DNA of 64,000 nucleotides from Paludibacteraceae bacterium (GTDB lineage: Bacteria > Bacteroidota > Bacteroidia > Bacteroidales > Paludibacteraceae): contig JAFTOD010000005.1 in NCBI GenBank assembly GCA_017451525.1, positions 248,001 to 312,000 of the forward strand, read 5' to 3'. Positions 1 to 64,000 of the stretch are shown here, piece by piece. Within the stretch, counting starts at the first letter, position 1. Each line of letters starts with the position of its first letter. The notes under the pieces are model-generated. The model did no database searches. It was not told where the DNA came from and saw nothing but the letters and a program-made list of their open reading frames with translations. The translations under genes and the position numbers were made by a program.

Positions 1-90
1 GCAGCGGGTCTGTGCAGGAATCTCACCTGCTTCCCTTAAGCGGGGTCCCCGACGAGCCATGTGGGCGAGTGGGGTGCTCTTAACTGAATG
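1..90 (-). promoter_or_regulatory. Cobalamin riboswitch, 5' part, cut by window edge
   Basis: This stretch closely matches the 5' half of the complete cobalamin riboswitch at 4846-5045, including the GGGAAgc...gtgagattc core read on the minus strand and the ctcgcc...catggctcgtcgggg block. Its 3' half and the gene it controls lie left of the window. That gene is probably a cobalamin uptake or cobalamin-dependent gene, which is an inference from the riboswitch class. Confidence 0.85.
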
Positions 91-96
91 CGGGTG

Positions 97-104
97 CAAA
101 GGTA
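97..104 (-). promoter_or_regulatory. Promoter -7 element for the truncated riboswitch transcript
   Basis: On the minus strand the sequence reads TAccTTTG, the Bacteroidota primary sigma -7 consensus TAnnTTTG. It lies just upstream of the riboswitch, as in the second copy at 5064-5071. Confidence 0.75.
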
Positions 105-561
105 ATCATTTTTTCTTTATTATCCAAATTTATGGTAATATTTTTGGATTGTATCTTCATTTAATACTCATAAGTTACTTGCAAGTTTCGGGACCACCAT
201 AGGAGATCTCTAGCACATCTGTGGGCTTTCTGTGGCTTTTGTGATGTGCCTCTATAATAATGCTGCAAAAATCTTCGGCACGGAAGGGATTTTGTGCCGA
301 AGATTTGTAAATATTGCTATAAAAAGGTGCTGAAAGCAAGCGGAAGGTGTTGATTACCAACGCCTCCCGCTTGGGTGTGTTTTTTCGTGATTTTTTTCTT
401 CGTGCCGAAGATTGTGCCGAAAGTTCCTACTAAAATCATATCTGTTCAAATGTTAAAAATGTATAAAAATGCTGCTATATAGTTATAGGTTTTGCATAGA
501 ATTTGTACGAGAATATAAAGATTTATTAAATATAACTACATGATTTATTAAACATAATTGT
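105..561. other. Gene-free stretch between divergent units
   Basis: No convincing gene is seen here; the short open frames are low-complexity shadows. It holds a perfect 13-bp inverted repeat (269-281 and 294-306, arms aaatcttcggcac and its complement) and a related cttcgtgccgaag hairpin near 399-412. No exact TAnnTTTG promoter for the downstream GH13 gene could be identified, although looser matches lie near 490-510. Confidence 0.6.
269..306. repeat. Perfect 13-bp inverted repeat (hairpin)
   Basis: The arms aaatcttcggcac (269-281) and gtgccgaagattt (294-306) are separated by 12 bases. The same cttcggca core recurs in the hairpin at 58263-58296, so this may be a recurrent terminator-type stem. 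No long T run follows on the plus strand. Confidence 0.7.
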
Positions 562-2280
562 ATGAAGAAACAATTCATTCTATTTAGTGTATTGGTCTGT
601 AACGCAATATCGTTGTTCGCCTCAAATAACACGGCAGACACATTTGATTGGCGTGGCGCTTCGGTATATTTTGTCATTACTGATCGGTTTTGCAATGGAG
701 ATACCACCAATGATATCAACTATGGGCGCATCGTTGATTATGGTACAGAACAATTGAATGCTGCCACCTTTCATGGCGGAGATTTCAAAGGTATGTTGCA
801 AAAAGCCAAAGAGGGGTACTTCACCGATTTAGGAGTGGATGTTGTATGGATGACTGATGTCTATGAACAAATCCATGGTTGGATGTCAGGCAGTGGCTCA
901 ATCAACGATTTTCCGCACTATGGCTATCATGGCTATTATCCACTGGATTACACCCAAATAGATAAGAACTATGGAACAGTAGAGGAGTTTCGTGCATTGG
1001 TAGATACACTGCATGCACAAGGAATACGCGTGATGCTCGGAGCTAACTTGAATAATCCAGGTTATCCGACTCTATTAGATGCCATACAGTATGGTTTTGC
1101 AGAAGTGGGATTGACCCCGCAACAAGCAGCAGAACACATACGTGAGTGGAGTTTTGATGATTTCTTTGCGCAGCGATTGACATGGTCTGGTTGGTATGAC
1201 CGTCCATGGATTCGTATGCCAGATGAGCATTGGGACGAGAATAATCCGTTAGAGGCAACGGTGTTTGGTATGCCTGACTTCAAAGAGGAAAGTACGGAGA
1301 TGGTTCGTATCCCTGCGTTTCTCAAACGTAAATGGAAAGCAGAGGGCAAAGCGAATGATGCGTGGGTGAATCCTTCTGCACGAGTGCTACGCAAAGACCG
1401 AAAAGCCACTGTACAAAAATATTTAGTAGATTGGATTGCCTCGTGGGTTCGCGAATTTGGTATTGATGGTTTCCGTTGTGATATTGTTGAGAATGTTCAT
1501 ATAGATAGTTGGAAAGCTCTGCATATCGCCTGCAACGAGGCATTGCGAGAGTGGCGTTTGGCTCATCCCAAAGATGCCGCAGCCCAATGGAAAGAGGATT
1601 TTTATATGATGGGCGACTTCGATTGCGCATCAATAGATTATAAACCCGAATATGCAAGTGCGGGATTTGGTAGTATGGTCAATTTCTATTTCCCTAAGCA
1701 CGGCGATTTGGATGGGATAGTATATACTTGGCAAGCGTATGCCGATAGCCTGAATATGTACACGAATTGGCACCCATTTAGCTATCTCAACAACTCGTAT
1801 CATCGCGATGCAGACATGTCTAATATGATTGATTGCGCTACCACGCTATTGTTGGCTCCAGGTGCAGTGCAAGTGTTTTATGGAGATGAGACTGGTAGAA
1901 AATTGAGTGATGCGCGCTTCAATGTAGATAGTGATCAAGCCTTTCGTTCAGATATGGATTGGAGCGATATTAATGAAAATCAGTTGCAACATTTTCAGCG
2001 TTTAGGGCAGATACGCAAAACCTATCCCGTGATTGGCACAGGCAAGCAACATACGATAGATGTGCATACTTGTGCACGATACAACGATAATGATACAGTA
2101 GTTATTCGTGTACTACCGATAGCAGGACAAGCGATTTGCCTTGACAACACTTTTGCGGAAGGCGCAGAGGTCGTAGAACTCTACACTGGACAAAAGACGA
2201 AGGTGCACAATGGCAAAGTTGTTTTCCCTTATTTTGCAAACAATATTGCGATTATCAAATTAGTTTGCTCAAGACTTTAG
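562..2280 (+). CDS. Secreted MalS-like GH13 alpha-amylase-family protein with degenerate catalytic motifs
   Basis: A 572-residue protein with a signal peptide (cleavage probably after LFA, residue 20) and a GH13 (beta/alpha)8 barrel resembling periplasmic MalS amylases: VYFVITDRFCNGD near the start, YHGYYPLDYTQIDKNYG, GIDGFRCD, LLAPGAVQVFYGDE. The nucleophile Asp in GFRCD is kept. Other conserved positions are changed. Region I reads GANLNNPG where family members have DVVMNHTG, so the Asp and His are lost. Region III has MMGDFD where the acid/base Glu is expected. Region IV reads YLNNSYHRD in place of a compact HD motif. It may therefore be a binding or pseudo-enzyme, or act by altered chemistry. 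It stands alone, not in an evident polysaccharide locus, and converges with the receptor gene downstream. Product family is confident; activity is doubtful. Confidence 0.85.
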   Translation: MKKQFILFSVLVCNAISLFASNNTADTFDWRGASVYFVITDRFCNGDTTNDINYGRIVDYGTEQLNAATFHGGDFKGMLQKAKEGYFTDLGVDVVWMTDVYEQIHGWMSGSGSINDFPHYGYHGYYPLDYTQIDKNYGTVEEFRALVDTLHAQGIRVMLGANLNNPGYPTLLDAIQYGFAEVGLTPQQAAEHIREWSFDDFFAQRLTWSGWYDRPWIRMPDEHWDENNPLEATVFGMPDFKEESTEMVRIPAFLKRKWKAEGKANDAWVNPSARVLRKDRKATVQKYLVDWIASWVREFGIDGFRCDIVENVHIDSWKALHIACNEALREWRLAHPKDAAAQWKEDFYMMGDFDCASIDYKPEYASAGFGSMVNFYFPKHGDLDGIVYTWQAYADSLNMYTNWHPFSYLNNSYHRDADMSNMIDCATTLLLAPGAVQVFYGDETGRKLSDARFNVDSDQAFRSDMDWSDINENQLQHFQRLGQIRKTYPVIGTGKQHTIDVHTCARYNDNDTVVIRVLPIAGQAICLDNTFAEGAEVVELYTGQKTKVHNGKVVFPYFANNIAIIKLVCSRL

Positions 2281-2391
2281 CGAGAGTCCCACAAGTTCCC
2301 CGCAGGTTTCGGGACCTAAAGGAGTGTGACGGAACGCACTCCGAGCGCAGCGCCCGAAGAGTCCCCACTCTGAGGAATCAGCGCAAGCATA

Positions 2392-2425
2392 GATGAAGAA
2401 GTGCCATCCGAGGCACTTCTTCATC
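2392..2425. terminator. Strong 14-bp hairpin, probable bidirectional terminator
   Basis: A perfect inverted repeat, gatgaagaagtgcc (2392-2405) and its complement (2412-2425) with a 6-base loop, lies between two converging genes. There is no adjacent T run, so intrinsic termination is inferred from position and stem strength only. Confidence 0.5.
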
Positions 2426-2428
2426 CTT

Positions 2429-2464
2429 GGTTCTTATCTCGCCCAAAGGGCTCGAACGATTATT
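2429..2464. repeat. Dispersed repeat, copy 1 (ggttcttatctc ... cgaacgattatt)
   Basis: The flanks ggttcttatctc and ctcgaacgattatt are shared with 50758-50792. The interior differs but in both cases forms a short stem (gccc/gggc here, ggc/gcc there). This looks like a small interspersed intergenic element whose hairpin is maintained. Confidence 0.6.
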
Positions 2465-2645
2465 CCGTCTTTGGTTTCTTGTTGGTCTTTATCCTAAGAC
2501 TAAAAAGGAAGGGACAAGGGAAAGAAATCTTAAGAAAAAGCCTTTTTAGGAAAAAGTACCCGAATACTATTCGGGAGTAATGAACAAAGAAAAGTGAGAA
2601 AGCATACAATGAGCGGTAGCGCCTATCAAGTGGCAAACAACCAAT

Positions 2646-4808
2646 TTAGTACGTGATGCTTACGGTGCACTTGTAGTTGCGTTTGGGCATGGGGTAATTG
2701 ATAATCACATCGTAGTCTTGTGATAGCAGATTATTGATGTCGAGCGCGAGACGCAAGGTTATAGGAGAGATAGATCGCTTCGCTGTAGATGGTAGATCGG
2801 CTACGCCTGTAGATCGCTTCGCTGTAGGCTGGATGTTCCATTCTCCAAAAACACTCAAATCGTGGGTGTACCAAGGTTGGGTGTAATTGTAGATAATATT
2901 CTCTTGCTGATTATAGCGTTCGCCGACATAGATGAAACTGTAGTTTAAGCCATACTGCTGCCAGTCGTTTTGCCAACCAAACATACCCACTGCGCTACCC
3001 GAATGCCATGGGATATACGGAATCTGGTCGCCATAATAGGTATCGTTGGGGTCGGTGACATCGATAGCCGTTTGGTAGGTATATTGCGCCTTAGCTGTGA
3101 GGTAGAAGTCCATCGGCAAGACAAGATGCAGTTGTGCATTGACGTCTAAACCGTTGATTTTGACCAATCCGAGGTTGAGCATTGTCCAACGGAACTGTTG
3201 TCCCTTAGGATAGGCGATAATCTTATCGGAAATGCGATTATAGTAATAATCGGCATTGAGGCGGAACTCCGAACCGCGCTTCTCAGCTATGCGGAATGGC
3301 TGCGTGAAACTCAAACCCACGTTATGTTGCTTTGCTAACTCGGGTTTGAGGTAGGCATTGCCCATGTCGGTATAGTAGAGGTCGTTGAAAGTGGGATAGC
3401 GGTAGCTCTGTTTGTAGAAAGCATTAAGGCGGAGGTCAACGAGCTGAGTAGGGCGGTAGGAGAGGAACAAAGCTGGAGTCCATTTTATGCTCGCTGCGCT
3501 CGCGTTAGTGGCTTGCTCTGCAAGCGTTGATGGCTTCGCATTAATGGCTTCGCGTTGATGGGCTTCGCCGTTATTGGTTGATTTCGCGTCATTGACAAAT
3601 GTCCCTAATACGCTGGCTTGGAGGCGAAGGTAATTCTTGATATTAATAGCGGTGGCAGCGCTGAGCCAATGTGTCCAACGGTGCGCGTCAAGGAACATGC
3701 TGAGTTGGTTATATTGCACATCGTATGCTGCACTGACGTCCCACCAATCAAAGATGCGCACCTTGTGCGCCATAGTGAAGTAGAACTCCTGTTGCAAGTA
3801 TTGGTTCTCCACGCGGATGAGTTTGTCGTCGTTGTTGATATAGCGCGTATAGTCGTTGGCGTACTTCATGTTCGCCCGCACCGACCAACGATTAAACAAC
3901 TCATCTTGCCAAGTGGCTTGCACAAAAGAGTTGCGATCCCACAGGCGTTCGCCATTGCGCCAGACATTATTCACAATCGCACCCGGCACACCGCGCTCGG
4001 AGTTGTAGTGATAGAGTTGGAGTTTCCAGAATCCCGTGTTGCTATAGTAATGATTAACAGCAGCTTCCACACGAATGGCATTGATATCGCCGTTCTGGCG
4101 GATAGCTGTGGTGTCGTATGCCACTTCGCCTGAGGGCGTCACACGACGGTAGCGGAAAGGATACTTACCATCGGAAGAAACCAACTCGGCATTGGCTGTT
4201 ATTGACATCGTTTCGCTGAGGCGAATATCAAATAATAAGCTCGGATTAATCAGTGCAAAACTGCCACCACGCATTTGTGCTTTGACGTTGAATGATTTGC
4301 CTTCTTCAAAACGCGGACGGCGGGTGGTGAGGTAGATGCTACCCGCAGCACCAAACTCGCGAGCGGACTGCCAAATATCAGATTTCTGACCATTGTAGAG
4401 CTGTATCTCCTCGATGTTTTCGAGGGAGTATTTGCCCAGATCAATCTGTCCGTTTTGCGCATTGCCGAGTTGTACACCATTGTAGAAAACCCCCATGTGA
4501 TTAGTACCCATAGAACGGATATTGACCGTCTTCAAACCGCCAACACCACCATAATCTTTGATCTGTACACCCGAGAAATAGCGAATAGCATCGGCTACGC
4601 TGAGGGCGTTCATCTTCTTGAGTTGTACGCCCGAAAGTGTTTGAGGGATAATGATGTCCTTCTCTTTGACGCGAGCAGTAATGGTGTATTCCTCCAACTC
4701 CAAATGGCGGTAAATAGAGTCAAGATACAACGAATCGGCGGCATTATTTTGAGAGAATGCTGCCAAGCACGAGAGTGCGAAAAGCCATATGAGAAACCGT
4801 CTGTTCAT
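2646..4808 (-). CDS. btuB: TonB-dependent outer-membrane receptor, probably for cobalamin
   Basis: A 720-residue protein with a signal peptide (to about residue 19), an N-terminal region with the likely TonB box EEYTITAR, a plug domain (about residues 55-165: SVADAIRYFSGVQIKDYGG, VNIRSMGT, LGNAQNGQID) and a 22-strand-type beta barrel ending KCTVSITY. The cobalamin riboswitch immediately upstream (4846-5045) indicates a corrinoid as ligand and repression when cobalamin is plentiful; this is inference from context plus family knowledge. The family is about 600-700 residues, so the length fits. Two in-frame repetitive insertions lie in barrel loops (DNA 2768-2832 and 3488-3588) and probably account for the extra length. 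Confidence 0.88.
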   Translation of the reverse strand: MNRRFLIWLFALSCLAAFSQNNAADSLYLDSIYRHLELEEYTITARVKEKDIIIPQTLSGVQLKKMNALSVADAIRYFSGVQIKDYGGVGGLKTVNIRSMGTNHMGVFYNGVQLGNAQNGQIDLGKYSLENIEEIQLYNGQKSDIWQSAREFGAAGSIYLTTRRPRFEEGKSFNVKAQMRGGSFALINPSLLFDIRLSETMSITANAELVSSDGKYPFRYRRVTPSGEVAYDTTAIRQNGDINAIRVEAAVNHYYSNTGFWKLQLYHYNSERGVPGAIVNNVWRNGERLWDRNSFVQATWQDELFNRWSVRANMKYANDYTRYINNDDKLIRVENQYLQQEFYFTMAHKVRIFDWWDVSAAYDVQYNQLSMFLDAHRWTHWLSAATAINIKNYLRLQASVLGTFVNDAKSTNNGEAHQREAINAKPSTLAEQATNASAASIKWTPALFLSYRPTQLVDLRLNAFYKQSYRYPTFNDLYYTDMGNAYLKPELAKQHNVGLSFTQPFRIAEKRGSEFRLNADYYYNRISDKIIAYPKGQQFRWTMLNLGLVKINGLDVNAQLHLVLPMDFYLTAKAQYTYQTAIDVTDPNDTYYGDQIPYIPWHSGSAVGMFGWQNDWQQYGLNYSFIYVGERYNQQENIIYNYTQPWYTHDLSVFGEWNIQPTAKRSTGVADLPSTAKRSISPITLRLALDINNLLSQDYDVIINYPMPKRNYKCTVSITY
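2768..2832. repeat. In-frame degenerate repeat inside the receptor gene, C-terminal loop
   Basis: Units based on gtagatcgcttcgctgtag recur three times with spacing of about 15-22 bases. In the protein they give two copies of TAKRS (PTAKRSTGVADLPSTAKRS). The insert lies in a predicted loop before one of the last barrel strands. Confidence 0.7.
3488..3588. repeat. In-frame degenerate repeat inside the receptor gene, mid-barrel loop
   Basis: Successive units atggcttcgcatta, atggcttcgcgttg and atgggcttcgccgtt, plus related gct-rich hairpin modules, encode an Ala/Asn/Glu-rich segment of about 30 residues (TNNGEAHQREAINAKPS and onward) that interrupts ordinary barrel sequence. Confidence 0.65.
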
Positions 4809-4845
4809 GTCTTAAGCCCTATACCACGAGAGCGTTCAACGAATG

Positions 4846-5045
4846 CATGTAGCAGGTCTTCTGACTTATCGCTCCTTTGTTCGGCCTTCCCAGCTTTGAC
4901 AATTGACAGTTGACAATTGATAGTTAGCCAGTGACCTAAGAGATAGTGAACATCGGATTGCGAATCACAGCAGCGGGTCTGTGCAAGAATCTCACTTGCT
5001 TCCCTTAGCGGATCCCCGACGAGCCATGTAGGCGAGTGGGGTGCT
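4846..5045 (-). promoter_or_regulatory. Cobalamin riboswitch upstream of the TonB-dependent receptor
   Basis: Read on the minus strand it has the hallmark blocks of the adenosylcobalamin riboswitch: GGGAAgc...gtgagattc, cagacccgc..ctgtga, GgtCACTGG, GGGAAGGc and the 3' box AGtCAGaAGACCTGC. The 3' box lies about 40 nt before the receptor start codon, a position suited to control of translation initiation. A heptameric tandem repeat (4897-4924) is inserted in the variable part between the CACTGG and GGGAAGG blocks. Confidence 0.93.
4897..4924. repeat. 7-bp tandem repeat inside the cobalamin riboswitch
   Basis: Four units read tgacaat, tgacagt, tgacaat, tgatagt. This is the same heptamer (opposite strand attgtca) that is inserted in frame in topA at 49605-49632. 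It sits in a variable region of the aptamer where length changes are tolerated. Confidence 0.8.
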
Positions 5046-5063
5046 CTTTAACTAAATGCGGTG

Positions 5064-5071
5064 CAAAGGTA
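5064..5071 (-). promoter_or_regulatory. Promoter -7 element of the riboswitch-receptor transcript
   Basis: The minus strand reads TAccTTTG. The start site predicted about 7 bases downstream places the whole riboswitch in the 5' leader of the receptor mRNA. Confidence 0.8.
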
Positions 5072-5242
5072 GTACTTTTTTTTGAAGTATGCAAGAAATG
5101 ATTAGATTTATGTTAAAATTATTTCAAGCATATCAATATAGAATACCATTAATTGTTAAGAACGCAAACAAAGGTTTAGGTTGAAAAATGTTGATTTTTG
5201 TAAAATTAAGAAGAATAATTTGCATGAATAAAAAAAAAGCAG

Positions 5243-5250
5243 TACCTTTG
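5243..5250 (+). promoter_or_regulatory. Promoter -7 element of tRNA-Pro(GGG)
   Basis: TAccTTTG with an upstream TTTGCAT near 5217 lies 16 bp before the tRNA 5' end, consistent with a short leader. Confidence 0.8.
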
Positions 5251-5266
5251 CACTCGCTTTCGATAA

Positions 5267-5340
5267 CGGGATGTGGCGCAGCCCGGTAGCGCAACGGTCT
5301 GGGGGACCGGAGGTCGCAAGTTCAAATCTTGTCATCCCGA
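5267..5340 (+). tRNA. tRNA-Pro (anticodon GGG)
   Basis: A full cloverleaf is seen: 7-bp acceptor stem CGGGATG/CATCCCG, D arm GCGCAGCCCGGTAGCGC, anticodon loop CTGGGGG, T loop TTCAAAT and discriminator A. No CCA is encoded. Start and end are set by the acceptor stem. Confidence 0.95.
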
Positions 5341-5353
5341 CAAAATATAAGAA

Positions 5354-5388
5354 TTAACCATCAGTGATGTCTGGTGGTTAATTTTTTG
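5354..5388 (+). terminator. Intrinsic terminator after tRNA-Pro(GGG)
   Basis: An 11-bp stem ttaaccatcag/ctggtggttaa with a 6-base loop is followed by TTTTTT. Confidence 0.9.
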
Positions 5389-5504
5389 TATTGTTCTATA
5401 TAAATGTTGTGAAATTCCCAATAAATGAAATATTTATTATTTACATTTGGAGCAGTGAACATATTTAATAAATATGGTATTCCTACGGTGTGCCTATATT
5501 AATC

Positions 5505-5559
5505 TACCGTTTATCTACCGAGTATGTACCGTATATCAACCGTATATCTACCGTAATTA
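5505..5559. repeat. 11-bp-period tandem array (5 units)
   Basis: Units read taccgtttatc, taccgagtatg, taccgtatatc, aaccgtatatc, taccgtaatta, each exactly 11 bp. The array is intergenic and ends about 135 bp upstream of the promoter at 5695. The rest of 5389-5694 shows nothing else recognisable. Confidence 0.9.
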
Positions 5560-5694
5560 ATTGCGAGTTGGTAGCGAAGGTAAAGAATCTTATGAGCTAA
5601 CTTACATTGAGTCATAAAATAGTATGGCTGATAGATAAATCTATTCTTTTTCAAAAAAATGTTCACTATATTTGCGTATAGGCATTTTTTGTTG

Positions 5695-5702
5695 TATCTT
5701 TG
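5695..5702 (+). promoter_or_regulatory. Promoter -7 element of the CPBP protease gene
   Basis: The sequence ttgtTAtcTTTGca matches the local promoter consensus. It lies downstream of the first possible ATG at 5672, which decides the start codon at 5729. Confidence 0.85.
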
Positions 5703-5728
5703 CAAAGAAATTGAGAAAAAATAGAAAT

Positions 5729-6649
5729 ATGACACTAAAAGGAAAATTCGAACATTCACGCGGCATTATAAAATGTGTTCAATGGATTGTATGCGTCCTA
5801 CTCTTTACTATGCCCGCTATGATAAGTGTTGTGGCCTTCCAGCAGCCACTATCAGTAACTTCGTTGAAGTGGATACAGTTCTTGCAAACGACATCAATAT
5901 TTTTGTTGCCACCACTATGTATGGCTTATCTTTGGAGCGAGCAACCGCTTGATTGGTTGCGGATGAAAGGTGAAAGGTCGCTGGTGAAAGGCGAGGGTTT
6001 ATGGGCTGTAGTGCTGATGCTGGTAGCGTTACCAGCGATTAATTTGTTGGGGTATTTGAATCAACAAATGACCTTGCCTACGTTTTTGGAGCCACTGGAA
6101 CAATGGATGAAGACATCAGAAGAGAATGCGAAAGTACTGACTGAACAATTTCTTAATGTAACCACCTTCAGCGGATTGATTATCAATCTACTATTAATGG
6201 CACTATTGCCTGCTGTGGCAGAAGAATTGACATTTAGAGGGGTACTGATGAACCTTTTTGAGCTTAAAGGTGAAAGGTTAAAGGTGAAAGGCAAGAGAAC
6301 TCACTTGGCGATATGGTGTAGTGCGATATTGTTTTCAGCGATACATCTGCAGTTCTATGGATTTGTGCCTCGTATGTTGATGGGAGCGTTGTTTGGCTAT
6401 ATGTTGGTGTGGACAGGCAGTTTGTGGATACCCATATTGATGCATTTTACCAATAATGCCATGGCGGTATTGCTATATTTTGTGGCATACCGAGCAGGAT
6501 GGAATATGGAGCAGGTGGATGCTATAGGCACAAACGACACCCTGTGGTTGGGTGTCGTCAGTATGGTTTTAACGATAGTGGGAATTTATGCTTTTCGTCG
6601 TTCGACCACGATGAGCAATGCTTCTTCTCGAATATCCAGCGGCAATTGA
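5729..6649 (+). CDS. CPBP-family (CAAX protease/bacteriocin-processing) intramembrane metalloprotease
   Basis: A 306-residue multi-pass membrane protein. The CPBP signature is complete: EE of PAVAEELTFRG (about residue 165), a second motif FSAIHLQFYG (about 210) and a third HFTNNAM (about 245), which supply the Glu and His residues proposed for metal binding and catalysis. The start at 5729 is chosen because the -7 element lies at 5695-5702, so the longer frame from 5672 would begin upstream of the transcript. Two heptameric repeats are inserted in frame in loops between membrane segments (KGERSLVKGEG and LKGERLKVKGKR). The substrate is unknown. The 3' end overlaps the opposing gene by 64 bp. 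Confidence 0.88.
   Translation: MTLKGKFEHSRGIIKCVQWIVCVLLFTMPAMISVVAFQQPLSVTSLKWIQFLQTTSIFLLPPLCMAYLWSEQPLDWLRMKGERSLVKGEGLWAVVLMLVALPAINLLGYLNQQMTLPTFLEPLEQWMKTSEENAKVLTEQFLNVTTFSGLIINLLLMALLPAVAEELTFRGVLMNLFELKGERLKVKGKRTHLAIWCSAILFSAIHLQFYGFVPRMLMGALFGYMLVWTGSLWIPILMHFTNNAMAVLLYFVAYRAGWNMEQVDAIGTNDTLWLGVVSMVLTIVGIYAFRRSTTMSNASSRISSGN
5965..5992. repeat. In-frame 7-bp tandem repeat in CPBP gene, copy 1
   Basis: Units gaaaggt, gaaaggt, cgctggt, gaaaggc encode KGERSLVKGEG in a loop between transmembrane segments. Confidence 0.8.
6266..6293. repeat. In-frame 7-bp tandem repeat in CPBP gene, copy 2
   Basis: Units aaaggtg, aaaggtt, aaaggtg, aaaggca encode LKGERLKVKGKR between the EE-containing helix and the FSAIH helix. 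It is the same family as 5965-5992 and 30654-30681. Confidence 0.8.
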
Positions 6650-7038
6650 ATGTTGCGTAGTTGAATACTACGTACCCATCCAGGAACATCTTTTGCCTTT
6701 AGGGTATCAAACACTTCACGTATCATTTGATATTGCTCTTGGGTATATTCTTCTGCGGGGATACCCGCTAGTGAATCTAATTCCTCATCATCGTAGTAGA
6801 TTATCACTGCATTGGTTTGTAGTAGTGTCTCTCGTTCGCAAACAAGGTGCTCGCCGCAGCAGCCATCGTCAGAGTCGGACGCCGTTTCACGGCTATTGGA
6901 TGCCTCGCTATCAAGTGTCGGACGATCACTTTGCTCTCTATTGGATTGTTGCTGTTTGCGAGCACGTACCTCAAAAACAACAAGCACGACAATGCCGAGG
7001 CAAACAAATAATATCAAAGGTAAAATATTACTCCACAT
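6586..7038 (-). CDS. Conserved Bacteroidales membrane-anchored protein with CCGEH motif
   Basis: A 150-residue protein with one N-terminal membrane helix (residues 3-22), an acidic low-complexity linker (about 30-58), then a conserved cytoplasmic part: [12 protein letters not shown] (possible metal site with three Cys and one His), [22 protein letters not shown] and LLIVVERR. A similar protein is widespread in Bacteroidales but I know of no experimentally defined role. It is translationally coupled to parE: its ATG lies inside the last codons of parE (11-bp overlap). Its 3' end overlaps the converging CPBP gene by 64 bp. Confidence 0.75.
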
Positions 7039-8944
7039 CTTCTTCTACAACGAGGTTATTGATGATAAAGTTTTGGCGCTCGGTGGTGTTTTTACCCATA
7101 TAGAAACTTAACAAATCCTTGACCGCATCCTCTTTGCGTAGCGTTACTTGATCAAGACGAATACCCTTACCAATAAAGGATTTAAACTCATCGGGACTAA
7201 TCTCTCCTAAGCCTTTGAATCGCGTGATTTCTGGATTAGGTTTTAACTCTTCAATCGCCTTGATGCGCTCTTCGTCGCTATAGCAATAGCGTGTTTCCTT
7301 TTTGTTCTTAACACGGAAAAGTGGCGTTTGTAGGATATATACGTGACCTTTCTTCACAAGATCTGGGAAGAACTGGAGAAAGAAAGTAAGCATCAGCAAT
7401 CGAATGTGCATACCGTCCACATCGGCATCGGTAGCAATAATCACCTTATTATAGCGCAACTCATCCAAACCATCTTCGATATTTAGTGCCGATTGCAAGC
7501 AATTGAACTCCTCGTTTTCGTAAACGACTGATTTGCTCAGTCCGTAGGAGTTGAGCGGTTTACCACGCAAGGAGAATACGGCTTGTGTACGTACATCGCG
7601 ACTAAGCGTGATACTACCCGAAGCAGAGAGACCCTCAGTGATGAATATACTACTCTCTTGGCGCAAATCATCATCGGCATCTTTAGCAGATTTGGTGGGT
7701 TTGGCATCGTTATAATGCACTTGACAGTCGCGCAGTTTGGGGTTGTTGAGAAGGTTTTTCTTCGCACGCTCACGCGCAGCCTTGGTAACACCAGCAATGG
7801 CTTTGCGCTCTTTTTCAGAATCTTGAATCTTCTGCAACATTACTTCCGCAGAAGCAGGGGTCTTGTGAAGGTAGTTGTCGAGCTGTTGTTTGATGAAATC
7901 ATTGACAAATTTATTCACCGATAAACCGCCTTCGGGCGACATGTCTTTAGAACCCAATTTGACCTTGGTTTGACTTTCAAATACTGGTTCCGACACATTA
8001 ATGGCAATAGCACCTACTACACCATTGCGGATGTCGCTCAGCTCTTGGTTCTTGTTGAAGAACTCCTTGATGGTACGTCCAATGGCCTCACGGAAAGCTG
8101 CTTGATGGGTACCCCCTTGGATGGTATGCTGACCATTGACAAAGGAGTAATATTCCTCGCCCGATTGGTTGGTATGGGTAAGCGCAATCTCTATATCCTC
8201 GCCCGTAATGTGGATGATTGGGTATAGCGGTTCGACGGTCATATTCTCGGTAAGAAGGTCAAAAAGACCATTCTTCGACATGTATTTCTTACCATTGTAA
8301 ACAAGGGTTAGACCCGTATTAAGATACGCGTAATTGCGCATCATTGTTTCAATGAAATCGTTGCGGAAGTGATAGTTTTCAAACAATCCCTTGGAGTTGT
8401 CAGGAACAAACTCTATCATCGTACCGCGCTTCTCGTTGCCCGTATAGTCAATGATACCGCTATCTTCCACCAAATGGCCTTGCTTGAAAGCAATGCGGCG
8501 AGTCTTATCTTCACGCCACACTTGCACTACAAACTCCAAACTCAAGGCATTGACAGCTTTGGTACCCACACCATTCAAGCCAACAGATTTCTTGAAAGCT
8601 TTGGTATCGTACTTACCACCCGTATTAAGAATAGACACGGCTTCCACCATTTTACCGAGTGGAATACCGCGTCCGTAGTCGCGAACGCGAACGCGCTCGC
8701 CCAAGGAGGTATCTGAGGCAGAAACAGGAGAAACACTCACCTCAATCACCTTGCCTTCGCTCATGCGAAACTCATCAATAGAATTGTCGATTGTCTCCTT
8801 GATGAGTACATAGATACCATCATCCGAGTGATTGCCATCACCTAGTTTTCCGATATACATACCTGGACGACGGCGAATGTGTTCGCGGTCATCGAGGTGG
8901 ACGATATTGTCCTCGTTGTAGGTAGGGATTAGTTGTTCTGCCAT
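7028..8944 (-). CDS. parE: DNA topoisomerase IV subunit B (type IIA, ATPase subunit)
   Basis: A 638-residue protein with a GHKL ATPase domain ([34 protein letters not shown]), a transducer domain and a TOPRIM domain ([10 protein letters not shown] with the catalytic Glu and [17 protein letters not shown] with the metal-binding Asp residues). With ParC it decatenates daughter chromosomes. The length and the DNMIDE-like motif being DNSIDE fit the Bacteroidota ParE rather than GyrB subgroup. It is the fourth gene of the operon starting at 11047; the next gene overlaps its stop. ParC is not in the window. Confidence 0.9.
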
Positions 8945-8952
8945 AGATATAT

Positions 8953-9708
8953 TTATTTTTTAGCGTCGATTTCTGTATCTACCAAGATACGTCCGCAGAG
9001 CTCGCAAACGATGATTTTCTTGCGGAGACGGATATCCAACTGACGTTGTGCAGGAATTTTGCTATGGCAACCACCACAGCTATCACGCTCAATCTTCACG
9101 ACAGCCAAACCATTGTGTGCATTTTTACGGATGCGGTGGAATGCTGTAACAAGACGATCCTCTATATGCTTCTCAAGATCAGCAGCGCGGAGCATCAGTT
9201 TCTCAGTTTGCTCTTTGGTCTCAGAGAGAATAGAATCCAACTCGTTGCGCTTTTGGTTGAGATCTACAGTACGGTCTTCAATGTCCGTAACCGTCTTAGC
9301 CTTGTCAGCTTGACGCTCCTCGAGCTCGGCTTTGAATTTGCTAATCTTACGTTGTGAAGCTTCGATATCCAACTCTTGGTACTCAATCTCCTTGGTAAGG
9401 TTGTCGTACTCGCGGTTGTTACGCACGTTGTTTTGTTGTTCTTTGTAGCGAGAGATAGCCGCATTGGCATTCTCGATACGTACACGGTGGTCAGAGATAC
9501 CTGTTTCGCACTCTTTGATGCCATTCTCGATATTGGACAAGCGAGTCTTAAGACCCTCGATCTCATCGCTCATGTCCTTTACTTCTTGTGGAAGCTCACC
9601 GGCGAGGATACGCAACTCATCGATTTTGGAATCAACAGTTTGCAATTCGTACAATGCACGTAGTTTTTCTTCTACGGTCATGATTTTTTCTTCTTCTTTC
9701 TTTGCCAT
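8953..9708 (-). CDS. Coiled-coil protein with C4-type zinc ribbon
   Basis: A 251-residue protein with a long coiled coil (about residues 12-185, rich in Glu, Lys, Arg and Gln heptads) and a C-terminal zinc ribbon with two Cys pairs, [11 protein letters not shown] and CELCGRILV. This is the arrangement of the DUF164/zf-RING_7 family, common in bacteria and of unclear function, possibly nucleic-acid related. In Bacteroidota it commonly follows a Nif3-like gene, as here (20-bp gap upstream, 8 bp to parE downstream). MTVEEKL at residue 10 is an alternative start. Confidence 0.88.
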
Positions 9709-9728
9709 AATTGTATGTTTTAATATGA

Positions 9729-10526
9729 TTATTCTATTTTGGAATTATGAAAATACTTTACTGGACTGGCATCTTGACTGGCTACGAAGGTGCGGATATG
9801 CGGGGAGAGCAACTGCTCGAACAATTCGCGCGTATAATGTTCGCTCACCCAATGGTCAAGATCAATGATACCAATACGATGTTGCGCAGCTTGGAGTTCG
9901 TGGTATTTGAAGTCGGCTGAGATGAAAACATCTGCTCCTTGTGCAATGGCCTCCTCTATTAAGTCGGCTCCTGCTCCTCCGCACAATGCAATAGTTTGAA
10001 CTTGCAAATAATCTGTTGGGACGTATCGCATACCTACTCCATCAGTAGTGAAAGCATCCGCGACACGTTGCAACAATTCGGTAAAATTCATTGCCTGAGA
10101 CAAAACACCAATTACTCCCAAACCTGCAGTAGGATTCGTAGCCGAAGGTTGCAGGATACGATAATCAAGTATACCAATCTTCTCTGCCATGCGTCCGCTG
10201 ACACCATTCAACCAACTATCCATAGAAGTGTGTGATGAATAGATGGCAATGCGATGACGGATGGCCTGCTCCACACAGCGCTCTTGCGGAGTGGCACCAG
10301 TTAGATGCTTTAATCCATGAAACAATAGGGGGTGATGAGAAATAATCAAATCACACCCCATAGCAATAGCCTCATTGACGACAGACTCTGTAACATCTAC
10401 CGTCAACAATGCTGCATGTATATCTGCATTGCGGTCACCCACCTGCAGTCCCGAATTATCCCAAGTAGCTTGGTAACTCAAGGGAGCTACAGATTCTATG
10501 ATATTGATAATATCCTGAAGGATCAA
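9729..10526 (-). CDS. Nif3-like dinuclear metal centre protein
   Basis: A 265-residue protein of the Nif3/YbgI/DUF34 family, which forms toroidal hexamers with a di-metal site. Metal ligands are visible in DLIISHHPLLFHG (His pair, about residue 62), YSSHTSMD (about 97) and near the C-terminus VSEHYTRELFEQ. The central insertion found in many relatives (CutA1-like) is short or absent. A GTP cyclohydrolase-type activity has been proposed for the family but is not established. The start overlaps the stop of the DUF5606 gene by 4 bp, implying translational coupling. Confidence 0.9.
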   Translation of the reverse strand: MILQDIINIIESVAPLSYQATWDNSGLQVGDRNADIHAALLTVDVTESVVNEAIAMGCDLIISHHPLLFHGLKHLTGATPQERCVEQAIRHRIAIYSSHTSMDSWLNGVSGRMAEKIGILDYRILQPSATNPTAGLGVIGVLSQAMNFTELLQRVADAFTTDGVGMRYVPTDYLQVQTIALCGGAGADLIEEAIAQGADVFISADFKYHELQAAQHRIGIIDLDHWVSEHYTRELFEQLLSPHIRTFVASQDASPVKYFHNSKIE

Positions 10527-11047
10527 CCTTTTTTAGCGCCCACTCCAGTACGAGCCGAAGAAGCCGCAGCTTTTTGCGTCTTCACTTGTGCTTTAGGAGC
10601 AGGTTTCTTAGTTTCTTGCTTCTTCTCTTCAATGGCAACCTCTTCGCCCTCCTCTTCGATGCTGAAATCGGTAATTCCTGCATTGATTAGGATATTGTAC
10701 CATTGAATGAGTTTGCGAATATCGCTTGGATAAACGCGGTCACGATCAAAGTCTGGTAATACTTCGCCAAAGAAATCGCGCAATTGGTCATTATCCGCTT
10801 TCTTTGGGTCGATAGCAGCAACCTTCAAGCCCTCTTTCTCACCCAACTTAGTCAGCACCTCGCTGAGAGAAACATCCTCACCCATGGTGTACATTGATAT
10901 CTCACCCAATGAAACGATTTTATCACGTGCGTAAGTAGGCACACGCTTTCCATCAAGCAATGACTCAACGATGAGCATGTTATTACCACGACTAACTAAC
11001 TTGTAAAGACCTGGCTTACCAGTTATTGACAAAATATCTCTTAACAT
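10523..11047 (-). CDS. DUF5606-family protein, first gene of the parE operon
   Basis: A 174-residue protein starting MLRDILSITGKPGLYKLVSRG, typical of the Bacteroidota-specific DUF5606 family. The folded part covers about residues 1-125 (including FFGEVLPDFDRDRVYPSDIRKLIQWYN); a Lys/Ala/Pro-rich disordered tail follows. Function is unknown. It leads the operon DUF5606, Nif3-like, zinc ribbon, parE, CCGEH protein, with a promoter at 11086-11093. Confidence 0.85.
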   Translation of the reverse strand: MLRDILSITGKPGLYKLVSRGNNMLIVESLLDGKRVPTYARDKIVSLGEISMYTMGEDVSLSEVLTKLGEKEGLKVAAIDPKKADNDQLRDFFGEVLPDFDRDRVYPSDIRKLIQWYNILINAGITDFSIEEEGEEVAIEEKKQETKKPAPKAQVKTQKAAASSARTGVGAKKG

Positions 11048-11085
11048 AATCTTGAATAAAATTCTAAATACTCTTAATCGAGTGC

Positions 11086-11093
11086 AAAGGTAC
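11086..11093 (-). promoter_or_regulatory. Promoter -7 element of the DUF5606-parE operon
   Basis: The minus strand reads gTAccTTTGcac, with an upstream TTTGCACAT near 11108-11118 as the -33 region. Confidence 0.85.
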
Positions 11094-11145
11094 TACTTTT
11101 TTTGTAAATGTGCAAATTTGTAGCGAAATTTCTTTTTTCTTTGAC

Positions 11146-13860
11146 TTATTCTAAAAATTGAAGGTAGTCTTCTATTGAGAATGGGTTGCCTAACAATTCA
11201 TAGTTTGCTTCTGTGATATAGATAATTTGTGCCCCGAATGTTTTTAATTTGGATTTAAGATCTATATTCTTATCAACCAACCTACTATACCACTCTGCCT
11301 CATCTAATGATAAAAAACCTGTGATTTGCAAGGCACTCTGATTTTGTGTAAACATTGGACGTTGCTTGAGGTCGAAGTCCTTGATCATAAATTGTGTAAA
11401 ATTGAACAGTGCTACTTCATAGAGCAAATCGTTGAGTACTTTCTCATCTTGAGGAATAATCATCAGCACCATAGCTGGCATGGCTCTTTCTGGATTAAAC
11501 TGCAGGGTGGTATCCAATTGCTGCTCGGATTCTTCTAGCGTAGTACGACGCGATTGCAAAGAAGATGTAGAAGCATCTTGCTGACTTTCTGCTCCCTGTC
11601 CCATCAAAGCCAACATATCTTTACCCATCGCAGATAACTCGCTATCAGGATAGCGTGTTACCATGTCACGAAGCGAAGTCATAAATGCCTCTTGTCCATC
11701 GGTCTTAGCCACTGCTATGGCATTAAGGAAGAGGAAACGTGGCATCAATGGCGTAAGTGGGTAATGCTCTTCGGCATATGTAGTATTGGCCTTGACAGTA
11801 GCGAACTGGCTGGTGGTGTATGCACGATACGTTTGTTCATAGAGTGAATCTTGCTCCACCGCCATACGACGTAAACGGTCGAAATAATCAGGCTGACTTA
11901 CGATGTACGCCTCGTTGGAATCGGGGAAACGTGAAAGAATCTCTGCCTTGTAATGCATAGCATCCGCAGTACGATTTTCCTTCAAGGCTGTAAGGTATTG
12001 CATGTAGAAGAGATCCAACAAACGAGGCTCATTTGGGAAACGATGCAAGAAATCTTGGAATGTCTCATCGCTCAATTGACGATCGCCAACCTCATCGCGA
12101 TAGATGTAAACCATATTATATAACGCATCGGCAATGAGCTGGTTGGACTGCTGAATATCTGCTTCCGTGCGTGGGATTTGTTGGAGATAGTACTCGGGCT
12201 TGTGATTGTCGGTTTCCACTGGTACATTGGCTGCTAAAGCAGTAGAATCTGAAGCTATACTATCACTATCCAATTCTTCATCCCATTCAGAAGTATCGTC
12301 AAAAATGGACGAACTAGTGGCCTTACTCATACGGCGCCAATTGTCTTCTAAGGTTCGATTACCCCATTGGGTACGGAAGGTCTGTTTGCCAGAGCGAAGA
12401 AGTTGGGGATTGTAGAAATACCATTGTCCTGCACCTGCCCCACCAAGCATATTGGCCGTATTGACACTGCGTGTACCAGAGTTGTTCTCTGCCTCGCGCT
12501 CGGCTTGTGCCAAACGCTCCTTCTCCTCTTCTTCAGCACGAATAAGTCGGGCTATAATGGAATCAACCACTACACGTTGTTCCGCTTCGGATAAAGTGGC
12601 AAGATGCTGCAATGAATCTTGCAATTGTACCACAGTATATTCCACCACAAGTGCATCAAGCGTCTCCGATAGACGTTGGATACGCGCATAATCTTCGCTT
12701 TCAGCAGAAATGATTTGCAATGCCTCTTTGTAGTAGGGGCTTGCTAAGACATAATTACGCTGCTGATAATAGATATCTGCAGCCGTAATCAATATATGTG
12801 CTTTGCTTAAACCATTTTCAATGCTTTTTTCGATACCAAGTTCGTAGTATTTGAGGGCATTTGCAGTATCTTGTCTCAAAAGAAAAACATCACCAATGGC
12901 ACCATAGAGTTGATCTAGTTTCTCTTTATTTTTATCCTGCTTAGCCATCTTTTCCAAGGCTTTAACCGCAGCCTTGGGGTTGTCTTCCATTTGCGCTTGG
13001 CGAATACGTGCATTGAAGTCCATCTCATTAGATGGCTGCATCTTTAGCACTTTTTCGTAGGCCGATTGGGCATTCTTTTTATCATTTTGCATTTGGTACA
13101 ACTGCCCTAACACAAATTGAAAACGAGGACGATTCTCTTTACGCTTCTCATTAGGTAGAGCAATCTTGATGAAAGGAATAGCCTCTTTATATTGTTTGGT
13201 TTTAAGCAAAATATCTGCACTAGCAGCAGCATAGAGAGGGGCGTTTTTACGGCTGAGGTTTTCTATTTGCACTTTTGCCAACATATCTTCCGCTTCATAC
13301 AGCCATCCCATTTCGGCATATGCTCGTGCGATCCACAATTGGCAACATGCCACCATATCTACATCGTGGCTATAATGGCGAATGATATAGTTGAACGTAC
13401 TGACACTACCAATAAAATCACCCTTATGAAACTCTGCCTTCGCCAATAGCATCCATGCGTTACCCATTTGATTGTTGAACTCCTCTTGCTCCAACCACGC
13501 AGCATATTCAGGGTCTTTACGTTTTTTGTCGTGATCAACTTTCGGACGCGCTTTGATGCTATGTAATTTGATACACTTGCGGCATTTTTCGATAGTTCGA
13601 TCCATTTGAGAAGTAGCACTTTGTGCTGCTTCATGGTTGGATACGGGGTAAAGATTGAGGATGGTAGAATAATCATCTTCATTGGCTTCGCGAGTAGCTT
13701 CTTCGCCATCCTTGAACGCCAACTGACCATTGTAATAGATGTTATATTTTGTTTTCATTTGATGGAAAGCACGAGTACTCCATGTGTTTTTTTGCGTAGA
13801 GCAAGACATGAGTACACCAGCCAACATCACCAATACTATATATATTTTATTTCTCCCCAT
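11146..13860 (-). CDS. porW: PorW/SprE-like TPR lipoprotein of the type IX secretion/gliding machinery
   Basis: About 904 residues from the chosen start MGRNKIYI. A lipoprotein signal ends in the lipobox LMSC. The mature protein begins with the conserved region KTKYNIYYNG...DDYSTILNLYPVS, followed by many TPR-like repeats (about residues 130-400) and a C-terminal tail with further helical repeats (after about 570). This order matches PorW/SprE, an outer-membrane-associated lipoprotein needed for T9SS function. The upstream ATG at 13884 is only about 8 nt from the predicted transcription start, so 13860 is preferred. Its presence agrees with T9SS-type sorting tails on large secreted proteins at 38.5-42 kb and 51.6-58.2 kb. 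Confidence 0.8.
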   Translation of the reverse strand: MGRNKIYIVLVMLAGVLMSCSTQKNTWSTRAFHQMKTKYNIYYNGQLAFKDGEEATREANEDDYSTILNLYPVSNHEAAQSATSQMDRTIEKCRKCIKLHSIKARPKVDHDKKRKDPEYAAWLEQEEFNNQMGNAWMLLAKAEFHKGDFIGSVSTFNYIIRHYSHDVDMVACCQLWIARAYAEMGWLYEAEDMLAKVQIENLSRKNAPLYAAASADILLKTKQYKEAIPFIKIALPNEKRKENRPRFQFVLGQLYQMQNDKKNAQSAYEKVLKMQPSNEMDFNARIRQAQMEDNPKAAVKALEKMAKQDKNKEKLDQLYGAIGDVFLLRQDTANALKYYELGIEKSIENGLSKAHILITAADIYYQQRNYVLASPYYKEALQIISAESEDYARIQRLSETLDALVVEYTVVQLQDSLQHLATLSEAEQRVVVDSIIARLIRAEEEEKERLAQAEREAENNSGTRSVNTANMLGGAGAGQWYFYNPQLLRSGKQTFRTQWGNRTLEDNWRRMSKATSSSIFDDTSEWDEELDSDSIASDSTALAANVPVETDNHKPEYYLQQIPRTEADIQQSNQLIADALYNMVYIYRDEVGDRQLSDETFQDFLHRFPNEPRLLDLFYMQYLTALKENRTADAMHYKAEILSRFPDSNEAYIVSQPDYFDRLRRMAVEQDSLYEQTYRAYTTSQFATVKANTTYAEEHYPLTPLMPRFLFLNAIAVAKTDGQEAFMTSLRDMVTRYPDSELSAMGKDMLALMGQGAESQQDASTSSLQSRRTTLEESEQQLDTTLQFNPERAMPAMVLMIIPQDEKVLNDLLYEVALFNFTQFMIKDFDLKQRPMFTQNQSALQITGFLSLDEAEWYSRLVDKNIDLKSKLKTFGAQIIYITEANYELLGNPFSIEDYLQFLE

Positions 13861-13898
13861 AACTCGGTTAGTTTCAATTTGCAAAACAATATTGGGTG

Positions 13899-13906
13899 CA
13901 AAGGTA
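13899..13906 (-). promoter_or_regulatory. Promoter -7 element of the porW-like gene
   Basis: The minus strand reads TAccTTTG followed by GCAC. Its position rules in the start codon at 13860. Confidence 0.85.
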
Positions 13907-14005
13907 CAAAATATTTACGATTTGACAAAGTCCAATAGACAATTTATTGTAAAAATATCAAAAACTGCTCTAATACATTACGGACACCCTAAAGGGAAAC
14001 ACCTA

Positions 14006-14049
14006 GATGGTAACCGAGTGGTAAGCAAGTGGTAACGGAGTGGTTTCGA
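14006..14049. repeat. 11-bp-period tandem array (4 units)
   Basis: Units read gatggtaaccg, agtggtaagca, agtggtaacgg, agtggtttcga. It lies about 100 bp upstream of the porW promoter and just after the tsaB stop. The unit agtggtaacgg recurs exactly at 24311-24321. Confidence 0.9.
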
Positions 14050-14080
14050 GAAAGAAAGCACTAAGGATTATCATAACTAA

Positions 14081-14773
14081 TTACTTTAGCCCTTTGATAT
14101 GGCTAGGAGCAGGAACAAAATCCTTGAGATAGAACGGCTCATAATATGCCATTTGCTTCACATCCAACGATATAGCCTTTTCTGCCAATTTGCCCATATA
14201 TTGGGCTTGCGGATGGATATTGGCAATGAAATGTGCGTTGGGTGATGTAATGATCGATTGGCATTTCTCAGCACCATTGCCAAAGAAATAGATTGTTTGC
14301 TCGCTCAATTCCTCGGCAAATGATTGTTCGTCAATCACTTTAGCAACAATATCGGTAGTCTGTTGCAAAGTGTTGGGATGATACATCGCCGTATATACTT
14401 CCATTCGACGAGCATCCAACATTGGACAGAGGCAATGAGATGATGAAGGAAGAAGGTGAGAGGGGATAGATGCACAGAGGATTTGCAACGTATCCACAGG
14501 TATTAAAGGGATATTCATACCATAGCAAAGACCTTTGGCAATACTCGTACCTATGCGGAGACCCGTATAGCTGCCAGGACCTTGCGATAGAGCAACTGCA
14601 TCCAATAGCCAACCTTCCTCACGCGCCACTTGGAGCAACTGCTCAATAAATACCGGTAACTCGCTAGCATGGTTAGCACCTAACAAATTTTCTCTATTAG
14701 CTACTACAACACCATCTTTGCAGATAGCTGCGGAACAGCAGGATGTTGAAGTTTCAATACACAATATATTCAT
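14081..14773 (-). CDS. tsaB: tRNA threonylcarbamoyladenosine biosynthesis protein TsaB
   Basis: A 230-residue ASKHA-fold protein: MNILCIETSTSCCS at the N-terminus, GANHASELPVFIEQLL and the diagnostic SQGPGSYTGLRIGTSIAKGL near residue 63. TsaB dimerises with TsaD and, with TsaE, makes the t6A modification of ANN-decoding tRNAs. It lacks the metal-binding HxxxH of TsaD, as expected for TsaB. It is the last gene of the seven-gene minus-strand operon starting at holB. Confidence 0.93.
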   Translation of the reverse strand: MNILCIETSTSCCSAAICKDGVVVANRENLLGANHASELPVFIEQLLQVAREEGWLLDAVALSQGPGSYTGLRIGTSIAKGLCYGMNIPLIPVDTLQILCASIPSHLLPSSSHCLCPMLDARRMEVYTAMYHPNTLQQTTDIVAKVIDEQSFAEELSEQTIYFFGNGAEKCQSIITSPNAHFIANIHPQAQYMGKLAEKAISLDVKQMAYYEPFYLKDFVPAPSHIKGLK

Positions 14774-14807
14774 CTCGTTGTAAAAGCGCTTATAGTTGCG
14801 TCATTAA

Positions 14808-16178
14808 TTAAAAATCTATACTTATTTTGAATTTTCGCATATCACGATTGAGAATGATTGCGGCTAATACAGCTGCTAGCGCATCGCAGATAGGCAGACT
14901 CCACCACACACCCCAAATAGGTGAAACCTCTACAGTTTGAAACAACAACGGTAAGAGCAATATGCTGGGAATTAGCAAGAGTACTTGTCGTGTCAAACTG
15001 AGGAAAATCGCTTTTCCAGACATACCTATAGAGGTATAGAAGTTGCCCACCACCATTGGGAATCCTACCATCACCATGGTACACAGCATCACTCGGGCTG
15101 GCGCAATAGACTGGGCTATCAGCAGTTCGTCATGCGTGAACAAGCGAATGAATCCTTCGGGCCAAATCAAACCAAACAACCACAACATACCCATCACGCA
15201 AGTGGCACACATGGCTGTCAGTTTCAGCGCACGAATCATACGGTCGTAGAGTTTCGCACCATAGTTGTAGCCCACAATCGGTTGCATGCCCTGGTTGAGT
15301 CCCATCACAATCATCGAGAAGAAGAACATAAAGCGATTGGTTATGCCAAACGTAGCAATCGCCATATCGCCACCATAACGCTTCAGTTGGTTGTTGAGCA
15401 CAATTACCACAAAACAAGCTGCCAAGTGCATTAGGAATGGCGCAGTACCTATACCCAACGCACGCATGGTGATATCGCGTTTCAATCGCCATATGCCACG
15501 GTGGAAATAAATCACTTCCTTAGGATTGAGGAAGACAACCATTTGTCCTACTACTGCTATCGCTTGCGAGAGTACAGTAGCTAGGGCTGCTCCTCGTACA
15601 CCCATATCCAAAGCAAAAATGAAAATAGGGTCAAGAATGATATTTGCTACCACTGCTACAATCGTAGAGAACATTGCCACTTTGGGGTGTCCTATCGACC
15701 GCAGCATGCTGTTGAGTCCGTAGTAGATATGCGTCAATATATTTGCCCAGAGGATTATTTCCATATAATCGCGTGCGTAGGAGATGGTCACGTCGCTCGC
15801 ACCGAAAGCATACAGAATTGGGTCGAGCCAATACAATCCCACCACCATCACCAATGCACCCAATAGCACATTCAGCAGTATCACATTCGCCAGTACATCA
15901 TTGGCAGAGCGGTAGTCTTTTTCACCCAACTTGATGGCTACTAGCGAACTGGCGCCCACGCCTACCAAACTGCCGAAAGCAGCGCAGATATCCATAAAGG
16001 GTTTGGCCACCGTCAAGCCCGACAACGCCATCGCTCCCACGCCATGCCCGATGAAGATAGAGTCCACCATGTTGTATAGCGAAGTCGCTGTCATCGCTAT
16101 GATGCCAGGCAACGCATACTTTATGAGCAAACTGCGTACGGGCTGAGTGCCTAACTCTGTTATCTTAGGTGCTGACAT
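14808..16178 (-). CDS. MATE-family multidrug/sodium efflux transporter
   Basis: A 456-residue protein with about 12 membrane helices in two related halves. The MATE pattern is clear: LPGIIAMTATSLYNMVDSIFIG near the start, SSLVAIKLGEKD, and GLNQGMQPIVGYNYGA at the start of the second half. It would export cationic or other small molecules with Na+ or H+ entry; the substrate cannot be read from sequence. Its start overlaps the mrp stop by 19 bp. Confidence 0.9.
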   Translation of the reverse strand: MSAPKITELGTQPVRSLLIKYALPGIIAMTATSLYNMVDSIFIGHGVGAMALSGLTVAKPFMDICAAFGSLVGVGASSLVAIKLGEKDYRSANDVLANVILLNVLLGALVMVVGLYWLDPILYAFGASDVTISYARDYMEIILWANILTHIYYGLNSMLRSIGHPKVAMFSTIVAVVANIILDPIFIFALDMGVRGAALATVLSQAIAVVGQMVVFLNPKEVIYFHRGIWRLKRDITMRALGIGTAPFLMHLAACFVVIVLNNQLKRYGGDMAIATFGITNRFMFFFSMIVMGLNQGMQPIVGYNYGAKLYDRMIRALKLTAMCATCVMGMLWLFGLIWPEGFIRLFTHDELLIAQSIAPARVMLCTMVMVGFPMVVGNFYTSIGMSGKAIFLSLTRQVLLLIPSILLLPLLFQTVEVSPIWGVWWSLPICDALAAVLAAIILNRDMRKFKISIDF

Positions 16179-17200
16179 ATATCTTCAAACATTTGTGCCG
16201 CAGGGTGTCCATCTTGCAATGCGATAGGCATACCCTCATCACCACCTTCACGGATTGACTGTACTAGCGGAATTTGTCCTAGCAGCGGGATATTCAGTTC
16301 TTCTGCTAATTGCTTGCCGCCATCTTTGCCAAAGATGTAATAGCGATTATTCGGCAATTCCGCAGGCGTAAACCATGCCATATTCTCTATTAACCCCAAC
16401 ACGGGCACATTAATTTTCTCATTCATAAACATATCCACGCCCTTGCGTGCATCCACCAATGCCACAGGTTGTGGTGTGGTTACTACGATAGCACCTGTCA
16501 AATGAAGATGCTGTACCATGGTCAAGTGGATATCGCTCGTTCCTGGTGGCAAATCAATGAGGAAGTAATCCAATTCGCCCCAGTTGGCATCTTGAATCAG
16601 TTGTTTAATAGCATTGCTCGCCATTCCACCACGCCATACCACTGCTTGCTGCGGATCAACAAAGAAACCTATCGACAACATCTTTACCCCATACTGCTCA
16701 ATCGGCTCTATCAGATTACGACCGTTCACGGGCGTCGAAACAGGGCGACAACCTTCAGTATGGAACATCTTAGGTACCGATGGTCCGTGAATATCTGCAT
16801 CTAGCAAACCCACTCTATAGCCCATCTTCGCCAACGCAATTGCTAAGTTGGCGGCCACTGTCGATTTACCTACACCACCCTTACCCGAGTGAATAGCTAT
16901 CACTTGTGCAGCACGCAAATTCTCCACCGAGTCTGACTTGGGTGCCATATTCTGCTTCACAAACTTCGTATGGATATGCACCGCCGCATTCTCATCCACA
17001 TACGTGTGAATAGCCGCCTCTGCTGCCTTCACTACCGACTTGCGAAATGGATCATTGTCCTTCTCAAAAATCAACGAGAACGATACCTCCATGCCCGAAA
17101 TGCGAATATCATCTTCGAGCATCCCTCCCTCTATCAAGTTCTTACCCGTGCCAGGGTAACGAACATGTTGCAATGCATCAATTATTTGTTGGGGATACAT
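16160..17200 (-). CDS. mrp: Mrp/NBP35-family P-loop ATPase, iron-sulfur cluster carrier
   Basis: A 346-residue protein with an N-terminal MIP18/DUF59-like domain (about residues 1-85) and a deviant Walker A motif [17 protein letters not shown] (about 104-120), followed by [16 protein letters not shown] and [15 protein letters not shown]. The family delivers Fe-S clusters. The C-terminal CPxC motif used by many relatives to bridge a cluster is not seen; the region reads [20 protein letters not shown] instead. It overlaps trmB upstream by 23 bp and MATE downstream by 19 bp. Confidence 0.9.
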
Positions 17201-17966
17201 AATTTCTTCCGTATGAACGATAACTATCTTTTTCTATTTCTATTTCTGGCTCCGTGAGTGACGGATTAGCAGGTAATTGCCAACGCAAATACTTGATTGT
17301 CAACCCCCTATCCAACCACTGATGCTCATAATGCGTCTGCAACGCCCTTGCTTCTTCAATATCGGATTCCCGTTTTTCTACTTCCGACTCCCGACTCTTG
17401 TCATATAAATCCGCCGTGTCCACCAGTAGCGGATATTTATTCTCCTTCACCATTGCTTGCGTATAGGTATAGAGGAACGGACTATCTGTCTTCAAGTGGA
17501 TCAAACCATTCTCTTGCAGCAACTCCGCATAACGTTGCATAAAATAGGTCGAAGTCAGTCGTTTAGTCGCTTTCTTCATTTGCGGGTCAGGGAAAGTAAT
17601 CCAAATCTCAGCCACCTCGTTGGGCGCAAAGAAATGGGTCAGCATCTCTATGTTCGTGCGCAGAAATGCCACATTCTTCATCCCTGCCAATTCCGCTTGC
17701 TTGGCGCCTGCCCACATACGTGCACCTTTGATATCAATACCGATGTAATTCTTGTCGGGATAACGAGCAGCCAAACCTACGGTGTATTCTCCACGTCCAC
17801 AACCGAGTTCCAATACAATCGGATTGTCATTACCAAAATACTCCTCGTGCCATTTGCCACGCATCGCAACCACAGGATTTCCCTCCAATGTCTCACGTGC
17901 TCCACATTGAAACACATTGTGGAAGGTCTCCATCTCCGCAAATTTCTTCAGTTTATTTTTTCCCAT
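17178..17966 (-). CDS. trmB: tRNA (guanine-46-N7)-methyltransferase
   Basis: A 262-residue class I SAM-dependent methyltransferase. Seen are the SAM motif [14 protein letters not shown] (about residues 52-65), [29 protein letters not shown] (the FPDP.KK signature) and the C-terminal [16 protein letters not shown]. It makes m7G46 in the tRNA variable loop. A heptameric repeat is inserted in frame at DNA 17362-17396, giving [13 protein letters not shown] in a C-terminal loop. It abuts gldH (1-bp spacing). Confidence 0.93.
17362..17396. repeat. In-frame 7-bp tandem repeat in trmB
   Basis: Units read tcggatt, cccgttt, ttctact, tccgact, cccgact; the first and last units are clearest. The insertion encodes an alternating Arg/Glu/Ser peptide between two conserved blocks of TrmB. 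Confidence 0.65.
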
Positions 17967-18425
17967 TTAATTCTCAATTCTTAACACACTAACTCCTACA
18001 TCCGTTATTCCTCTCAATATATCCTCGCGCATACCTTGTTGTATAGTCACTTCATATTCACCTTCGGATAGCGTAATATGCTCTAAATACAGCAAAGGTA
18101 ACTCGTATATTTTCATTCCTGAGCCATACCACTCTCCCCGTTCATTTGCCATGAAACTCTCAATAGTATCGCAACGTAACACCATAGAATCCTTCTTCAC
18201 ATTCACAAATAGCCATAGATTTTGATAAGGATATCTATCTGTGTGGCGCACTGTAACTTGCATCTGATAATCTCCCATTGTATCTGTGATATTCGGAGAG
18301 AATACCATCACCGAATCTGCAGACCATCCTTGAGCAGGGAGCGATTGAAATTCGGAGAAAACAACCCCTTGCTGACAAGCTATCAACAGCCCACTAATCA
18401 GCGTGAGAAGAATTACCTTTTTCAT
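17967..18425 (-). CDS. gldH: GldH-family lipoprotein
   Basis: A 152-residue lipoprotein from start MKKVILLTLISG, with lipobox LLIAC. The mature protein contains VFSEFQSLP, GDYQMQVTVRHTDRYPYQNLWLFV and GSGMKIYELPLLY, as in GldH, first defined as a gliding motility lipoprotein in Flavobacterium but conserved in non-gliding Bacteroidales. The longer frame from 18506 runs antiparallel in phase through the ricT tail and has no signal peptide, so the start at 18425 is preferred. It overlaps ricT by 32 bp. The order holB, ricT, gldH is a common Bacteroidales arrangement. Confidence 0.88.
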   Translation of the reverse strand: MKKVILLTLISGLLIACQQGVVFSEFQSLPAQGWSADSVMVFSPNITDTMGDYQMQVTVRHTDRYPYQNLWLFVNVKKDSMVLRCDTIESFMANERGEWYGSGMKIYELPLLYLEHITLSEGEYEVTIQQGMREDILRGITDVGVSVLRIEN

Positions 18426-19569
18426 GATTTCTGCGATTATTATTGCGATGATCATTGTTTCTTCCTCCATGATGACCACCATTGTTTTTATTCTTTTTCT
18501 TATCAAAACGCGTTAAATCATCTTGTCCAACCACATTCTGATAATCTGTTTCCATAATCACTACTGCCGACTGCTTGCCCCCTAAATTCAATGGCTTTTC
18601 CCCTCTGCGATTCATTTCTATTATCTCATGCGCTTTGGCAGGAGTAATTGTTTCTAGATTAGCAGGACGATGCGAGTCGGTGGAATATGTCACTTCGCCT
18701 TTTAGGGGGTCAGAAGAGAAGAAATAATACGTCGCATCTTTTGTTTCCAACGGAATATTGCGTGAAGGTAATTTCTTTATCGCCTCTTCATATACTGGCA
18801 CTTCGTAGTTCAAACAACACTTCAATTTCGCGCACTGACCTGCCAATTTCTGCGGATTCAACGAGATGTTTTGTATGCGTGCGGCATTGGTTCCTACAGA
18901 GGAGAATTGCGTCATCCACGTGGAGCAGCAAAGTTCTCTACCACAAGGTCCTGTACCTCCAATACGACCTGCCTCTTGACGTGCACCAATCTGCTTCATT
19001 TCAATACGAATACGGAAGGTTTCTGCATACACTTTAATCAACTGGCGGAAATCCACACGGCCATCAGCTATATAATAAAATATCGCCTTCGAACCATCGC
19101 CTTGATACTCCACATCACCAATCTTCATCTCCAAACCTAGCGACTTTGCCAACTGACGCGACTTAATCATTGTCTCTTGTTCTTTCGCGTGGGCTTCTTC
19201 TGCACGGGTCAAATCCTCTTTAGTAGCCAATCGCAACACATGACGAATCTCATAACGCTCAGTGTTGATTCGGTTCTTTTTCATTTGTAGTGGCACTAAC
19301 TTGCCAATCAGTGTCACTTCGCCCAAATCTGTACCTGGGTTTGCCTCCACTACAACTGACACACCTTTCTCCAAAGGTAATTTGTTCGAATTATGATAGT
19401 ATGCTTTGCGAGTATTTTTAAATTGTACCTCTACCAGATCCTCTTCATCTCCTGTGTGAGGCACATCGCTTAGCCAATCCACCACAGGCAACATATGTCT
19501 AGGGTTATGATTGACCGCTTTCTTTGTGATTCTGCACGAACCATTCTCTATAATAAAATCTTCTTTCAT
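18394..19569 (-). CDS. ricT: PSP1-domain protein, RicT/YaaT-like regulator
   Basis: A 391-residue protein. The PSP1 C-terminal domain (about residues 90-235) has RIEMKQIGARQEAGRIGG, GPCGRELCCSTWM and KLAGQCAKLKCCLNYE; the conserved Cys residues are those proposed to bind an Fe-S cluster in the RicT/YaaT family, which in Bacillus acts in RNA processing with RicA and RicF. The last 40 residues are a low-complexity Asn/His/Arg/Lys-rich tail (for example HHGGRNNDHRNNNRRNH) whose coding DNA also contains the gldH start. Function in Bacteroidales is not established. Confidence 0.85.
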   Translation of the reverse strand: MKEDFIIENGSCRITKKAVNHNPRHMLPVVDWLSDVPHTGDEEDLVEVQFKNTRKAYYHNSNKLPLEKGVSVVVEANPGTDLGEVTLIGKLVPLQMKKNRINTERYEIRHVLRLATKEDLTRAEEAHAKEQETMIKSRQLAKSLGLEMKIGDVEYQGDGSKAIFYYIADGRVDFRQLIKVYAETFRIRIEMKQIGARQEAGRIGGTGPCGRELCCSTWMTQFSSVGTNAARIQNISLNPQKLAGQCAKLKCCLNYEVPVYEEAIKKLPSRNIPLETKDATYYFFSSDPLKGEVTYSTDSHRPANLETITPAKAHEIIEMNRRGEKPLNLGGKQSAVVIMETDYQNVVGQDDLTRFDKKKNKNNGGHHGGRNNDHRNNNRRNHEKGNSSHAD

Positions 19570-19588
19570 ATATTCATTAATCAGTAAA

Positions 19589-20734
19589 CTATTTCACTAA
19601 AACAATCATCTGCAAGCAAAGATCGAAAAATATAATCTTCGCATTACCATTTTGCCCTATTTGTTGTTCCGCCTTTCCAAATTCTTCCATCATCTTTTCT
19701 ACATTTCCTTCGTGGATAAAAGGCGCAAACCGAGTAGAGAACCCTTTCTCTTTTTCAGTCTGATAATTCATCTCGTTACAACCGAAATTGTATATATAAT
19801 TCTCTCGAAGTTGCCGTTGAGCATATTGCAAAAATGCTTTTTGTTTTTCTCTTCCCACTTTGCTATCTGCCATTTCCATGCTCCATTGGCGTAGTTTCAA
19901 TAGGGCACTATAATCTTTTTTCTGTCCCACCAACCACGCGTTGCGCATCAATGCCACAAAGTCATCAAAATAAGTTTGATTATCTTCATTTTCGCTCATC
20001 ACACGTAGTGCCGACAAATAACTACCATTCGCCATATGTGCCACACTCTGAGCATCTTCTGCGCTCAACCAGGTGTACTCTTGACGCAATGCTGCGGCTA
20101 TTGTCTCCTCGCTCAGTCTAGGAACTCGCACCTCTTGTGCACGCGACAACACGGTGCTCAATAATAGTTCGGGATGTTCACTCACCAACAAAAACAATGT
20201 CTTCTCAGGCGGCTCTTCCAGCAACTTCAAGAGTTTATTCGCACACGTTCCGTTCATCTTCTCGGGCTGCCAAATCAACATCACTTTATATCCATCGCCA
20301 AAACTCTTCAAGGACAACTTACGCAGTATCTCGCTACTCTCCTTCTCATAGATCATACCCTGCTTCGTCTCCACACCCATTCTGCGATACCAATCATCCA
20401 AGTCAAAATAAACTCCCTCAAGCACCATTTCCCTGAATTTATCCACAAACTCATCACACACATCCCCATTGTCCCCCTTCACAATCGGAAAGGCAAAATG
20501 CAGATCGGGGTGCTGCAATTTTTGAAATTGCAAGCAACTTGGACACACACCACAAGAATCACTCTCTGTCCTATTAGGACAAGCTAAGTACTGCGCATAT
20601 GCCAACGCCAAGCCCATTTTACCCACACCTGGTTGACCAGTAAACAACTGCGCATGAGCAATACGACCTTCTTGTACCGCTTGACAGAGTTGTTTTTTGA
20701 CCCCTTCTTGACCTATTATTTCACAAAATCGCAT
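19589..20734 (-). CDS. holB: DNA polymerase III delta-prime subunit
   Basis: A 381-residue clamp-loader AAA+ protein: GQEGVKKQLCQAVQEGRIAHA, LFTGQPGVGKMGLALAYAQYL (P-loop), the zinc module CPNRTESDSCGVCPSCLQF (about residues 52-70), LLKLLEEPPEKTLFLL and LSRAQEVRVP (sensor 1 region). It leads the operon holB, ricT, gldH, trmB, mrp, MATE, tsaB. A diverged copy of its first 45 codons plus promoter lies at 24581-24742. Confidence 0.92.
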   Translation of the reverse strand: MRFCEIIGQEGVKKQLCQAVQEGRIAHAQLFTGQPGVGKMGLALAYAQYLACPNRTESDSCGVCPSCLQFQKLQHPDLHFAFPIVKGDNGDVCDEFVDKFREMVLEGVYFDLDDWYRRMGVETKQGMIYEKESSEILRKLSLKSFGDGYKVMLIWQPEKMNGTCANKLLKLLEEPPEKTLFLLVSEHPELLLSTVLSRAQEVRVPRLSEETIAAALRQEYTWLSAEDAQSVAHMANGSYLSALRVMSENEDNQTYFDDFVALMRNAWLVGQKKDYSALLKLRQWSMEMADSKVGREKQKAFLQYAQRQLRENYIYNFGCNEMNYQTEKEKGFSTRFAPFIHEGNVEKMMEEFGKAEQQIGQNGNAKIIFFDLCLQMIVLVK

Positions 20735-20753
20735 AGTTACACAAATTAGTATG

Positions 20754-20761
20754 CAAAGGTA
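20754..20761 (-). promoter_or_regulatory. Promoter -7 element of the holB-tsaB operon
   Basis: The minus strand reads gTAccTTTGcat with a TTTGCAT about 20 bp upstream (near 20774-20780). Confidence 0.85.
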
Positions 20762-20917
20762 CTACAAAAAATGCAAATACGCAAGAAAACAAGCAATATT
20801 TATAAGAAAATAATAGATTTTAATCTATTTGTACGAATTTATTCCCACTATGTGAGCTCGCTCACGATAGTGTGGATTAAAGTAGTACAATAAGATGTAG
20901 CCTATTTTCTTATAAAA

Positions 20918-20971
20918 CTTGCGAGTGTCTGGAGTATGGACTGCATTTTGCGAACGTACTTTCGAGGTGGG
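20918..20971 (+). repeat. Dispersed element, copy a; left arm of the 47-bp inverted repeat
   Basis: Positions 20918-20964 are identical to the reverse complement of 24540-24586 (47 of 47 bases by direct reading). The element continues through 20972-21013 with a ccctcgaag block followed by a stretch shared, more loosely, with 24481-24539 and 37820-37860. Confidence 0.92.
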
Positions 20972-21013
20972 CAAGCGTAGCGAGGTCGGTGCCCTCGAAG
21001 TACCACAAAAAAT

Positions 21014-21065
21014 GCGAGCATTCTGGAGTATTTGCTGCATTTTGCGAACGTACTTTCGAGATGGG
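21014..21065 (+). repeat. Dispersed element, copy b, direct repeat of copy a
   Basis: From gcgag to gatggg this matches 20921-20971 with a few substitutions, including an uninterrupted shared ctgcattttgcgaacgtac. Tandem with copy a, 93 bp apart. Confidence 0.88.
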
Positions 21066-21111
21066 TGAGCCTGTTGTTCCCCTTTTGTATGCCACTTACC
21101 TGCCCCTTATC

Positions 21112-21177
21112 TCCATAGGAACTTCATAGGAACTTCATAGGGACTTCATAGGAACTTCATTGGAATCTCACCGAATG
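21112..21177. repeat. 11-bp-period tandem array (5-6 units)
   Basis: Units read tccataggaac, ttcataggaac, ttcatagggac, ttcataggaac, ttcattggaat, with a decayed sixth unit. It lies about 210 bp upstream of the dapF promoter. Confidence 0.9.
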
Positions 21178-21228
21178 ACAAACGTATCATCAAGCAGCTA
21201 TCACCGAGACTTGAACAACTCTTTTTTT

Positions 21229-21250
21229 TTGACTAAACCTTGACTAAACC
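21229..21250. repeat. 11-bp direct duplication ttgactaaacc
   Basis: Two perfect 11-bp units. A related gactaaacc sequence follows the array near 50977, suggesting a shared unit family. Confidence 0.7.
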
Positions 21251-21376
21251 TGAAAAAGGTTTACTCCTTTCCTAAAAAGATTGACCTCTTCCTTAAAAAT
21301 AATCCCCGCCTTTACACCTTACACTCGAAAAATCGCCCAAAATGCGATTTTTCTTGCATATCCGCAAATTTTGTTG

Positions 21377-21384
21377 TATCTTTG
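21377..21384 (+). promoter_or_regulatory. Promoter -7 element of dapF-dapL
   Basis: The sequence ttgtTAtcTTTGtgc has a TTGCAT about 20 bp upstream. The upstream tract strongly resembles those at 24181-24220 and 38160-38203. Confidence 0.85.
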
Positions 21385-21461
21385 TGCCCGAATTTTAAAA
21401 TTAACAATCCGGCAAACGGGTCGCAAGATGAACGGTCACCCGGGAAAGAAAAAGCGCGAAA

Positions 21462-22295
21462 ATGAGAAAAGAGCTGAAATTTGTCAAGATGCACGGCTTA
21501 GGGAATGACTATGTGTATATAGACTGTTTCCCTGCAACCGCAGCCGCCATAATAGCAAGTACGGATTTATCCGCCTTGGCGCGTACTGTCAGCGACCGCC
21601 ATTTCGGAATAGGTTCAGACGGGTTAGTGCTGATTCTTCCGTGCAAAGAAGCCGAAGCGTCGATGCGTATCTTCAATGCCGATGGTTCGGAGGCGGAGAT
21701 GTGTGGCAATGCCATCCGTTGCGTAGGCAAATATCTGTACGAAAGCGGTTTATGTACACAGCCAAAGATGAGAATCAAGACGATTGCGGGTATCCGGAAG
21801 TTATGTCTTCACATCCAAAACGGTTTGGTACACGAAGTGACAGCAGATATGGGCACCCCGAAGACAGCCACTGATTCGCTTGCCTTGAAAGGTCGTGACC
21901 TCTTGGGTTTCACCTCCGTCAATATGGGTAATCCGCACGCCGTATTTTTCCACAGCGAGGTAATCTCCGATGCGGAAATGGCAGATTTGGGCGAACGAAT
22001 AGGTACGCACCCGCATTTCCCGAAAGGCACCAATGTGGAGTTCGCTCATGTGCGCAATGCGCGCGAATTAGATGTACGCGTGTGGGAACGCGGCAGCGGC
22101 GAGACTATGGCATGCGGCACAGGAGCCTGCGCAGCAGCCGTAGCGGCGTACCGGATGGGTGAGACAGGAGAGGAGATTATCGTGCACCTCAAGGGAGGTG
22201 AGTTATTGATTCATTATGACCCGTTGGAAAACAGAATTACCATGACAGGTCCGGCAACAGAAGTGTTCCGGGGTACCTATAGCTGGGAGGAATAA
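21462..22295 (+). CDS. dapF: Diaminopimelate epimerase
   Basis: A 277-residue enzyme that interconverts LL- and meso-diaminopimelate, the last common step before lysine and peptidoglycan precursors. The two catalytic Cys residues are present in MCGNAIRC (about residue 80) and ACGTGAC (about 215), with KMHGLGNDYVYID near the start, SDRHFGIGSDGL and RVWERGSGET. It is followed 2 bp later by dapL, so both genes of the aminotransferase route to meso-DAP are together. The segment appears richer in G and C than its neighbours by eye and is flanked by repeats and gene fragments, so it may have been acquired from a related genome. Confidence 0.95.
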   Translation: MRKELKFVKMHGLGNDYVYIDCFPATAAAIIASTDLSALARTVSDRHFGIGSDGLVLILPCKEAEASMRIFNADGSEAEMCGNAIRCVGKYLYESGLCTQPKMRIKTIAGIRKLCLHIQNGLVHEVTADMGTPKTATDSLALKGRDLLGFTSVNMGNPHAVFFHSEVISDAEMADLGERIGTHPHFPKGTNVEFAHVRNARELDVRVWERGSGETMACGTGACAAAVAAYRMGETGEEIIVHLKGGELLIHYDPLENRITMTGPATEVFRGTYSWEE

Positions 22296-22297
22296 TC

Positions 22298-23464
22298 ATG
22301 CAAATCAATCCCTATTATGCCGAATTACCGGCTAATTATCTGTTTCGTGACATCGAACTGCGGGTGAACGCTTATCTGGCACATCATCCGAATGAGAGGC
22401 TGCTGCGTATGGGCGTGGGCGATGTGACGCGTCCGCTGCCCCGTGTCATCGTAGATGCCATGCACACCGCTGCAGAAGAGTTGGCTCACGCCGATACATT
22501 CCGTGGTTATTGTCCCGAAAACGGTTACCAATGGTTGCAGCAGCGTATCATCGACTCTTTTTACTGCCCTCGCGGGATTTGTTTTGAACCCGACGAGGTG
22601 TTTATCAGCGATGGCGCAGGAAGCGATTTAGGCAATCTCAGCGAACTATTTGACCAAAAGAACACAGTGGCGATTCTTGACCCTACCTATCCTGCCTATG
22701 TGGATGCGAATATCATGGCAGGCAGGGAGATAGTTTTTATACCGTGTATGAAAGAAAATGCTTTTGTTCCGGAACTGCCCAAGCAGCCGGTGGACATTAT
22801 TTACCTCTGCTTTCCCAACAACCCAACAGGTGTCGTGCTCACGCATGACCAGCTGCGCTTGTGGGTGGAGTATGCCCGTGAACACAAGAGTATTATTATT
22901 TTCGATGCCGCCTACGAAGCCTTTGTCTCGGAACCGGGCATTCCGCATAGTATCTATGAGATAGAAGGCGCCAAGGAGGTGGCAATAGAAGTGCACAGTT
23001 TCAGCAAGAGTGCCGGTTTCACGGCAGTGCGATGCGGCTATACCGTAGTACCGTACGAGACAGGATTGCAGGCGATGTGGATGCGGCGGCAATGCACCAA
23101 GTATAACGGCACAGCATACATAGCCCAGCGTGCAGCAGAAGCCACTTTAACACCGGAAGGGCAAAAAGGTATAGCGGACAATCTGAACTATTACAGAGAG
23201 ACAGCAGCTGTTATCATGGATGGTCTGAAACATATGGGGTACGAAGTGTACGGAGGAACGAACGCACCGTATATATTCTGCGTAGCTCCGCATGGATGGG
23301 ACTCCTGGACATTCTTCGACCACCTGTTGCAGCAATGTCAAGTGGTCTGCACTCCCGGTGTCGGTTTCGGCAGATGCGGCGAGGGATTTGTGCGGTTCTC
23401 TGCTTTCTCGAAACGGGAAGACTGTATCGCTGCTCTTGTCAGAATGAAGGAAATGATTAAATAG
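22298..23464 (+). CDS. dapL: LL-diaminopimelate aminotransferase
   Basis: A 388-residue fold-type I PLP aminotransferase converting tetrahydrodipicolinate directly to LL-DAP. Seen: YLFRDIELRVNAY near the start, RMGVGDVTRPLP, DTFRGYCPENGYQWLQ, CFPNNPTGVVL, FDAAYEAF, the PLP lysine in HSFSKSAGFTAVRCGY (about residue 240) and the C-terminal VRFSAFSKRED with the carboxylate-binding Arg. Coupled to dapF. After the stop a taaatagtaaatgac duplication (about 23461-23485) precedes the glmS fragment. Confidence 0.93.
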   Translation: MQINPYYAELPANYLFRDIELRVNAYLAHHPNERLLRMGVGDVTRPLPRVIVDAMHTAAEELAHADTFRGYCPENGYQWLQQRIIDSFYCPRGICFEPDEVFISDGAGSDLGNLSELFDQKNTVAILDPTYPAYVDANIMAGREIVFIPCMKENAFVPELPKQPVDIIYLCFPNNPTGVVLTHDQLRLWVEYAREHKSIIIFDAAYEAFVSEPGIPHSIYEIEGAKEVAIEVHSFSKSAGFTAVRCGYTVVPYETGLQAMWMRRQCTKYNGTAYIAQRAAEATLTPEGQKGIADNLNYYRETAAVIMDGLKHMGYEVYGGTNAPYIFCVAPHGWDSWTFFDHLLQQCQVVCTPGVGFGRCGEGFVRFSAFSKREDCIAALVRMKEMIK

Positions 23465-23490
23465 TAAATGACTAAATAGTAAATGACATT

Positions 23491-23562
23491 ATGTGTGGAA
23501 TAGTAGGATATATCGGCAAGCGCAAGGAGTATCCGATTTTGATTAAGGGACTGCATCGCCTT
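23491..23562 (+). pseudogene. glmS: glmS 5' fragment (first 24 codons)
   Basis: MCGIVGYIGKRKEYPILIKG and the next four codons match the N-terminal glutaminase region of glucosamine-6-phosphate synthase, with the catalytic Cys2. Homology stops at codon 24-25, where the sequence switches to a WG-repeat gene in another frame. The open frame then runs through unrelated sequence to a stop at 23685. It cannot make a working GlmS. Confidence 0.85.
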
Positions 23563-23563
23563 C

Positions 23564-23962
23564 TGCGAAGAGGGATACTTCGGCATCATGAACGCACAAG
23601 GCCAAGTAATCGCAGAACCCGAGTACTCCCATGTGATGCACAGCAACCTGAGCGATGTGATCATCGTGCGCGAAACCACACTTGAAAGCGAAGAAGACCG
23701 CGAAGGAGCAATCCGAACCACGGGAGAGGTGGTATTGCCAATGGAGTACCAGAGTATCATACCAAGAAAGAAACACAACATACTGATAATCAAGAAGAAC
23801 AATAAATGCGGACTCGTGGATAATCAAGGCAACACCATCCTGCCGATGGAATACGATTCGATGAGTATTAACAACGAGCAAGGGCTCGCAGCCATCGCAG
23901 TAAGCAAGGACGGAGAAAGCTATCTTATCAACGAGAAGGGCGAACGGGTTAGTGAAAACTAA
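23564..23962 (+). pseudogene. WG-repeat protein fragment fused out of frame to glmS
   Basis: From the junction the +1 frame reads CEEGYFGIMNAQGQVIAEPE and continues with WG-type beta repeats (CGLVDNQGNTILPMEYDSM, SYLINEKGERVS), about 130 residues to the stop at 23962. The first in-frame ATG is at 23588. No start or signal peptide of a complete gene is seen, so this is probably the 3' part of a WG-repeat protein joined to glmS by illegitimate recombination. Expression as a short protein from 23588 cannot be excluded. Confidence 0.7.
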
Positions 23963-24001
23963 CCCATTCCTCCGCTTTCATCTCGCTATTGGTATCGTAT
24001 T

Positions 24002-24100
24002 ATAATCGCAAGATAATCGGAGGATAATCGCAGGATAATCATAGTATTACCCTATGAACTCCCTATGAACTCCCTATGAACACCCTATGAACACCCCTAT
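24002..24100. repeat. 11-bp-period array with change of unit in register (9 units)
   Basis: Four units of the type ataatcgcagg (24002-24045) are followed, in the same 11-bp register, by attaccctatg and units of the type aactccctatg/aacaccctatg (24046-24100). The period is kept although the unit sequence changes. Confidence 0.92.
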
Positions 24101-24212
24101 CAATGACTAACAAAAATATAGTATTTTCGCACTAAAATGCCACATTTTGACAATCATATTTGGATATGTGTAAAAAAATCGCTATTTTCTTGCATATATC
24201 ATTTTTTTTTCG

Positions 24213-24220
24213 TACCTTTG
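24213..24220 (+). promoter_or_regulatory. Orphan promoter -7 element
   Basis: TAccTTTG with an upstream TTGCATAT (24190-24197) forms a complete promoter, but no plus-strand gene follows before 26759. It may drive a small RNA or be a relic. Confidence 0.6.
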
Positions 24221-24310
24221 TAGTCACTTAATCGGTGGCTTTTTTATTTCCTACATTCCTACATTCCTACATAAAAAAAAGAGTCGATAAGGAGATCGGT
24301 GACTATTCGA

Positions 24311-24332
24311 AGTGGTAACGGTGTGGTATAGG
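24311..24332. repeat. 11-bp-period repeat (2 units)
   Basis: Units agtggtaacgg and tgtggtatagg. The first is identical to a unit of the array at 14006-14049. Confidence 0.75.
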
Positions 24333-24351
24333 ATAAGCAAGGGAAATGAAT

Positions 24352-24406
24352 CACATAGTTATCACATACTAATCTCATAGTAACCACATAGTCTATATAG
24401 TAAAGG
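24352..24406. repeat. 11-bp-period tandem array (5 units)
   Basis: Units read cacatagttat, cacatactaat, ctcatagtaac, cacatagtcta, tatagtaaagg. Confidence 0.85.
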
Positions 24407-24539
24407 TGGCTTATGAACCCGTAAAATGTAAGGGATTTTTAGGAAAAGTCCGCGCATTTGGTAGAAAAATCACCTATTATTTGCATAAATGCAAAAAAAA
24501 CTGTACCTTCGGACGCCGCCTTGGCTTTGCCAATTCCCC

Positions 24540-24586
24540 CGAAAGTACGTTCGCAAAATGCAGTCCATACTCCAGACACTCGCAAG
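24540..24586 (-). repeat. Dispersed element, copy c; right arm of the 47-bp inverted repeat
   Basis: Perfect reverse complement of 20918-20964. On its right it is fused directly to the holB fragment; on its left (24481-24539) lies a looser continuation of the element that begins with a promoter-like TTTGCAT...gTAccTTcG in which the -7 TTTG is TTCG. Confidence 0.92.
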
Positions 24587-24715
24587 TGCCAAAGACAATT
24601 TCCCCACACCTGATATGCCCGTAAACAATTGTGCATGAGCAATACGTCCATCACGTACTGCTTGACACAACTGTCGTTTTACTTCTTCTTGCCCTACAAT
24701 TTCACAAAATCGCAT
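24581..24715 (-). pseudogene. holB: Diverged holB 5' fragment
   Basis: From ATG at 24715 the frame reads MRFCEIVGQEEVKRQLCQAV and on to GISGVGKLSLALA, about 45 codons matching the N-terminus of HolB (19589-20734) with mostly conservative changes (I/V, K/R, E/D, M/L). Homology includes about 25 bp upstream with the promoter at 24735. It then breaks at the dispersed element and the frame stops at 24470. The divergence suggests an orthologous piece from a relative rather than a fresh duplication. Confidence 0.85.
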
Positions 24716-24734
24716 AGTTATACAAATTAGCCTA

Positions 24735-24742
24735 CAAAGGTA
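24735..24742 (-). promoter_or_regulatory. Promoter -7 element before the holB fragment
   Basis: The minus strand reads tgTAccTTTGtag with TTGCATAT near 24756-24764, homologous to the genuine holB promoter at 20754. Confidence 0.75.
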
Positions 24743-24780
24743 CAACTTTTTTTTAATATATGCAATTCCTATTATATAAT

Positions 24781-24879
24781 TTCTTTTCAATCCTTTTCTA
24801 ATCCCTTTTCAATCCCTTATCAATTACGTAGGATATACGTAACATATACGTAGGATATACGTAGGATACACGTAAGATA
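24781..24879. repeat. 11-bp-period array with change of unit in register (9 units)
   Basis: Four units of the type cccttttcaat (24781-24824) pass without a gap or phase shift into five units of the type tacgtaggata (24825-24879). The array begins about 40 bp upstream of the promoter at 24735. Confidence 0.92.
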
Positions 24880-24947
24880 TAGCAGTTAATAAGCAAGGAA
24901 CACCATGACCATATCCAAACAGCACACGCTGACTACAATTTGTACAA

Positions 24948-24980
24948 AAAAAGACAACCACTCATGTGAGTGATTGTCTT
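24948..24980 (-). terminator. Intrinsic terminator of the tRNA(CAU)
   Basis: On the minus strand the stem agacaatcactca/tgagtggttgtct (one mismatch) is followed by a run of seven T. Confidence 0.88.
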
Positions 24981-24981
24981 G

Positions 24982-25056
24982 TGGTCCTGCTTGGGCTTGA
25001 ACCAAGGACCCCCTGATTATGAGTCAGGTGCTACTAACCAACTGAGCTACAGGACC
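24982..25056 (-). tRNA. tRNA with anticodon CAU (elongator Met or lysidine-type Ile2)
   Basis: Acceptor stem GGTCCTG/CAGGACC, anticodon arm CCTGA CTCATAA TCAGG, T loop TTCAAGC, discriminator A. The D loop GTTGGTTAGTAGC appears one base longer than usual. The identity of CAU tRNAs cannot be settled from the anticodon; an elongator Met or a TilS-modified Ile tRNA are both possible. It does not carry initiator features (three G-C pairs in the anticodon stem). Confidence 0.9.
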
Positions 25057-25076
25057 CCGCGCGTAAAGTGCGCTCA

Positions 25077-26576
25077 CTATTTCTTTTTTAACTTTACAGC
25101 ATCGCGTTGCTTTTTGGTCAATTCAGGAATAACCAATACTTGACCTTCTTGCAACTTGTCTGGATTCGACAATACATTTGTGTTGGCGTTGTATATATAT
25201 TTCCAGCATGCAGCATTACCATATTGTGCCTTTGCGATACCGCCTAACGTCATACCTTTTTTTACAACAATAGTCTTACCTGTTGCTTGTGCTTCATCCT
25301 TGCAATTTGTTGCTTTGGCTTCCTCTTCTGTAGCTAATTCTTGCGAAATAGCATCAAACTCCTCCTTGTTAATGAGGCGAATCTCTGCACGACGATTAGG
25401 AGCATACGCGCCTGTACTACGCTTACCTTTGATGATGCCACCGCTATGTCCGACTATACGCTCTGCTGCTACTCCATACTCGTCTTTCAACTCAGCCACC
25501 ACTTTATCAACACGTGCATTGGTCAATGTTTTGTTGTAAGCTACCGATCCTGTATTGTCTCCGTATGCAACAACCTCCAAGCATAAATCTTGATTAGCTT
25601 CTATCTGTGCAGCAGCTTGTTGAATAGCTTTCAAAGCATCATCATCCAATACAGACTTATTGAGCTCGAAATAAACATAATATACGTTATTCATAACAGG
25701 AGCTGCCACTTCCTCCTTCACCACCACAGTGTCGAATACTACGATTGTATCGCGCTTGCGTGGCTCGCTCGCAAGAACCTCTTGCACGATAGGCTCTACA
25801 CTTTCTGAGATATTATCTCTCAGCTGATTGATATATTGCAACTCGCTATCCTCATTCAATACGTGAGGTTTCTTTTTGCTATCAAACTTGTAACGGACAG
25901 ATAGGGCTAAATCAACGATACCATCATTGCTCGTACCCTTAACACGACCATCTATAGCATCACCAGTTATAGCATAGGAATACATTCCTTTCAAACCTAA
26001 AGATACACTCTTGCTTACGTTAAATTGGAAATCAGCACCTACTACCACCAATGGCACAAAAGCTTTGCCGTTGTCAATGTACGTTGTATCCATCAAACTA
26101 TATCCAGCACCACCTCCTGCAATAAGATTCAACGCGAAAATTTTGCTGGGATTATACGGACGCCATACGTTGAAAATATCGAATGTTACGAACGCATGCG
26201 CACGGTGCATCTGCCCCTTGAGAAGTATTTCATCATCTCGCTTTACTCGATGCATCGAATACATATACTCCATACCAAGTCCCCAAGTGGTATTAAAGTT
26301 GTATGTAAAACCTAAACCAACTGAAGGCGCAAAAAACGGATTTAGATTACGTCCTAAATCTCCGTCAAATAAATTTCCACCAGCATCCAAAAACAAACTC
26401 CAGTGCGCTGTATTAGGCTTGGTAGGTACAAAAATGTTGGTCTGTTTGTCAGACATCACTTGGGTTGTATCGTTTGCATGTAACTCTTGAGCTGCACACA
26501 AAACCATAGCGCATACCAATACGGCTACTCTACTCGTAAAAGTGCGAAATATGGTTGTCATAGGACTCGTTTTCAT
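25077..26576 (-). CDS. OmpA-family outer-membrane protein with C-terminal LysM domain
   Basis: A 499-residue protein with a signal peptide (about residues 1-34), an N-terminal beta barrel (about 55-245, ending LALSVRYKF), a linker, an OmpA-type peptidoglycan-binding domain (about 295-405: YYVYFELNKSVLDDDAL, the Asp in YGDNTGS, NRRAEIRL) and a LysM domain (about 433-485: VVKKGMTLGGIAKAQYG, LQEGQVLVIP). It would anchor the outer membrane to the cell wall by two different peptidoglycan-binding modules. MTTIFRTF at residue 6 is an alternative start. It lies alone behind a promoter at 26600, divergent from pta. Confidence 0.88.
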   Translation of the reverse strand: MKTSPMTTIFRTFTSRVAVLVCAMVLCAAQELHANDTTQVMSDKQTNIFVPTKPNTAHWSLFLDAGGNLFDGDLGRNLNPFFAPSVGLGFTYNFNTTWGLGMEYMYSMHRVKRDDEILLKGQMHRAHAFVTFDIFNVWRPYNPSKIFALNLIAGGGAGYSLMDTTYIDNGKAFVPLVVVGADFQFNVSKSVSLGLKGMYSYAITGDAIDGRVKGTSNDGIVDLALSVRYKFDSKKKPHVLNEDSELQYINQLRDNISESVEPIVQEVLASEPRKRDTIVVFDTVVVKEEVAAPVMNNVYYVYFELNKSVLDDDALKAIQQAAAQIEANQDLCLEVVAYGDNTGSVAYNKTLTNARVDKVVAELKDEYGVAAERIVGHSGGIIKGKRSTGAYAPNRRAEIRLINKEEFDAISQELATEEEAKATNCKDEAQATGKTIVVKKGMTLGGIAKAQYGNAACWKYIYNANTNVLSNPDKLQEGQVLVIPELTKKQRDAVKLKKK

Positions 26577-26599
26577 GTCGATTTTTCACAATTTGGCTG

Positions 26600-26607
26600 C
26601 AAAGGTA
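26600..26607 (-). promoter_or_regulatory. Promoter -7 element of the OmpA-LysM gene
   Basis: The minus strand reads gTAccTTTGcagc, 24 bp before the start codon. Confidence 0.85.
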
Positions 26608-26689
26608 CGATTATTTTTTGATTCTACCAAGAAAAACAAGAAAAAAACGCTTTTTTTTGCTTTTTGTTGCAAATATGCAAAGATTTTGG

Positions 26690-26697
26690 TAACTTTG
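26690..26697 (+). promoter_or_regulatory. Promoter -7 element of the pta-ackA operon
   Basis: TAacTTTG with TTGCAAAT about 20 bp upstream; pta starts 62 bp downstream. Confidence 0.85.
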
Positions 26698-26758
26698 CAA
26701 ACTCAAATAGGGTATTTTTGGCTTAAAAACTGTAAAACATACTGATATATATCTAATT

Positions 26759-27772
26759 ATGGAAATTCTAAAACATATGCTTGAGCGCGCGCAAGCTAAT
26801 CCGCAGCGCATCGTGCTACCTGAGGGCGACGAACCTCGCACATTAGAGGCAGCAAATATCATCCTTCGTGATAAAATTGCCAATCTTATCTTGATTGGCG
26901 ACCCTGCCGTCATTAACCAAATGGCGGAAGAAAAGGGATACGAGCATGTATTAAAAGGCGAAAACCTAACTATCCTCGACCCACTTACTGACCCTAAGAT
27001 GCCAGAGTATGCCAATCTGCTCTTTGAGCTTCGCAAAGCCAAAGGTATGACCCTTGAGCAAGCTACTGAGAAGGTGAAAGACCCTCTCTATTTGGGCTGC
27101 TTGATGATTAAGAATGGCGATGCTGACGGCGAACTTGCTGGTGCTCGTGGTACTACCGCAGACACTATCCGCCCTGCTTTCCAAATCTTGAAAACCCGTC
27201 CAGGCGTACATATCGTATCGGGGGCGTTCTTGATGTTCACTCCTGCCAAGCACTTAGGCGAAAACGGTTTCCTCGTGTTTGCCGACTGCGCAGTGAACCC
27301 ATGTCCTTCTGCACAAGAGTTGGCTGAGATTGCTGTGACCACAGCCGAGACTGCCAAAGCACTCGGAGGTATTGAGCCACGCGTGGCGATGCTCAGCTTC
27401 TCCAGCAAGGGTAGTGCAAAGCACGAACTGGTGGACAAAGTGACCGAAGCCACTCGCATTGCACACGAGTTGGCACCTAACTTGGCGTTGGATGGAGAAC
27501 TGCAATTGGATGCTGCACTCGTGGAGAGCGTAGGTGCACAAAAAGCCCCAGGTTCGCCAGTAGCAGGCAAAGCCAATGTGCTTGTTTTCCCTGACCTGCA
27601 AGCAGGCAATATCGGTTACAAACTAGTAGAGCGCTTCTCAGGCGCAGATGCTGTAGGACCAATCTTGCAAGGTATTGCTGCACCAGTCAATGACCTTAGC
27701 CGTGGCTGCAAAGTGCAAGACATCGTGCAAATGGTCATCATCACCGCCAACCAAGCCATTGGCGCGAAATAA
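26759..27772 (+). CDS. pta: Phosphate acetyltransferase
   Basis: A 337-residue short-form enzyme (catalytic domain only, without the regulatory N-terminal domains of the long form). Seen: RIVLPEGDEPRTLEAA, NGDADGELAGARGTTADTIR, MLSFSSKGSAKHELVDKV, NVLVFPDLQAGNIGYKL and the C-terminal DIVQMVIITANQA. It converts acetyl-CoA and phosphate to acetyl phosphate. With ackA 35 bp downstream it forms the acetate and substrate-level ATP route typical of fermenters. Confidence 0.96.
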   Translation: MEILKHMLERAQANPQRIVLPEGDEPRTLEAANIILRDKIANLILIGDPAVINQMAEEKGYEHVLKGENLTILDPLTDPKMPEYANLLFELRKAKGMTLEQATEKVKDPLYLGCLMIKNGDADGELAGARGTTADTIRPAFQILKTRPGVHIVSGAFLMFTPAKHLGENGFLVFADCAVNPCPSAQELAEIAVTTAETAKALGGIEPRVAMLSFSSKGSAKHELVDKVTEATRIAHELAPNLALDGELQLDAALVESVGAQKAPGSPVAGKANVLVFPDLQAGNIGYKLVERFSGADAVGPILQGIAAPVNDLSRGCKVQDIVQMVIITANQAIGAK

Positions 27773-27807
27773 AAGAGAATATTAACCTTAAAAACACATA
27801 AGTAAAC

Positions 27808-28998
27808 ATGAAAATCTTAGTATTAAACTGCGGTAGTAGCAGTATTAAGTACAAACTTTTTGATATGGACACCCATGCAGTTATGGTATCGGGTGGAGTG
27901 GAGAAAATCGGTTTGCCTGATGCTTTCTTGCAAATCAAATTGGCAAATGGCGAGAAAGTGAAAATCGAACAACCAATGCCAGAGCATACTGTAGGTATTC
28001 AATTGATTTTGAATAGTCTGGTTGATGAGAAGATTGGTTGCATCGCTTCTTTGGAAGAGATACAAGCAGTTGGTCATCGCGTGGTGCATGGCGGCGAGAA
28101 GTTCAACAAGTCTGTACTTATCACCCCAGAGGTAAAGGAGATGATTGTCAAGTGCGTAGAACTCGCTCCATTGCACAACCCAGCAAACCTCAAGGGTATT
28201 GAAGCTATTGAGACAGCATTGCCTGGTGTACCACAAGTAGCTGTATTTGATACCGCATTCCACCAAACCATGCCAGACGAGGCATATATGTATGCTATCC
28301 CATACGAACTGTACGAAAAGTACGCCATCCGTCGTTATGGTTTCCACGGTACCTCCCACCGCTATGTATCCGCACGCGTATGCGAGTATTTAGGTGTGGA
28401 CCCTAAGCAAACTAAGGTCATCACTGCGCACATCGGCAACGGTGGTAGTTGTACGGCTGTGCTGAATGGTCAATCTGTGGACACCTCTATGGGCTTAACT
28501 CCACTCGAGGGTTTGATGATGGGTACTCGCGCAGGCGATATGGATCTCGGTGCTGCTACCTATATCATGGAGAAGGAAAACCTCTCTACAGCCGACTTCT
28601 CCAACCTCATGAACAAGAAATCTGGCTTAATGGGCGTTAGTGGTATCTCCAGCGATGCGCGTGATATTGATGCGGCGGTCAAGGAGGGTAACCAACGTGC
28701 TGACTTAGCTCGTCGCATGTTCATCTACCGCGTGAAGAAATACATCGGTGCCTACGCTGCGGCTATGAATGGCGTAGATGTGTTGGTGTTCACAGGCGGT
28801 ATCGGCGAGAACGATGCTTATATACGTGGTGAGATTATCAAGGGCTTGACCTATCTTGGCATAGAATTTGATGAAAGCAAGAATGCAGTGCGCGGTGAAG
28901 AAGTTATCCTGTCTGCTCCTAATAGCAAGGTGACCGTTTGTGTCATCCCTACCGATGAAGAGTGGATGATTGCTTCCGACACCCAATCCTTAATTTAA
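27808..28998 (+). CDS. ackA: Acetate kinase
   Basis: A 396-residue ASKHA-fold kinase: MKILVLNCGSSSIKYKLFD, GHRVVHGGEKF, PLHNPANLKGIE, FDTAFHQTMP, RRYGFHGTSHRYVS, AHIGNGGSCTAV, MGLTPLEGLMMGTRAGD and VFTGGIGEN. It makes acetate and ATP from acetyl phosphate. All signature residues are intact. Confidence 0.97.
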   Translation: MKILVLNCGSSSIKYKLFDMDTHAVMVSGGVEKIGLPDAFLQIKLANGEKVKIEQPMPEHTVGIQLILNSLVDEKIGCIASLEEIQAVGHRVVHGGEKFNKSVLITPEVKEMIVKCVELAPLHNPANLKGIEAIETALPGVPQVAVFDTAFHQTMPDEAYMYAIPYELYEKYAIRRYGFHGTSHRYVSARVCEYLGVDPKQTKVITAHIGNGGSCTAVLNGQSVDTSMGLTPLEGLMMGTRAGDMDLGAATYIMEKENLSTADFSNLMNKKSGLMGVSGISSDARDIDAAVKEGNQRADLARRMFIYRVKKYIGAYAAAMNGVDVLVFTGGIGENDAYIRGEIIKGLTYLGIEFDESKNAVRGEEVILSAPNSKVTVCVIPTDEEWMIASDTQSLI

Positions 28999-29000
28999 CA

Positions 29001-29021
29001 CTCATAATTCAAAATTAAATA
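29001..29021. repeat. Short 7-bp-period repeat at the ackA/GH13 junction
   Basis: Units ctcataa, ttcaaaa, ttaaata. The cat/aattcaaaatta wording recurs at 45947-45981. The evidence is weak because the units are short and AT-rich. Confidence 0.4.
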
Positions 29022-29027
29022 AGAACC

Positions 29028-30665
29028 TTGAAACCTATCATTTATCAGTTGCTACCCCGCACATTTACTAACTACAACGAAACGCGTCGTCATAGAGGTA
29101 GCATGCAAGAGAATGGTTGCGGTACGCTGAATGCGATCACAACCAAGGCTTTGAACGCCATTCATGATCTGGGTGCCACCCATGTGTGGTACACAGGTAT
29201 CATACGTCACGCTACTGCCATGTACAACACCCCTAGTATTGTCAAGGGGCTGGCTGGTAGTCCATATGCCATCACCGATTACTACGATGTACATCCCGAC
29301 TTGTGCGAGGATAAACGTCGTCGTATGAAGGAGTTTACCGACTTGGTTGAGCGCACCCACAAAGCGGGTATGGATGTCATCATCGACTTTGTACCCAACC
29401 ATGTGGCACGCGAATACCATTCCACCGCTCAACCTCGTGGCGTAGAAGCATTGGGCGCAAACGATAATCCCGAATGGGCATTCTCTCCGCTCAACAACTT
29501 CTACTACATGCCAGGTCAGAAGTTCGCACCTCAGTTCGATATCCAGGACTACGAGGAGTACCCAGCTCGTGCTACGGGCAACGATTGCTTCTCGGCTAAC
29601 CCATCGGTCAACGACTGGTACGAGACTGTCAAACTCAACTATGGCGTCTTCTACCAAGGTGCCGGAGAAAAACAGTTTGACCCTATTCCTGACACTTGGT
29701 ACAAGATGCTGCATATCTTGCTCTTCTGGGCAAGCAAGCAGGTCGATGGCTTCCGTTGTGATATGGCAGAAATGGTGCCTGTCGAGTTCTGGACGTGGGC
29801 CATTGGGCAAGTAAAAAAGGAATATCCTAATATCCTTTTCATTGCCGAAGTATATAATCCTACTCTCTACCGCGATTACCTCGCAGCAGGTTTTGACTAC
29901 CTCTACGATAAAGTCGGTATGTATGACTACCTGCGTGGCGTGACTAGCAAGAACTGGCCTGCCGAGGGTATCACTCTCCAATGGCAGAAGGTGGATGATA
30001 TCCGTGACCGTATGCTCTATTTCTTGGAGAACCACGACGAGCAGCGCATCGCCAGTGGCTTCTTCTGCGGACGAGGCATGTGTGCTGAACCAGCCATGAT
30101 TGTGGCTGCTACCTTGGGTACTAACCCTGTGATGGTGTATGCTGGACAAGAACTCGGCGAGAAAGGTATGGATGCCGAGGGCTTCTCGGGTATGGATGGC
30201 AGAACTACTATCTTCGACTATTGGGGCGTGAAGTCACTGCAAGCGTGGGCTAATCGGGGTAAGTTCGATGGGGCTCATCTCGACGACGAGCAGAAGAATC
30301 TGCGCCAGTTCTATCGCCAACTCTTGCGCGTAGCTCGCAGCGAAAAAGCAATTACGCAGGGCGATATGTTTGACCTCACTTATGCCCAAACCGAGGGCTT
30401 CAACAAGCACGAGCAATTTGCCTATATCCGCAAGTATAAGAAGCAGACCCTATTGGTAATCTTGAACTTCGATGACCGCCAAGTGGATATACAGGTGCGT
30501 ATCCCTCAGGAGGCATTCGAGCATTTGCAACTCGAAGCACAACCAGAAGCCAAAGCCAAAGACCTGCTCACTGGCGAAGAGTATCGTTTCCCATTTAATG
30601 CGCATACCCCAGTATGCTTGTCGCTCCCAGCTTGGAAAGGAGTGATACTCAAGTTTAAAGGTTAG
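29028..30665 (+). CDS. GH13 alpha-amylase-family glycosidase, cytoplasmic, TTG start
   Basis: A 545-residue protein without a signal peptide. All four GH13 regions are intact: DVIIDFVPNH (region I), GFRCDMAE (nucleophile Asp), LFIAEVYNP (acid/base Glu) and YFLENHDEQR (region IV). The C-terminal beta domain ends LPAWKGVILKFKG. No ATG or GTG lies near the conserved N-terminus KPIIYQLLPRTF; a TTG at 29028 is the best start. Placement after pta-ackA suggests a role in intracellular glycogen or maltodextrin breakdown feeding fermentation; this is inference. The last codons overlap a 7-bp repeat (30654-30681). Confidence 0.88.
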   Translation: MKPIIYQLLPRTFTNYNETRRHRGSMQENGCGTLNAITTKALNAIHDLGATHVWYTGIIRHATAMYNTPSIVKGLAGSPYAITDYYDVHPDLCEDKRRRMKEFTDLVERTHKAGMDVIIDFVPNHVAREYHSTAQPRGVEALGANDNPEWAFSPLNNFYYMPGQKFAPQFDIQDYEEYPARATGNDCFSANPSVNDWYETVKLNYGVFYQGAGEKQFDPIPDTWYKMLHILLFWASKQVDGFRCDMAEMVPVEFWTWAIGQVKKEYPNILFIAEVYNPTLYRDYLAAGFDYLYDKVGMYDYLRGVTSKNWPAEGITLQWQKVDDIRDRMLYFLENHDEQRIASGFFCGRGMCAEPAMIVAATLGTNPVMVYAGQELGEKGMDAEGFSGMDGRTTIFDYWGVKSLQAWANRGKFDGAHLDDEQKNLRQFYRQLLRVARSEKAITQGDMFDLTYAQTEGFNKHEQFAYIRKYKKQTLLVILNFDDRQVDIQVRIPQEAFEHLQLEAQPEAKAKDLLTGEEYRFPFNAHTPVCLSLPAWKGVILKFKG

Positions 30666-30681
30666 AGGTTAAAGGCGAGAG
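30654..30681. repeat. 7-bp tandem repeat spanning the GH13 stop codon
   Basis: Units tttaaag, gttagag, gttaaag, gcgagag. It supplies the last residues and stop codon of the GH13 gene and the leader of the prenyltransferase gene. Same family as the CPBP repeats. Confidence 0.75.
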
Positions 30682-30684
30682 AAA

Positions 30685-31656
30685 ATGAAACGCTTAGCAG
30701 AAATCATCAAACCCTACCTCAAGTTGCTCCGTGTGGGCAACTTGGGCTTTTTGGCAATCTTGCTCTTTGTGATGGAGTATTGGGTAGCAACACCGCTATT
30801 GCAGCGTGCGCTATTCTCCGAGCAGACGCCTTGGTGGATACTCACATTGTTGATTCTCAGCGTAGTATGTATTGCTGCGGGGGGGTATGTCATCAACGAT
30901 TATTTCGATGTCAAGATCGACCGTATCAATCGCCCCGATGACTTGGTCGTCACTCGCATCATCTCTCGCGATGCGGTTATGCTCATGTTCCAGGTGCTTA
31001 CTGCTGTAGGCATTGTCTGCGGCGGAGTCGTATCGTGGTGGGCACGCAGTTGGACGCTACTCTTTATCTATATCGTCATTCCTGGACTATTGTGGTTCTA
31101 TTCGGCTAGCTACAAGCGTATGTTCTTAGTCGGCAACTTGGTAGTGGCTTTTGCTTCGGCTATCGTACCATTATTGGTAGCTATCGTGAATGCCGACCAC
31201 CTGCGTCACCTCTATGGCGAAACGCTCGCTTACACTCCTATCGTGGGCGAGCTCTATATTTGGCTTAGTGGTTTTGCGGCGTTTGCTTTCTTGATAACTT
31301 TAGCCCGTGAGATGGTCAAAGATATCGAGGATATCGAAGGCGACCGTGAGATGGAGTGTCGCACGCTACCTATTGTTTGGGGCGAAAAGTGCACCAAGAT
31401 TATCGTCACTGTTTTGGTGGTAGGTATCATGGCGTTGATTGCTTATATTGGTTGGGCGGTATTGCCTTTTCCTGCTTCTTGGAACACTTTTACGTGTCGT
31501 TATCTGGTGTTCGGACTGATGGTACCATTGGTGTGTGTCTTGGTGCTTCTGTGGTTCGCTAAGTCCCCTCGTGAGTTCCGCACGGTGCAACAAGTCCTCA
31601 AGTTCGTGATGTTCATGGGTGTCCTCTTCTCCTATGTCATCGCCACTAACCTTTAA
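30685..31656 (+). CDS. UbiA-family membrane prenyltransferase
   Basis: A 323-residue protein with about nine membrane helices and both Asp-rich motifs of the UbiA family: GGYVINDYFDVKIDRINRPD (about residues 70-89, NDxxDxxxD) and REMVKDIEDIEGDREM (second motif). Such proteins transfer a polyprenyl chain to an acceptor; relatives next to maf in Bacteroidales are often named geranylgeranylglycerol-phosphate geranylgeranyltransferase-like, but the acceptor is not known here. Likely co-transcribed with maf 25 bp downstream. Confidence 0.88.
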   Translation: MKRLAEIIKPYLKLLRVGNLGFLAILLFVMEYWVATPLLQRALFSEQTPWWILTLLILSVVCIAAGGYVINDYFDVKIDRINRPDDLVVTRIISRDAVMLMFQVLTAVGIVCGGVVSWWARSWTLLFIYIVIPGLLWFYSASYKRMFLVGNLVVAFASAIVPLLVAIVNADHLRHLYGETLAYTPIVGELYIWLSGFAAFAFLITLAREMVKDIEDIEGDREMECRTLPIVWGEKCTKIIVTVLVVGIMALIAYIGWAVLPFPASWNTFTCRYLVFGLMVPLVCVLVLLWFAKSPREFRTVQQVLKFVMFMGVLFSYVIATNL

Positions 31657-31681
31657 ACTTTTAAAACAAGCGCGTTAGCGC

Positions 31682-32302
31682 ATGGAACTTTTGAAACCGA
31701 TTAATATCATCCTTGGCTCTCAGAGCCCTCGTCGTCGCGAGTTGATGGCGAGGCTGGATATCCCTTTCACTTGTGTCACTATTGATGCCGATGAGTCATA
31801 TCCTGCCGATCTCAAGGCAGGGGATATACCTATGTATATATCTCGCGCGAAGGCGCGCGCATACGCGGGTGAGCTCAAGGAGAACGATCTCTTGATTACT
31901 TCTGATACGATTGTTTGGCTCAATGGCGAGATGTTGGGCAAACCGCAAGATGAAGCGGATGCCAAACTTATGCTATCTCGCTTGAGTGGCCAAACCCACG
32001 AGGTCTATACCGCAGTCTGCTTCACTTGGTTAGACACCACTCTAAACCACGCTACACAGCCCGATACCACGCTACACCATTCCTTCGTCGATTGTACCAA
32101 AGTCACATTCAAGACCCTTTCTGAGGAGGAAATTGACTATTATGTTAGTAAGTATCGCCCACTAGACAAAGCGGGTGCTTATGGCGTACAAGAATGGATA
32201 GGTTATATGGGAGTTACAAAAATGGAGGGCTCCTATTTCAATGTCATGGGTTTCCCCATCTCTCGTGTCTATGCTACCCTCCGAGAGCTATCTGTTTTAT
32301 AA
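31682..32302 (+). CDS. maf: Maf-family nucleoside triphosphate pyrophosphatase
   Basis: A 206-residue protein: IILGSQSPRRRELMARLDI (phosphate-binding loop), ADESYP, SDTIVWLNGEMLGKP, LMLSRLSGQTHEVYTAV and YRPLDKAGAYGVQEWIG, the pattern of the dTTP/UTP pyrophosphatase (YhdE-like) branch, which removes non-canonical or excess nucleotides. A 10-bp-periodic degenerate stretch at about 32030-32080 encodes TTLNHATQPDTTLHHS in a surface loop. A gcgcgttagcgc palindrome lies just before the start. Confidence 0.9.
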   Translation: MELLKPINIILGSQSPRRRELMARLDIPFTCVTIDADESYPADLKAGDIPMYISRAKARAYAGELKENDLLITSDTIVWLNGEMLGKPQDEADAKLMLSRLSGQTHEVYTAVCFTWLDTTLNHATQPDTTLHHSFVDCTKVTFKTLSEEEIDYYVSKYRPLDKAGAYGVQEWIGYMGVTKMEGSYFNVMGFPISRVYATLRELSVL

Positions 32303-32411
32303 TCGCCTTCATGGCGATTTTTTGTTTATTGCTGAAGCTACACCATATACGAACAACAAAAATTTGCTCAGATACAATACTTGGTATAGTTTTTGTACAA
32401 CTATTTTTAAT

Positions 32412-33170
32412 ATGTTAATTAAACGACGCGCTATATTTATCCTTTTTGTGCTGTTCCCACTTGTGGTCGCAGCGCAGCAACCTCGTATGGCAATCGATTC
32501 TATGAATACTGCCATTCGTGACTTTCGGGATTCAGTACGGCAGGACATTCGTGATTATCGAGATTCCATTCGTGATGTAAGACGTCACGCATACGATTCC
32601 ATCCCCCATGAAATTCGTATTGGATGGGGTGATCAAATGTTTGAAACACTTATGTGGCGTAATCAGGGGTATATTACGGTAATGCCACCAACCTACCAAG
32701 TCACTTATAACGAGCATTTTCGTTATACGCAACACTGGTTTGTGGAGTATCTATATAATGTCAATTATTGGTATAGTTTCGGAGCGCAAATTGACTATAG
32801 TGGTGTAATTTGGGATGAGGTTACTCGTAATGGAGAGGGATTAGAAATACAACGTAAAAAGAATCATAGCTTCCACAATATCAGTATTTTGCCCACAGTC
32901 CGTTTCTCTTATTTCCATCGAGAATATACTTCTCTTTACTCTTCGATAGGAGTGGGAATAAATATCAATACGGGTACTGAACTCGACTATAAATCTCGTC
33001 AAACTGCGGTTGCGCCTGCCGTGAATATTGCTTTGTTGGGCTTGCGTGTAGGAAAGGGTAGATTTTATGGTTTAATAGAGATAGGCGGACTATTCTCGCT
33101 TGTTACTTCGGATGAAGTATATATGCTTGGTTCCAGAATATTTACCACTTCATTTGGTGTACGATTATGA
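32412..33170 (+). CDS. Probable outer-membrane beta-barrel protein
   Basis: A 252-residue protein with a signal peptide (MLIKRRAIFILFVLFPLVVA-AQ), a charged helical stretch with repeated RDxRDS/RDYRDSIRD words (about residues 30-58), then amphipathic beta strands (YWYSFGAQIDYSGVIWDE, SLYSSIGVGININTGTE, FYGLIEIGGLFS) ending ...FTTSFGVRL, a C-terminal aromatic/Leu strand as in outer-membrane barrels. No named family is recognised. The longer frame from 32241 overlaps maf and is not used. Its stop overlaps the next start (ATGA), so the following lipase-like gene is coupled. Confidence 0.75.
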   Translation: MLIKRRAIFILFVLFPLVVAAQQPRMAIDSMNTAIRDFRDSVRQDIRDYRDSIRDVRRHAYDSIPHEIRIGWGDQMFETLMWRNQGYITVMPPTYQVTYNEHFRYTQHWFVEYLYNVNYWYSFGAQIDYSGVIWDEVTRNGEGLEIQRKKNHSFHNISILPTVRFSYFHREYTSLYSSIGVGININTGTELDYKSRQTAVAPAVNIALLGLRVGKGRFYGLIEIGGLFSLVTSDEVYMLGSRIFTTSFGVRL

Positions 33171-34492
33171 CGATACAATCCAAAATACTATACCAACTTA
33201 CCGCATGTTTCTTGCTCCTGACATCTTGCCAAGTGGGGGAGTGGCATTATGTAGATTTCACTGATATACCTTCTAAGCCAGGTATGTTCCGTGTGGTATC
33301 TCAACGCAATACCGATATGCAACAGCTCACCAGCAATCCTAATCAATTGGCTCTTTGGGGATTCAACGTGTTGGACGACACTACTCGAAATTCACAACCC
33401 AATATCCACAATCCGCAGCGTGCCTCTTCTGTTACGATGAATCATGTCGTACAGAATCTGTTGGATTTTAGCAATATGACTACCGCAATCGAACTGAGCG
33501 GCATATATCCTTCTATTGATATTGATGGTAATCCAATTACGCTTTCTGGCAAAGTTATTCTTCCTGCCAAAGGACCGATCAAGCGATATATCCTCGTGTC
33601 ACACTACACGATTGCTAGCAATGCGGAAGCGCCAAGCAACATCTTCTCTCTTGAAGGTTTATTGGTTAAGTTAGGCTATGCTCTCATCATTCCTGATTAT
33701 CTAGGTTATGGTGTTACTGCCGATCATATTCATCCTTATTTGGTAATGGACCTCACTGCTCGCAATGTCTTGGATATGTATCTCGCAGTAGTTCCGTTTC
33801 TTGAAGCGGCAGGTTATGCTCCTGAATATGATGATATCTACCTCATGGGGTATTCACAAGGCGGTGCTACCACCATGGCAGTGCAGCATCTGATTGAGCA
33901 TCACGGCGACTATGACATCAAGATTCGTCGCGTCTTTGCAGGTGGAGGACCATACGATGTGAAAGCCACTTATGACCGTTTTGTCGAAACCAATGTGACG
34001 ATGTATCCATGTGCAGTACCCATTATGATGCAGGGAATGATTGTTGGCAATAAATTGGATGTGGATATGCAACGAATGATGTTGCCATATCTCTACGAAA
34101 ATCTGGATGAATGGGTCAATAGCAAACGTTATACCACTTCTCAAATCAATGCCTTCATTGGTTCTAACACCACGAGCGATCTTTTAAGTCCGATAGGCAT
34201 GAATCGAACGAGTAAAGAGGTCTCTGAACTCTATAAAGCTATGACGAATAATTCCATTCTTACCTATTCGTGGATACCCAAGGCCCCAGTGTTTATCATG
34301 CACTCCATAGATGATGATGTGGTGCCTTATGAGAATGCAACTCGTGCCAAGAGCAAGTGGCAGGGTGCTAATATTCAGTATAGTTTAGGTCATTTTGGAG
34401 GCCATGTAGCTGCTTGTATCCGTTTTATTTACACAGTCCAAACTTTACTTATCAACGAAGAACAAGAAGAAAATGGCAATTATGATTTTTAA
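33167..34492 (+). CDS. Secreted alpha/beta-hydrolase lipoprotein, lipase-like
   Basis: A 441-residue lipoprotein (lipobox LLLTSC, about residue 21). Alpha/beta-hydrolase features: PDYLGYGVTADH, the nucleophile elbow GYSQGGATTM (Ser about residue 229), the acid in HSIDDDVVPYENA and a C-terminal GHFGGHVAA with the probable catalytic His. It resembles secreted triacylglycerol lipase/esterase (LIP-type) proteins; the substrate is unknown. It is coupled to the barrel gene upstream (4-bp overlap) and to the lipoprotein gene downstream (20-bp overlap), implying a three-protein envelope unit. Confidence 0.82.
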   Translation: MTIQSKILYQLTACFLLLTSCQVGEWHYVDFTDIPSKPGMFRVVSQRNTDMQQLTSNPNQLALWGFNVLDDTTRNSQPNIHNPQRASSVTMNHVVQNLLDFSNMTTAIELSGIYPSIDIDGNPITLSGKVILPAKGPIKRYILVSHYTIASNAEAPSNIFSLEGLLVKLGYALIIPDYLGYGVTADHIHPYLVMDLTARNVLDMYLAVVPFLEAAGYAPEYDDIYLMGYSQGGATTMAVQHLIEHHGDYDIKIRRVFAGGGPYDVKATYDRFVETNVTMYPCAVPIMMQGMIVGNKLDVDMQRMMLPYLYENLDEWVNSKRYTTSQINAFIGSNTTSDLLSPIGMNRTSKEVSELYKAMTNNSILTYSWIPKAPVFIMHSIDDDVVPYENATRAKSKWQGANIQYSLGHFGGHVAACIRFIYTVQTLLINEEQEENGNYDF

Positions 34493-35447
34493 AACTATAA
34501 ATAGGGAGTCAGTCCACAAATCTTATACCTCATATTTGTGGCAGAGCAAGGTGCTGGTTCTTTGCTCTTTGTTCTTGCTTTGCTCGTTGGCTGCTTGTAA
34601 TCCAGAAGAGATACCTGCTTCCACCAACAATGTGGAGATTTCTATTGACGTGCAGAAAGTGTCTGCGGGATATGCGCATGTCACTTTTTCTACCAACAAA
34701 CGGGCATTCTATCTCATTGGTATTCAGGCTGCTCAAGCGGATGTAGATCCTCAAAAGGTCGCAAAGCATTTCATGCTCATGGCTTTAGACCGTGCCTATG
34801 TGGACTATCTTTATTGGCGCAACCAGCAGTTGCAGCAGCTTACGCCCTTTATCGCCGATTTTGCATCTCACTCGTTGCAGTATGGTACTGTGGACCATTT
34901 CTTCACTTTCTTAGATACCGATCAGGATTATTGGGTATATGCTTTTGTGGTGGATCACACTTCCAACAAACCTGCTGGACGATTGTTTTATCAGACCATC
35001 CATACCAATGATTCAAGCCTTATTCCGATTGATTTTCACTATCGCGTAGAGGGAGCATGGGACTATGTTTATCCTATGGACAGCACGGGCGAGATTCATT
35101 CGCATATCCCATGGGTGGGCGAGACGATAGATAGTCTAACCCTTCGCCAACAAGGGTGGAATTCTCCGGGTGAATATTTCTTCCATCGTTTCACTCAACA
35201 ATACGAGAATCCCGACTCTCCTGTAAACTATGGTATTGCAGCCAAGGAGAACGATGGTGAGGGAGAGCACACTTCAAATATCAAGTTTGAAATAGGAAAG
35301 ACGTATTATACAGGTATGGCTACTTTAGATGCACCATTGGTATATCCTTTGCCAGAACATGTCTATGATATCTATCGCTTTACATGGCAGGGAGATACAA
35401 CCAATATCTATCTCACTCCTGCGGATACACTCAGTGGTTTATGGTAA
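34473..35447 (+). CDS. Lipoprotein of unknown function, partner of the lipase-like protein
   Basis: A 324-residue protein with a lipobox SLAAC (about residue 42; a start at MIFKTINRES is also possible) and a first beta-rich domain (NNVEISIDVQKVSAGYAHVTFSTN) resembling fibronectin type III-like modules of Bacteroidota lipoproteins. The C-terminal half contains GAWDYVYPMDSTGEIHSHIP and TYYTGMATLDAPLVYP. No catalytic motif is recognised. Overlapping translation with the lipase-like gene suggests a joint surface function. Confidence 0.72.
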   Translation: MAIMIFKTINRESVHKSYTSYLWQSKVLVLCSLFLLCSLAACNPEEIPASTNNVEISIDVQKVSAGYAHVTFSTNKRAFYLIGIQAAQADVDPQKVAKHFMLMALDRAYVDYLYWRNQQLQQLTPFIADFASHSLQYGTVDHFFTFLDTDQDYWVYAFVVDHTSNKPAGRLFYQTIHTNDSSLIPIDFHYRVEGAWDYVYPMDSTGEIHSHIPWVGETIDSLTLRQQGWNSPGEYFFHRFTQQYENPDSPVNYGIAAKENDGEGEHTSNIKFEIGKTYYTGMATLDAPLVYPLPEHVYDIYRFTWQGDTTNIYLTPADTLSGLW

Positions 35448-35449
35448 AC

Positions 35450-37735
35450 CTACATCGGATCCACATCGGGTAGGATGATCGTCCCTTTGCAAGCCGATTG
35501 TTGTTGCACGAAGCCGATATGTTCACGCACCAACTCTTTGGCACGCACGATATTCGCATTCGCCTCAATCGTCAAACGAATCTGCCGCACATACATATTC
35601 TGTGTGCGAGCCACAGTTGGCAATATAACTCCCGAAACGCGACGTCCGAACGCCTGCTGCAATCGCTGTTGCAACATGCTGCTTGCTGCGGTCAGTCGCT
35701 GCATATCGCGGTGCTTCAGTGTCAGCATAATCATGCGATGATCGGGTGGGAAACCAAACGCCTTTCTTTCGGCTATCTGCTCCGAGTAAAGTCCCTGATA
35801 ATCATGCGCTATCAAGTGTTGGTACAAACTATTCTTCGGGTTGAATGTCTGAATCATCACCTCACCCTGACTGCCCGTTCTACCTGCACGACCACTCACC
35901 TGTTCCAGCATCTGAAACGCATGCTCGTAGCTCCTAAAGTCAGGTTGATTCAACAGCGAATCTGCTTGCAGCACTGCCACCAGACTCACATCATTAAAGT
36001 GCAAACCCTTTGTAACCATCTGAGTACCAATCAGTATATCGACTTCGTGCTTAGCAAACCGATCAATAATCCTTTGGTAGGCATCTTTCTTTCGGGTTGA
36101 ATCCAAGTCCATTCGCAGCACGCGTGCCTCGGGGAATAGCCCTTGTATCTCCTCCTCCAGTCGTTCCGTACCAAATCCCTGCGTGCGGTACTCTGTCTTG
36201 CATTTTGGGCAATGACTTGGGGCACTGATGCTGTGTCCACAGCAGTGACAAACCAAGGTGCGATTGGCTTTGTGATAGGTCATACTCACATCGCAGTTCG
36301 GACACTTAGGCACTTCGCCACAACTTGGGCACTGCAAGAATGGCGCATACCCTCTGCGGTTCTGAAACAATATAACTTGCTTACCCTTAGCCAGTTCCTC
36401 GCGTATCCTATCTACCAATGGATCAGCAAAATGCCCATACATCTCTTTGCGATGATACTGACGTTGCAAGTCTATCATCGTGATTGTTGGTAGTTGCAAT
36501 CCTTGAAAACGCTCCGTCATCTCCACCAAACCATATTTCCCGCTCAAAGCGTTGTGATAACTCTCAATGGATGGAGTAGCCGTACCCAGCAGCACTTTCG
36601 CACCATGCCACTGCGCCATCATAATGGCTGCACTTCGGGCATGATAGCGTGGTGCAGGGTCCTGTTGCTTATAACTGGGCTCATGCTCCTCATCCACAAC
36701 AATCAATCCCAACTCACTGAATGGCAAGAAGATAGCTGACCGAGCTCCCAATATCACCCTGCCTTTACCCATTATCCCATAGGGCTCTGCCCGTCCAATA
36801 TCCAGCGTGCCGTGGCACGCATGATATATCTCCACCCTCTCCGCATTGCTAAACTTCGAATGATACACCACCAGTCTATCCCCAAACACGGCTTGCAAAC
36901 GGTCGGTCAATTGGGTAGTCAATGCTATCTCTGGCACCAGATACAGTACCTGTTTGCCTTGTTGCAATACTTCCTCAATCAGGTGGATATATACCTCTGT
37001 TTTGCCACTGGAGGTTACGCCATGTAGCAATGTCACATTCTTCTCTTGCCAACTCTTTCGTATCTCCTCTATTGCTCTACTTTGCTGACTATCAAGGGTA
37101 TGTGGCTTTTGTGTCTCGCCTTTGTATTGGCGCAAACGCGAGATAGGTCGCTCTTCTTCAAGGAATATCCCCTTGTCAATCAATGTCCGCAGAATAGCAC
37201 CGCTCACTCCTGCTTGCTCCAGCAGCAAACGCCTCTCCACTTGATAATTCTGCGCCAAACGGAGGAAATCTCGCACCAATTGTTCTTGTTTCTTAGCGCG
37301 TTTCAGTTCCCTGAACAACTGCTCTTGTGCTTCTTGTGCCAGATAGGCAGGTGCCAATTGTATGTATTGTGTAGTGGCTGCGCTGTAGTTGTCATCAATG
37401 ATTTCAGAGGGTAGGGCAGCTGCCATCACTTCGCCCAGAGTGCACATGTAATAGCTTGACAACCATTCCCATAACTTTATTTGCTCTGCCGTAACGATTG
37501 GCGTCTCATCCACTATTTGCAGCACATCGCGCACTTTCACATTGGCTGGCAATTCCCCTTCGTGCTTGCGATAGATGATACCAATGACACTCTTCTTCCC
37601 CAGCGGCACCAGTACGCGACACCCAATAGGCGCAGCCGTCCCATAGCTCGCTTCGCGAGCGTCCACTACCCGATAGGTGTACACATCCGCAATTGCCAAC
37701 GGCAAAATAATATCGTAAAGTGATTGGTTAGTCAT
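35450..37735 (-). CDS. priA: Primosomal helicase PriA
   Basis: A 761-residue replication restart helicase. It has the N-terminal 3'-DNA-binding domain, Walker A LLHGVTSSGKTEVYIHL (about residue 235), the DEEH box VVDEEHEPSYKQ, the zinc-binding Cys cluster CPSCGEVPKCPNCDVSM...CHCCGH...CPKC (about 480-520) and helicase motifs V-VI (LIGTQMVTKGLHF, EQVSGRAGR). The start MTNQSLYD at 37735 is chosen over 37777 because the promoter -7 element is at 37744-37751; the mRNA would then be nearly leaderless. It converges with the lipoprotein gene (2-bp gap, no terminator seen). Confidence 0.94.
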   Translation of the reverse strand: MTNQSLYDIILPLAIADVYTYRVVDAREASYGTAAPIGCRVLVPLGKKSVIGIIYRKHEGELPANVKVRDVLQIVDETPIVTAEQIKLWEWLSSYYMCTLGEVMAAALPSEIIDDNYSAATTQYIQLAPAYLAQEAQEQLFRELKRAKKQEQLVRDFLRLAQNYQVERRLLLEQAGVSGAILRTLIDKGIFLEEERPISRLRQYKGETQKPHTLDSQQSRAIEEIRKSWQEKNVTLLHGVTSSGKTEVYIHLIEEVLQQGKQVLYLVPEIALTTQLTDRLQAVFGDRLVVYHSKFSNAERVEIYHACHGTLDIGRAEPYGIMGKGRVILGARSAIFLPFSELGLIVVDEEHEPSYKQQDPAPRYHARSAAIMMAQWHGAKVLLGTATPSIESYHNALSGKYGLVEMTERFQGLQLPTITMIDLQRQYHRKEMYGHFADPLVDRIREELAKGKQVILFQNRRGYAPFLQCPSCGEVPKCPNCDVSMTYHKANRTLVCHCCGHSISAPSHCPKCKTEYRTQGFGTERLEEEIQGLFPEARVLRMDLDSTRKKDAYQRIIDRFAKHEVDILIGTQMVTKGLHFNDVSLVAVLQADSLLNQPDFRSYEHAFQMLEQVSGRAGRTGSQGEVMIQTFNPKNSLYQHLIAHDYQGLYSEQIAERKAFGFPPDHRMIMLTLKHRDMQRLTAASSMLQQRLQQAFGRRVSGVILPTVARTQNMYVRQIRLTIEANANIVRAKELVREHIGFVQQQSACKGTIILPDVDPM

Positions 37736-37743
37736 TTCAGCTG

Positions 37744-37751
37744 CAAAGGTA
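37744..37751 (-). promoter_or_regulatory. Promoter -7 element of priA
   Basis: The minus strand reads TAccTTTGcagc, with TTGTGCATATACA upstream. Only 8 bases separate it from the start codon chosen. Confidence 0.85.
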
Positions 37752-37819
37752 CAAAAAAAAATGTATATGCACAACAAAAACTCGTTTTTGTTGCCATAGG
37801 CTACATTTTTTTACTGTAG

Positions 37820-37860
37820 CTTCGAGGGTAGGGTGTCCTCGAAGTACGACAAAAAATACA
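37820..37860 (-). repeat. Dispersed promoter-like hairpin element, copy d
   Basis: A perfect 8-bp stem cttcgagg/cctcgaag (37820-37844) is followed by a gtacgacaaaaaatac tract shared with 20993-21013. Read on the minus strand it begins TTGCATATGTGTATTTTTTG and continues gtacttcgagg, like a promoter whose TTTG has become TTCG. Confidence 0.7.
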
Positions 37861-37977
37861 CATATGCAAGTTTTCGCCTTTCAAAAGACGATTTTAAGTA
37901 TGTTTTTCATCTTTAGAGAGAAAATTCTTATTATTTATAATTCCTCCCTCATTCTTGCACAGAATTTGAAAAGAACT

Positions 37978-38087
37978 CTATCTGTCCGCTATCTGTCCGC
38001 TGTCAACTACGGTAGATACACGGTAGATATACGATAGATATACGTTAGATACACGATAGATAAGTATAGGAGTACCATAGGAATACT
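37978..38087. repeat. 11-bp-period tandem array (10 units, 110 bp)
   Basis: Units read ctatctgtccg (twice), a decayed unit, ggtagatacac, ggtagatatac, gatagatatac, gttagatacac, gatagataagt, then ataggagtacc and ataggaatact, all in one 11-bp register. It ends about 110 bp upstream of the promoter at 38196. Confidence 0.93.
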
Positions 38088-38195
38088 GCCCCATCTCCAA
38101 TAGGCGGAACACCGTCCCATAGCCCTCATGGGTGTCCATTATCCAAAAAATAGCGATTTTTTCGCCATTTTCTTGCACACTTGCAAATTTTGTTG

Positions 38196-38203
38196 TAACT
38201 TTG
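38196..38203 (+). promoter_or_regulatory. Promoter -7 element of the ubiquitin-domain gene
   Basis: The sequence ttgtTAacTTTGcag has TTGCACACTTGCAAATTTTG upstream. It gives a leader of about 265 nt before the start codon. Confidence 0.88.
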
Positions 38204-38268
38204 CAGTCGATTAGGTAAAGTGTTACTTATCACACTATGTAAACATATATAGCGTTATAAGCCCAAAC

Positions 38269-38404
38269 TTGATTTTCTGAAACCTCGACACTTTTAGAAA
38301 TCATTAACAATTCAAGTAAGGTTTATGCACGCTCGCGTTTCCAGCGTGAGTTTTCAGTGCGTAGATTTGAATTGTTAAGGTAGTCGAGAACCTCAGAAAA
38401 TCAA
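38269..38404 (+). ncRNA. Long structured RNA in the leader of the ubiquitin-domain gene
   Basis: Nested complementary segments form one long hairpin: ttgattttctga (38269-38280) with 38393-38404, 12 of 12 pairs; ctcgac (38284-38289) with 38383-38388; ttaacaattcaa (38304-38315) with 38367-38378, 12 of 12 pairs; and a terminal cacgct (38328-38333) with 38343-38348, which competes with atgcac (38325-38330) pairing to 38357-38362. A further small stem (aagcg/cgctt, about 38409-38430) follows. It may be a cis-acting leader, a riboswitch-like element or a processed small RNA. I cannot assign it to a known RNA family. Confidence 0.72.
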
Positions 38405-38475
38405 ATTGAAGCGAACGAAGGCACACGCTTTTACTTTTAGAAACGAAATATAATTAATCATAAAAATCTTTGAGT

Positions 38476-41400
38476 ATGAAAAAACTATTACTCCTTATGT
38501 CGGCAGTCATGATCACGCTCTCCTTGTCGGCGATGCAAATCTTCGTTAAGATGCCTGATGGTAGGCACGTTACCTTAGAAGTAGAACCTACAGATCGAAT
38601 TGAAGACGTAAAGGCTCAGATTCTTGATAAAGAGGGAACCTTGCCTGTGTATTATCAACTCATTTATGCAGGTAAATGTTTGGAAGATGGCAATACCTTG
38701 CAGGATTATTCTGTCCAAAAAGATGCCACCCTATATCTTTATAATATAGGTCTTTTCGCCGTCAGTGCGGACAAGCAAGTCGTTTTCTCTCCAGGCAACT
38801 TGCAATATCATCCAGCAAATGACGAGTGGCGTTTTGCTGAGAATCAAACCGATTATATTGGCGATGCAAATAGCAATATTGCAGCCGATTATGATGGTTG
38901 GATAGATTTATTTGGTTGGAGTACCAGTGCCACTAATTTTGGTGTAAGTACTTCTATTGATTATAATGATTATTCAGGTAGTTTCGTAGATTGGGGTACG
39001 AATCAGATTGGTGCTGATGCTCCTAATACATGGCGCACTTTGTCTAAGGATGAGTGGATGTATATTTTCTACGATCGTACAAATGCACAGTCTTTGTTTG
39101 CATTAGGTAGTGTAAATGGTGTGAATGGTACTATTATCTTACCAGATAATTGGACTACTCCTGACGGTGTGAGTTTTGTAGCAAGTACTACTCAAGGTTT
39201 ATCATGGAATGGCTCATATTACTCCAATAGCAATGGCAATAATTTCTCTCATAACACTTATACTGCTGAGCAGTGGCAAACAATGGAGCAGGCAGGTGCG
39301 GTGTTCCTTCCCGCAAGTGGCTACCGCTGGGGTACGGTTGTGGACTATGTTGGCAGCATCGGCTACTATTGGTGGAGTACAGAGGGCAATAAGTACTACG
39401 CGTACGACGTGCGCTTCAGTTCCGACTACCTCGATCCGCAGTACTACTACTATCGCCACTACGCTCAAGCAGTCCGCCTTGCCAAGACATTCGTCGTGCC
39501 AACTTTCCAAGTCTTAGCGACTCCTTCAGACCTTGCATGTGGCACTGTGGAAGGTGGTGGCGTATTCAAAAAGGGGGAACAAACCACACTCAAAGCCACT
39601 GCTAATGAGGGTTACAAGTTTACTCAATGGAGCGATGGCAATACCGACAATCCACGTACCGTAACTGTCACAAGCGATGTAACTTATACGGCAGAATTTA
39701 CTAAATTAGAACAATTAAATGGACTATTCTCCGCAGGAGATGATACACAGATTTATTTCTCAAGAGGAAACTTACGCTATACTCGTTCAACCGATACATG
39801 GTCTTTTGCCACATATCAATACGACTTCGTGGGGGCTGCTAATACGAATGGCGCAGAATTGGCAGATGTGGTCGATTTGTTTGGTTGGAGTACAGATGGC
39901 AATCCTAACACCAAATGGGGCATTAGCACATCTACCAATACGGATGATTATAAAGGTGATTTCGTGGATTGGGGTACCAATGTAATAGGTGAATCGCCTG
40001 CTAATACATGGCGCACACCTACGGGCGATGAATGGATATATATATTTACGCGACGTCCTAATGCAGGGGCATTGTATGGTGTAGCGCAAGTTGCAGGGGT
40101 TAATGGATTGATTCTTTTACCAGATAATTGGACAGGTGTTAGTGGAATTACCTTCAAAAGTGGTTATCCAACTAACAATGGCAATTTCGCAGATTACCAG
40201 TCCTTTACGCTTGACCAGTGGAATATAATGGAAGCCAACGGAGCCGTTTTCCTACCACAAGCAGGTATGCGTTCAGGAACGCAAGTTACTGATTATACAC
40301 ATTATTGGGCTGCTACCAAAAAATCAGATACGAATGCCGCTTTATTGCACTTTACAGGTAGTAGAATCGTACCTGACGGAGAGAATAACATTGCATTTGG
40401 ATTTGTTGTTCGTTTGGTGCAAAGCCAAAAGAAATATACTATTACAACAGTAGCTGAGAATGGTGTTGTTACTGGAGGAGGTGTGTATGTAGAGGGTGAT
40501 TATGTAACATTGACAGCTACTGCTAATGAGGGCTACAAGTTTACTCAATGGAGCGATGGCAATACCGAAAACCCACGTACCGTAACTGCTACTGCTGATG
40601 TAACATATACCGCAGAGTTTACTGCCATTCCAACACAACATGTCTTGGTAGATGGTATATATTACAATTTCGATATAGAGAATAAAACTGCTACTGTTAC
40701 GAATAATGGCTCTGATGAGCCTTGGAATAATCCATCCTATACGGGAGATGTTGTTATTCCTGCTTCCGTAGAGTATGAGGGATATACTTTCAATGTTGTT
40801 GCAATCGGAGAGAGCGCGTTTAATATGTGTTGGGAGGTAACATCTGTTATCATTCCTGAAGGTGTGGTACGTATAGAAACAGAAGCTTTTGCAGAGTGTG
40901 AATTTAATAGCATTACATTGCCAACTTCCATCCAATCAATAGGTAGTTATGCGTTTAATTATGGCATGATGCCAATAAATAACATCACATTGCTTTCGCC
41001 TACTCCTCCTACTATAGGTGATAGGGCATTTGGTTACACCTATTCTGAGTACGATGAAATGACCTGTACAATTCATATCCCATGTGGTACATTGGAAACA
41101 TATCTTGCAGGAGAGGGGTGGGCACCATTGAGCACACAAGACGGCTTATATATTAAAGAACCAGATCCTGAAAATACATTAACCGTTGCTACCACCAACG
41201 AACAGCAAGGTGCAGCGCGTATCGTACAAAGCAATGTGTGTGATGACGATAATGCTATCATCGAAGCAGTGGCCAACTATGGCTATCATTTTGTACAATG
41301 GAATGATGGCAATACCGATAACCCTCGCAATATCGTAGTGACCGAGGACATTACTTACACCGCAGAGTTCGCTGCTAATACATATACAGTATCTACCAAA

Positions 41401-41979
41401 GTCAACGATGATGCGATGGGTTCTGTGTCAGGTGCTGGTCCATATCTCTACACAGCAGAAGCTACACTTACCGCTACAGCCAATCCATTCTATCGCTTTG
41501 TTCAATGGTCAGATGGCATTGCCGACAACCCTCGCGTAGTTATGGTAGAGAAGGATAGCCTGTTCACTGCAGAGTTCGAGATAGAAACCTTCAATGTGGT
41601 TGCTGCTTCTGGCGAACCAGACAGAGGACGTGTGAAAGTCATTCTTGTGGCAGAACCTATCGAAGGATTTGAGTTCTCGCATTGGAGTGATGATAACACC
41701 GACAACCCACGTGCTTTCTATCCTGATGGCAATCTTGAAGTATATGCATATTTCAAAATAGCATCTAGCACTCCAACCAATGTGGAGAATACTCAAATCA
41801 CTTCTGCCAAGGTCTATGGTGCAAATGGCACATTGCACGTAGAAGGTGCAGACACCAATTACTACGTTTTGGATGCTTCTGGTAAATTGATTTACACGGG
41901 TCGTCAAGAAACGTTATCATTACCTCAGGGAATGTATCTTGTAACCATAGCAGGAGAAATCCAAAAGGTAGTATTATAA
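38476..41979 (+). CDS. Secreted multidomain surface protein with N-terminal ubiquitin domain and T9SS-like tail
   Basis: 1167 residues from ATG 38476 (the TTG at 38470 is rejected because the signal peptide starts MKKLLLL). The signal peptide covers residues 1-19 and ends LSLSA. Residues 20-92 are a ubiquitin domain: MQIFVK, TLEVEP, DKEG, LIYAGK, LEDG and QKDATL align without gaps to ubiquitin; Lys6, 27, 33, 48 and 63 are kept, the C-terminal Gly-Gly is not. Then come a Bacteroidales surface module (about 93-338, [10 protein letters not shown]...DLFGWSTS), a [10 protein letters not shown]-type bacterial repeat (347-413), a second surface module (414-651), another repeat (653-721), a BspA-type LRR_5 region (722-895: [26 protein letters not shown]), three more repeats (900-1095) and a C-terminal sorting domain (1099-1167, [12 protein letters not shown]...[10 protein letters not shown]). 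Probably exported by T9SS to the surface. Role unknown. Confidence 0.9.
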
Positions 41980-42012
41980 TACAAATACAGACCCAACTAT
42001 AAAACCAACTAA

Positions 42013-42057
42013 CAATCCGCATAACCGAACGATTAAGTCGGTTATGCGGATTGTTTG
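42013..42057 (+). terminator. Intrinsic terminator after the ubiquitin-domain gene
   Basis: A perfect 15-bp stem (arms 42013-42027 and 42039-42053, caatccgcataaccg and its complement) with an 11-base loop is followed by TTTgctt. Confidence 0.85.
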
Positions 42058-42126
42058 CTTATGTTGAATATCTTGGAAAAACTATGGCACCCTAATTTGC
42101 TGCACGCCTATTCCCCAAAAGATATG

Positions 42127-43305
42127 CTAATACACAAAACCAAACATCCACAAAGGAATAGAGTTTTGGTAAACATATTCAGTGTCATCTTTAATGACAT
42201 ATCCCTGATTGATAGGCAGTGTGGCAAGCTGCTTTTTGGTTTTATTCTTACCTCCTATCTCAAAAGTCAATCCGTCCACTTCAAAATCGGAAACAGGTGA
42301 GGAGGAAATAAAATGTCCCACGCGAAGCCATGCAAAGAAGATTGTTTCACGAATAGTGCCAATATCTGGGGTGGTATCTGACAAGACGTATGCCTCATTG
42401 GGATTATGCAAATATACCTTTTCTATCTTTTCGAGCAATTTAATGCCTGATGCCTTTTCTCGTAACACACCTATCAATCCCGCCTTCTCTAGAAAGAGCA
42501 TGTATCTAGGTAGTGTATTTCGAGAGATTTCCAAATCACGCTCTAATTTAGCATAATTAGGTTTAAAAGGTACACTTTGTGCCAATACATAGAGCAATTT
42601 CTTCAGTTTCTGTACCGATGCCACTTCCATTTCGGCAAACTTAGGTATATCATCTTCTACCACCTGCTTGATGATACCATTCAAGCGCATTGCGTAGTTG
42701 TCTTCTTGAAAGAATGGAAAATATCCTTCACGCAAATATTGTGTGAATAATTGCAATGGACGCGCCTTGTCGTATGGAAAGTCCACCGAACCAGCCAGAA
42801 TATCCTCTAATGAATAACGTGGCAAATTCCAACCTTGAGATATATTCAGATATTCACGGAAACTAAGCCCAGGCAATGTATATTCTACCTTTCTTCGGCT
42901 CAAATCAGCCCCTCCTTTTTCTAAATCCAAAATAGAAGAACCACTATACACCACTTTCAAGTCTGGCATCATATCATAGATATTCTTTATCTCCGTTGAC
43001 CAGCCGTGGTATTTGTGTATCTCATCAATATAGAGGTGTTTACCGCCCTGCAACATAAATTGCCGAGCTAAATCCACTAAGCGATGCGTAGTGAAATAAA
43101 AATCGTCAGCCATCACATATAGCGTCTGCGGTGTATTGTCATACAGGCGAATGTGCTGCAAAATCATTGTGGTTTTACCAGTACCTCGTGAACCTAATAT
43201 GGCAACTAAACGACTATTCCAATCTATCTCATCATGTTTGTCACGAACAAAGGCAATACTCACTCTGTTGATTAGTTCTCGGGATGTTGCAAATAAATTT
43301 TCCAT
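42127..43305 (-). CDS. AAA-type ATPase with DUF4143-like C-terminal domain
   Basis: 392 residues from MENLFATS. An AAA_14 ATP-binding domain has Walker A LGSRGTGKTTMIL (about residue 37) and Walker B/sensor KHLYIDEIHKYHGW...VVYSGSS. A DUF4143-type C-terminal part begins near residue 185 (EDDIPKFAEMEVASVQKLKKLL, DLEISRNTLPRYMLFLEKAGL). Many copies of such genes occur in Bacteroidota genomes as single genes. Function is unknown, though toxin-antitoxin-like or regulatory roles have been suggested. The start at 43305 is set by the promoter at 43329; the longer frame to 43371 lies upstream of it. Confidence 0.88.
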   Translation of the reverse strand: MENLFATSRELINRVSIAFVRDKHDEIDWNSRLVAILGSRGTGKTTMILQHIRLYDNTPQTLYVMADDFYFTTHRLVDLARQFMLQGGKHLYIDEIHKYHGWSTEIKNIYDMMPDLKVVYSGSSILDLEKGGADLSRRKVEYTLPGLSFREYLNISQGWNLPRYSLEDILAGSVDFPYDKARPLQLFTQYLREGYFPFFQEDNYAMRLNGIIKQVVEDDIPKFAEMEVASVQKLKKLLYVLAQSVPFKPNYAKLERDLEISRNTLPRYMLFLEKAGLIGVLREKASGIKLLEKIEKVYLHNPNEAYVLSDTTPDIGTIRETIFFAWLRVGHFISSSPVSDFEVDGLTFEIGGKNKTKKQLATLPINQGYVIKDDTEYVYQNSIPLWMFGFVY

Positions 43306-43328
43306 ATCTGTAGTAGTAAAAATCGCTG

Positions 43329-43336
43329 CAAAGGTA
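43329..43336 (-). promoter_or_regulatory. Promoter -7 element of the DUF4143-type ATPase gene
   Basis: The minus strand reads gTAccTTTGcagc. Confidence 0.85.
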
Positions 43337-43380
43337 CATAAAAAAATCAAATTGCACAATAGGTAATGCACTTTTTTGAT

Positions 43381-43408
43381 AAAAATGCATCATTAACCGT
43401 GCATTTTT
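43381..43408. terminator. Possible hairpin terminator
   Basis: Arms aaaaatgca (43381-43389) and tgcattttt (43400-43408) with T-rich flanks on both strands. No plus-strand gene ends here, so the role is uncertain. Confidence 0.4.
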
Positions 43409-43471
43409 TTCTTTTAAGTGACTCATTTCGCGGGGGGCTACAGCCGTAGCGAATTTTTGTAACAAATTTGC

Positions 43472-43506
43472 CAATAAAAATAAGCGAGGGATAATCCTCG
43501 CTTATT
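43472..43506 (-). terminator. Intrinsic terminator of the nfeD-tdk operon
   Basis: An 11-bp stem aataagcgagg/cctcgcttatt with a 6-base loop, followed on the minus strand by a T-rich TTTTTATTGG. It lies just after the tdk stop. Confidence 0.9.
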
Positions 43507-43537
43507 CTATGCTTATAGGTTGCTTATCCTATGCTAA

Positions 43538-44134
43538 TTAGTTATTGGCTTTTTCGGCTTCGAGGGCTTTCTCGTAGCAAGCACGGCAGAGAGGTTCGTA
43601 GCTCTCGGTCTCGCCGAGCAACACGCGCTTGTCGCTGCTGACAGTACGATGGCTCACATATGCCAAGTCGCCGCAATGCACGCAGATGGCGTGGGTCTTA
43701 TATACATCATCGGCAATAGCCATCAACGCTGGCATTGGTCCGAAAGGCACTCCCTTGAAGTCCATATCCAAGCCCGCACATATCACACGAATACCGCGGC
43801 GAGCTAGTTCGTTGGCCACTTCCACAATACCCATATCAAAGAATTGTGCTTCGTCAATGCCGACTACATCTACGTCGTTCGCCATCAGCAGGATATTCTG
43901 GCTGCTATCCACAGGTGTGGACTGAATAGCATTGCGGTCGTGACTGACTACTTCGGCTTCGCTATAGCGCACGTCTATTGCGGGCTTAAAGATTTCTACT
44001 TTCAGTTTGGCAAACTGCGCGCGTTTCATACGACGGATAAGTTCTTCGGTCTTTCCCGAGAACATACTTCCGCAAACTACTTCAATACTGCCTCGACGCA
44101 GACGAGGACCTTTGGTATCTAATTCACTAAACAT
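43538..44134 (-). CDS. tdk: Thymidine kinase
   Basis: 198 residues from [10 protein letters not shown] type II thymidine kinase with P-loop [23 protein letters not shown] (catalytic Glu region), [15 protein letters not shown] and structural zinc Cys pairs CVHCGDL and CRACYEK. It phosphorylates thymidine in salvage. The start at 44134 is favoured over 44176, which lies inside recJ. Last gene of the operon from nfeD. Confidence 0.95.
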
Positions 44135-44144
44135 GGTTATTATT

Positions 44145-45902
44145 TTAATGGCTATCCGATTCAAGTGATGGCACAATATCCTGTACCATCATTTGAATAC
44201 TCGTATAATGATTAAACGTATTTTCATTCAGTTCATAGCAGATATCCACGGCGTTGCCGTTTTGGATATACTCTGCCATATCGGCGCGCCCGAAGGCGAT
44301 ACCCGTGATTGCATTCATGCGGTCGGTTACATCCAATCGCAAATGCTCACGCTCCTTGCCCACAGCACGCGTATCGCGGTGGTTAATCAGTCGGCGCGAC
44401 ACGAACAACGGACGCGGATTACCTGGACCAAAGGGCTCTAAGTGACGCAATACATTGTAGAACGATTTGGTAATATCGCCCAGTTGCAATTCTGCCTCAA
44501 TATCCAATGTCGGTTGCAACTGATTAGGTTGTATATGCGCTGCCACATACGCCTCAAAACGCTCGCGGAACTCAGGTAAATCATCAATATGCATGCTCAG
44601 TCCAGCCGCATATTTATGTCCGCCAAAGTTAGTGAGCAAGTCATGGCACGAGTCAATAGCAGCATAGATATCAAACCCACCTACCGAACGCGCTGAGCCC
44701 GAAATGATACCATCTTCGCCTGCCGTCAGTACGATAGTCGGACGGTAATACGTTTCCGTCAAACGCGAAGCTACAATGCCCACCACACCTTTATGCCAAT
44801 GGGGGGCATACACTACTGTCGAACGGCGGTTGGCATAGGTAGGGTCATCTTGCAACTGCTGCAACGCCTCTTTCGTTGTCTCCGTATCGCAGTCGCGACG
44901 GTCCTCGTTGTGATGATTCACCTCTTCGGCTTGCTCATGAGCAAAATCAGGGTCATTGGTCAGCAGCAATTCCACGGCAGCGCGACCCGACTTCATACGC
45001 CCACACGCATTGATGCGTGGACCAATCTTATATACTAACTCATTGATTGTTATCTTCTTTGCCTCAATACCTGCCACTTGCATGATTGCCGACAAACCCG
45101 TGAATGGTTGGGTATTGAGTTGCTTGATACCATAGTGCGCCAATATGCGGTTTTCCCCTGTGATAGGCACTATGTCCGAAGCAATTGACATTGCGAGTAG
45201 CTGTAATAGTGGTACGAGGTTGTCAAATGGCAAGCCGTATTGTTGGGTGTATGCTTGTGCGAGTTTGAAACCGACACCACAACCTGAGAGATCTTTGTAA
45301 GGGTATGGGCAATCGCTGCGCTTCATGTTCAGTACTGCCACTGCATCGGGCAACTCCTCGCCAGGCGTATGGTGATCGCAGACAATCACGTCAATGCCTT
45401 TGCTCTTAGCGTATGCCACTTTCTCCACCGCCTTGATACCGCAGTCCAGCGTGATAATCAATCCACACCCTTGCTCCGCAGCATAGTCTATTCCCTGCTG
45501 CGAAACACCGTAACCCTCTGTATATCTGTCAGGAATGTAGTAATCGATTTCAGCGCCTTTCGCCTCATAGCCTTCTCGCCTTATCGCCTCCAAAAATCGG
45601 TACATCAGCGCCACCGCAGTCGTGCCGTCCACATCGTAATCGCCGTAGATAAGTATTTTTTCGCCCTGCGTAATGGCTTTATGTAGTCGCTCTACGGCTT
45701 TGTCCATATCCTTCATGAGGAAAGGGTCATGCAGTTTGTCGAGTGACGGACGCACGAACGCACGTGCTTCATCAGCCGTTTGTATGCCACGTACCACCAA
45801 CATACGTGCCGCTGCAGAACTGATATTCAGTTCCTTCTCCAACTGCTGTTGCATTTCTTGCTCCACCGCAGTCAAACACCGTATGTTCCAGTTATAATTC
45901 AA
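44145..45902 (-). CDS. recJ: Single-stranded-DNA-specific exonuclease RecJ
   Basis: A 585-residue DHH-family 5'-3' exonuclease: [44 protein letters not shown] (DHH), [22 protein letters not shown] and DHHA1 motif [13 protein letters not shown]. It acts in mismatch repair and recombination. The length matches the family. Downstream tdk starts 10 bp after its stop. Confidence 0.95.
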
Positions 45903-45946
45903 AATTCTTATCGCACTTATACTTGAACGACTATTCGTTTGCGAAT

Positions 45947-45981
45947 ATTCTTAATTCATAACTCTTAATTCAAAATTATCA
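45947..45981. repeat. 7-bp-period repeat at the recJ/nitrilase junction
   Basis: Units attctta, attcata, actctta, attcaaa, attatca. It encodes the last residues of the nitrilase-family protein (NFELRVMN) and includes its stop codon. Confidence 0.65.
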
Positions 45982-46760
45982 ATGTCTTTCCAAAGCGGTA
46001 ACACCTCGCGGAAGTGGTGTAGCGCGTCAATATCAAAATCAGCAATCTTCGTGCTCTCCTCATTGTCAGCGAACGATACAATCGGCTGCAAACGTGTGTC
46101 ATATGCTACCGAATGTCCGTTATAATTGAGCCCCTTGTCGTCTGTACCCACCATGTTCACGGCAGCAATATAGCACTGGTTCTCCGTAGCACGAGCAGCC
46201 ACCAAGGCATCCCAATACTGCACACGCACCTCTGGCCAGTTAGCCACCACTAGAATCACATCATAATCGCTGCCCGACCGATTACGCGCCCAAGCAGGGA
46301 AACGCAAATCGTAGCAAACGAGCAACAGGAATTTCACACCCTTATACTCAAAGATATGCCTTTTCTGAGCAGGTTGGAAGAACAAATCTTCTCCGCCGTG
46401 GGCATACAAATGGCGTTTATCCTGAATTTCTATCTCCGCATGTGGCTTAATCATAAAACCGCGATTGCGGAGCTTCGTTCGGGTATCGGGAATCGGGCAT
46501 CGGGGATCGGGCAAACAAATAAACGAACTCACAATCGCTACACCACTCTTATCCGCTACTGCTTGCAGACGGCGGATAATCTCGCCGTCCATCGTTTCTG
46601 CCAATTCGGGATGGTCGGTGCAAAAACCAGTCGCAAACATCTCTGGTAATACCGCCACATCGGCTTTGCCAGCCAATGCAGCGATATGTTCTTCCGCCAT
46701 GCGCAGATTCGTTTCCTTATCTGCCCACGCGATGGAGTATTGTAGCAGTGCTACTCTCAT
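45951..46760 (-). CDS. Nitrilase-superfamily carbon-nitrogen hydrolase (omega-amidase-like)
   Basis: A 269-residue protein with the catalytic triad Glu in [10 protein letters not shown] (about residue 40), Lys in [13 protein letters not shown] (about 115) and Cys in [13 protein letters not shown] (about 150). It resembles the YafV/Nit2 branch that hydrolyses omega-amides such as alpha-ketoglutaramate; the substrate is inferred. A 7-bp repeat insertion gives [12 protein letters not shown] in a beta-hairpin loop. Its start overlaps the floA stop by 4 bp. Confidence 0.88.
46477..46511. repeat. In-frame 7-bp tandem repeat in the nitrilase gene
   Basis: Units gttcggg, tatcggg, aatcggg, catcggg, gatcggg: five heptamers with a constant tcggg. 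They encode a Pro/Asp/Arg-rich loop not expected in the family. Confidence 0.88.
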
Positions 46761-47746
46761 TTCTTTTTCGCAGGCTCGCTAGCAGGCTTACCGATAGCCT
46801 CGCGCATAGTAGTGTCCGCTTGGATATTCTGCATACGGTAGTAATCCATGATACCCAAATTACCATTGCGGAAAGCATCTGCCATCGCTTGTGGCACCAG
46901 TGCCTCTGCCTCAATCACTTTCGCACGTGCCTCTTGCGCCTTCGCCTTCATCTCTTGCTCATTAGCAATAGCCATAGCACGACGCTCCTCTGCCTTCGCT
47001 TGAGCGATGTTCTTGTCTGCTTGCGCCTGATCCATCTGCAATTGCGCACCGATGTTCTTACCTACATCAATGTCCGCAATATCAATACTCAAAATCTCGA
47101 ACGCTGTACCTGCATCCAACCCTTTGCTGAGCACGAGTTTGGAGATGCTATCTGGGTTCTCCAGCACGAGTTTGTGGCTCTCAGCCGAACCAATAGAAGA
47201 TACGATACCCTCGCCAACACGAGCCAAAACAGTGTCTTCGCCAGCACCACCGACCAATTGCTTGATGTTCGCACGCACGGTCACACGCGCTTTGGCAATC
47301 AACTGAATACCGTCTTTCGCCACGGCGGTCACAGGTGGAGTATCTATCACGCGAGGGTTAACCGACATCTGTACTGCCTCGAACACATCACGACCTGCCA
47401 AGTCAATAGCGGTCGCCATTTGGAAGGAGAGTTGCATATTTGCTTTGCTGGCACTCACCAGTGCATGCACCACGCGCTCAATATGTCCTCCCGCGAGGAA
47501 GTGCGCCTCCAGTCCGTCGCGCTTCACATCGGTCAAACCTGCCTTATGTGCTTCAATCAAACAATTCACAATACGTGTTGGTGGTACCTTACGGATACGC
47601 ATCAAGAAGAGTTGCACCAACGATACATGTACGCCACTTACTACTGCATTGATCCACAGCATAAAAGGTACATAGTAGAAGAAAATAATCACGAGGATGG
47701 CCATTATTGCCACCAGTACCCATTGTAAAATACCAAATGTCTCCAT
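46757..47746 (-). CDS. floA: Flotillin-like membrane scaffold FloA
   Basis: A 329-residue protein with an N-terminal membrane hairpin (about residues 8-45), an SPFH-like domain ([58 protein letters not shown]) and an Ala/Glu-rich coiled coil ([20 protein letters not shown]). It organises lipid microdomains. It follows nfeD, the usual partner of flotillin genes. Confidence 0.93.
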
Positions 47747-47753
47747 ATTGTTT

Positions 47754-47788
47754 TAGTTTAAAGATTATAGTTTAAAGTTTAAAGAAAA
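47754..47788. repeat. 7-bp tandem repeat between nfeD and floA
   Basis: Units tagttta, aagatta, tagttta, aagttta, aagaaaa fill most of the 45-bp spacer between the two genes. Confidence 0.75.
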
Positions 47789-47791
47789 GGG

Positions 47792-48121
47792 TTATTTTTG
47801 TAACTCTTCCATGTGCTTGCCTGCGGATGGCATATCCACACCACCTTCAATCTTAGTGTCGAGTGCCATCTTATCCATGGCTTTGCTCTTGACAAACACC
47901 CAAACGGCAATGCCGCAAAGCACTACGCATGCAGCCAATGTCACATGACCAGCCCACGCCCAGAGGGCTACTAACTTAACATATGCAATCACTACAGCAG
48001 CTATCAGACTGACTAAACCAAAGATACCTGCCACACCAAAACCAGGCAAGAGAAACATCTCTGCCAACAAGAGTCCCACACCAAAGAGGACAAGAATAAT
48101 CGTCAAAATCAAATACGTCAT
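47792..48121 (-). CDS. NfeD-family membrane protein (short form)
   Basis: 109 residues from MTYLILTI. It has three membrane helices (about residues 2-20 with LLLAEMFLLPGFGVAGIFG, 28-48 and 52-70) and a short soluble tail; the OB-fold domain of longer NfeD proteins appears reduced. NfeD proteins act with flotillins, and floA follows. The longer frame from 48178 lies upstream of the promoter at 48144. Confidence 0.82.
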   Translation of the reverse strand: MTYLILTIILVLFGVGLLLAEMFLLPGFGVAGIFGLVSLIAAVVIAYVKLVALWAWAGHVTLAACVVLCGIAVWVFVKSKAMDKMALDTKIEGGVDMPSAGKHMEELQK

Positions 48122-48143
48122 AGCTTCAAACTTTTTATGGCCG

Positions 48144-48151
48144 CAAAGGTA
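48144..48151 (-). promoter_or_regulatory. Promoter -7 element of the nfeD-tdk operon
   Basis: The minus strand reads TAccTTTGcggc with TTTGCATATATG about 20 bp upstream. Divergent from the topA promoter. Confidence 0.88.
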
Positions 48152-48263
48152 CAAAAAATAATACATATATGCAAACAAAAAAGCAAAAAAACAAAAAACT
48201 TTACTTTATATAAGTAATCAAAAAAAGCCGAAAAATAAATTTGCAACATTCAAAATTTTGTTG

Positions 48264-48271
48264 TACCTTTG
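48264..48271 (+). promoter_or_regulatory. Promoter -7 element of topA
   Basis: The sequence ttgtTAccTTTGccg has TTTGCAAC about 20 bp upstream; topA starts 40 bp downstream. Confidence 0.88.
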
Positions 48272-48311
48272 CCGCCGTTTTGCAAAAAAGAACAAACTAC
48301 ACCTTATATAT

Positions 48312-50627
48312 ATGAGTAAAAATTTAATGATCGTAGAGTCTCCCAGCAAGGGAAAGACCATTGCCAAATATTTGGGCAAGGATTTTCGTTTGATGTCGTC
48401 GCAAGGACATGTGCGTGACATAGAGGGAGTGGGTAAAAATAGCATGGGTATTGACTTTGACAATGGCTATGCACCTAACTATGTGATTGATAAAGATAAG
48501 ATACAACTTGTCGATGCGCTACGCAAAGAGGCACTGAAAGCAGACAAGGTATGGCTGGCAAGCGACCCTGACCGCGAGGGAGAGGCGATAGCATGGCATA
48601 TCCAAGAGATTCTGCAATTGCCTAAGGATAAAGTGTGCCGTATCACATTCAATGATACAACCAAAGAGTCGATTTTGGAGGCAATCAATCATCCACGTGA
48701 TATTGATTACAACTTGGTTAATGCGCAGCAAGCACGTCGCGTGATGGACCGTATTGTGGGCTTTGAGTTGTCGCCTGTGCTGTGGAAAAAGGTCATTACT
48801 GGTTTGAGTGCAGGTCGTGTGCAATCGGTGGCTGTGCGCTTGATTGTAGAGCGTGAGCGTGAGATAGAGGAGTTTGTGCCAACAGCGAGTTATCGCTTGA
48901 CAGCGGAGTTTGTGGGTGTGGCGTTGAATGGTGAAGAGACGTCGTTTAAGACGGAGTTGAATCATCGTTTTGCGACTAAGGAGGAAGCACTTGCTTTTCT
49001 TGAGCGTTGTAAAGAATCTACTTTTACCCTCACTTCGGTGACACACAAGCCAGGTCATCGTTCTCCTGCACCTCCTTTTACCACTTCTACGTTGCAACAA
49101 GAGGCGGTGCGCAAGTTGCACTTCTCTGTGTCGAAGACGATGCGTTTGGCTCAGTCGCTCTATGAGGCAGGTCATATTACTTATATGCGTACCGACTCGG
49201 TGAATCTTAGCGGGTTAGCCATCAATACAGCGAAGGCGACTATCTTGGCGGAGTACGGAGAGCAATACCACAAGGCACGTCAATATCAGACCAAATCGAA
49301 GAATGCTCAAGAGGCACACGAGGCTATTCGTCCGACCTATATGAATGTGGCTGTGGCGGGCAATAACAACGACGAGCGTCGTTTGTATGATTTGATTCGC
49401 AAGCGTGCTTTGGCTACACAAATGGCTGATGTGGAGGTAGATACTACGCGTGTAGAGGTGGCGATGAGTAATTCGCCATATCTGTGGACCGCAACGCATG
49501 AGGTGATTACTTTTGATGGTTTTATGCGTGTGTATACGCAAGCTGCGGATGAGGAAATTGCTGCCAACAATCAAGCTGCAATCGCATTACTCAAGGAGAA
49601 TGTTAATTGTCAATTGTCAATTGTCAACTGCCAAGAGACCTTTACTAAGGCTCCGACACGCTATCACGAGGGTTCGTTGGTGGATAAGATGGATGAATTG
49701 GGCATTGGTCGTCCGTCCACGTATGCAACTGTGATAGAGACGATACAGTCGCGTAAGTATGTGGAGCGTGGAGCTGTGGAGGGCGTGAAACGTAGTTACA
49801 ATGTGTTGACGCTCAGCAATGGCAAGATAACGGATAAGCATAAAACAGAAGTAGTAGGAGCAGACTCTGGCAAGCTTCTTCCTACTGACCTTGGACGTAT
49901 TGCCAATGACTTCTTGGTGGAGCAATTCCCTACTATCTTGAGTTATGATTTTACTGCCCACTCAGAGGAAAGTTTCGATGCTATCGCTGCGGGTGAAGCG
50001 AATTGGGTACAGACAGTAGATGAGTTTTATCAGACTTTCCATCCGTTGATTAAGCAAGTACCAGCAGGCAAGATGGCAGCACGATTGATTGGTAAGCATC
50101 CTCAGACGGGAGAGCCAATTTTAGCGCGTATTACCAAGAATGGCCCTTGCGTGCAATTGGGCGATAGCGACACAGAGAAACCTAAGTTTGCTTCCATGCA
50201 AAAAGGACAAAGTATCTTCACGATTACGTTGGACGATGCGTTGGCTTTGTTTGCGAATGCTTTGCCTCGTACTTTGGGCGAATGGAAGGGCGAAGAAGTA
50301 GTGGTAGGCGAAGGTAAGTATGGTCCATATGTTCGTCATGCGGGAGTGTTTACGAGTTTGCCTAAAACAGTTGACCCATACACGATTACGTTGGATGAGG
50401 CCATTGTGCTTTTTGAGCAGAAGAAGCAGGCTGATGAGCCAATTCATGTGTTTGGAGAAATACAGGTGTTGAATGGTAGATATGGTGCGTATCTTAAGAC
50501 TCCAGAGGGTAATTATCGCTTACCAAAGTCGGTGGATGTGCAAGCATTGACGGAAGCGAAGTGTCGTGAGATCATCGCATCGAGTGAGCCAGCAGCAGCC
50601 AAGAAACGCTTTACGAAAAAGAAATAA
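48312..50627 (+). CDS. topA: DNA topoisomerase I
   Basis: 771 residues from MSKNLMIVESPSKGKT. TOPRIM motifs are MIVESPSKGKTIAKYL and ASDPDREGEAIAWHI; the active-site Tyr lies in ITYMRTDSVNLSG (about residue 300). C-terminal repeated topoisomerase DNA-binding modules replace the zinc ribbons (TLDDALALFA, VGEGKYGPYVRH, ALTEAKCREIIA) and end in a Lys/Arg tail. It relaxes negative supercoils. A 7-bp tandem repeat is inserted in frame near residue 432 (NCQLSIVNCQ) before TKAPTRYHEGSLV. The frame from 48258 starts upstream of the promoter and is rejected. Confidence 0.95.
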   Translation: MSKNLMIVESPSKGKTIAKYLGKDFRLMSSQGHVRDIEGVGKNSMGIDFDNGYAPNYVIDKDKIQLVDALRKEALKADKVWLASDPDREGEAIAWHIQEILQLPKDKVCRITFNDTTKESILEAINHPRDIDYNLVNAQQARRVMDRIVGFELSPVLWKKVITGLSAGRVQSVAVRLIVEREREIEEFVPTASYRLTAEFVGVALNGEETSFKTELNHRFATKEEALAFLERCKESTFTLTSVTHKPGHRSPAPPFTTSTLQQEAVRKLHFSVSKTMRLAQSLYEAGHITYMRTDSVNLSGLAINTAKATILAEYGEQYHKARQYQTKSKNAQEAHEAIRPTYMNVAVAGNNNDERRLYDLIRKRALATQMADVEVDTTRVEVAMSNSPYLWTATHEVITFDGFMRVYTQAADEEIAANNQAAIALLKENVNCQLSIVNCQETFTKAPTRYHEGSLVDKMDELGIGRPSTYATVIETIQSRKYVERGAVEGVKRSYNVLTLSNGKITDKHKTEVVGADSGKLLPTDLGRIANDFLVEQFPTILSYDFTAHSEESFDAIAAGEANWVQTVDEFYQTFHPLIKQVPAGKMAARLIGKHPQTGEPILARITKNGPCVQLGDSDTEKPKFASMQKGQSIFTITLDDALALFANALPRTLGEWKGEEVVVGEGKYGPYVRHAGVFTSLPKTVDPYTITLDEAIVLFEQKKQADEPIHVFGEIQVLNGRYGAYLKTPEGNYRLPKSVDVQALTEAKCREIIASSEPAAAKKRFTKKK
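49605..49632. repeat. In-frame 7-bp tandem repeat in topA
   Basis: Units aattgtc (three times) and aactgcc encode NCQLSIVNCQ. The heptamer is the same as in the cobalamin riboswitch at 4897-4924. Confidence 0.9.
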
Positions 50628-50632
50628 GGTTG

Positions 50633-50705
50633 CGAGAAGTAGCGCAGTTGGTAGCGCACCACGTTCGGGACGTGGGGGTCGGGCGTTCGAGTCGCCTCTT
50701 CTCGA
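50633..50705 (+). tRNA. tRNA-Pro (anticodon CGG)
   Basis: Acceptor stem CGAGAAG/CTTCTCG, D arm GCGCAGTTGGTAGCGC, anticodon arm CCACG TTCGGGA CGTGG, T loop TTCGAGT, discriminator A. It starts 5 bp after the topA stop, so it is probably co-transcribed with topA. Confidence 0.96.
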
Positions 50706-50707
50706 CA

Positions 50708-50736
50708 AAAAAGGACAGGAATGTCCTTTTTTTGTT
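50708..50736 (+). terminator. Terminator of topA/tRNA-Pro(CGG)
   Basis: The stem aaaaaggaca/tgtccttttt is followed by T residues. It is part of a 40-bp sequence repeated exactly at 50831-50870. Confidence 0.88.
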
Positions 50737-50757
50737 GAGGCTCCTCTCCGCCCTCGG

Positions 50758-50792
50758 GGTTCTTATCTCGGCTTTCGCCTCGAACGATTATT
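50758..50792. repeat. Dispersed repeat, copy 2 (ggttcttatctc ... cgaacgattatt)
   Basis: Matches 2429-2464 at both ends with a different but also self-complementary interior. A further partial copy (cttatctcggcatagccgaag) follows at about 50794-50815. Confidence 0.6.
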
Positions 50793-50830
50793 GCTTATCT
50801 CGGCATAGCCGAAGCAATTTACGAATCACG

Positions 50831-50870
50831 TCTTCTCGACAAAAAAGGACAGGAATGTCCTTTTTTTGTT
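50831..50870 (+). repeat. Exact 40-bp duplicate of the tRNA-Pro 3' end and terminator
   Basis: Identical to 50697-50736, covering the last nine tRNA bases and the whole terminator, 134 bp apart. Similarity fades gradually upstream into the T arm (tacgaatcacg against ttcgagtcgcc), so this is a decayed second tRNA-Pro gene or an old attachment-site scar. Confidence 0.9.
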
Positions 50871-50885
50871 ATGGTGATGTATGCT

Positions 50886-50940
50886 GAATCACCTATGAAT
50901 CACCAAAGAATCACTAAAGAATAACTAAAGAATCACTAAA
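50886..50940. repeat. 11-bp-period tandem array (5 units)
   Basis: Units gaatcacctat, gaatcaccaaa, gaatcactaaa, gaataactaaa, gaatcactaaa. It ends about 175 bp upstream of the promoter at 51114. The rest of 50941-51227 holds only the promoter and leader. Confidence 0.92.
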
Positions 50941-51113
50941 GATTTATAGCGGAAAGATAGTGAAAGAAAAGGGACTGACTAAACCAAATTGACGTAAACC
51001 TAAACCAAAGTGATGAAAAGTATTGGGAATGAGATGCTTGAAAAATGAGGTGTTTGGTTGGAAATATTGAAAAAGTACTCTTTTTTCTTGGGGGATTCGA
51101 AAAAAAAAAATAG

Positions 51114-51121
51114 TAACTTTG
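51114..51121 (+). promoter_or_regulatory. Promoter -7 element of the giant secreted protein operon
   Basis: TAacTTTGcagg follows an A tract; a possible -33 CTTGG lies about 23 bp upstream. The leader to the first gene is about 100 nt. Confidence 0.75.
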
Positions 51122-51227
51122 CAGGTTAATTTGTTTTTACAAAACAAGAAGGCGTGTGTGGCGCGTATAATTGCCCCGATATTTTGTGTCAAAGAAGGAA
51201 TGTAATATTTGATTTTTAAGGATAAAA

Positions 51228-51575
51228 GTGACTAATTCGTATTCTCATACAGCCCAAATCATGGACACGCCGGGCATGATGCACCATGCAGGGTATGTGT
51301 TTAAGGATCCATGTGTGGGATGGAATTCATTTACTGCCTCTGGTACAGGCAGTTTCTCTGCTATTTCGGCTGAGGTAGGTGGTAGTGTTTGTACGCAGGA
51401 AAACCTGTTTGGTGGTCCTGTGAAAGTGAATGGAATGGTATATGCATCTCGTCCTGATAGACCACCTGTGGGGCAGGAGATGCCAATAGGAGGAATGCTG
51501 TTGCCGATGTTGGTGATGGTGTGTGCATATGTGTTGGTAAAAGTGGTTAAACGTAAGAAATCTCAAGCCTTATGA
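51228..51575 (+). CDS. Small protein with one C-terminal membrane segment, coupled to the giant protein
   Basis: 115 residues from a GTG start (an ATG at 51261, MDTPGMMHH, is also possible). No signal peptide is seen. The N-terminal 80 residues are Gly/Ser-rich with two Cys (FKDPCVGWNSFTASGTGSF, GGSVCTQENLFGG) and a Pro-rich piece SRPDRPPVGQ. A membrane helix follows (about 87-106, GGMLLPMLVMVCAYVLVKVV) and a basic end KRKKSQAL. It overlaps the start of the 2221-residue protein by 4 bp (ATGA), so the two are translationally coupled. No family is recognised; it may help export or anchor its large partner (inference). Confidence 0.65.
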   Translation: MTNSYSHTAQIMDTPGMMHHAGYVFKDPCVGWNSFTASGTGSFSAISAEVGGSVCTQENLFGGPVKVNGMVYASRPDRPPVGQEMPIGGMLLPMLVMVCAYVLVKVVKRKKSQAL

Positions 51576-54500
51576 AAAGATTGTTTCTCTTAATATATAT
51601 TTGTCTGAGTTGTCTGATTGCGCAAGCACAGGCGGTGACAGATGGTGTGTTTGTGAGCGGAGATATCGTATCGTTTAGTTATGATAGTGACCCCTGGGTG
51701 CAATATGATTTCCGCCTGTATTTGGAGGCAAATAGTGGTGGTGTGCGCGCTCCACGAGTGATATCGGATGACTGCTTGTGGCGGATGCGTATTGAGCAGG
51801 ATGGCTCGTCCTACTATTATAGTTTCCAAGATTTGAGTACAGGGCATTGGTTGAGTGTGGATAACTCCAGTCCTCAAGGTGCAGTCAATCAAGGTGCTTT
51901 GACATTGGTTGCTGATAGTACTGCTGCTGCGGCTTTTCGCTTTGCTAATATGGTGGATTCTCAGAAGGGGTCCTATTGGATGGGTGAGATTTATTACATG
52001 GCCACGATGCACTGGGGGGCAATACTTCCGCTGTATGTGACATTGGATTTTACGGTGGCGAACTGGAGTCCTTATACAATTCATGTGGAGAAATGGGAGC
52101 AAAAAGGTACTGGTGACGCATGGGCGCACTTCAACCCAGCGAAGATAGAGTTTACCTACGATGATGTATTGGAGCGTAATGTGCGATTTGTGATTGACCA
52201 CACTACGGAGACGTATTATGAGATAGTAAGACGCCCTAACGAAGAGCCGCTACTCCGACGTGAATCCAATGTGGTGGATCCTAATCAAGTGAGTGTGGAG
52301 CATGTGTATTGGGAGTCAACAGGAGCGAATAAGAGCAAAGAAACATGGCTTGATCCAGCGCACTTCTCGTTTGATTATCCTAACCTCAAATATGAATGCC
52401 AAGAGACATCGCGTGTGATGATGACGGTAGGTGAGGTGCAAGAGATTACCGCGGCTGACGGACATAAGCAGTGGCAGTTCCCGTTGGCACCAGTGGGTAA
52501 AAGTCCAATGGATTTGAAGGGTATTATCTATCCCGAATTGGATAGTCAAGGCAACCAGTTGGGTATCTTGACTTGGATAGACTATTCGGATAATGTGGTG
52601 GTGGAGTATAAATACGGCAACCAGAGTTTCAGCAAGAAGATGCGCGTGGTTCGTAAATCCTATCACAAAGAGGAATTGAATCCAATCTCGGTGTCGATAA
52701 ATCCAGTAACTTATACGTTCCGCGAGGTAGCAGAGGCCAAGGACTTTGTGGTGAATGTGCAGCATCAACATGGCTCTGTGATATATAATGTGGATGGTCA
52801 GGAGATTGTTCGCGAAGTAGAAGGAGAAGCAGAAATAATATCCTTGAATGATGCGCATTGGACATTTAGCTTCGAGAATGGTTGGGATGGGTTGAGTAGT
52901 GAAGTGCTGAGCGATGGTAAAACGATTCGAGTGAGCACACCAAAGAATGAAAGCAATAGTAAGCGTACTGCGACATTGGTAGGAACATATTCCAATCAAT
53001 CTGATGCAGAGCATAAACACGCAGGTGAGTTTCGTATTCCGATAGCTCAACGTGTGGAAGCAGGTGGAATACAATTCGAAACGCAAGCTGGTGCTGGACA
53101 CACAGGAGCATGGACGGCAGGGCAAGAGCAGCCAACACATACCTCAGAGCGTACTATCTACTACTTGCCTAATCAGGAGATAGAACTCCGTCTGCCTGAA
53201 TCTGGCTACTCGGGCTATATGCGCTGGTATGACTATCAGACCAAGGGTGATCCCTATTACAACCATGTAGAGGGCTATTTGTCCACTTCATGGATTCGCT
53301 CGCCTCGATCTGCGGATGGTACGCCATTTGCTGCTATCAATACGCCACAAAGTGCTGAGACGGTTCAAGATGAGGGTATATCGTATGGTTTGTATTCTTT
53401 TAATAGGAATAACGATCGGTATGGTGCTCAGACCGCAGGTACAGATGCTAACTATGGCGGTGTGCTGAACGAAAATAATACGAATAATGCGGCGCCGATA
53501 TTGAGGGGATGGGATTATACGTATAATGCGAGCGCAAGCACGGCTGAGGATAAAGCCGCTTCGGGCTACCATACTATGGCGTGTGATGTGAGTGCATATA
53601 CCGATTATGAATATACCTTGCAGAATGGTCAGATTACTTCTATAACGGAGCCCACGCTTTCTTATCGCCAGATCTTCCATCTCAAACCTGCAGCAGAGAT
53701 AGCGGATACACTACAGGCGCGTACAGGAAGGGGCGAGTATTTAGAAACGTATAAATATCAAGCTCCATCGGGAAAACAAATCCTTTTGTCCACCGAGTAT
53801 CGTTATGTCAAATACCGTTCACATCCATCAGAGATGTGCTATTTCTATCGCGATGCATCCAATAACGTGCAGCGCATTCCTGCATCTGCATTTTCATGGA
53901 CAAGAGAGGTGTGGGATAATAGTACTCAAACATATCTTCTTGCACAGGAATATACCCCTACCTATACTGCCGAACTTGATTATCTGATTGTTAGAAGTGA
54001 TGATTATACGATGGACAATCAGCAAGTAAAGCATAGGTATCATTTGACAGCCGCACCTGCAGACTCGGAGCCATTGCTGATTGCCGAGTTTGAGGTGGAA
54101 TTTGTGGATGTGAAGAAATGTGGTCCGACAACACAAACGATCATTACTCAAGCCCGTATTGAAAATGAATATGAGGTGTTGAGTAGTATTAATTTTGATG
54201 ACAATAACGATACGCATCTGCCATGGGAGCAAATATCATATGGTTATGTGTATGCTGCGGGTGAATTGGCACAAGAGGCCTACTTCCGCCGTGGTGCAAC
54301 GCAAGGTGCGTTCCCATTCTATGGTGAGTACACCATATTGTCTTCTGTGAGCAAGGATTGGGCGAGAGCATCTGCTCATTCGGGTAAGGCGTTGTATGTG
54401 GATGGCACCATGGAACCTGGTTTGGTGGCCAGTCTAACTACAGGTAAGCCTATTTGTTCGGGACAAACGATGTATTGCTCGGCATGGTTCTGCAACCCAG

Positions 54501-57500
54501 CACCCGCTAACTGGTCAGGCGAAGGTAACCCAATATTCCGCTTTAACGTGCAAGGAAAAAATAAGGGAGAAGCGGAATGGCAGAATGTGGGCGTGTATTT
54601 TGTGGGTGAGTTGCTCAAGGGTACAGGTTGGCAGCAAATCAACTTCCCGATTGAATCGGCGAGTGGCTATGACTCTACGCGTGTTTCTATTTATAACTTT
54701 GCTACGACCAACCAAGGTAATGACTTTATGGTGGACGATATTACGCTATATGTATCGCAGTTGCCAATGGCGGCTTACCATGGAAAGATGACGTGTCGCT
54801 CAACGAATAATGGTGTTAGCAGCGCAGCAGCGGTATTGCGATTGGATTATAGCAATATGGAGGTAGGTTCGGATGCGTATATCTATTATCAGATTTATAA
54901 TGAAACAGCAGACAAAGCATTGAATCCAACCTATCAAGAGGGAAATGAGACGTTGCCTATCTACTATCATGACTATGATCATGAGCATGGTGATATGGAA
55001 ACGGACCACGCATATGGTTCGATACATATCCCAGACGCTAGTTATATACCTTCGGAGAGTAGGGGAGATGTTATCTATTACTCGGTAGCCAAGATGCTGG
55101 ATGAGATGGGTGATGCGGTACATAAGAAGGCCTATGTGAAGACGGTGAATAATGGAGTGGAGAAATGGCTCTTGTATGTAGCACATATCATCGAAAATAC
55201 CGAAGAGCCTGATGAGGCGTTGAATAAGTTATATGCTGGTGATAGCTATTGGATGCGTATGGCATATTCGGTGGATGAGTTGGATGAGGACAATTGTAAC
55301 ATGCAGACACCATTACATGCTACGCAACAGACCAAGTTTGATCTCCGCAATTCGGATAAAGGCCTTGTTGAGCAGGAGTTTGACTTGGAATCGGCAGGCA
55401 ATTGCGCCAATGACTTGTATTATCTGACAGTGGCAGTGAAAAATACCTTCGCAGATGAGGTGGGTGGTGCGCTCAAGGATAAGAAGGTGCCTATCTATGC
55501 GGATTGGTTGGTAACTGTAGAATCGGATGATGTATATGGTAATAAAGATGCTACATTGGAGGAACAATTGGCAGCAGATGAGGCGTTTAAGGCATTGTAT
55601 GGGTACACTCATGGACAAGTGACTGCTGCCATCATGTATGATATGAGACGTCCTTCTACAGCTGATGATCCTAATCCAAACTATTATGCTACTCGCTTTG
55701 AGGATTTGCAGGTGGATGCATTTGAGTCAAGACAAAATTATGATATTGTGAAGCATCTCCATGATAATGGTTGGTTGCAAATGTATGATACAACGATTAA
55801 CTTCTACCTCGGTTCGGATGAAGCAGCTCGCTATTGGTGTTTCCCTATTGAGGGTACTGCTACCATGACGGTGAACTATCAAGGTAAAGACACCCTGGTG
55901 GTGCTCAAGGATTGTAATGAGCCGCGTTGGGTGAAAGTGACCTCAGCAGAAGCCAGTCGTTTCTTGAATGTCTTACCAATCGCATCTGAACATATAACGG
56001 AGCAACAACGAGCAGAACTTCCTGTTTATAAAATAGTGATAGGTGATACGTCTGCTATTAGAATCCCTGTTACCGATATGGGTGAAGATACCAAGATTGC
56101 TAATTGTGAGATAACAGAAGAAAATGGTAAACAATACTTTACTCTCAATACAGACGCTATCAGTTTTGTTGACTCGGAAACAGGAGAAGTGTTGCCTATT
56201 GATCCAAGCAAAACGATTGAGGCAGGCAGAGAATATATCGTACGTTTGCAATTGACGACGGGAGCTGATGGAGTGGATTATGAGGGATGTAAGGTAGGAT
56301 ATGTTTTCGTCAAGATACAAGTGTTGCCACAGACCGTAGTATGGCGTCCAGGTACTAGCACCATCAACGGTTGGGGCTTGAACGAAAACTGGAAGAGTTG
56401 GGAGGATACCAATGGCAATAATCTGGTGGACGATGGAGATACCTTTGGGGTAGGATATGTGCCAATGGCTGGTGTAGATGTGATTATACCTAAGATGGAT
56501 AATGAGTTGCGCTATCCATATATTGTGCCCGATAATGAGCACTTGGATGACCCAGAATCGGATCACAAGCACAATCACTACCCAATGACCATCAATCATG
56601 ATGTGCATACATGTCGCAATATCTATTTTGCTTCGGGGGCACGTATCAATAACCAACATTTGCTGGAGTATGAGAAGGCGTTTGTGGATATGCCGCTGAC
56701 TTCTGCGAAGTGGAATATGATGTCTGCACCGCTGAAAGATATGTATGCGGGTGATATGTTTGTTCCTCATACAGGTGACTACATATCAGGTTCTGCATTG
56801 GAAAGCGATAATCCATTTGAGGTGTCATCATTCGAGGGTACGCGTGCGCAAGATGCAGCGTATGCCTTCTGGTTGTCGTTCTATAATAAGGATATTATCA
56901 CTCGTTATGAGGGAGGAAAAGATGTAACAGAAACAGCTACTGCTGAATTCTGCGAATCGAACTCGTTGATTCAGCCGTTGGAGGTGGGACAAGGTTTCCA
57001 ACTCTTGGGCTTTGGTCCTGGAGATAATATGGAAGAGATGATTGTTCGTTTGCCTAAGCCAGATAAGCGTTATTCGTATTTCAGTCCTTCGGGTTATGAG
57101 ACATCGTCGGTGGCAGTTCCTTCGCGTGAGGAGGCATATCGTTTGGCATTCACTCCAACCGATAACACGATGCAAATTACCTTGACGAATGGGGTGGAGA
57201 GTAATGCTTTCATATTTGGTAATCCTACGCTGTCGTATATTGATATGCGTGCGCTATTGGCTGATAATGAGCAGTTTAGTTCAGAGTTCTATTATATGCA
57301 AAACGACTCGTGGCAGTCGGCTACGATGGAAGTGGCAGCCACATCTTCTGACCGATATTTGCCTCCGATGCGTTCGGTGATGCTCAAGTTGCGCGATGGG
57401 GCAACGGCGACTACTGCTCAGGTAAAGCTTAGTACTAATCACTTGACGTTGAATAACTCTTTGAGATCTAAAATTGCACCTGTATTGCGTGCGCCTCAAC

Positions 57501-58237
57501 GCGATGTGATGCAAGAGGCAGAGGTGATGACAATCTACGCTTTTGCTGCGGGCAATTATGCACGCTGTATGTTGGCCACACATGCTGAGGCAAATGATTA
57601 TTATTTGCAGGGCGAGGATGCTTTGTTCTTGTCGTCTGGTGTGGAAGTGACGGTAAAAGATAATTCGGCAGTATCTCCGCTGAACATCTATACGGTGGCA
57701 GAGCAAGTGCCGATGATGACCGATCTGCGTCAAGGAGTTAGTGAAATACCATTGGCAGTTTTGGCAAATGCAGATGCAAGGGCTGAGCATATGCAAATGG
57801 CATTCTATCTCTCTGAAAACTGGACCAAAGAGTGCTACCTTTGGGATACTATGACGGGCACAAAATACCGCATTCTTAATGGCTTGATGCTGCAATTACC
57901 GATGTCGGAGAACCATGAGCAACGCTATGTGATTGTAGGTCCAGACACCTATGTGGGAGAAGGCAATGATGGTGGTGTGGCTACATCTACTATGAACGTA
58001 CTGCCAGCAGATGCTCAATTACATGCTTATTCACCTGCTGCGGGGATGTTGACGGTGACTTCTAATCAGTTGATAAAGTCGGTGGTGGTGTATGATATGC
58101 TCGGTCGTGTGTTGTTGGAGCACGAGATGAGTCTATGGAATAACGAAGTGATTTTACCAGTACCTTCGGGTATGTGCGTGGTAGAAGCTCATTTGAGCAA
58201 TCAAACGACACTTCATCAGCAGGCGATGGTAAGGTAA
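51572..58237 (+). CDS. Giant secreted protein (2221 residues) with T9SS-like C-terminal domain
   Basis: A signal peptide (about residues 1-19, LSCLIAQAQ) is followed by an almost entirely beta-rich extracellular protein. Visible parts: an N-terminal region (25-150); a galactose-binding-like module at about 869-1063 (SINFDDNNDTHLPWEQ ... NDFMVDDITLYVS); a calcium-loop-like DTNGNNLVDDGD at about 1606; a Bacteroidales module from about 1599 (GWGLNENWKSWED, CRNIYFASGARINNQ, PLTSAKWNMMSAPL); and a C-terminal sorting domain (about 2143-2221, KSVVVYDMLGRVLLEHEM...LPVPSGMCVVEA). No enzyme motif is recognised. It is probably exported by T9SS and may act in adhesion or cell-surface structure (inference). 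Confidence 0.85.
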   Translation: MKRLFLLIYICLSCLIAQAQAVTDGVFVSGDIVSFSYDSDPWVQYDFRLYLEANSGGVRAPRVISDDCLWRMRIEQDGSSYYYSFQDLSTGHWLSVDNSSPQGAVNQGALTLVADSTAAAAFRFANMVDSQKGSYWMGEIYYMATMHWGAILPLYVTLDFTVANWSPYTIHVEKWEQKGTGDAWAHFNPAKIEFTYDDVLERNVRFVIDHTTETYYEIVRRPNEEPLLRRESNVVDPNQVSVEHVYWESTGANKSKETWLDPAHFSFDYPNLKYECQETSRVMMTVGEVQEITAADGHKQWQFPLAPVGKSPMDLKGIIYPELDSQGNQLGILTWIDYSDNVVVEYKYGNQSFSKKMRVVRKSYHKEELNPISVSINPVTYTFREVAEAKDFVVNVQHQHGSVIYNVDGQEIVREVEGEAEIISLNDAHWTFSFENGWDGLSSEVLSDGKTIRVSTPKNESNSKRTATLVGTYSNQSDAEHKHAGEFRIPIAQRVEAGGIQFETQAGAGHTGAWTAGQEQPTHTSERTIYYLPNQEIELRLPESGYSGYMRWYDYQTKGDPYYNHVEGYLSTSWIRSPRSADGTPFAAINTPQSAETVQDEGISYGLYSFNRNNDRYGAQTAGTDANYGGVLNENNTNNAAPILRGWDYTYNASASTAEDKAASGYHTMACDVSAYTDYEYTLQNGQITSITEPTLSYRQIFHLKPAAEIADTLQARTGRGEYLETYKYQAPSGKQILLSTEYRYVKYRSHPSEMCYFYRDASNNVQRIPASAFSWTREVWDNSTQTYLLAQEYTPTYTAELDYLIVRSDDYTMDNQQVKHRYHLTAAPADSEPLLIAEFEVEFVDVKKCGPTTQTIITQARIENEYEVLSSINFDDNNDTHLPWEQISYGYVYAAGELAQEAYFRRGATQGAFPFYGEYTILSSVSKDWARASAHSGKALYVDGTMEPGLVASLTTGKPICSGQTMYCSAWFCNPAPANWSGEGNPIFRFNVQGKNKGEAEWQNVGVYFVGELLKGTGWQQINFPIESASGYDSTRVSIYNFATTNQGNDFMVDDITLYVSQLPMAAYHGKMTCRSTNNGVSSAAAVLRLDYSNMEVGSDAYIYYQIYNETADKALNPTYQEGNETLPIYYHDYDHEHGDMETDHAYGSIHIPDASYIPSESRGDVIYYSVAKMLDEMGDAVHKKAYVKTVNNGVEKWLLYVAHIIENTEEPDEALNKLYAGDSYWMRMAYSVDELDEDNCNMQTPLHATQQTKFDLRNSDKGLVEQEFDLESAGNCANDLYYLTVAVKNTFADEVGGALKDKKVPIYADWLVTVESDDVYGNKDATLEEQLAADEAFKALYGYTHGQVTAAIMYDMRRPSTADDPNPNYYATRFEDLQVDAFESRQNYDIVKHLHDNGWLQMYDTTINFYLGSDEAARYWCFPIEGTATMTVNYQGKDTLVVLKDCNEPRWVKVTSAEASRFLNVLPIASEHITEQQRAELPVYKIVIGDTSAIRIPVTDMGEDTKIANCEITEENGKQYFTLNTDAISFVDSETGEVLPIDPSKTIEAGREYIVRLQLTTGADGVDYEGCKVGYVFVKIQVLPQTVVWRPGTSTINGWGLNENWKSWEDTNGNNLVDDGDTFGVGYVPMAGVDVIIPKMDNELRYPYIVPDNEHLDDPESDHKHNHYPMTINHDVHTCRNIYFASGARINNQHLLEYEKAFVDMPLTSAKWNMMSAPLKDMYAGDMFVPHTGDYISGSALESDNPFEVSSFEGTRAQDAAYAFWLSFYNKDIITRYEGGKDVTETATAEFCESNSLIQPLEVGQGFQLLGFGPGDNMEEMIVRLPKPDKRYSYFSPSGYETSSVAVPSREEAYRLAFTPTDNTMQITLTNGVESNAFIFGNPTLSYIDMRALLADNEQFSSEFYYMQNDSWQSATMEVAATSSDRYLPPMRSVMLKLRDGATATTAQVKLSTNHLTLNNSLRSKIAPVLRAPQRDVMQEAEVMTIYAFAAGNYARCMLATHAEANDYYLQGEDALFLSSGVEVTVKDNSAVSPLNIYTVAEQVPMMTDLRQGVSEIPLAVLANADARAEHMQMAFYLSENWTKECYLWDTMTGTKYRILNGLMLQLPMSENHEQRYVIVGPDTYVGEGNDGGVATSTMNVLPADAQLHAYSPAAGMLTVTSNQLIKSVVVYDMLGRVLLEHEMSLWNNEVILPVPSGMCVVEAHLSNQTTLHQQAMVR

Positions 58238-58262
58238 TATGGATAAAATGAAATACATTGTT

Positions 58263-58300
58263 TGCCGAAGAACATTTTTTTTAATGTTCTTCGGCATGTT
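58263..58300 (+). terminator. Intrinsic terminator after the giant protein
   Basis: A perfect 13-bp stem tgccgaagaacat/atgttcttcggca (58263-58275 and 58284-58296) followed by TGTTTTA. It shares the cttcggca core with the hairpin at 269-306. Confidence 0.82.
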
Positions 58301-58346
58301 TTATACAAAAAGATAAGGAATTTTTGTTAGATTCAATTTTTTTACG

Positions 58347-58354
58347 TAACTTTG
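58347..58354 (+). promoter_or_regulatory. Promoter -7 element of the propeller-amidase genes
   Basis: TAacTTTGtcgc with TTTG 20 bp upstream (58323-58326). Confidence 0.85.
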
Positions 58355-58405
58355 TCGCTGTTTTGATAAATTAACAGTTATTATTAACCATAAAACACAA
58401 CAATC

Positions 58406-59233
58406 ATGAAAAAAGTCTATCTTTTTTTGGCGTTGGCTATCCCAATGATGGCAAGCGCACAATTGTTGGAGGTAGGAAGCGTTGAACGCGTAGCGAAAGA
58501 GGCTGATGCGAAAGTGGCAGCTTTCAGTCCTACAGGCGACTATCTCCTTTTAACCAACACCAGTAACCAAGGTTTGCAACGTATGGATTTGGCTACCCAA
58601 AAGGTAACCAAAATTACGAGTGCTGACGGTGCAGGTTACAACGTGAAGATTGCTCAAGATGGCAATCAAATCGTTTATCGTGAGGTGAAGCTTGATGCTA
58701 GCAAGAGTCGCGTGAGCAACATTGTTCGCCACGATTTTGTAGCTAACAAGGCACAAGTGATTGCACACAAGCAACAACACTTGGCTGCTATGGTAGCAGA
58801 CGCTGACCGTCCTTCATTCTCTATCAAGGATCGTCAATTGATGATGACCAAGAATGGCAAGACCATCGTTTTCTCTCCTAATGGTCAACAATACAGCTAC
58901 CACTGGGCATCGCTTTCTCCTAATGGCAAGAAAGTTTCTTACTACATCAGTTCTGTAGGTTGCTTCGTATGCGATATCGATGGCAAGAACATCCAGTTTA
59001 TCGGTCACAATATCCTCGCTCCAGTATGGTACAACGACAATATCCTCGTTGGTTGCGATACCAAGGATAATGGCGAAGTGGTACTTGAGTCTGTGATTGT
59101 AGCGTATAGCTTGGACGGCAAGAAGCAAGTGCTGACCAATGGCGAGCAAATCGCTGTCTTCCCACAAGCAGCCAATGGCAAAATCGCTTACTCTACAAGC
59201 GAAGGTGAAATCTATGTAATGAACGTTAAATGA
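58406..59233 (+). CDS. Secreted beta-propeller (PD40/TolB-like) protein
   Basis: A 275-residue protein with signal peptide MKKVYLFLALAIPMMASA and PD40-type blades: AAFSPTGDYLLLTNTSNQGLQRMDL, KIAQDGNQIVYREV, SLSPNGKKVSYYI, ICDIDGKNI-like VCDIDGKNIQFIG, and NGKIAYSTSEGEIYVMNV at the C-terminus. It probably binds protein or glycan in the periplasm or outside the cell. Its stop overlaps ATG 59230 of the downstream amidase frame, pointing to co-expression and a shared role in wall turnover or surface processing (inference). Confidence 0.8.
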   Translation: MKKVYLFLALAIPMMASAQLLEVGSVERVAKEADAKVAAFSPTGDYLLLTNTSNQGLQRMDLATQKVTKITSADGAGYNVKIAQDGNQIVYREVKLDASKSRVSNIVRHDFVANKAQVIAHKQQHLAAMVADADRPSFSIKDRQLMMTKNGKTIVFSPNGQQYSYHWASLSPNGKKVSYYISSVGCFVCDIDGKNIQFIGHNILAPVWYNDNILVGCDTKDNGEVVLESVIVAYSLDGKKQVLTNGEQIAVFPQAANGKIAYSTSEGEIYVMNVK

Positions 59234-59244
59234 TGCATACGACT

Positions 59245-62200
59245 ATGAAAAAGACATTACTTATTATGGCTGCATGCGTAGTTAGCATCGCCATGTTTGC
59301 AACAGACTTGACAGGCAAACGTATTTATATCAACCCAGGTCACGGTAGTTGGGGTCCTAATGACCGTCCTAATGCTACTATTCCTTATCCTAACTTGGCA
59401 TCAACAGGTATGCCTGATACTTGCGGTTTCTACGAGTCTAACACCAACCTCTGGAAGTGTCTTGAACTCCGTGACAAACTAGAGGCAGCTGGTGCTTTTG
59501 TGATGATGTCACACACCCAAGCTGGTCCTTGGCCATACGAGAAAGTGGATGGCGAATATCCAGATTATACATGGGAGGCATATCAACAATTGCCTGACTT
59601 TGAGAAGTATAACCGTCCATTGCTCGAAATCGCTGACGAGGCAGAGGCTAACAATATGGACTACTTTATTTCTGTTCACTCAAATGCGGCTACCGATGGT
59701 AACACCGTGAACTATTTGTCATACTTCTATCGTGGTAATACAGATGGTACACACGTAGTTCCAGGTGCTGTTGACCGTTGCAAACGCTCTTGGTATCACG
59801 CATTTGAGTGCCGTTCTATGGATGGTCTTGAGCCTACTAACTACGATACCCGTGACCCTGAGACATCTAAGCACATCTTGGCTGATATTGATTTCTATAA
59901 GAGCAGCTACGATGCCACTTTGCCTTCATCTGGTAAGACCTATACAGGTTACCTCGGCGTATTGCACCACGGTGTTCCTGGTTTCCTCGTAGAGGGATAT
60001 TTCCACACCTATCAACCTGCTCGCCACCGTGCGCTGAACCCAGACTATTGCAAACAAGAGGGTATCCGCTACTATCGCGGTATCGTGGATTTCTACGGCG
60101 CAGAGCCAGACACCAAGGGTTATATCTTGGGTACCGTAAAAGATGAGCACAATGCGTTCACCCACGAACTCTATAAGTATGCTCCTAACACCAATGACCA
60201 ATACAAACCTTTGAATGGTGCTGTGGTTACATTGAGCACAGAGGCTGGCGAAGTGCTTGCTACCTACAAAGTAGATAGCTGCTATAATGGTCTATTCTAC
60301 TTCCCTGACCTTGAGCCAGGTACATACAAATTGGACGCTGTAGCTGATGGTTACAAACCTCTCCACCGCAAATACCAAACTGTAGAGGTTGTAGCCAATA
60401 CTACCAGCTATCCATTCCTCTTCTTGGAGGATACAGCTTATATCGATTTGAGCAATGTATATGTAGATTACCCAGAGCCTGAGCAACCAGCCTATGCAGC
60501 TGTACCTGAGCAATTCAATATGAAGCAAAATGACCCTAAAGACAATACTGCTAAGATTAAGGGTACTATCAAACGCACTATCCAACATGCTGACTCTGTA
60601 TTCTACCTCACCCACGAGGAAGATGGTACTGCGCATATCTATGTACTCAACAATACTACTGGTAAGTTAGATACTATCTCTACCGTAGGTATCGTGCCAG
60701 TGGATACTACCAACCCAGGCGATTTCCTCGCACTGTCTGATATTGCTATCACTTGTGATAATAAATTGGTTGGTATCAACTATATCCGTTGTAACTATCA
60801 AGATGATGCTGTTGAAAGTGGTTACAAACGTGGTACAACTCGCTTCTATATTTGGGATGACTTCTATGCTGATCCTGTAGAGTGGTTCACATCTCAATTC
60901 TCAAGTAACTCATACAAGTCTGACCAAGGCTACACTATTGCACTCTATGGCATGTCCACCAGTTGCACTATCCTTACCACTGGTGTTCACCGTTATGGTA
61001 ATGGTGCACGTTTCACTATCTACAATGTCGTAAATGACATGCTTGCTAGCGAAACATACTTTGGCTATCAGTTAGGTTCAGGACTAAGCGATGCAACCAC
61101 TGATGAAACGGCTGTCTTTGATGAGGCTGTGGATGGAGCAGACTTCCGTCTTACCCTCTCTCCACGTGGCGAGAAGAAAGACTTTATCATGGATGCTGAG
61201 AAGATGGCTCCAGTAGAGTTCAAGACGGCTGGTCCTAACGAAGATCCTGTAGTTATTGGCGAGTTCCCAGCTGAGCTCATCGGTGTGAAGTTCCAAGGTG
61301 CATCTTACTTCAAGTATGCTGGTCGCGACATGATGGTCACTCCTTTCGAGAACGAAGAGGGCTTTGTGGCTGGTCTAAAACTCTTTGACATTACCGAAGG
61401 TTTGGATAAAGCAGTAGAGGTGAAATTGGATTACGGTTTCTTCGAGCCTTATGGTGCTCCTACCCAACATGTTAGTGCAGGTGCGTATGTGGATGGCGCA
61501 GTGCTCAACCTCTATCTCTATGTGGACGGACTCGTATGGTCATTCTCTACTGTTGGTGTACAACAACCTATCGTAGCACGTGTCAGCGCACACAGCCTCA
61601 AAGTAACTACTGAGCCTAACGGAGATTATCGTTTCTCATTCGTAGCCAACCAAGCTCCACAAGAAGCTTCTTTAGTATTCTACGCTGCAGGTGCAGAAGT
61701 GGGTACTGTAGCATTACTTAGCGTAGTAGAAGGCAAGAACGAATTGGTAGTTCCTATAGCTGATATCCCAGTAGGTGCAGAGACATGGGCGTTGAACCTT
61801 GTAGGTGGCATAGTTCCTGGCATGGGTCTTATTGCGGATCATGCAGATTCCACTATGGTTAAACCTCATGCTATCGTGAATACCTACCCACTCACCGACC
61901 AATTCGGCCAACTCTATGTGATGGAAGCAGGTGGCGATAACAAGGGAGTGTCTATCTACGATGTCAATATGAATAAGCTCAATGCTACTCCTTATGTATC
62001 TACAGATGCTGCTTGGAATGCTCCTAAGCGTTTGGCTGTAGCTTCTGACGGTACATTGTTCATCGCAGAGTATAGCGACGGTCACAGTGGTGTGTATGTA
62101 ATGGATCCTGCTCAACCAGAGAATATCACCCCATTCTTCGTCGGTACACGCGATGGCGACGGTGTTATCAGCAATAACGGTGTGAATGTAGGTGCTTCTA

Positions 62201-62982
62201 CCGCGGGTATCTCTATCTACAAAGAGGGTGCTGAGTCTAAACTCATCGTTTACAACGAGGACTTCGGTTCTTCACTTGGTAACATCTTGATTTACAATAT
62301 TGGTCAAGAAGATGGCTCTATCGTTAAGACTTGGGAAGGTGCTCCTTCTGAGGTTTATGGTAAGGGCAGCAACTTGGCTGGTCTTGTGAACAAGAATGGT
62401 CAACCTATTTTGACGGACTACGGATTTTTCTGCTCAACTCTCCGATACTCAGGTGGTAACAATAGTTACGCTACTTCTGCTCGCTACTACAATTTCAATG
62501 AGGAGTGCGAGTTCTCTACTCACTACGATGAGTTCGTGGGTTATGTAAACGGTAGCAACGACGGTGCTTTGGCACTCAGCAACGACCAAAAGTACCTCGT
62601 ATTGCCAGATGATAACAATCAATTCATAGTATTTGAGTGCGCATGGGATTCTTTGGGTAAACTTTCTGTGAAGTATGTAGAGTCATTCGTTCACAACCTG
62701 GGCCCTGTTTACCAATTGAGCTTCGACTATGCAGGTCACCTCGTAGCTTCTGCAGCTGGTCACATCTCACTCTTCACTATGCCAACTGCAGAAAATACTA
62801 TTTTGATTCCTGCACGTACGGCATTGGCAGATGCAGAGCCTACGCCAGCAGCTGTGGAGGATATCCCTTCTGCTGTAGTTTTGGATATCAACGCTCCTAT
62901 GTATGATATCCTTGGTCGCCAAGTGGATAAGACATACCGCGGTATTGTTATCCAAAACGGCAAAGCATTCTTGCTCAGATAA
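59245..62982 (+). CDS. Large secreted N-acetylmuramoyl-L-alanine amidase, copy 1
   Basis: 1245 residues from MKKTLLIMAAC; the ATG at 59230 gives five more residues and overlaps the upstream stop. The signal peptide is followed by an Amidase_3 domain (about 24-285): INPGHGSWG (zinc His), GFYESNTNLW (zinc Glu), ISVHSNAAT (zinc His) and FLVEGYFHTY (catalytic Glu). A carboxypeptidase-regulatory-like module follows (about 320-395: LNGAVVTLSTEAGEVLATY), then a long beta-rich region with repeated blades (about 430-1190) and a C-terminal tail PMYDILGRQVDKTYRGIVIQ. It would cleave the MurNAc to L-Ala bond. The propeller-type region may target substrate. Confidence 0.88.
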   Translation: MKKTLLIMAACVVSIAMFATDLTGKRIYINPGHGSWGPNDRPNATIPYPNLASTGMPDTCGFYESNTNLWKCLELRDKLEAAGAFVMMSHTQAGPWPYEKVDGEYPDYTWEAYQQLPDFEKYNRPLLEIADEAEANNMDYFISVHSNAATDGNTVNYLSYFYRGNTDGTHVVPGAVDRCKRSWYHAFECRSMDGLEPTNYDTRDPETSKHILADIDFYKSSYDATLPSSGKTYTGYLGVLHHGVPGFLVEGYFHTYQPARHRALNPDYCKQEGIRYYRGIVDFYGAEPDTKGYILGTVKDEHNAFTHELYKYAPNTNDQYKPLNGAVVTLSTEAGEVLATYKVDSCYNGLFYFPDLEPGTYKLDAVADGYKPLHRKYQTVEVVANTTSYPFLFLEDTAYIDLSNVYVDYPEPEQPAYAAVPEQFNMKQNDPKDNTAKIKGTIKRTIQHADSVFYLTHEEDGTAHIYVLNNTTGKLDTISTVGIVPVDTTNPGDFLALSDIAITCDNKLVGINYIRCNYQDDAVESGYKRGTTRFYIWDDFYADPVEWFTSQFSSNSYKSDQGYTIALYGMSTSCTILTTGVHRYGNGARFTIYNVVNDMLASETYFGYQLGSGLSDATTDETAVFDEAVDGADFRLTLSPRGEKKDFIMDAEKMAPVEFKTAGPNEDPVVIGEFPAELIGVKFQGASYFKYAGRDMMVTPFENEEGFVAGLKLFDITEGLDKAVEVKLDYGFFEPYGAPTQHVSAGAYVDGAVLNLYLYVDGLVWSFSTVGVQQPIVARVSAHSLKVTTEPNGDYRFSFVANQAPQEASLVFYAAGAEVGTVALLSVVEGKNELVVPIADIPVGAETWALNLVGGIVPGMGLIADHADSTMVKPHAIVNTYPLTDQFGQLYVMEAGGDNKGVSIYDVNMNKLNATPYVSTDAAWNAPKRLAVASDGTLFIAEYSDGHSGVYVMDPAQPENITPFFVGTRDGDGVISNNGVNVGASTAGISIYKEGAESKLIVYNEDFGSSLGNILIYNIGQEDGSIVKTWEGAPSEVYGKGSNLAGLVNKNGQPILTDYGFFCSTLRYSGGNNSYATSARYYNFNEECEFSTHYDEFVGYVNGSNDGALALSNDQKYLVLPDDNNQFIVFECAWDSLGKLSVKYVESFVHNLGPVYQLSFDYAGHLVASAAGHISLFTMPTAENTILIPARTALADAEPTPAAVEDIPSAVVLDINAPMYDILGRQVDKTYRGIVIQNGKAFLLR

Positions 62983-62989
62983 TACTTCA

Positions 62990-63027
62990 AAGGTAGGGAT
63001 AGTTCCTTCGGACAGCTATCCCTACCT
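62990..63027 (+). terminator. Hairpin between the tandem amidase genes
   Basis: A perfect 13-bp stem aaggtagggatag/ctatccctacctt with a 13-base loop. The T run is weak (atttatatt), so it may reduce rather than stop read-through. Confidence 0.65.
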
Positions 63028-63056
63028 TATTTATATTACTAACAATTATCAAAACG

Positions 63057-64000
63057 ATGAAACGTAATCTACTTCTTAGTGCTTTTTTACTATTTGCATT
63101 AGCACTCTCTGCTGCCCGTGTGTATATCAATCCTGGTCATGGTAGTTGGTGTGCCAACTGCCGTCCAATGGCAACGATTCCTTATCCCAATCTTTCTTCT
63201 ACTGGTATGCCCGACACTCTTGGATTCTACGAATCGAATACGAACCTATGGAAAGGGCTCTATCTGCGCGATAAACTACAAGAGGCGGGTGGATATACGG
63301 TGTTGATGTCTCGTACTGCCAACGGTCCTGCAGGCTCTACCTCTACAGCCAACAATCAATACAACAAAAAACTATCGGAGATTTGTGCAGAAGTAGATGA
63401 CAATAATATTGACTATTTCATCTCTATCCACTCTAATGCTGCCACCGAAGGTACCAACACTAACTATCCTATCATTCTATATCGCGGCACCGATAGCAGC
63501 GATAAGGTTCCAGGTAGTAAGGCGCGTGCTAATGCATCGTGGGATCGCTTGAAGGAAATCAATACTTCAGGTTTTGAGTACTATACTTCATATACCAGTA
63601 GCCGCAATGTGCGTGGCGATATTAGTTTCTACAATTCATCTTCCTCTTATGGCTACCTTGGTGCACTCAAACATAGCGCACCAGGCTTTTTGTCCGAAGG
63701 TTATTTCCATACCTACCAACCAGCGCGTCACCGTGCGCTTAACCCCGACTGGTGCTGCCAAGAGGGATTGCGCTACTTCCGCGGTATCGTGGATTATTTT
63801 GGCACTGCCAAAGATACCAAAGGCTATATCATGGGTGCGGTGCGTACTAAAGAGAAAAGTATTGAGAATAGCTTGTATCAATACAACTCCAAAACCAATG
63901 ACAAGTATGCGCCAATTCATGGTGCAAAAATAGTGCTTCGCAATGCTAGTGGTGAGGTCATCAAGACCGATTGCTACCACTACGTAAAGCGTATGCTTAC
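63057..64000 (+). CDS. Secreted N-acetylmuramoyl-L-alanine amidase, copy 2, cut by window edge
   Basis: The frame opens at ATG 63057 and stays open for 314 codons to the end of the window. Signal peptide MKRNLLLSAFLLFALALSA; Amidase_3 domain with YINPGHGSWCANCRP, GFYESNTNLW, ISIHSNAAT and SEGYFHTYQPARHRALN. All zinc ligands and the catalytic Glu are present. After the domain it enters the same regulatory-like module as copy 1 (IHGAKIVLRNASGEVIKTD). It is clearly a tandem paralogue of the 59245 gene with diverged substrate-side loops. Two extra Cys residues near the first zinc His (WCANCRP) are absent from copy 1. Confidence 0.88.
   Translation, partial: MKRNLLLSAFLLFALALSAARVYINPGHGSWCANCRPMATIPYPNLSSTGMPDTLGFYESNTNLWKGLYLRDKLQEAGGYTVLMSRTANGPAGSTSTANNQYNKKLSEICAEVDDNNIDYFISIHSNAATEGTNTNYPIILYRGTDSSDKVPGSKARANASWDRLKEINTSGFEYYTSYTSSRNVRGDISFYNSSSSYGYLGALKHSAPGFLSEGYFHTYQPARHRALNPDWCCQEGLRYFRGIVDYFGTAKDTKGYIMGAVRTKEKSIENSLYQYNSKTNDKYAPIHGAKIVLRNASGEVIKTDCYHYVKRML

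Follow-up and report, generated by a model that had tools for sequence, protein, structure and literature searches.

Ubiquitin is, to our knowledge, taught as a hallmark of eukaryotes that is absent from bacteria. Why, then, does a protein encoded by a Paludibacteraceae bacterium carry a ubiquitin directly behind its signal peptide, where did that ubiquitin come from, and what could it do at the tip of a surface protein? PMC5705921 counts Bacteroides fragilis, the source of the ubiquitin BfUbb, as 'one of a few bacteria' whose ubiquitin resembles that of eukaryotes. We analysed a 64,000-nucleotide stretch of DNA, referred to here as the window, together with genome, protein and structure collections.

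A ubiquitin domain at the predicted mature N terminus

The gene and its first domains are as follows.
38476-41979, + strand: ubiquitin-fusion ORF, ATG start, 1167 aa, a single open frame
38476..38532, + strand: predicted signal peptide, residues 1-19; hydrophobic stretch with Leu/Ala at -3/-1 ahead of Met1
38533..38760, + strand: ubiquitin domain, 76 codons, assigned by PF00240, human ubiquitin identity and AF2/Foldseek
38533-38739, + strand: ubiquitin positions 1-69, gapless alignment with human ubiquitin

The preliminary description had read the start of the mature protein as ubiquitin and had named a profile search and a structural superposition as checks; both bear the reading out. The 76-aa stretch matches PF00240 at 67.6 bits (E 8.2e-19; gathering cut-off 25.4), and a PDB sequence search with the domain returned 352 distinct sequences at E <= 0.001. 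AlphaFold2, run on a 27-row alignment, modelled the domain with pLDDT 91.7 and pTM 0.78, and Foldseek placed the predicted model on 1UBQ with an rmsd of 0.5 A, TM 0.89 and 62% identity over 69 columns; the fold of the predicted model is the ubiquitin beta-grasp. Alignment to human ubiquitin over positions 1-69 is without gaps, as had been claimed, and recounting the identities gave exactly the 43 of 70 counted earlier by hand.

The residues said to be kept (Ile44, K6, K27, K33, K48 and K63) are all present, as are the two substitutions L8P and V70Y. Further changes from human ubiquitin include K11R, K29Q, R42Q, Q49C, H68Y and R72I. Five of the seven chain-forming lysines are retained (K11R and K29Q are the changed ones), I44 alone remains of the Ile44 patch (L8, I44, H68, V70), and Cys49 is the sole cysteine of the domain.

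Ubiquitin Met1 is codon 20, at base 38533, and directly follows the predicted 19-residue signal peptide, which was called from the sequence by the (-3,-1) rule and hydropathy. With the (-3,-1) site immediately before codon 20, cleavage would leave ubiquitin Met1 as the new N terminus, in line with the earlier proposal. The domain ends in Ile72-Gly73-Leu74-Phe75-Ala76 (R72I, G75F, G76A); Phe-Ala thus occupies residues 75-76, where the Gly-Gly tail had been reported missing. The fusion partner, put at about 1070 residues, measures 1072 (1148 in the mature protein minus 76). Three adverse outcomes had been named in advance (no profile match, a fold other than the beta-grasp, a contaminant join), and none of the three was seen.

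Surface modules and a probable export route

Downstream of ubiquitin, the protein consists of repeated and surface-type modules.
38749..39489, + strand: ~240-residue module, first copy, W-rich, ending in VRL
39712..40425, + strand: ~240-residue module, second copy, 45% identical to the first
40435..40629, + strand: InlB B-repeat (PF18998, Pfam), best-scoring of five divergent stretches
40801..41037, + strand: BspA-type leucine-rich repeats (PF13306), E 3.5e-15
41776..41973, + strand: C-terminal domain similar to DUF6383 and to the sorting tails of T9SS cargo, sub-threshold for both

The 240-residue module matched no named family in Pfam or NCBIfam, and a repeat pair in the same gene (39586-39702 and 40507-40623) is 86% identical. 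The variable ends of the modules had raised the suspicion of diversification by a DGR. A DGR is present elsewhere in the genome, and its template beside the reverse transcriptase mismatches the gene: the ubiquitin gene gave no match to the template region adjoining that reverse transcriptase, the one template compared, and the candidate was discarded.

On sequence grounds, the export route of the window protein is probably T9SS. The part of the T9SS proposal that concerns the organism stands, as the genome holds a PorU sortase (1034 bits) and 13 matches to TIGR04183, 11 of them above the cut-off. The part that concerns the protein's own tail does not reach threshold: the tail scores 14.7 bits against TIGR04183 (cut-off 23), the C-terminal domain 18 bits against PF19910 (DUF6383; cut-off 23.7), and no Por_Secre_tail match is listed for the window protein in the Pfam scan. 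The SprA_N profile was silent in this genome and equally silent in all control genomes.

Synteny and probable purifying selection in close relatives

A eukaryotic domain in a metagenome-assembled genome could stem from contamination or from a misassembled join, and here the 1.84-Mb assembly is 84% complete and the domain is eukaryotic in type. Against such an artefact, the bacterial signal peptide and the ubiquitin are encoded in a single open frame on a 521-kb contig, the locus in the genome G085 is collinear with window positions 32380-48010 at 91-97% identity in long segments, near-identical ubiquitin domains occur in three genomes, and strain-titled records such as L026, L043, L055 and L062 share the layout. 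Carriers with strain titles include Parabacteroides sp. An277 and Massilimicrobiota sp. An134. Because of the synteny and the strain-titled records we reject eukaryotic contamination and regard an artefact of either kind as having a negligible chance of being true.

The exception to the collinearity with G085 is 39440-40516, where the modules are replaced. In the 71 ubiquitin codons compared, nine synonymous changes and one nonsynonymous change separate the window from L011, and two synonymous and no nonsynonymous changes separate it from L012; the 19 signal-peptide codons are the same in all three. These changes, few as they are (ten against L011), point to purifying selection on the ubiquitin codons while the modules change.

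The window domain is the sole match to PF00240 in the assembly at E <= 0.001. Of the five neighbour genes that were scanned, one encodes a topoisomerase, one is of lipase type, one codes for an ATPase whose DUF4143 match is sub-threshold, one combines amidase with carboxypeptidase-regulatory-like domains, and the last, an ORF of 2221 aa, has no match; further neighbouring ORFs, read by eye, are presumably PriA-like, thymidine-kinase-like and RecJ-like. A conjugation system at the locus was considered and dropped, as no ubiquitin enzyme was found among the five scanned or the eye-read neighbour genes.

Signal-peptide ubiquitins in many bacterial phyla

Profile searches detected a ubiquitin domain in 8 of 358 genomes from the family, 5 of 393 from the order and 6 of 395 from the phylum, with the window's genome counted each time. 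The search of 395 Bacteroidota genomes yielded six further domains, all six with a signal peptide followed by Met1 (L133, from this search, is the same protein as L092). Over all profile searches, 13 of the 18 PF00240 domains besides the window's follow a signal peptide at Met1. Other layouts are those of L007/L015, without a signal peptide, of L009/L017, divergent and without Met1, and of L019 and L020, in which the domain is internal; L021, also among the 18, had no match in the layout analysis.

Scanning the species genomes of GTDB with ubiquitin residues 55-64 as the pattern gave 434 confirmed loci; these were ranked by how closely they resemble the window, and the best 80 were retained. 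Pattern and ranking together inflate both the conservation at residues 55-64 and the share of window-like rows in the set. The resulting 87 rows comprise the window, L010-L014, L016, L018, L022 and L025-L102; L023 and L024 (same matches as L011 and L012), L015, L017, L019-L021 and L132-L145 were excluded. L056, with one upstream residue, stood outside the cleavage-site count, and L027, too short, outside the C-terminal analysis.

The layout of the window protein recurs throughout this set. Of 86 rows, 85 satisfy the (-3,-1) rule exactly ahead of ubiquitin position 1, L058 being the exception; among the other offsets up to 14 residues upstream, the runner-up reaches 46 rows. Within ubiquitin itself, offset +10 satisfies the rule in 66 rows because Leu8 and Gly10 are conserved. 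Met occupies position 1 in 85 of 87 rows. All but four rows (83 of 87) have a hydrophobic stretch in front of it; the four are L036, L056, L058 and L078, of which L056, L058 and L078 have at most 21 upstream residues.

The partners are far less uniform. At E <= 0.01, the anchor matches among 78 C-terminal stretches were to Autotransporter (14), IPTL-CTERM (6), OMP_b-brl (4), SLH (3), Por_Secre_tail (3) and Gram_pos_anchor (1), where one row may match several; in the many remaining stretches no anchor family was recognised. A hydropathy rule placed a C-terminal membrane segment in 20 of 79 complete proteins, and the C-terminal parts of 86 rows fell into 40 clusters at E 1e-5. As the anchors are of unrelated, phylum-typical kinds, different phyla appear to rely on export and anchoring routes of their own for an N-terminal ubiquitin.

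A different arrangement is found in G1058, a single-contig Bacteroidota genome with two tandem stand-alone ubiquitins of 77 and 76 aa behind signal peptides. Carriage by phages found no support, as neither query matched any of 50,697 phage records at E 1e-5; plasmid records gave one and two matches, and viral_contigs gave 8 relatives. The window protein might be taken for an isolated oddity near BfUbb. With 434 loci (best 80 kept) it is instead part of a cross-phylum set, and with the eight trichomonad-type residues described below, neither an isolated curiosity nor a near relative of BfUbb is supported.

An eight-residue signature probably shared with Trichomonas ubiquitin

Compared with human ubiquitin, a subset of the rows shares the signature H12, T20, R22, D25, N54, Q57, S60 and D64, of which the window has all eight. 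At least five of these residues occur in 38 of the 87 rows and all eight in 22. By NCBI title the 38 signature rows cover six phyla: 22 Bacillota (a count that takes in [Clostridium] spiroforme, listed without a phylum), 8 Alphaproteobacteria and 5 Bacteroidota (the window and two relatives among them), while Mycoplasmatota, Actinomycetota and Nomuraibacteriota contribute one row each. The 37 signature rows with a C-terminal part are spread over 13 of the 40 C-terminal clusters. In a tree of 88 rows and 71 columns a single branch (99/94) separates the 38 signature rows from the others; its bootstrap was unsettled, and its support is partly circular, because the signature itself defined the recovered group.

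Many of the signature records are metagenome-assembled and some are strain-titled; several titles name the guts of water deer, goat and sheep.

The best single-copy PDB match of the window domain comes from the ribosome of T. vaginalis: 5xy3 chain m, titled 'Ubiquitin, putative'. PMC8860606 gives the same organism for 5xy3. The window domain scores 98.9 bits against 5xy3_m, 81.4 against human ubiquitin and up to 83.3 against engineered variants; L031 scores 146.0 bits against 5xy3_m and 128.5 against human ubiquitin. For a padded sequence of 132 residues that carries all eight, the predicted scores are 99.1 (window) and 146.0 (L031), whereas reverting any one signature residue lowers the mean scores to at most 97.7 (window) and 144.7 (L031). 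From these scores we infer that T. vaginalis ubiquitin carries all eight residues, in which respect 5xy3 chain m is like the window domain; and because the score arithmetic puts all eight in T. vaginalis ubiquitin, the source of the window ubiquitin, among the ubiquitins held in the PDB, was probably a trichomonad. The T. vaginalis protein itself is, we assume, a cytosolic fusion of ubiquitin to a ribosomal protein, with a normal conjugation tail and no signal peptide.

Loss of the conjugation tail

Gly75-Gly76 is absent in 84 of the 87 rows and kept in L058 (no signal peptide seen), L080 and L084. Lacking Gly-Gly, the window ubiquitin should not be activated by E1, and with R72I and R42Q in addition it should not, as its sequence reads, be conjugatable.

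The same tail bears on the idea that the downstream part is released by a eukaryotic deubiquitinase cleaving behind ubiquitin, for which the nematode Globodera rostochiensis offers a precedent. As described in PMC5705921, its secreted effector resembles the window protein in having a signal peptide, then ubiquitin, then an extension; it differs in being eukaryotic, with an extension of 12 aa that is cleaved in the plant, whereas the window has 1072 residues after a ubiquitin without Gly-Gly. The three rows that keep Gly75-Gly76 before an extension fit such a release, but the other 84 do not, and the window sequence nearly excludes it there; we consider this reading very improbable.

Conservation was scored by patch, with what we take to be the residue membership of each ubiquitin patch; some scored patches contain signature or search-pattern positions. 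In the signature rows (n=38) against the non-signature rows (n=49), the conserved fractions are 0.16 and 0.38 for the tail, 0.38 and 0.61 for the E1/E2 face, 0.50 and 0.63 for the Ile36 patch, and 0.65 and 0.74 for the Ile44 patch. Higher fractions were obtained for the TEK box (0.90 and 0.85), the seven lysines (0.91 in both), the Asp58 patch (0.92 and 0.75), the core (0.94 in both) and the Phe4 patch (0.99 and 0.91). Single positions outside both the search pattern and the signature agree with these patch fractions: all 38 signature rows have both Q2 and F4, but R42 is present in 8, V70 in 12 and R72 in 6. As the 49 non-signature rows keep 0.74 of the Ile44 patch and 0.61 of the E1/E2 face, loss of these surfaces is not general.

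In eukaryotic ubiquitin the tail and the Ile44 side form the constrained face, and the Ile44 patch is used by most known ubiquitin receptors. In the bacterial signature rows, judged by the aligned residues, the tail and Ile44 side is the freer face. The window retains the Phe4 side and has mostly lost the Ile44 patch (L8P, H68Y, V70Y); mimicry of host ubiquitin, which had been offered earlier, is unlikely in the window in its simple form through that patch, because L8, H68 and V70 are all substituted. A freer tail and Ile44 side fits a ubiquitin that acts non-covalently by way of a different face, or one whose role is purely structural.

The structural option would make ubiquitin a passive module, a stable and protease-resistant N-terminal cap or a folding aid for exported proteins. 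Signature rows keep the core at 0.94 while the conjugation face stands at 0.38 and the tail at 0.16, and the great diversity of the partners, with 40 clusters among 86 C-terminal parts, also speaks for this reading; conservation of the Phe4 side may likewise reflect structure instead of a binding face. Yet the surface residues K27, K33, K6 and Q2 are retained too, as is K63, although residues 55-64 are biased as the search pattern, and a cap would presumably not call for the repeated recruitment of one eukaryotic domain in many phyla. On balance we think a passive role unlikely.

Relation to known secreted ubiquitins

BfUbb is the closest described case. PMC3352274 and PMC5705921 report that it is 63% identical to human ubiquitin, ends in Cys and lies nearest to the ubiquitins of entomopoxviruses or giant viruses. 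By the same accounts it is bacterial like the window protein, has a signal peptide cut at Met1, lacks Gly-Gly and has a proposed eukaryotic origin; it differs in standing alone, where the window has a surface-module fusion, the trichomonad type and a multi-phylum set. As BfUbb is reported closest to viral ubiquitins, it was probably acquired separately.

A weapon against competing bacteria is a further possible role, in which a BfUbb-like domain, held at the surface or shed by proteolysis, disables a rival's protein; the target of BfUbb, in a later report, is said to be a periplasmic isomerase. BfUbb is secreted and signal-peptide-cleaved at Met1, and the toxin activity seen against some strains of B. 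fragilis depends on it (PMC5705921); the two tandem stand-alone ubiquitins of G1058 resemble its layout. The window ubiquitin, however, is fused to 1072 residues where BfUbb stands alone, and BfUbb is nearest to viral ubiquitins and has a C-terminal Cys that the window lacks (PMC3352274). Moreover, the set covers Gram-positive and Gram-negative bacteria by title, and no neighbour was recognised as an immunity gene in a general gene scan. For the window protein we rate an antibacterial weapon as improbable, on a level with the passive cap.

The record WP_013483628.1, from the mobilizable-typed plasmid pRUMAL01 of Ruminococcus albus 7, is annotated 'Ubiquitin family protein'. It resembles the window protein in its signal peptide, its ubiquitin from Met1 and its extension, and is unlike it in having none of the eight diagnostic residues, 58% domain identity and a mature protein of 220 aa.

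With BfUbb, a ubiquitin that a bacterium secretes after cleavage at Met1 is already known, and a relative from Ruminococcus albus is annotated. Apparently new are the fusion to a surface protein, the spread over many phyla and the trichomonad type, and the set is apparently undescribed: among the matches listed from open-licence PubMed Central, titles and abstract starts mentioned no surface-fused bacterial ubiquitin, no multi-phylum spread and no trichomonad type. Divergent Plasmodium ubiquitins, as described in PMC10457151, have no bearing on bacteria.

A possible role in contact with eukaryotic cells

The window bacterium is probably from an animal gut, and its nearest relatives were assembled from ruminant caecum. 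Given the eukaryotic source, the N-terminal display and this gut setting, the reading we lean towards, though with slightly less than even confidence, is that of a surface-displayed, non-covalent ubiquitin mimic that contacts eukaryotic cells. A trichomonad (parabasalid)-type ubiquitin would have been acquired by inter-kingdom transfer and would then have spread among several phyla. Signal peptidase I would expose Met1, T9SS or its equivalent would bring the protein outside, and the repeats would keep ubiquitin clear of the cell as an N-terminal ligand. There, the Phe4 side could be offered non-covalently to a eukaryotic ubiquitin-binding partner outside the bacterium, on a gut protist or a host cell, and the benefit may lie in adhesion or in interference with handling by protists or phagocytes.

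We hold a broader proposition a shade more cautiously: that many phyla took up eukaryotic ubiquitin and show it on the tips of surface proteins, and that a gut trichomonad version crossed some six phyla, each using its own anchors, with the non-conjugation face turned towards protists or host. Should hundreds of bacterial species indeed carry ubiquitin fused to surface anchors of their own, with a gut version derived from trichomonads, gut protists would count as a source of genes for the microbiota, and the binding of ubiquitin outside the cell would be a testable route of contact between bacterium and protist or bacterium and host. Natural ubiquitins released from conjugation could also reveal which constraints act on the fold without that role.

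A structured leader upstream of the gene

One further element lies directly 5' of the ubiquitin-fusion gene.
38246..38432, + strand: structured leader, ~187 nt

A search against Rfam gave nothing up to E 1. The fold of 38266-38412 has z = -7.03, and five other genomic copies are 76-90% identical, each 36-98 nt upstream of an ORF. In the consensus of the leader, 14 of 51 pairs have a compensatory double change.

A structured element upstream of the ubiquitin gene

The ubiquitin gene is preceded by a structured element of about 187 nt that is present in six copies in the window's own genome, the window copy included:
38246–38432, window, upstream of the ubiquitin gene
C4:464859, C4:177104, C2:70168, C4:504055 and C1:122781, other copies, by contig of the same genome

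An ORF begins 36–98 nt downstream of every copy (6/6). These ORFs include the ubiquitin gene, a 1167-aa leucine-rich surface protein and a 1010-aa protein that, judged by eye, looks like a C10 peptidase, among others. The element had a fold z of −7.03, comparison of the six copies revealed compensatory changes in 14 of 51 pairs, and no match was found in Rfam. On this evidence, we regard the element as a candidate new leader RNA or structured DNA repeat.

Ubiquitin domains in other bacteria

Two tandem stand-alone ubiquitin genes (L135 and L137), each with a signal peptide and encoding mature proteins of 77 and 76 aa, lie in a genome of one 5.6-Mb contig from the same class as the window's organism. 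Their layout, a stand-alone ubiquitin behind a signal peptide, is like that of BfUbb. In Bacteroidales, signal-peptide ubiquitins also form a second group (L013, L014 and L018), which is more divergent and whose ubiquitins start with MQIYIDVPEQD. In L019 and L020, ubiquitin-like domains are internal, not N-terminal, to long repetitive Bacteroidales proteins.

Secreted ubiquitin fusions L080 and L084, from Clostridia (sheep omasum by record title) and Ruminococcaceae, respectively, retain the full RLRGG before the extension, so that deubiquitinases could cut them. Another fusion is carried by a plasmid typed as mobilizable:
387760–388500, Ruminococcus albus 7 plasmid pRUMAL01, signal-peptide ubiquitin fusion (L022)

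Genes for a phosphatidylinositol phospholipase C and a dockerin protein lie a few genes away.

Other loci

The 2221-aa ORF at 51572–58237 of the window had no Pfam match at E 1e-4. Outside the window, C4:330001–350000 contains a diversity-generating retroelement (8923–12530 of that stretch):
10679–10806 (near), variable region, last part of a 627-aa protein
10923–11396, small ORF
11396–12385, reverse transcriptase
12390–12530 (about), template

Within the 60-bp match, all mismatches (12/12) fall at template adenines.
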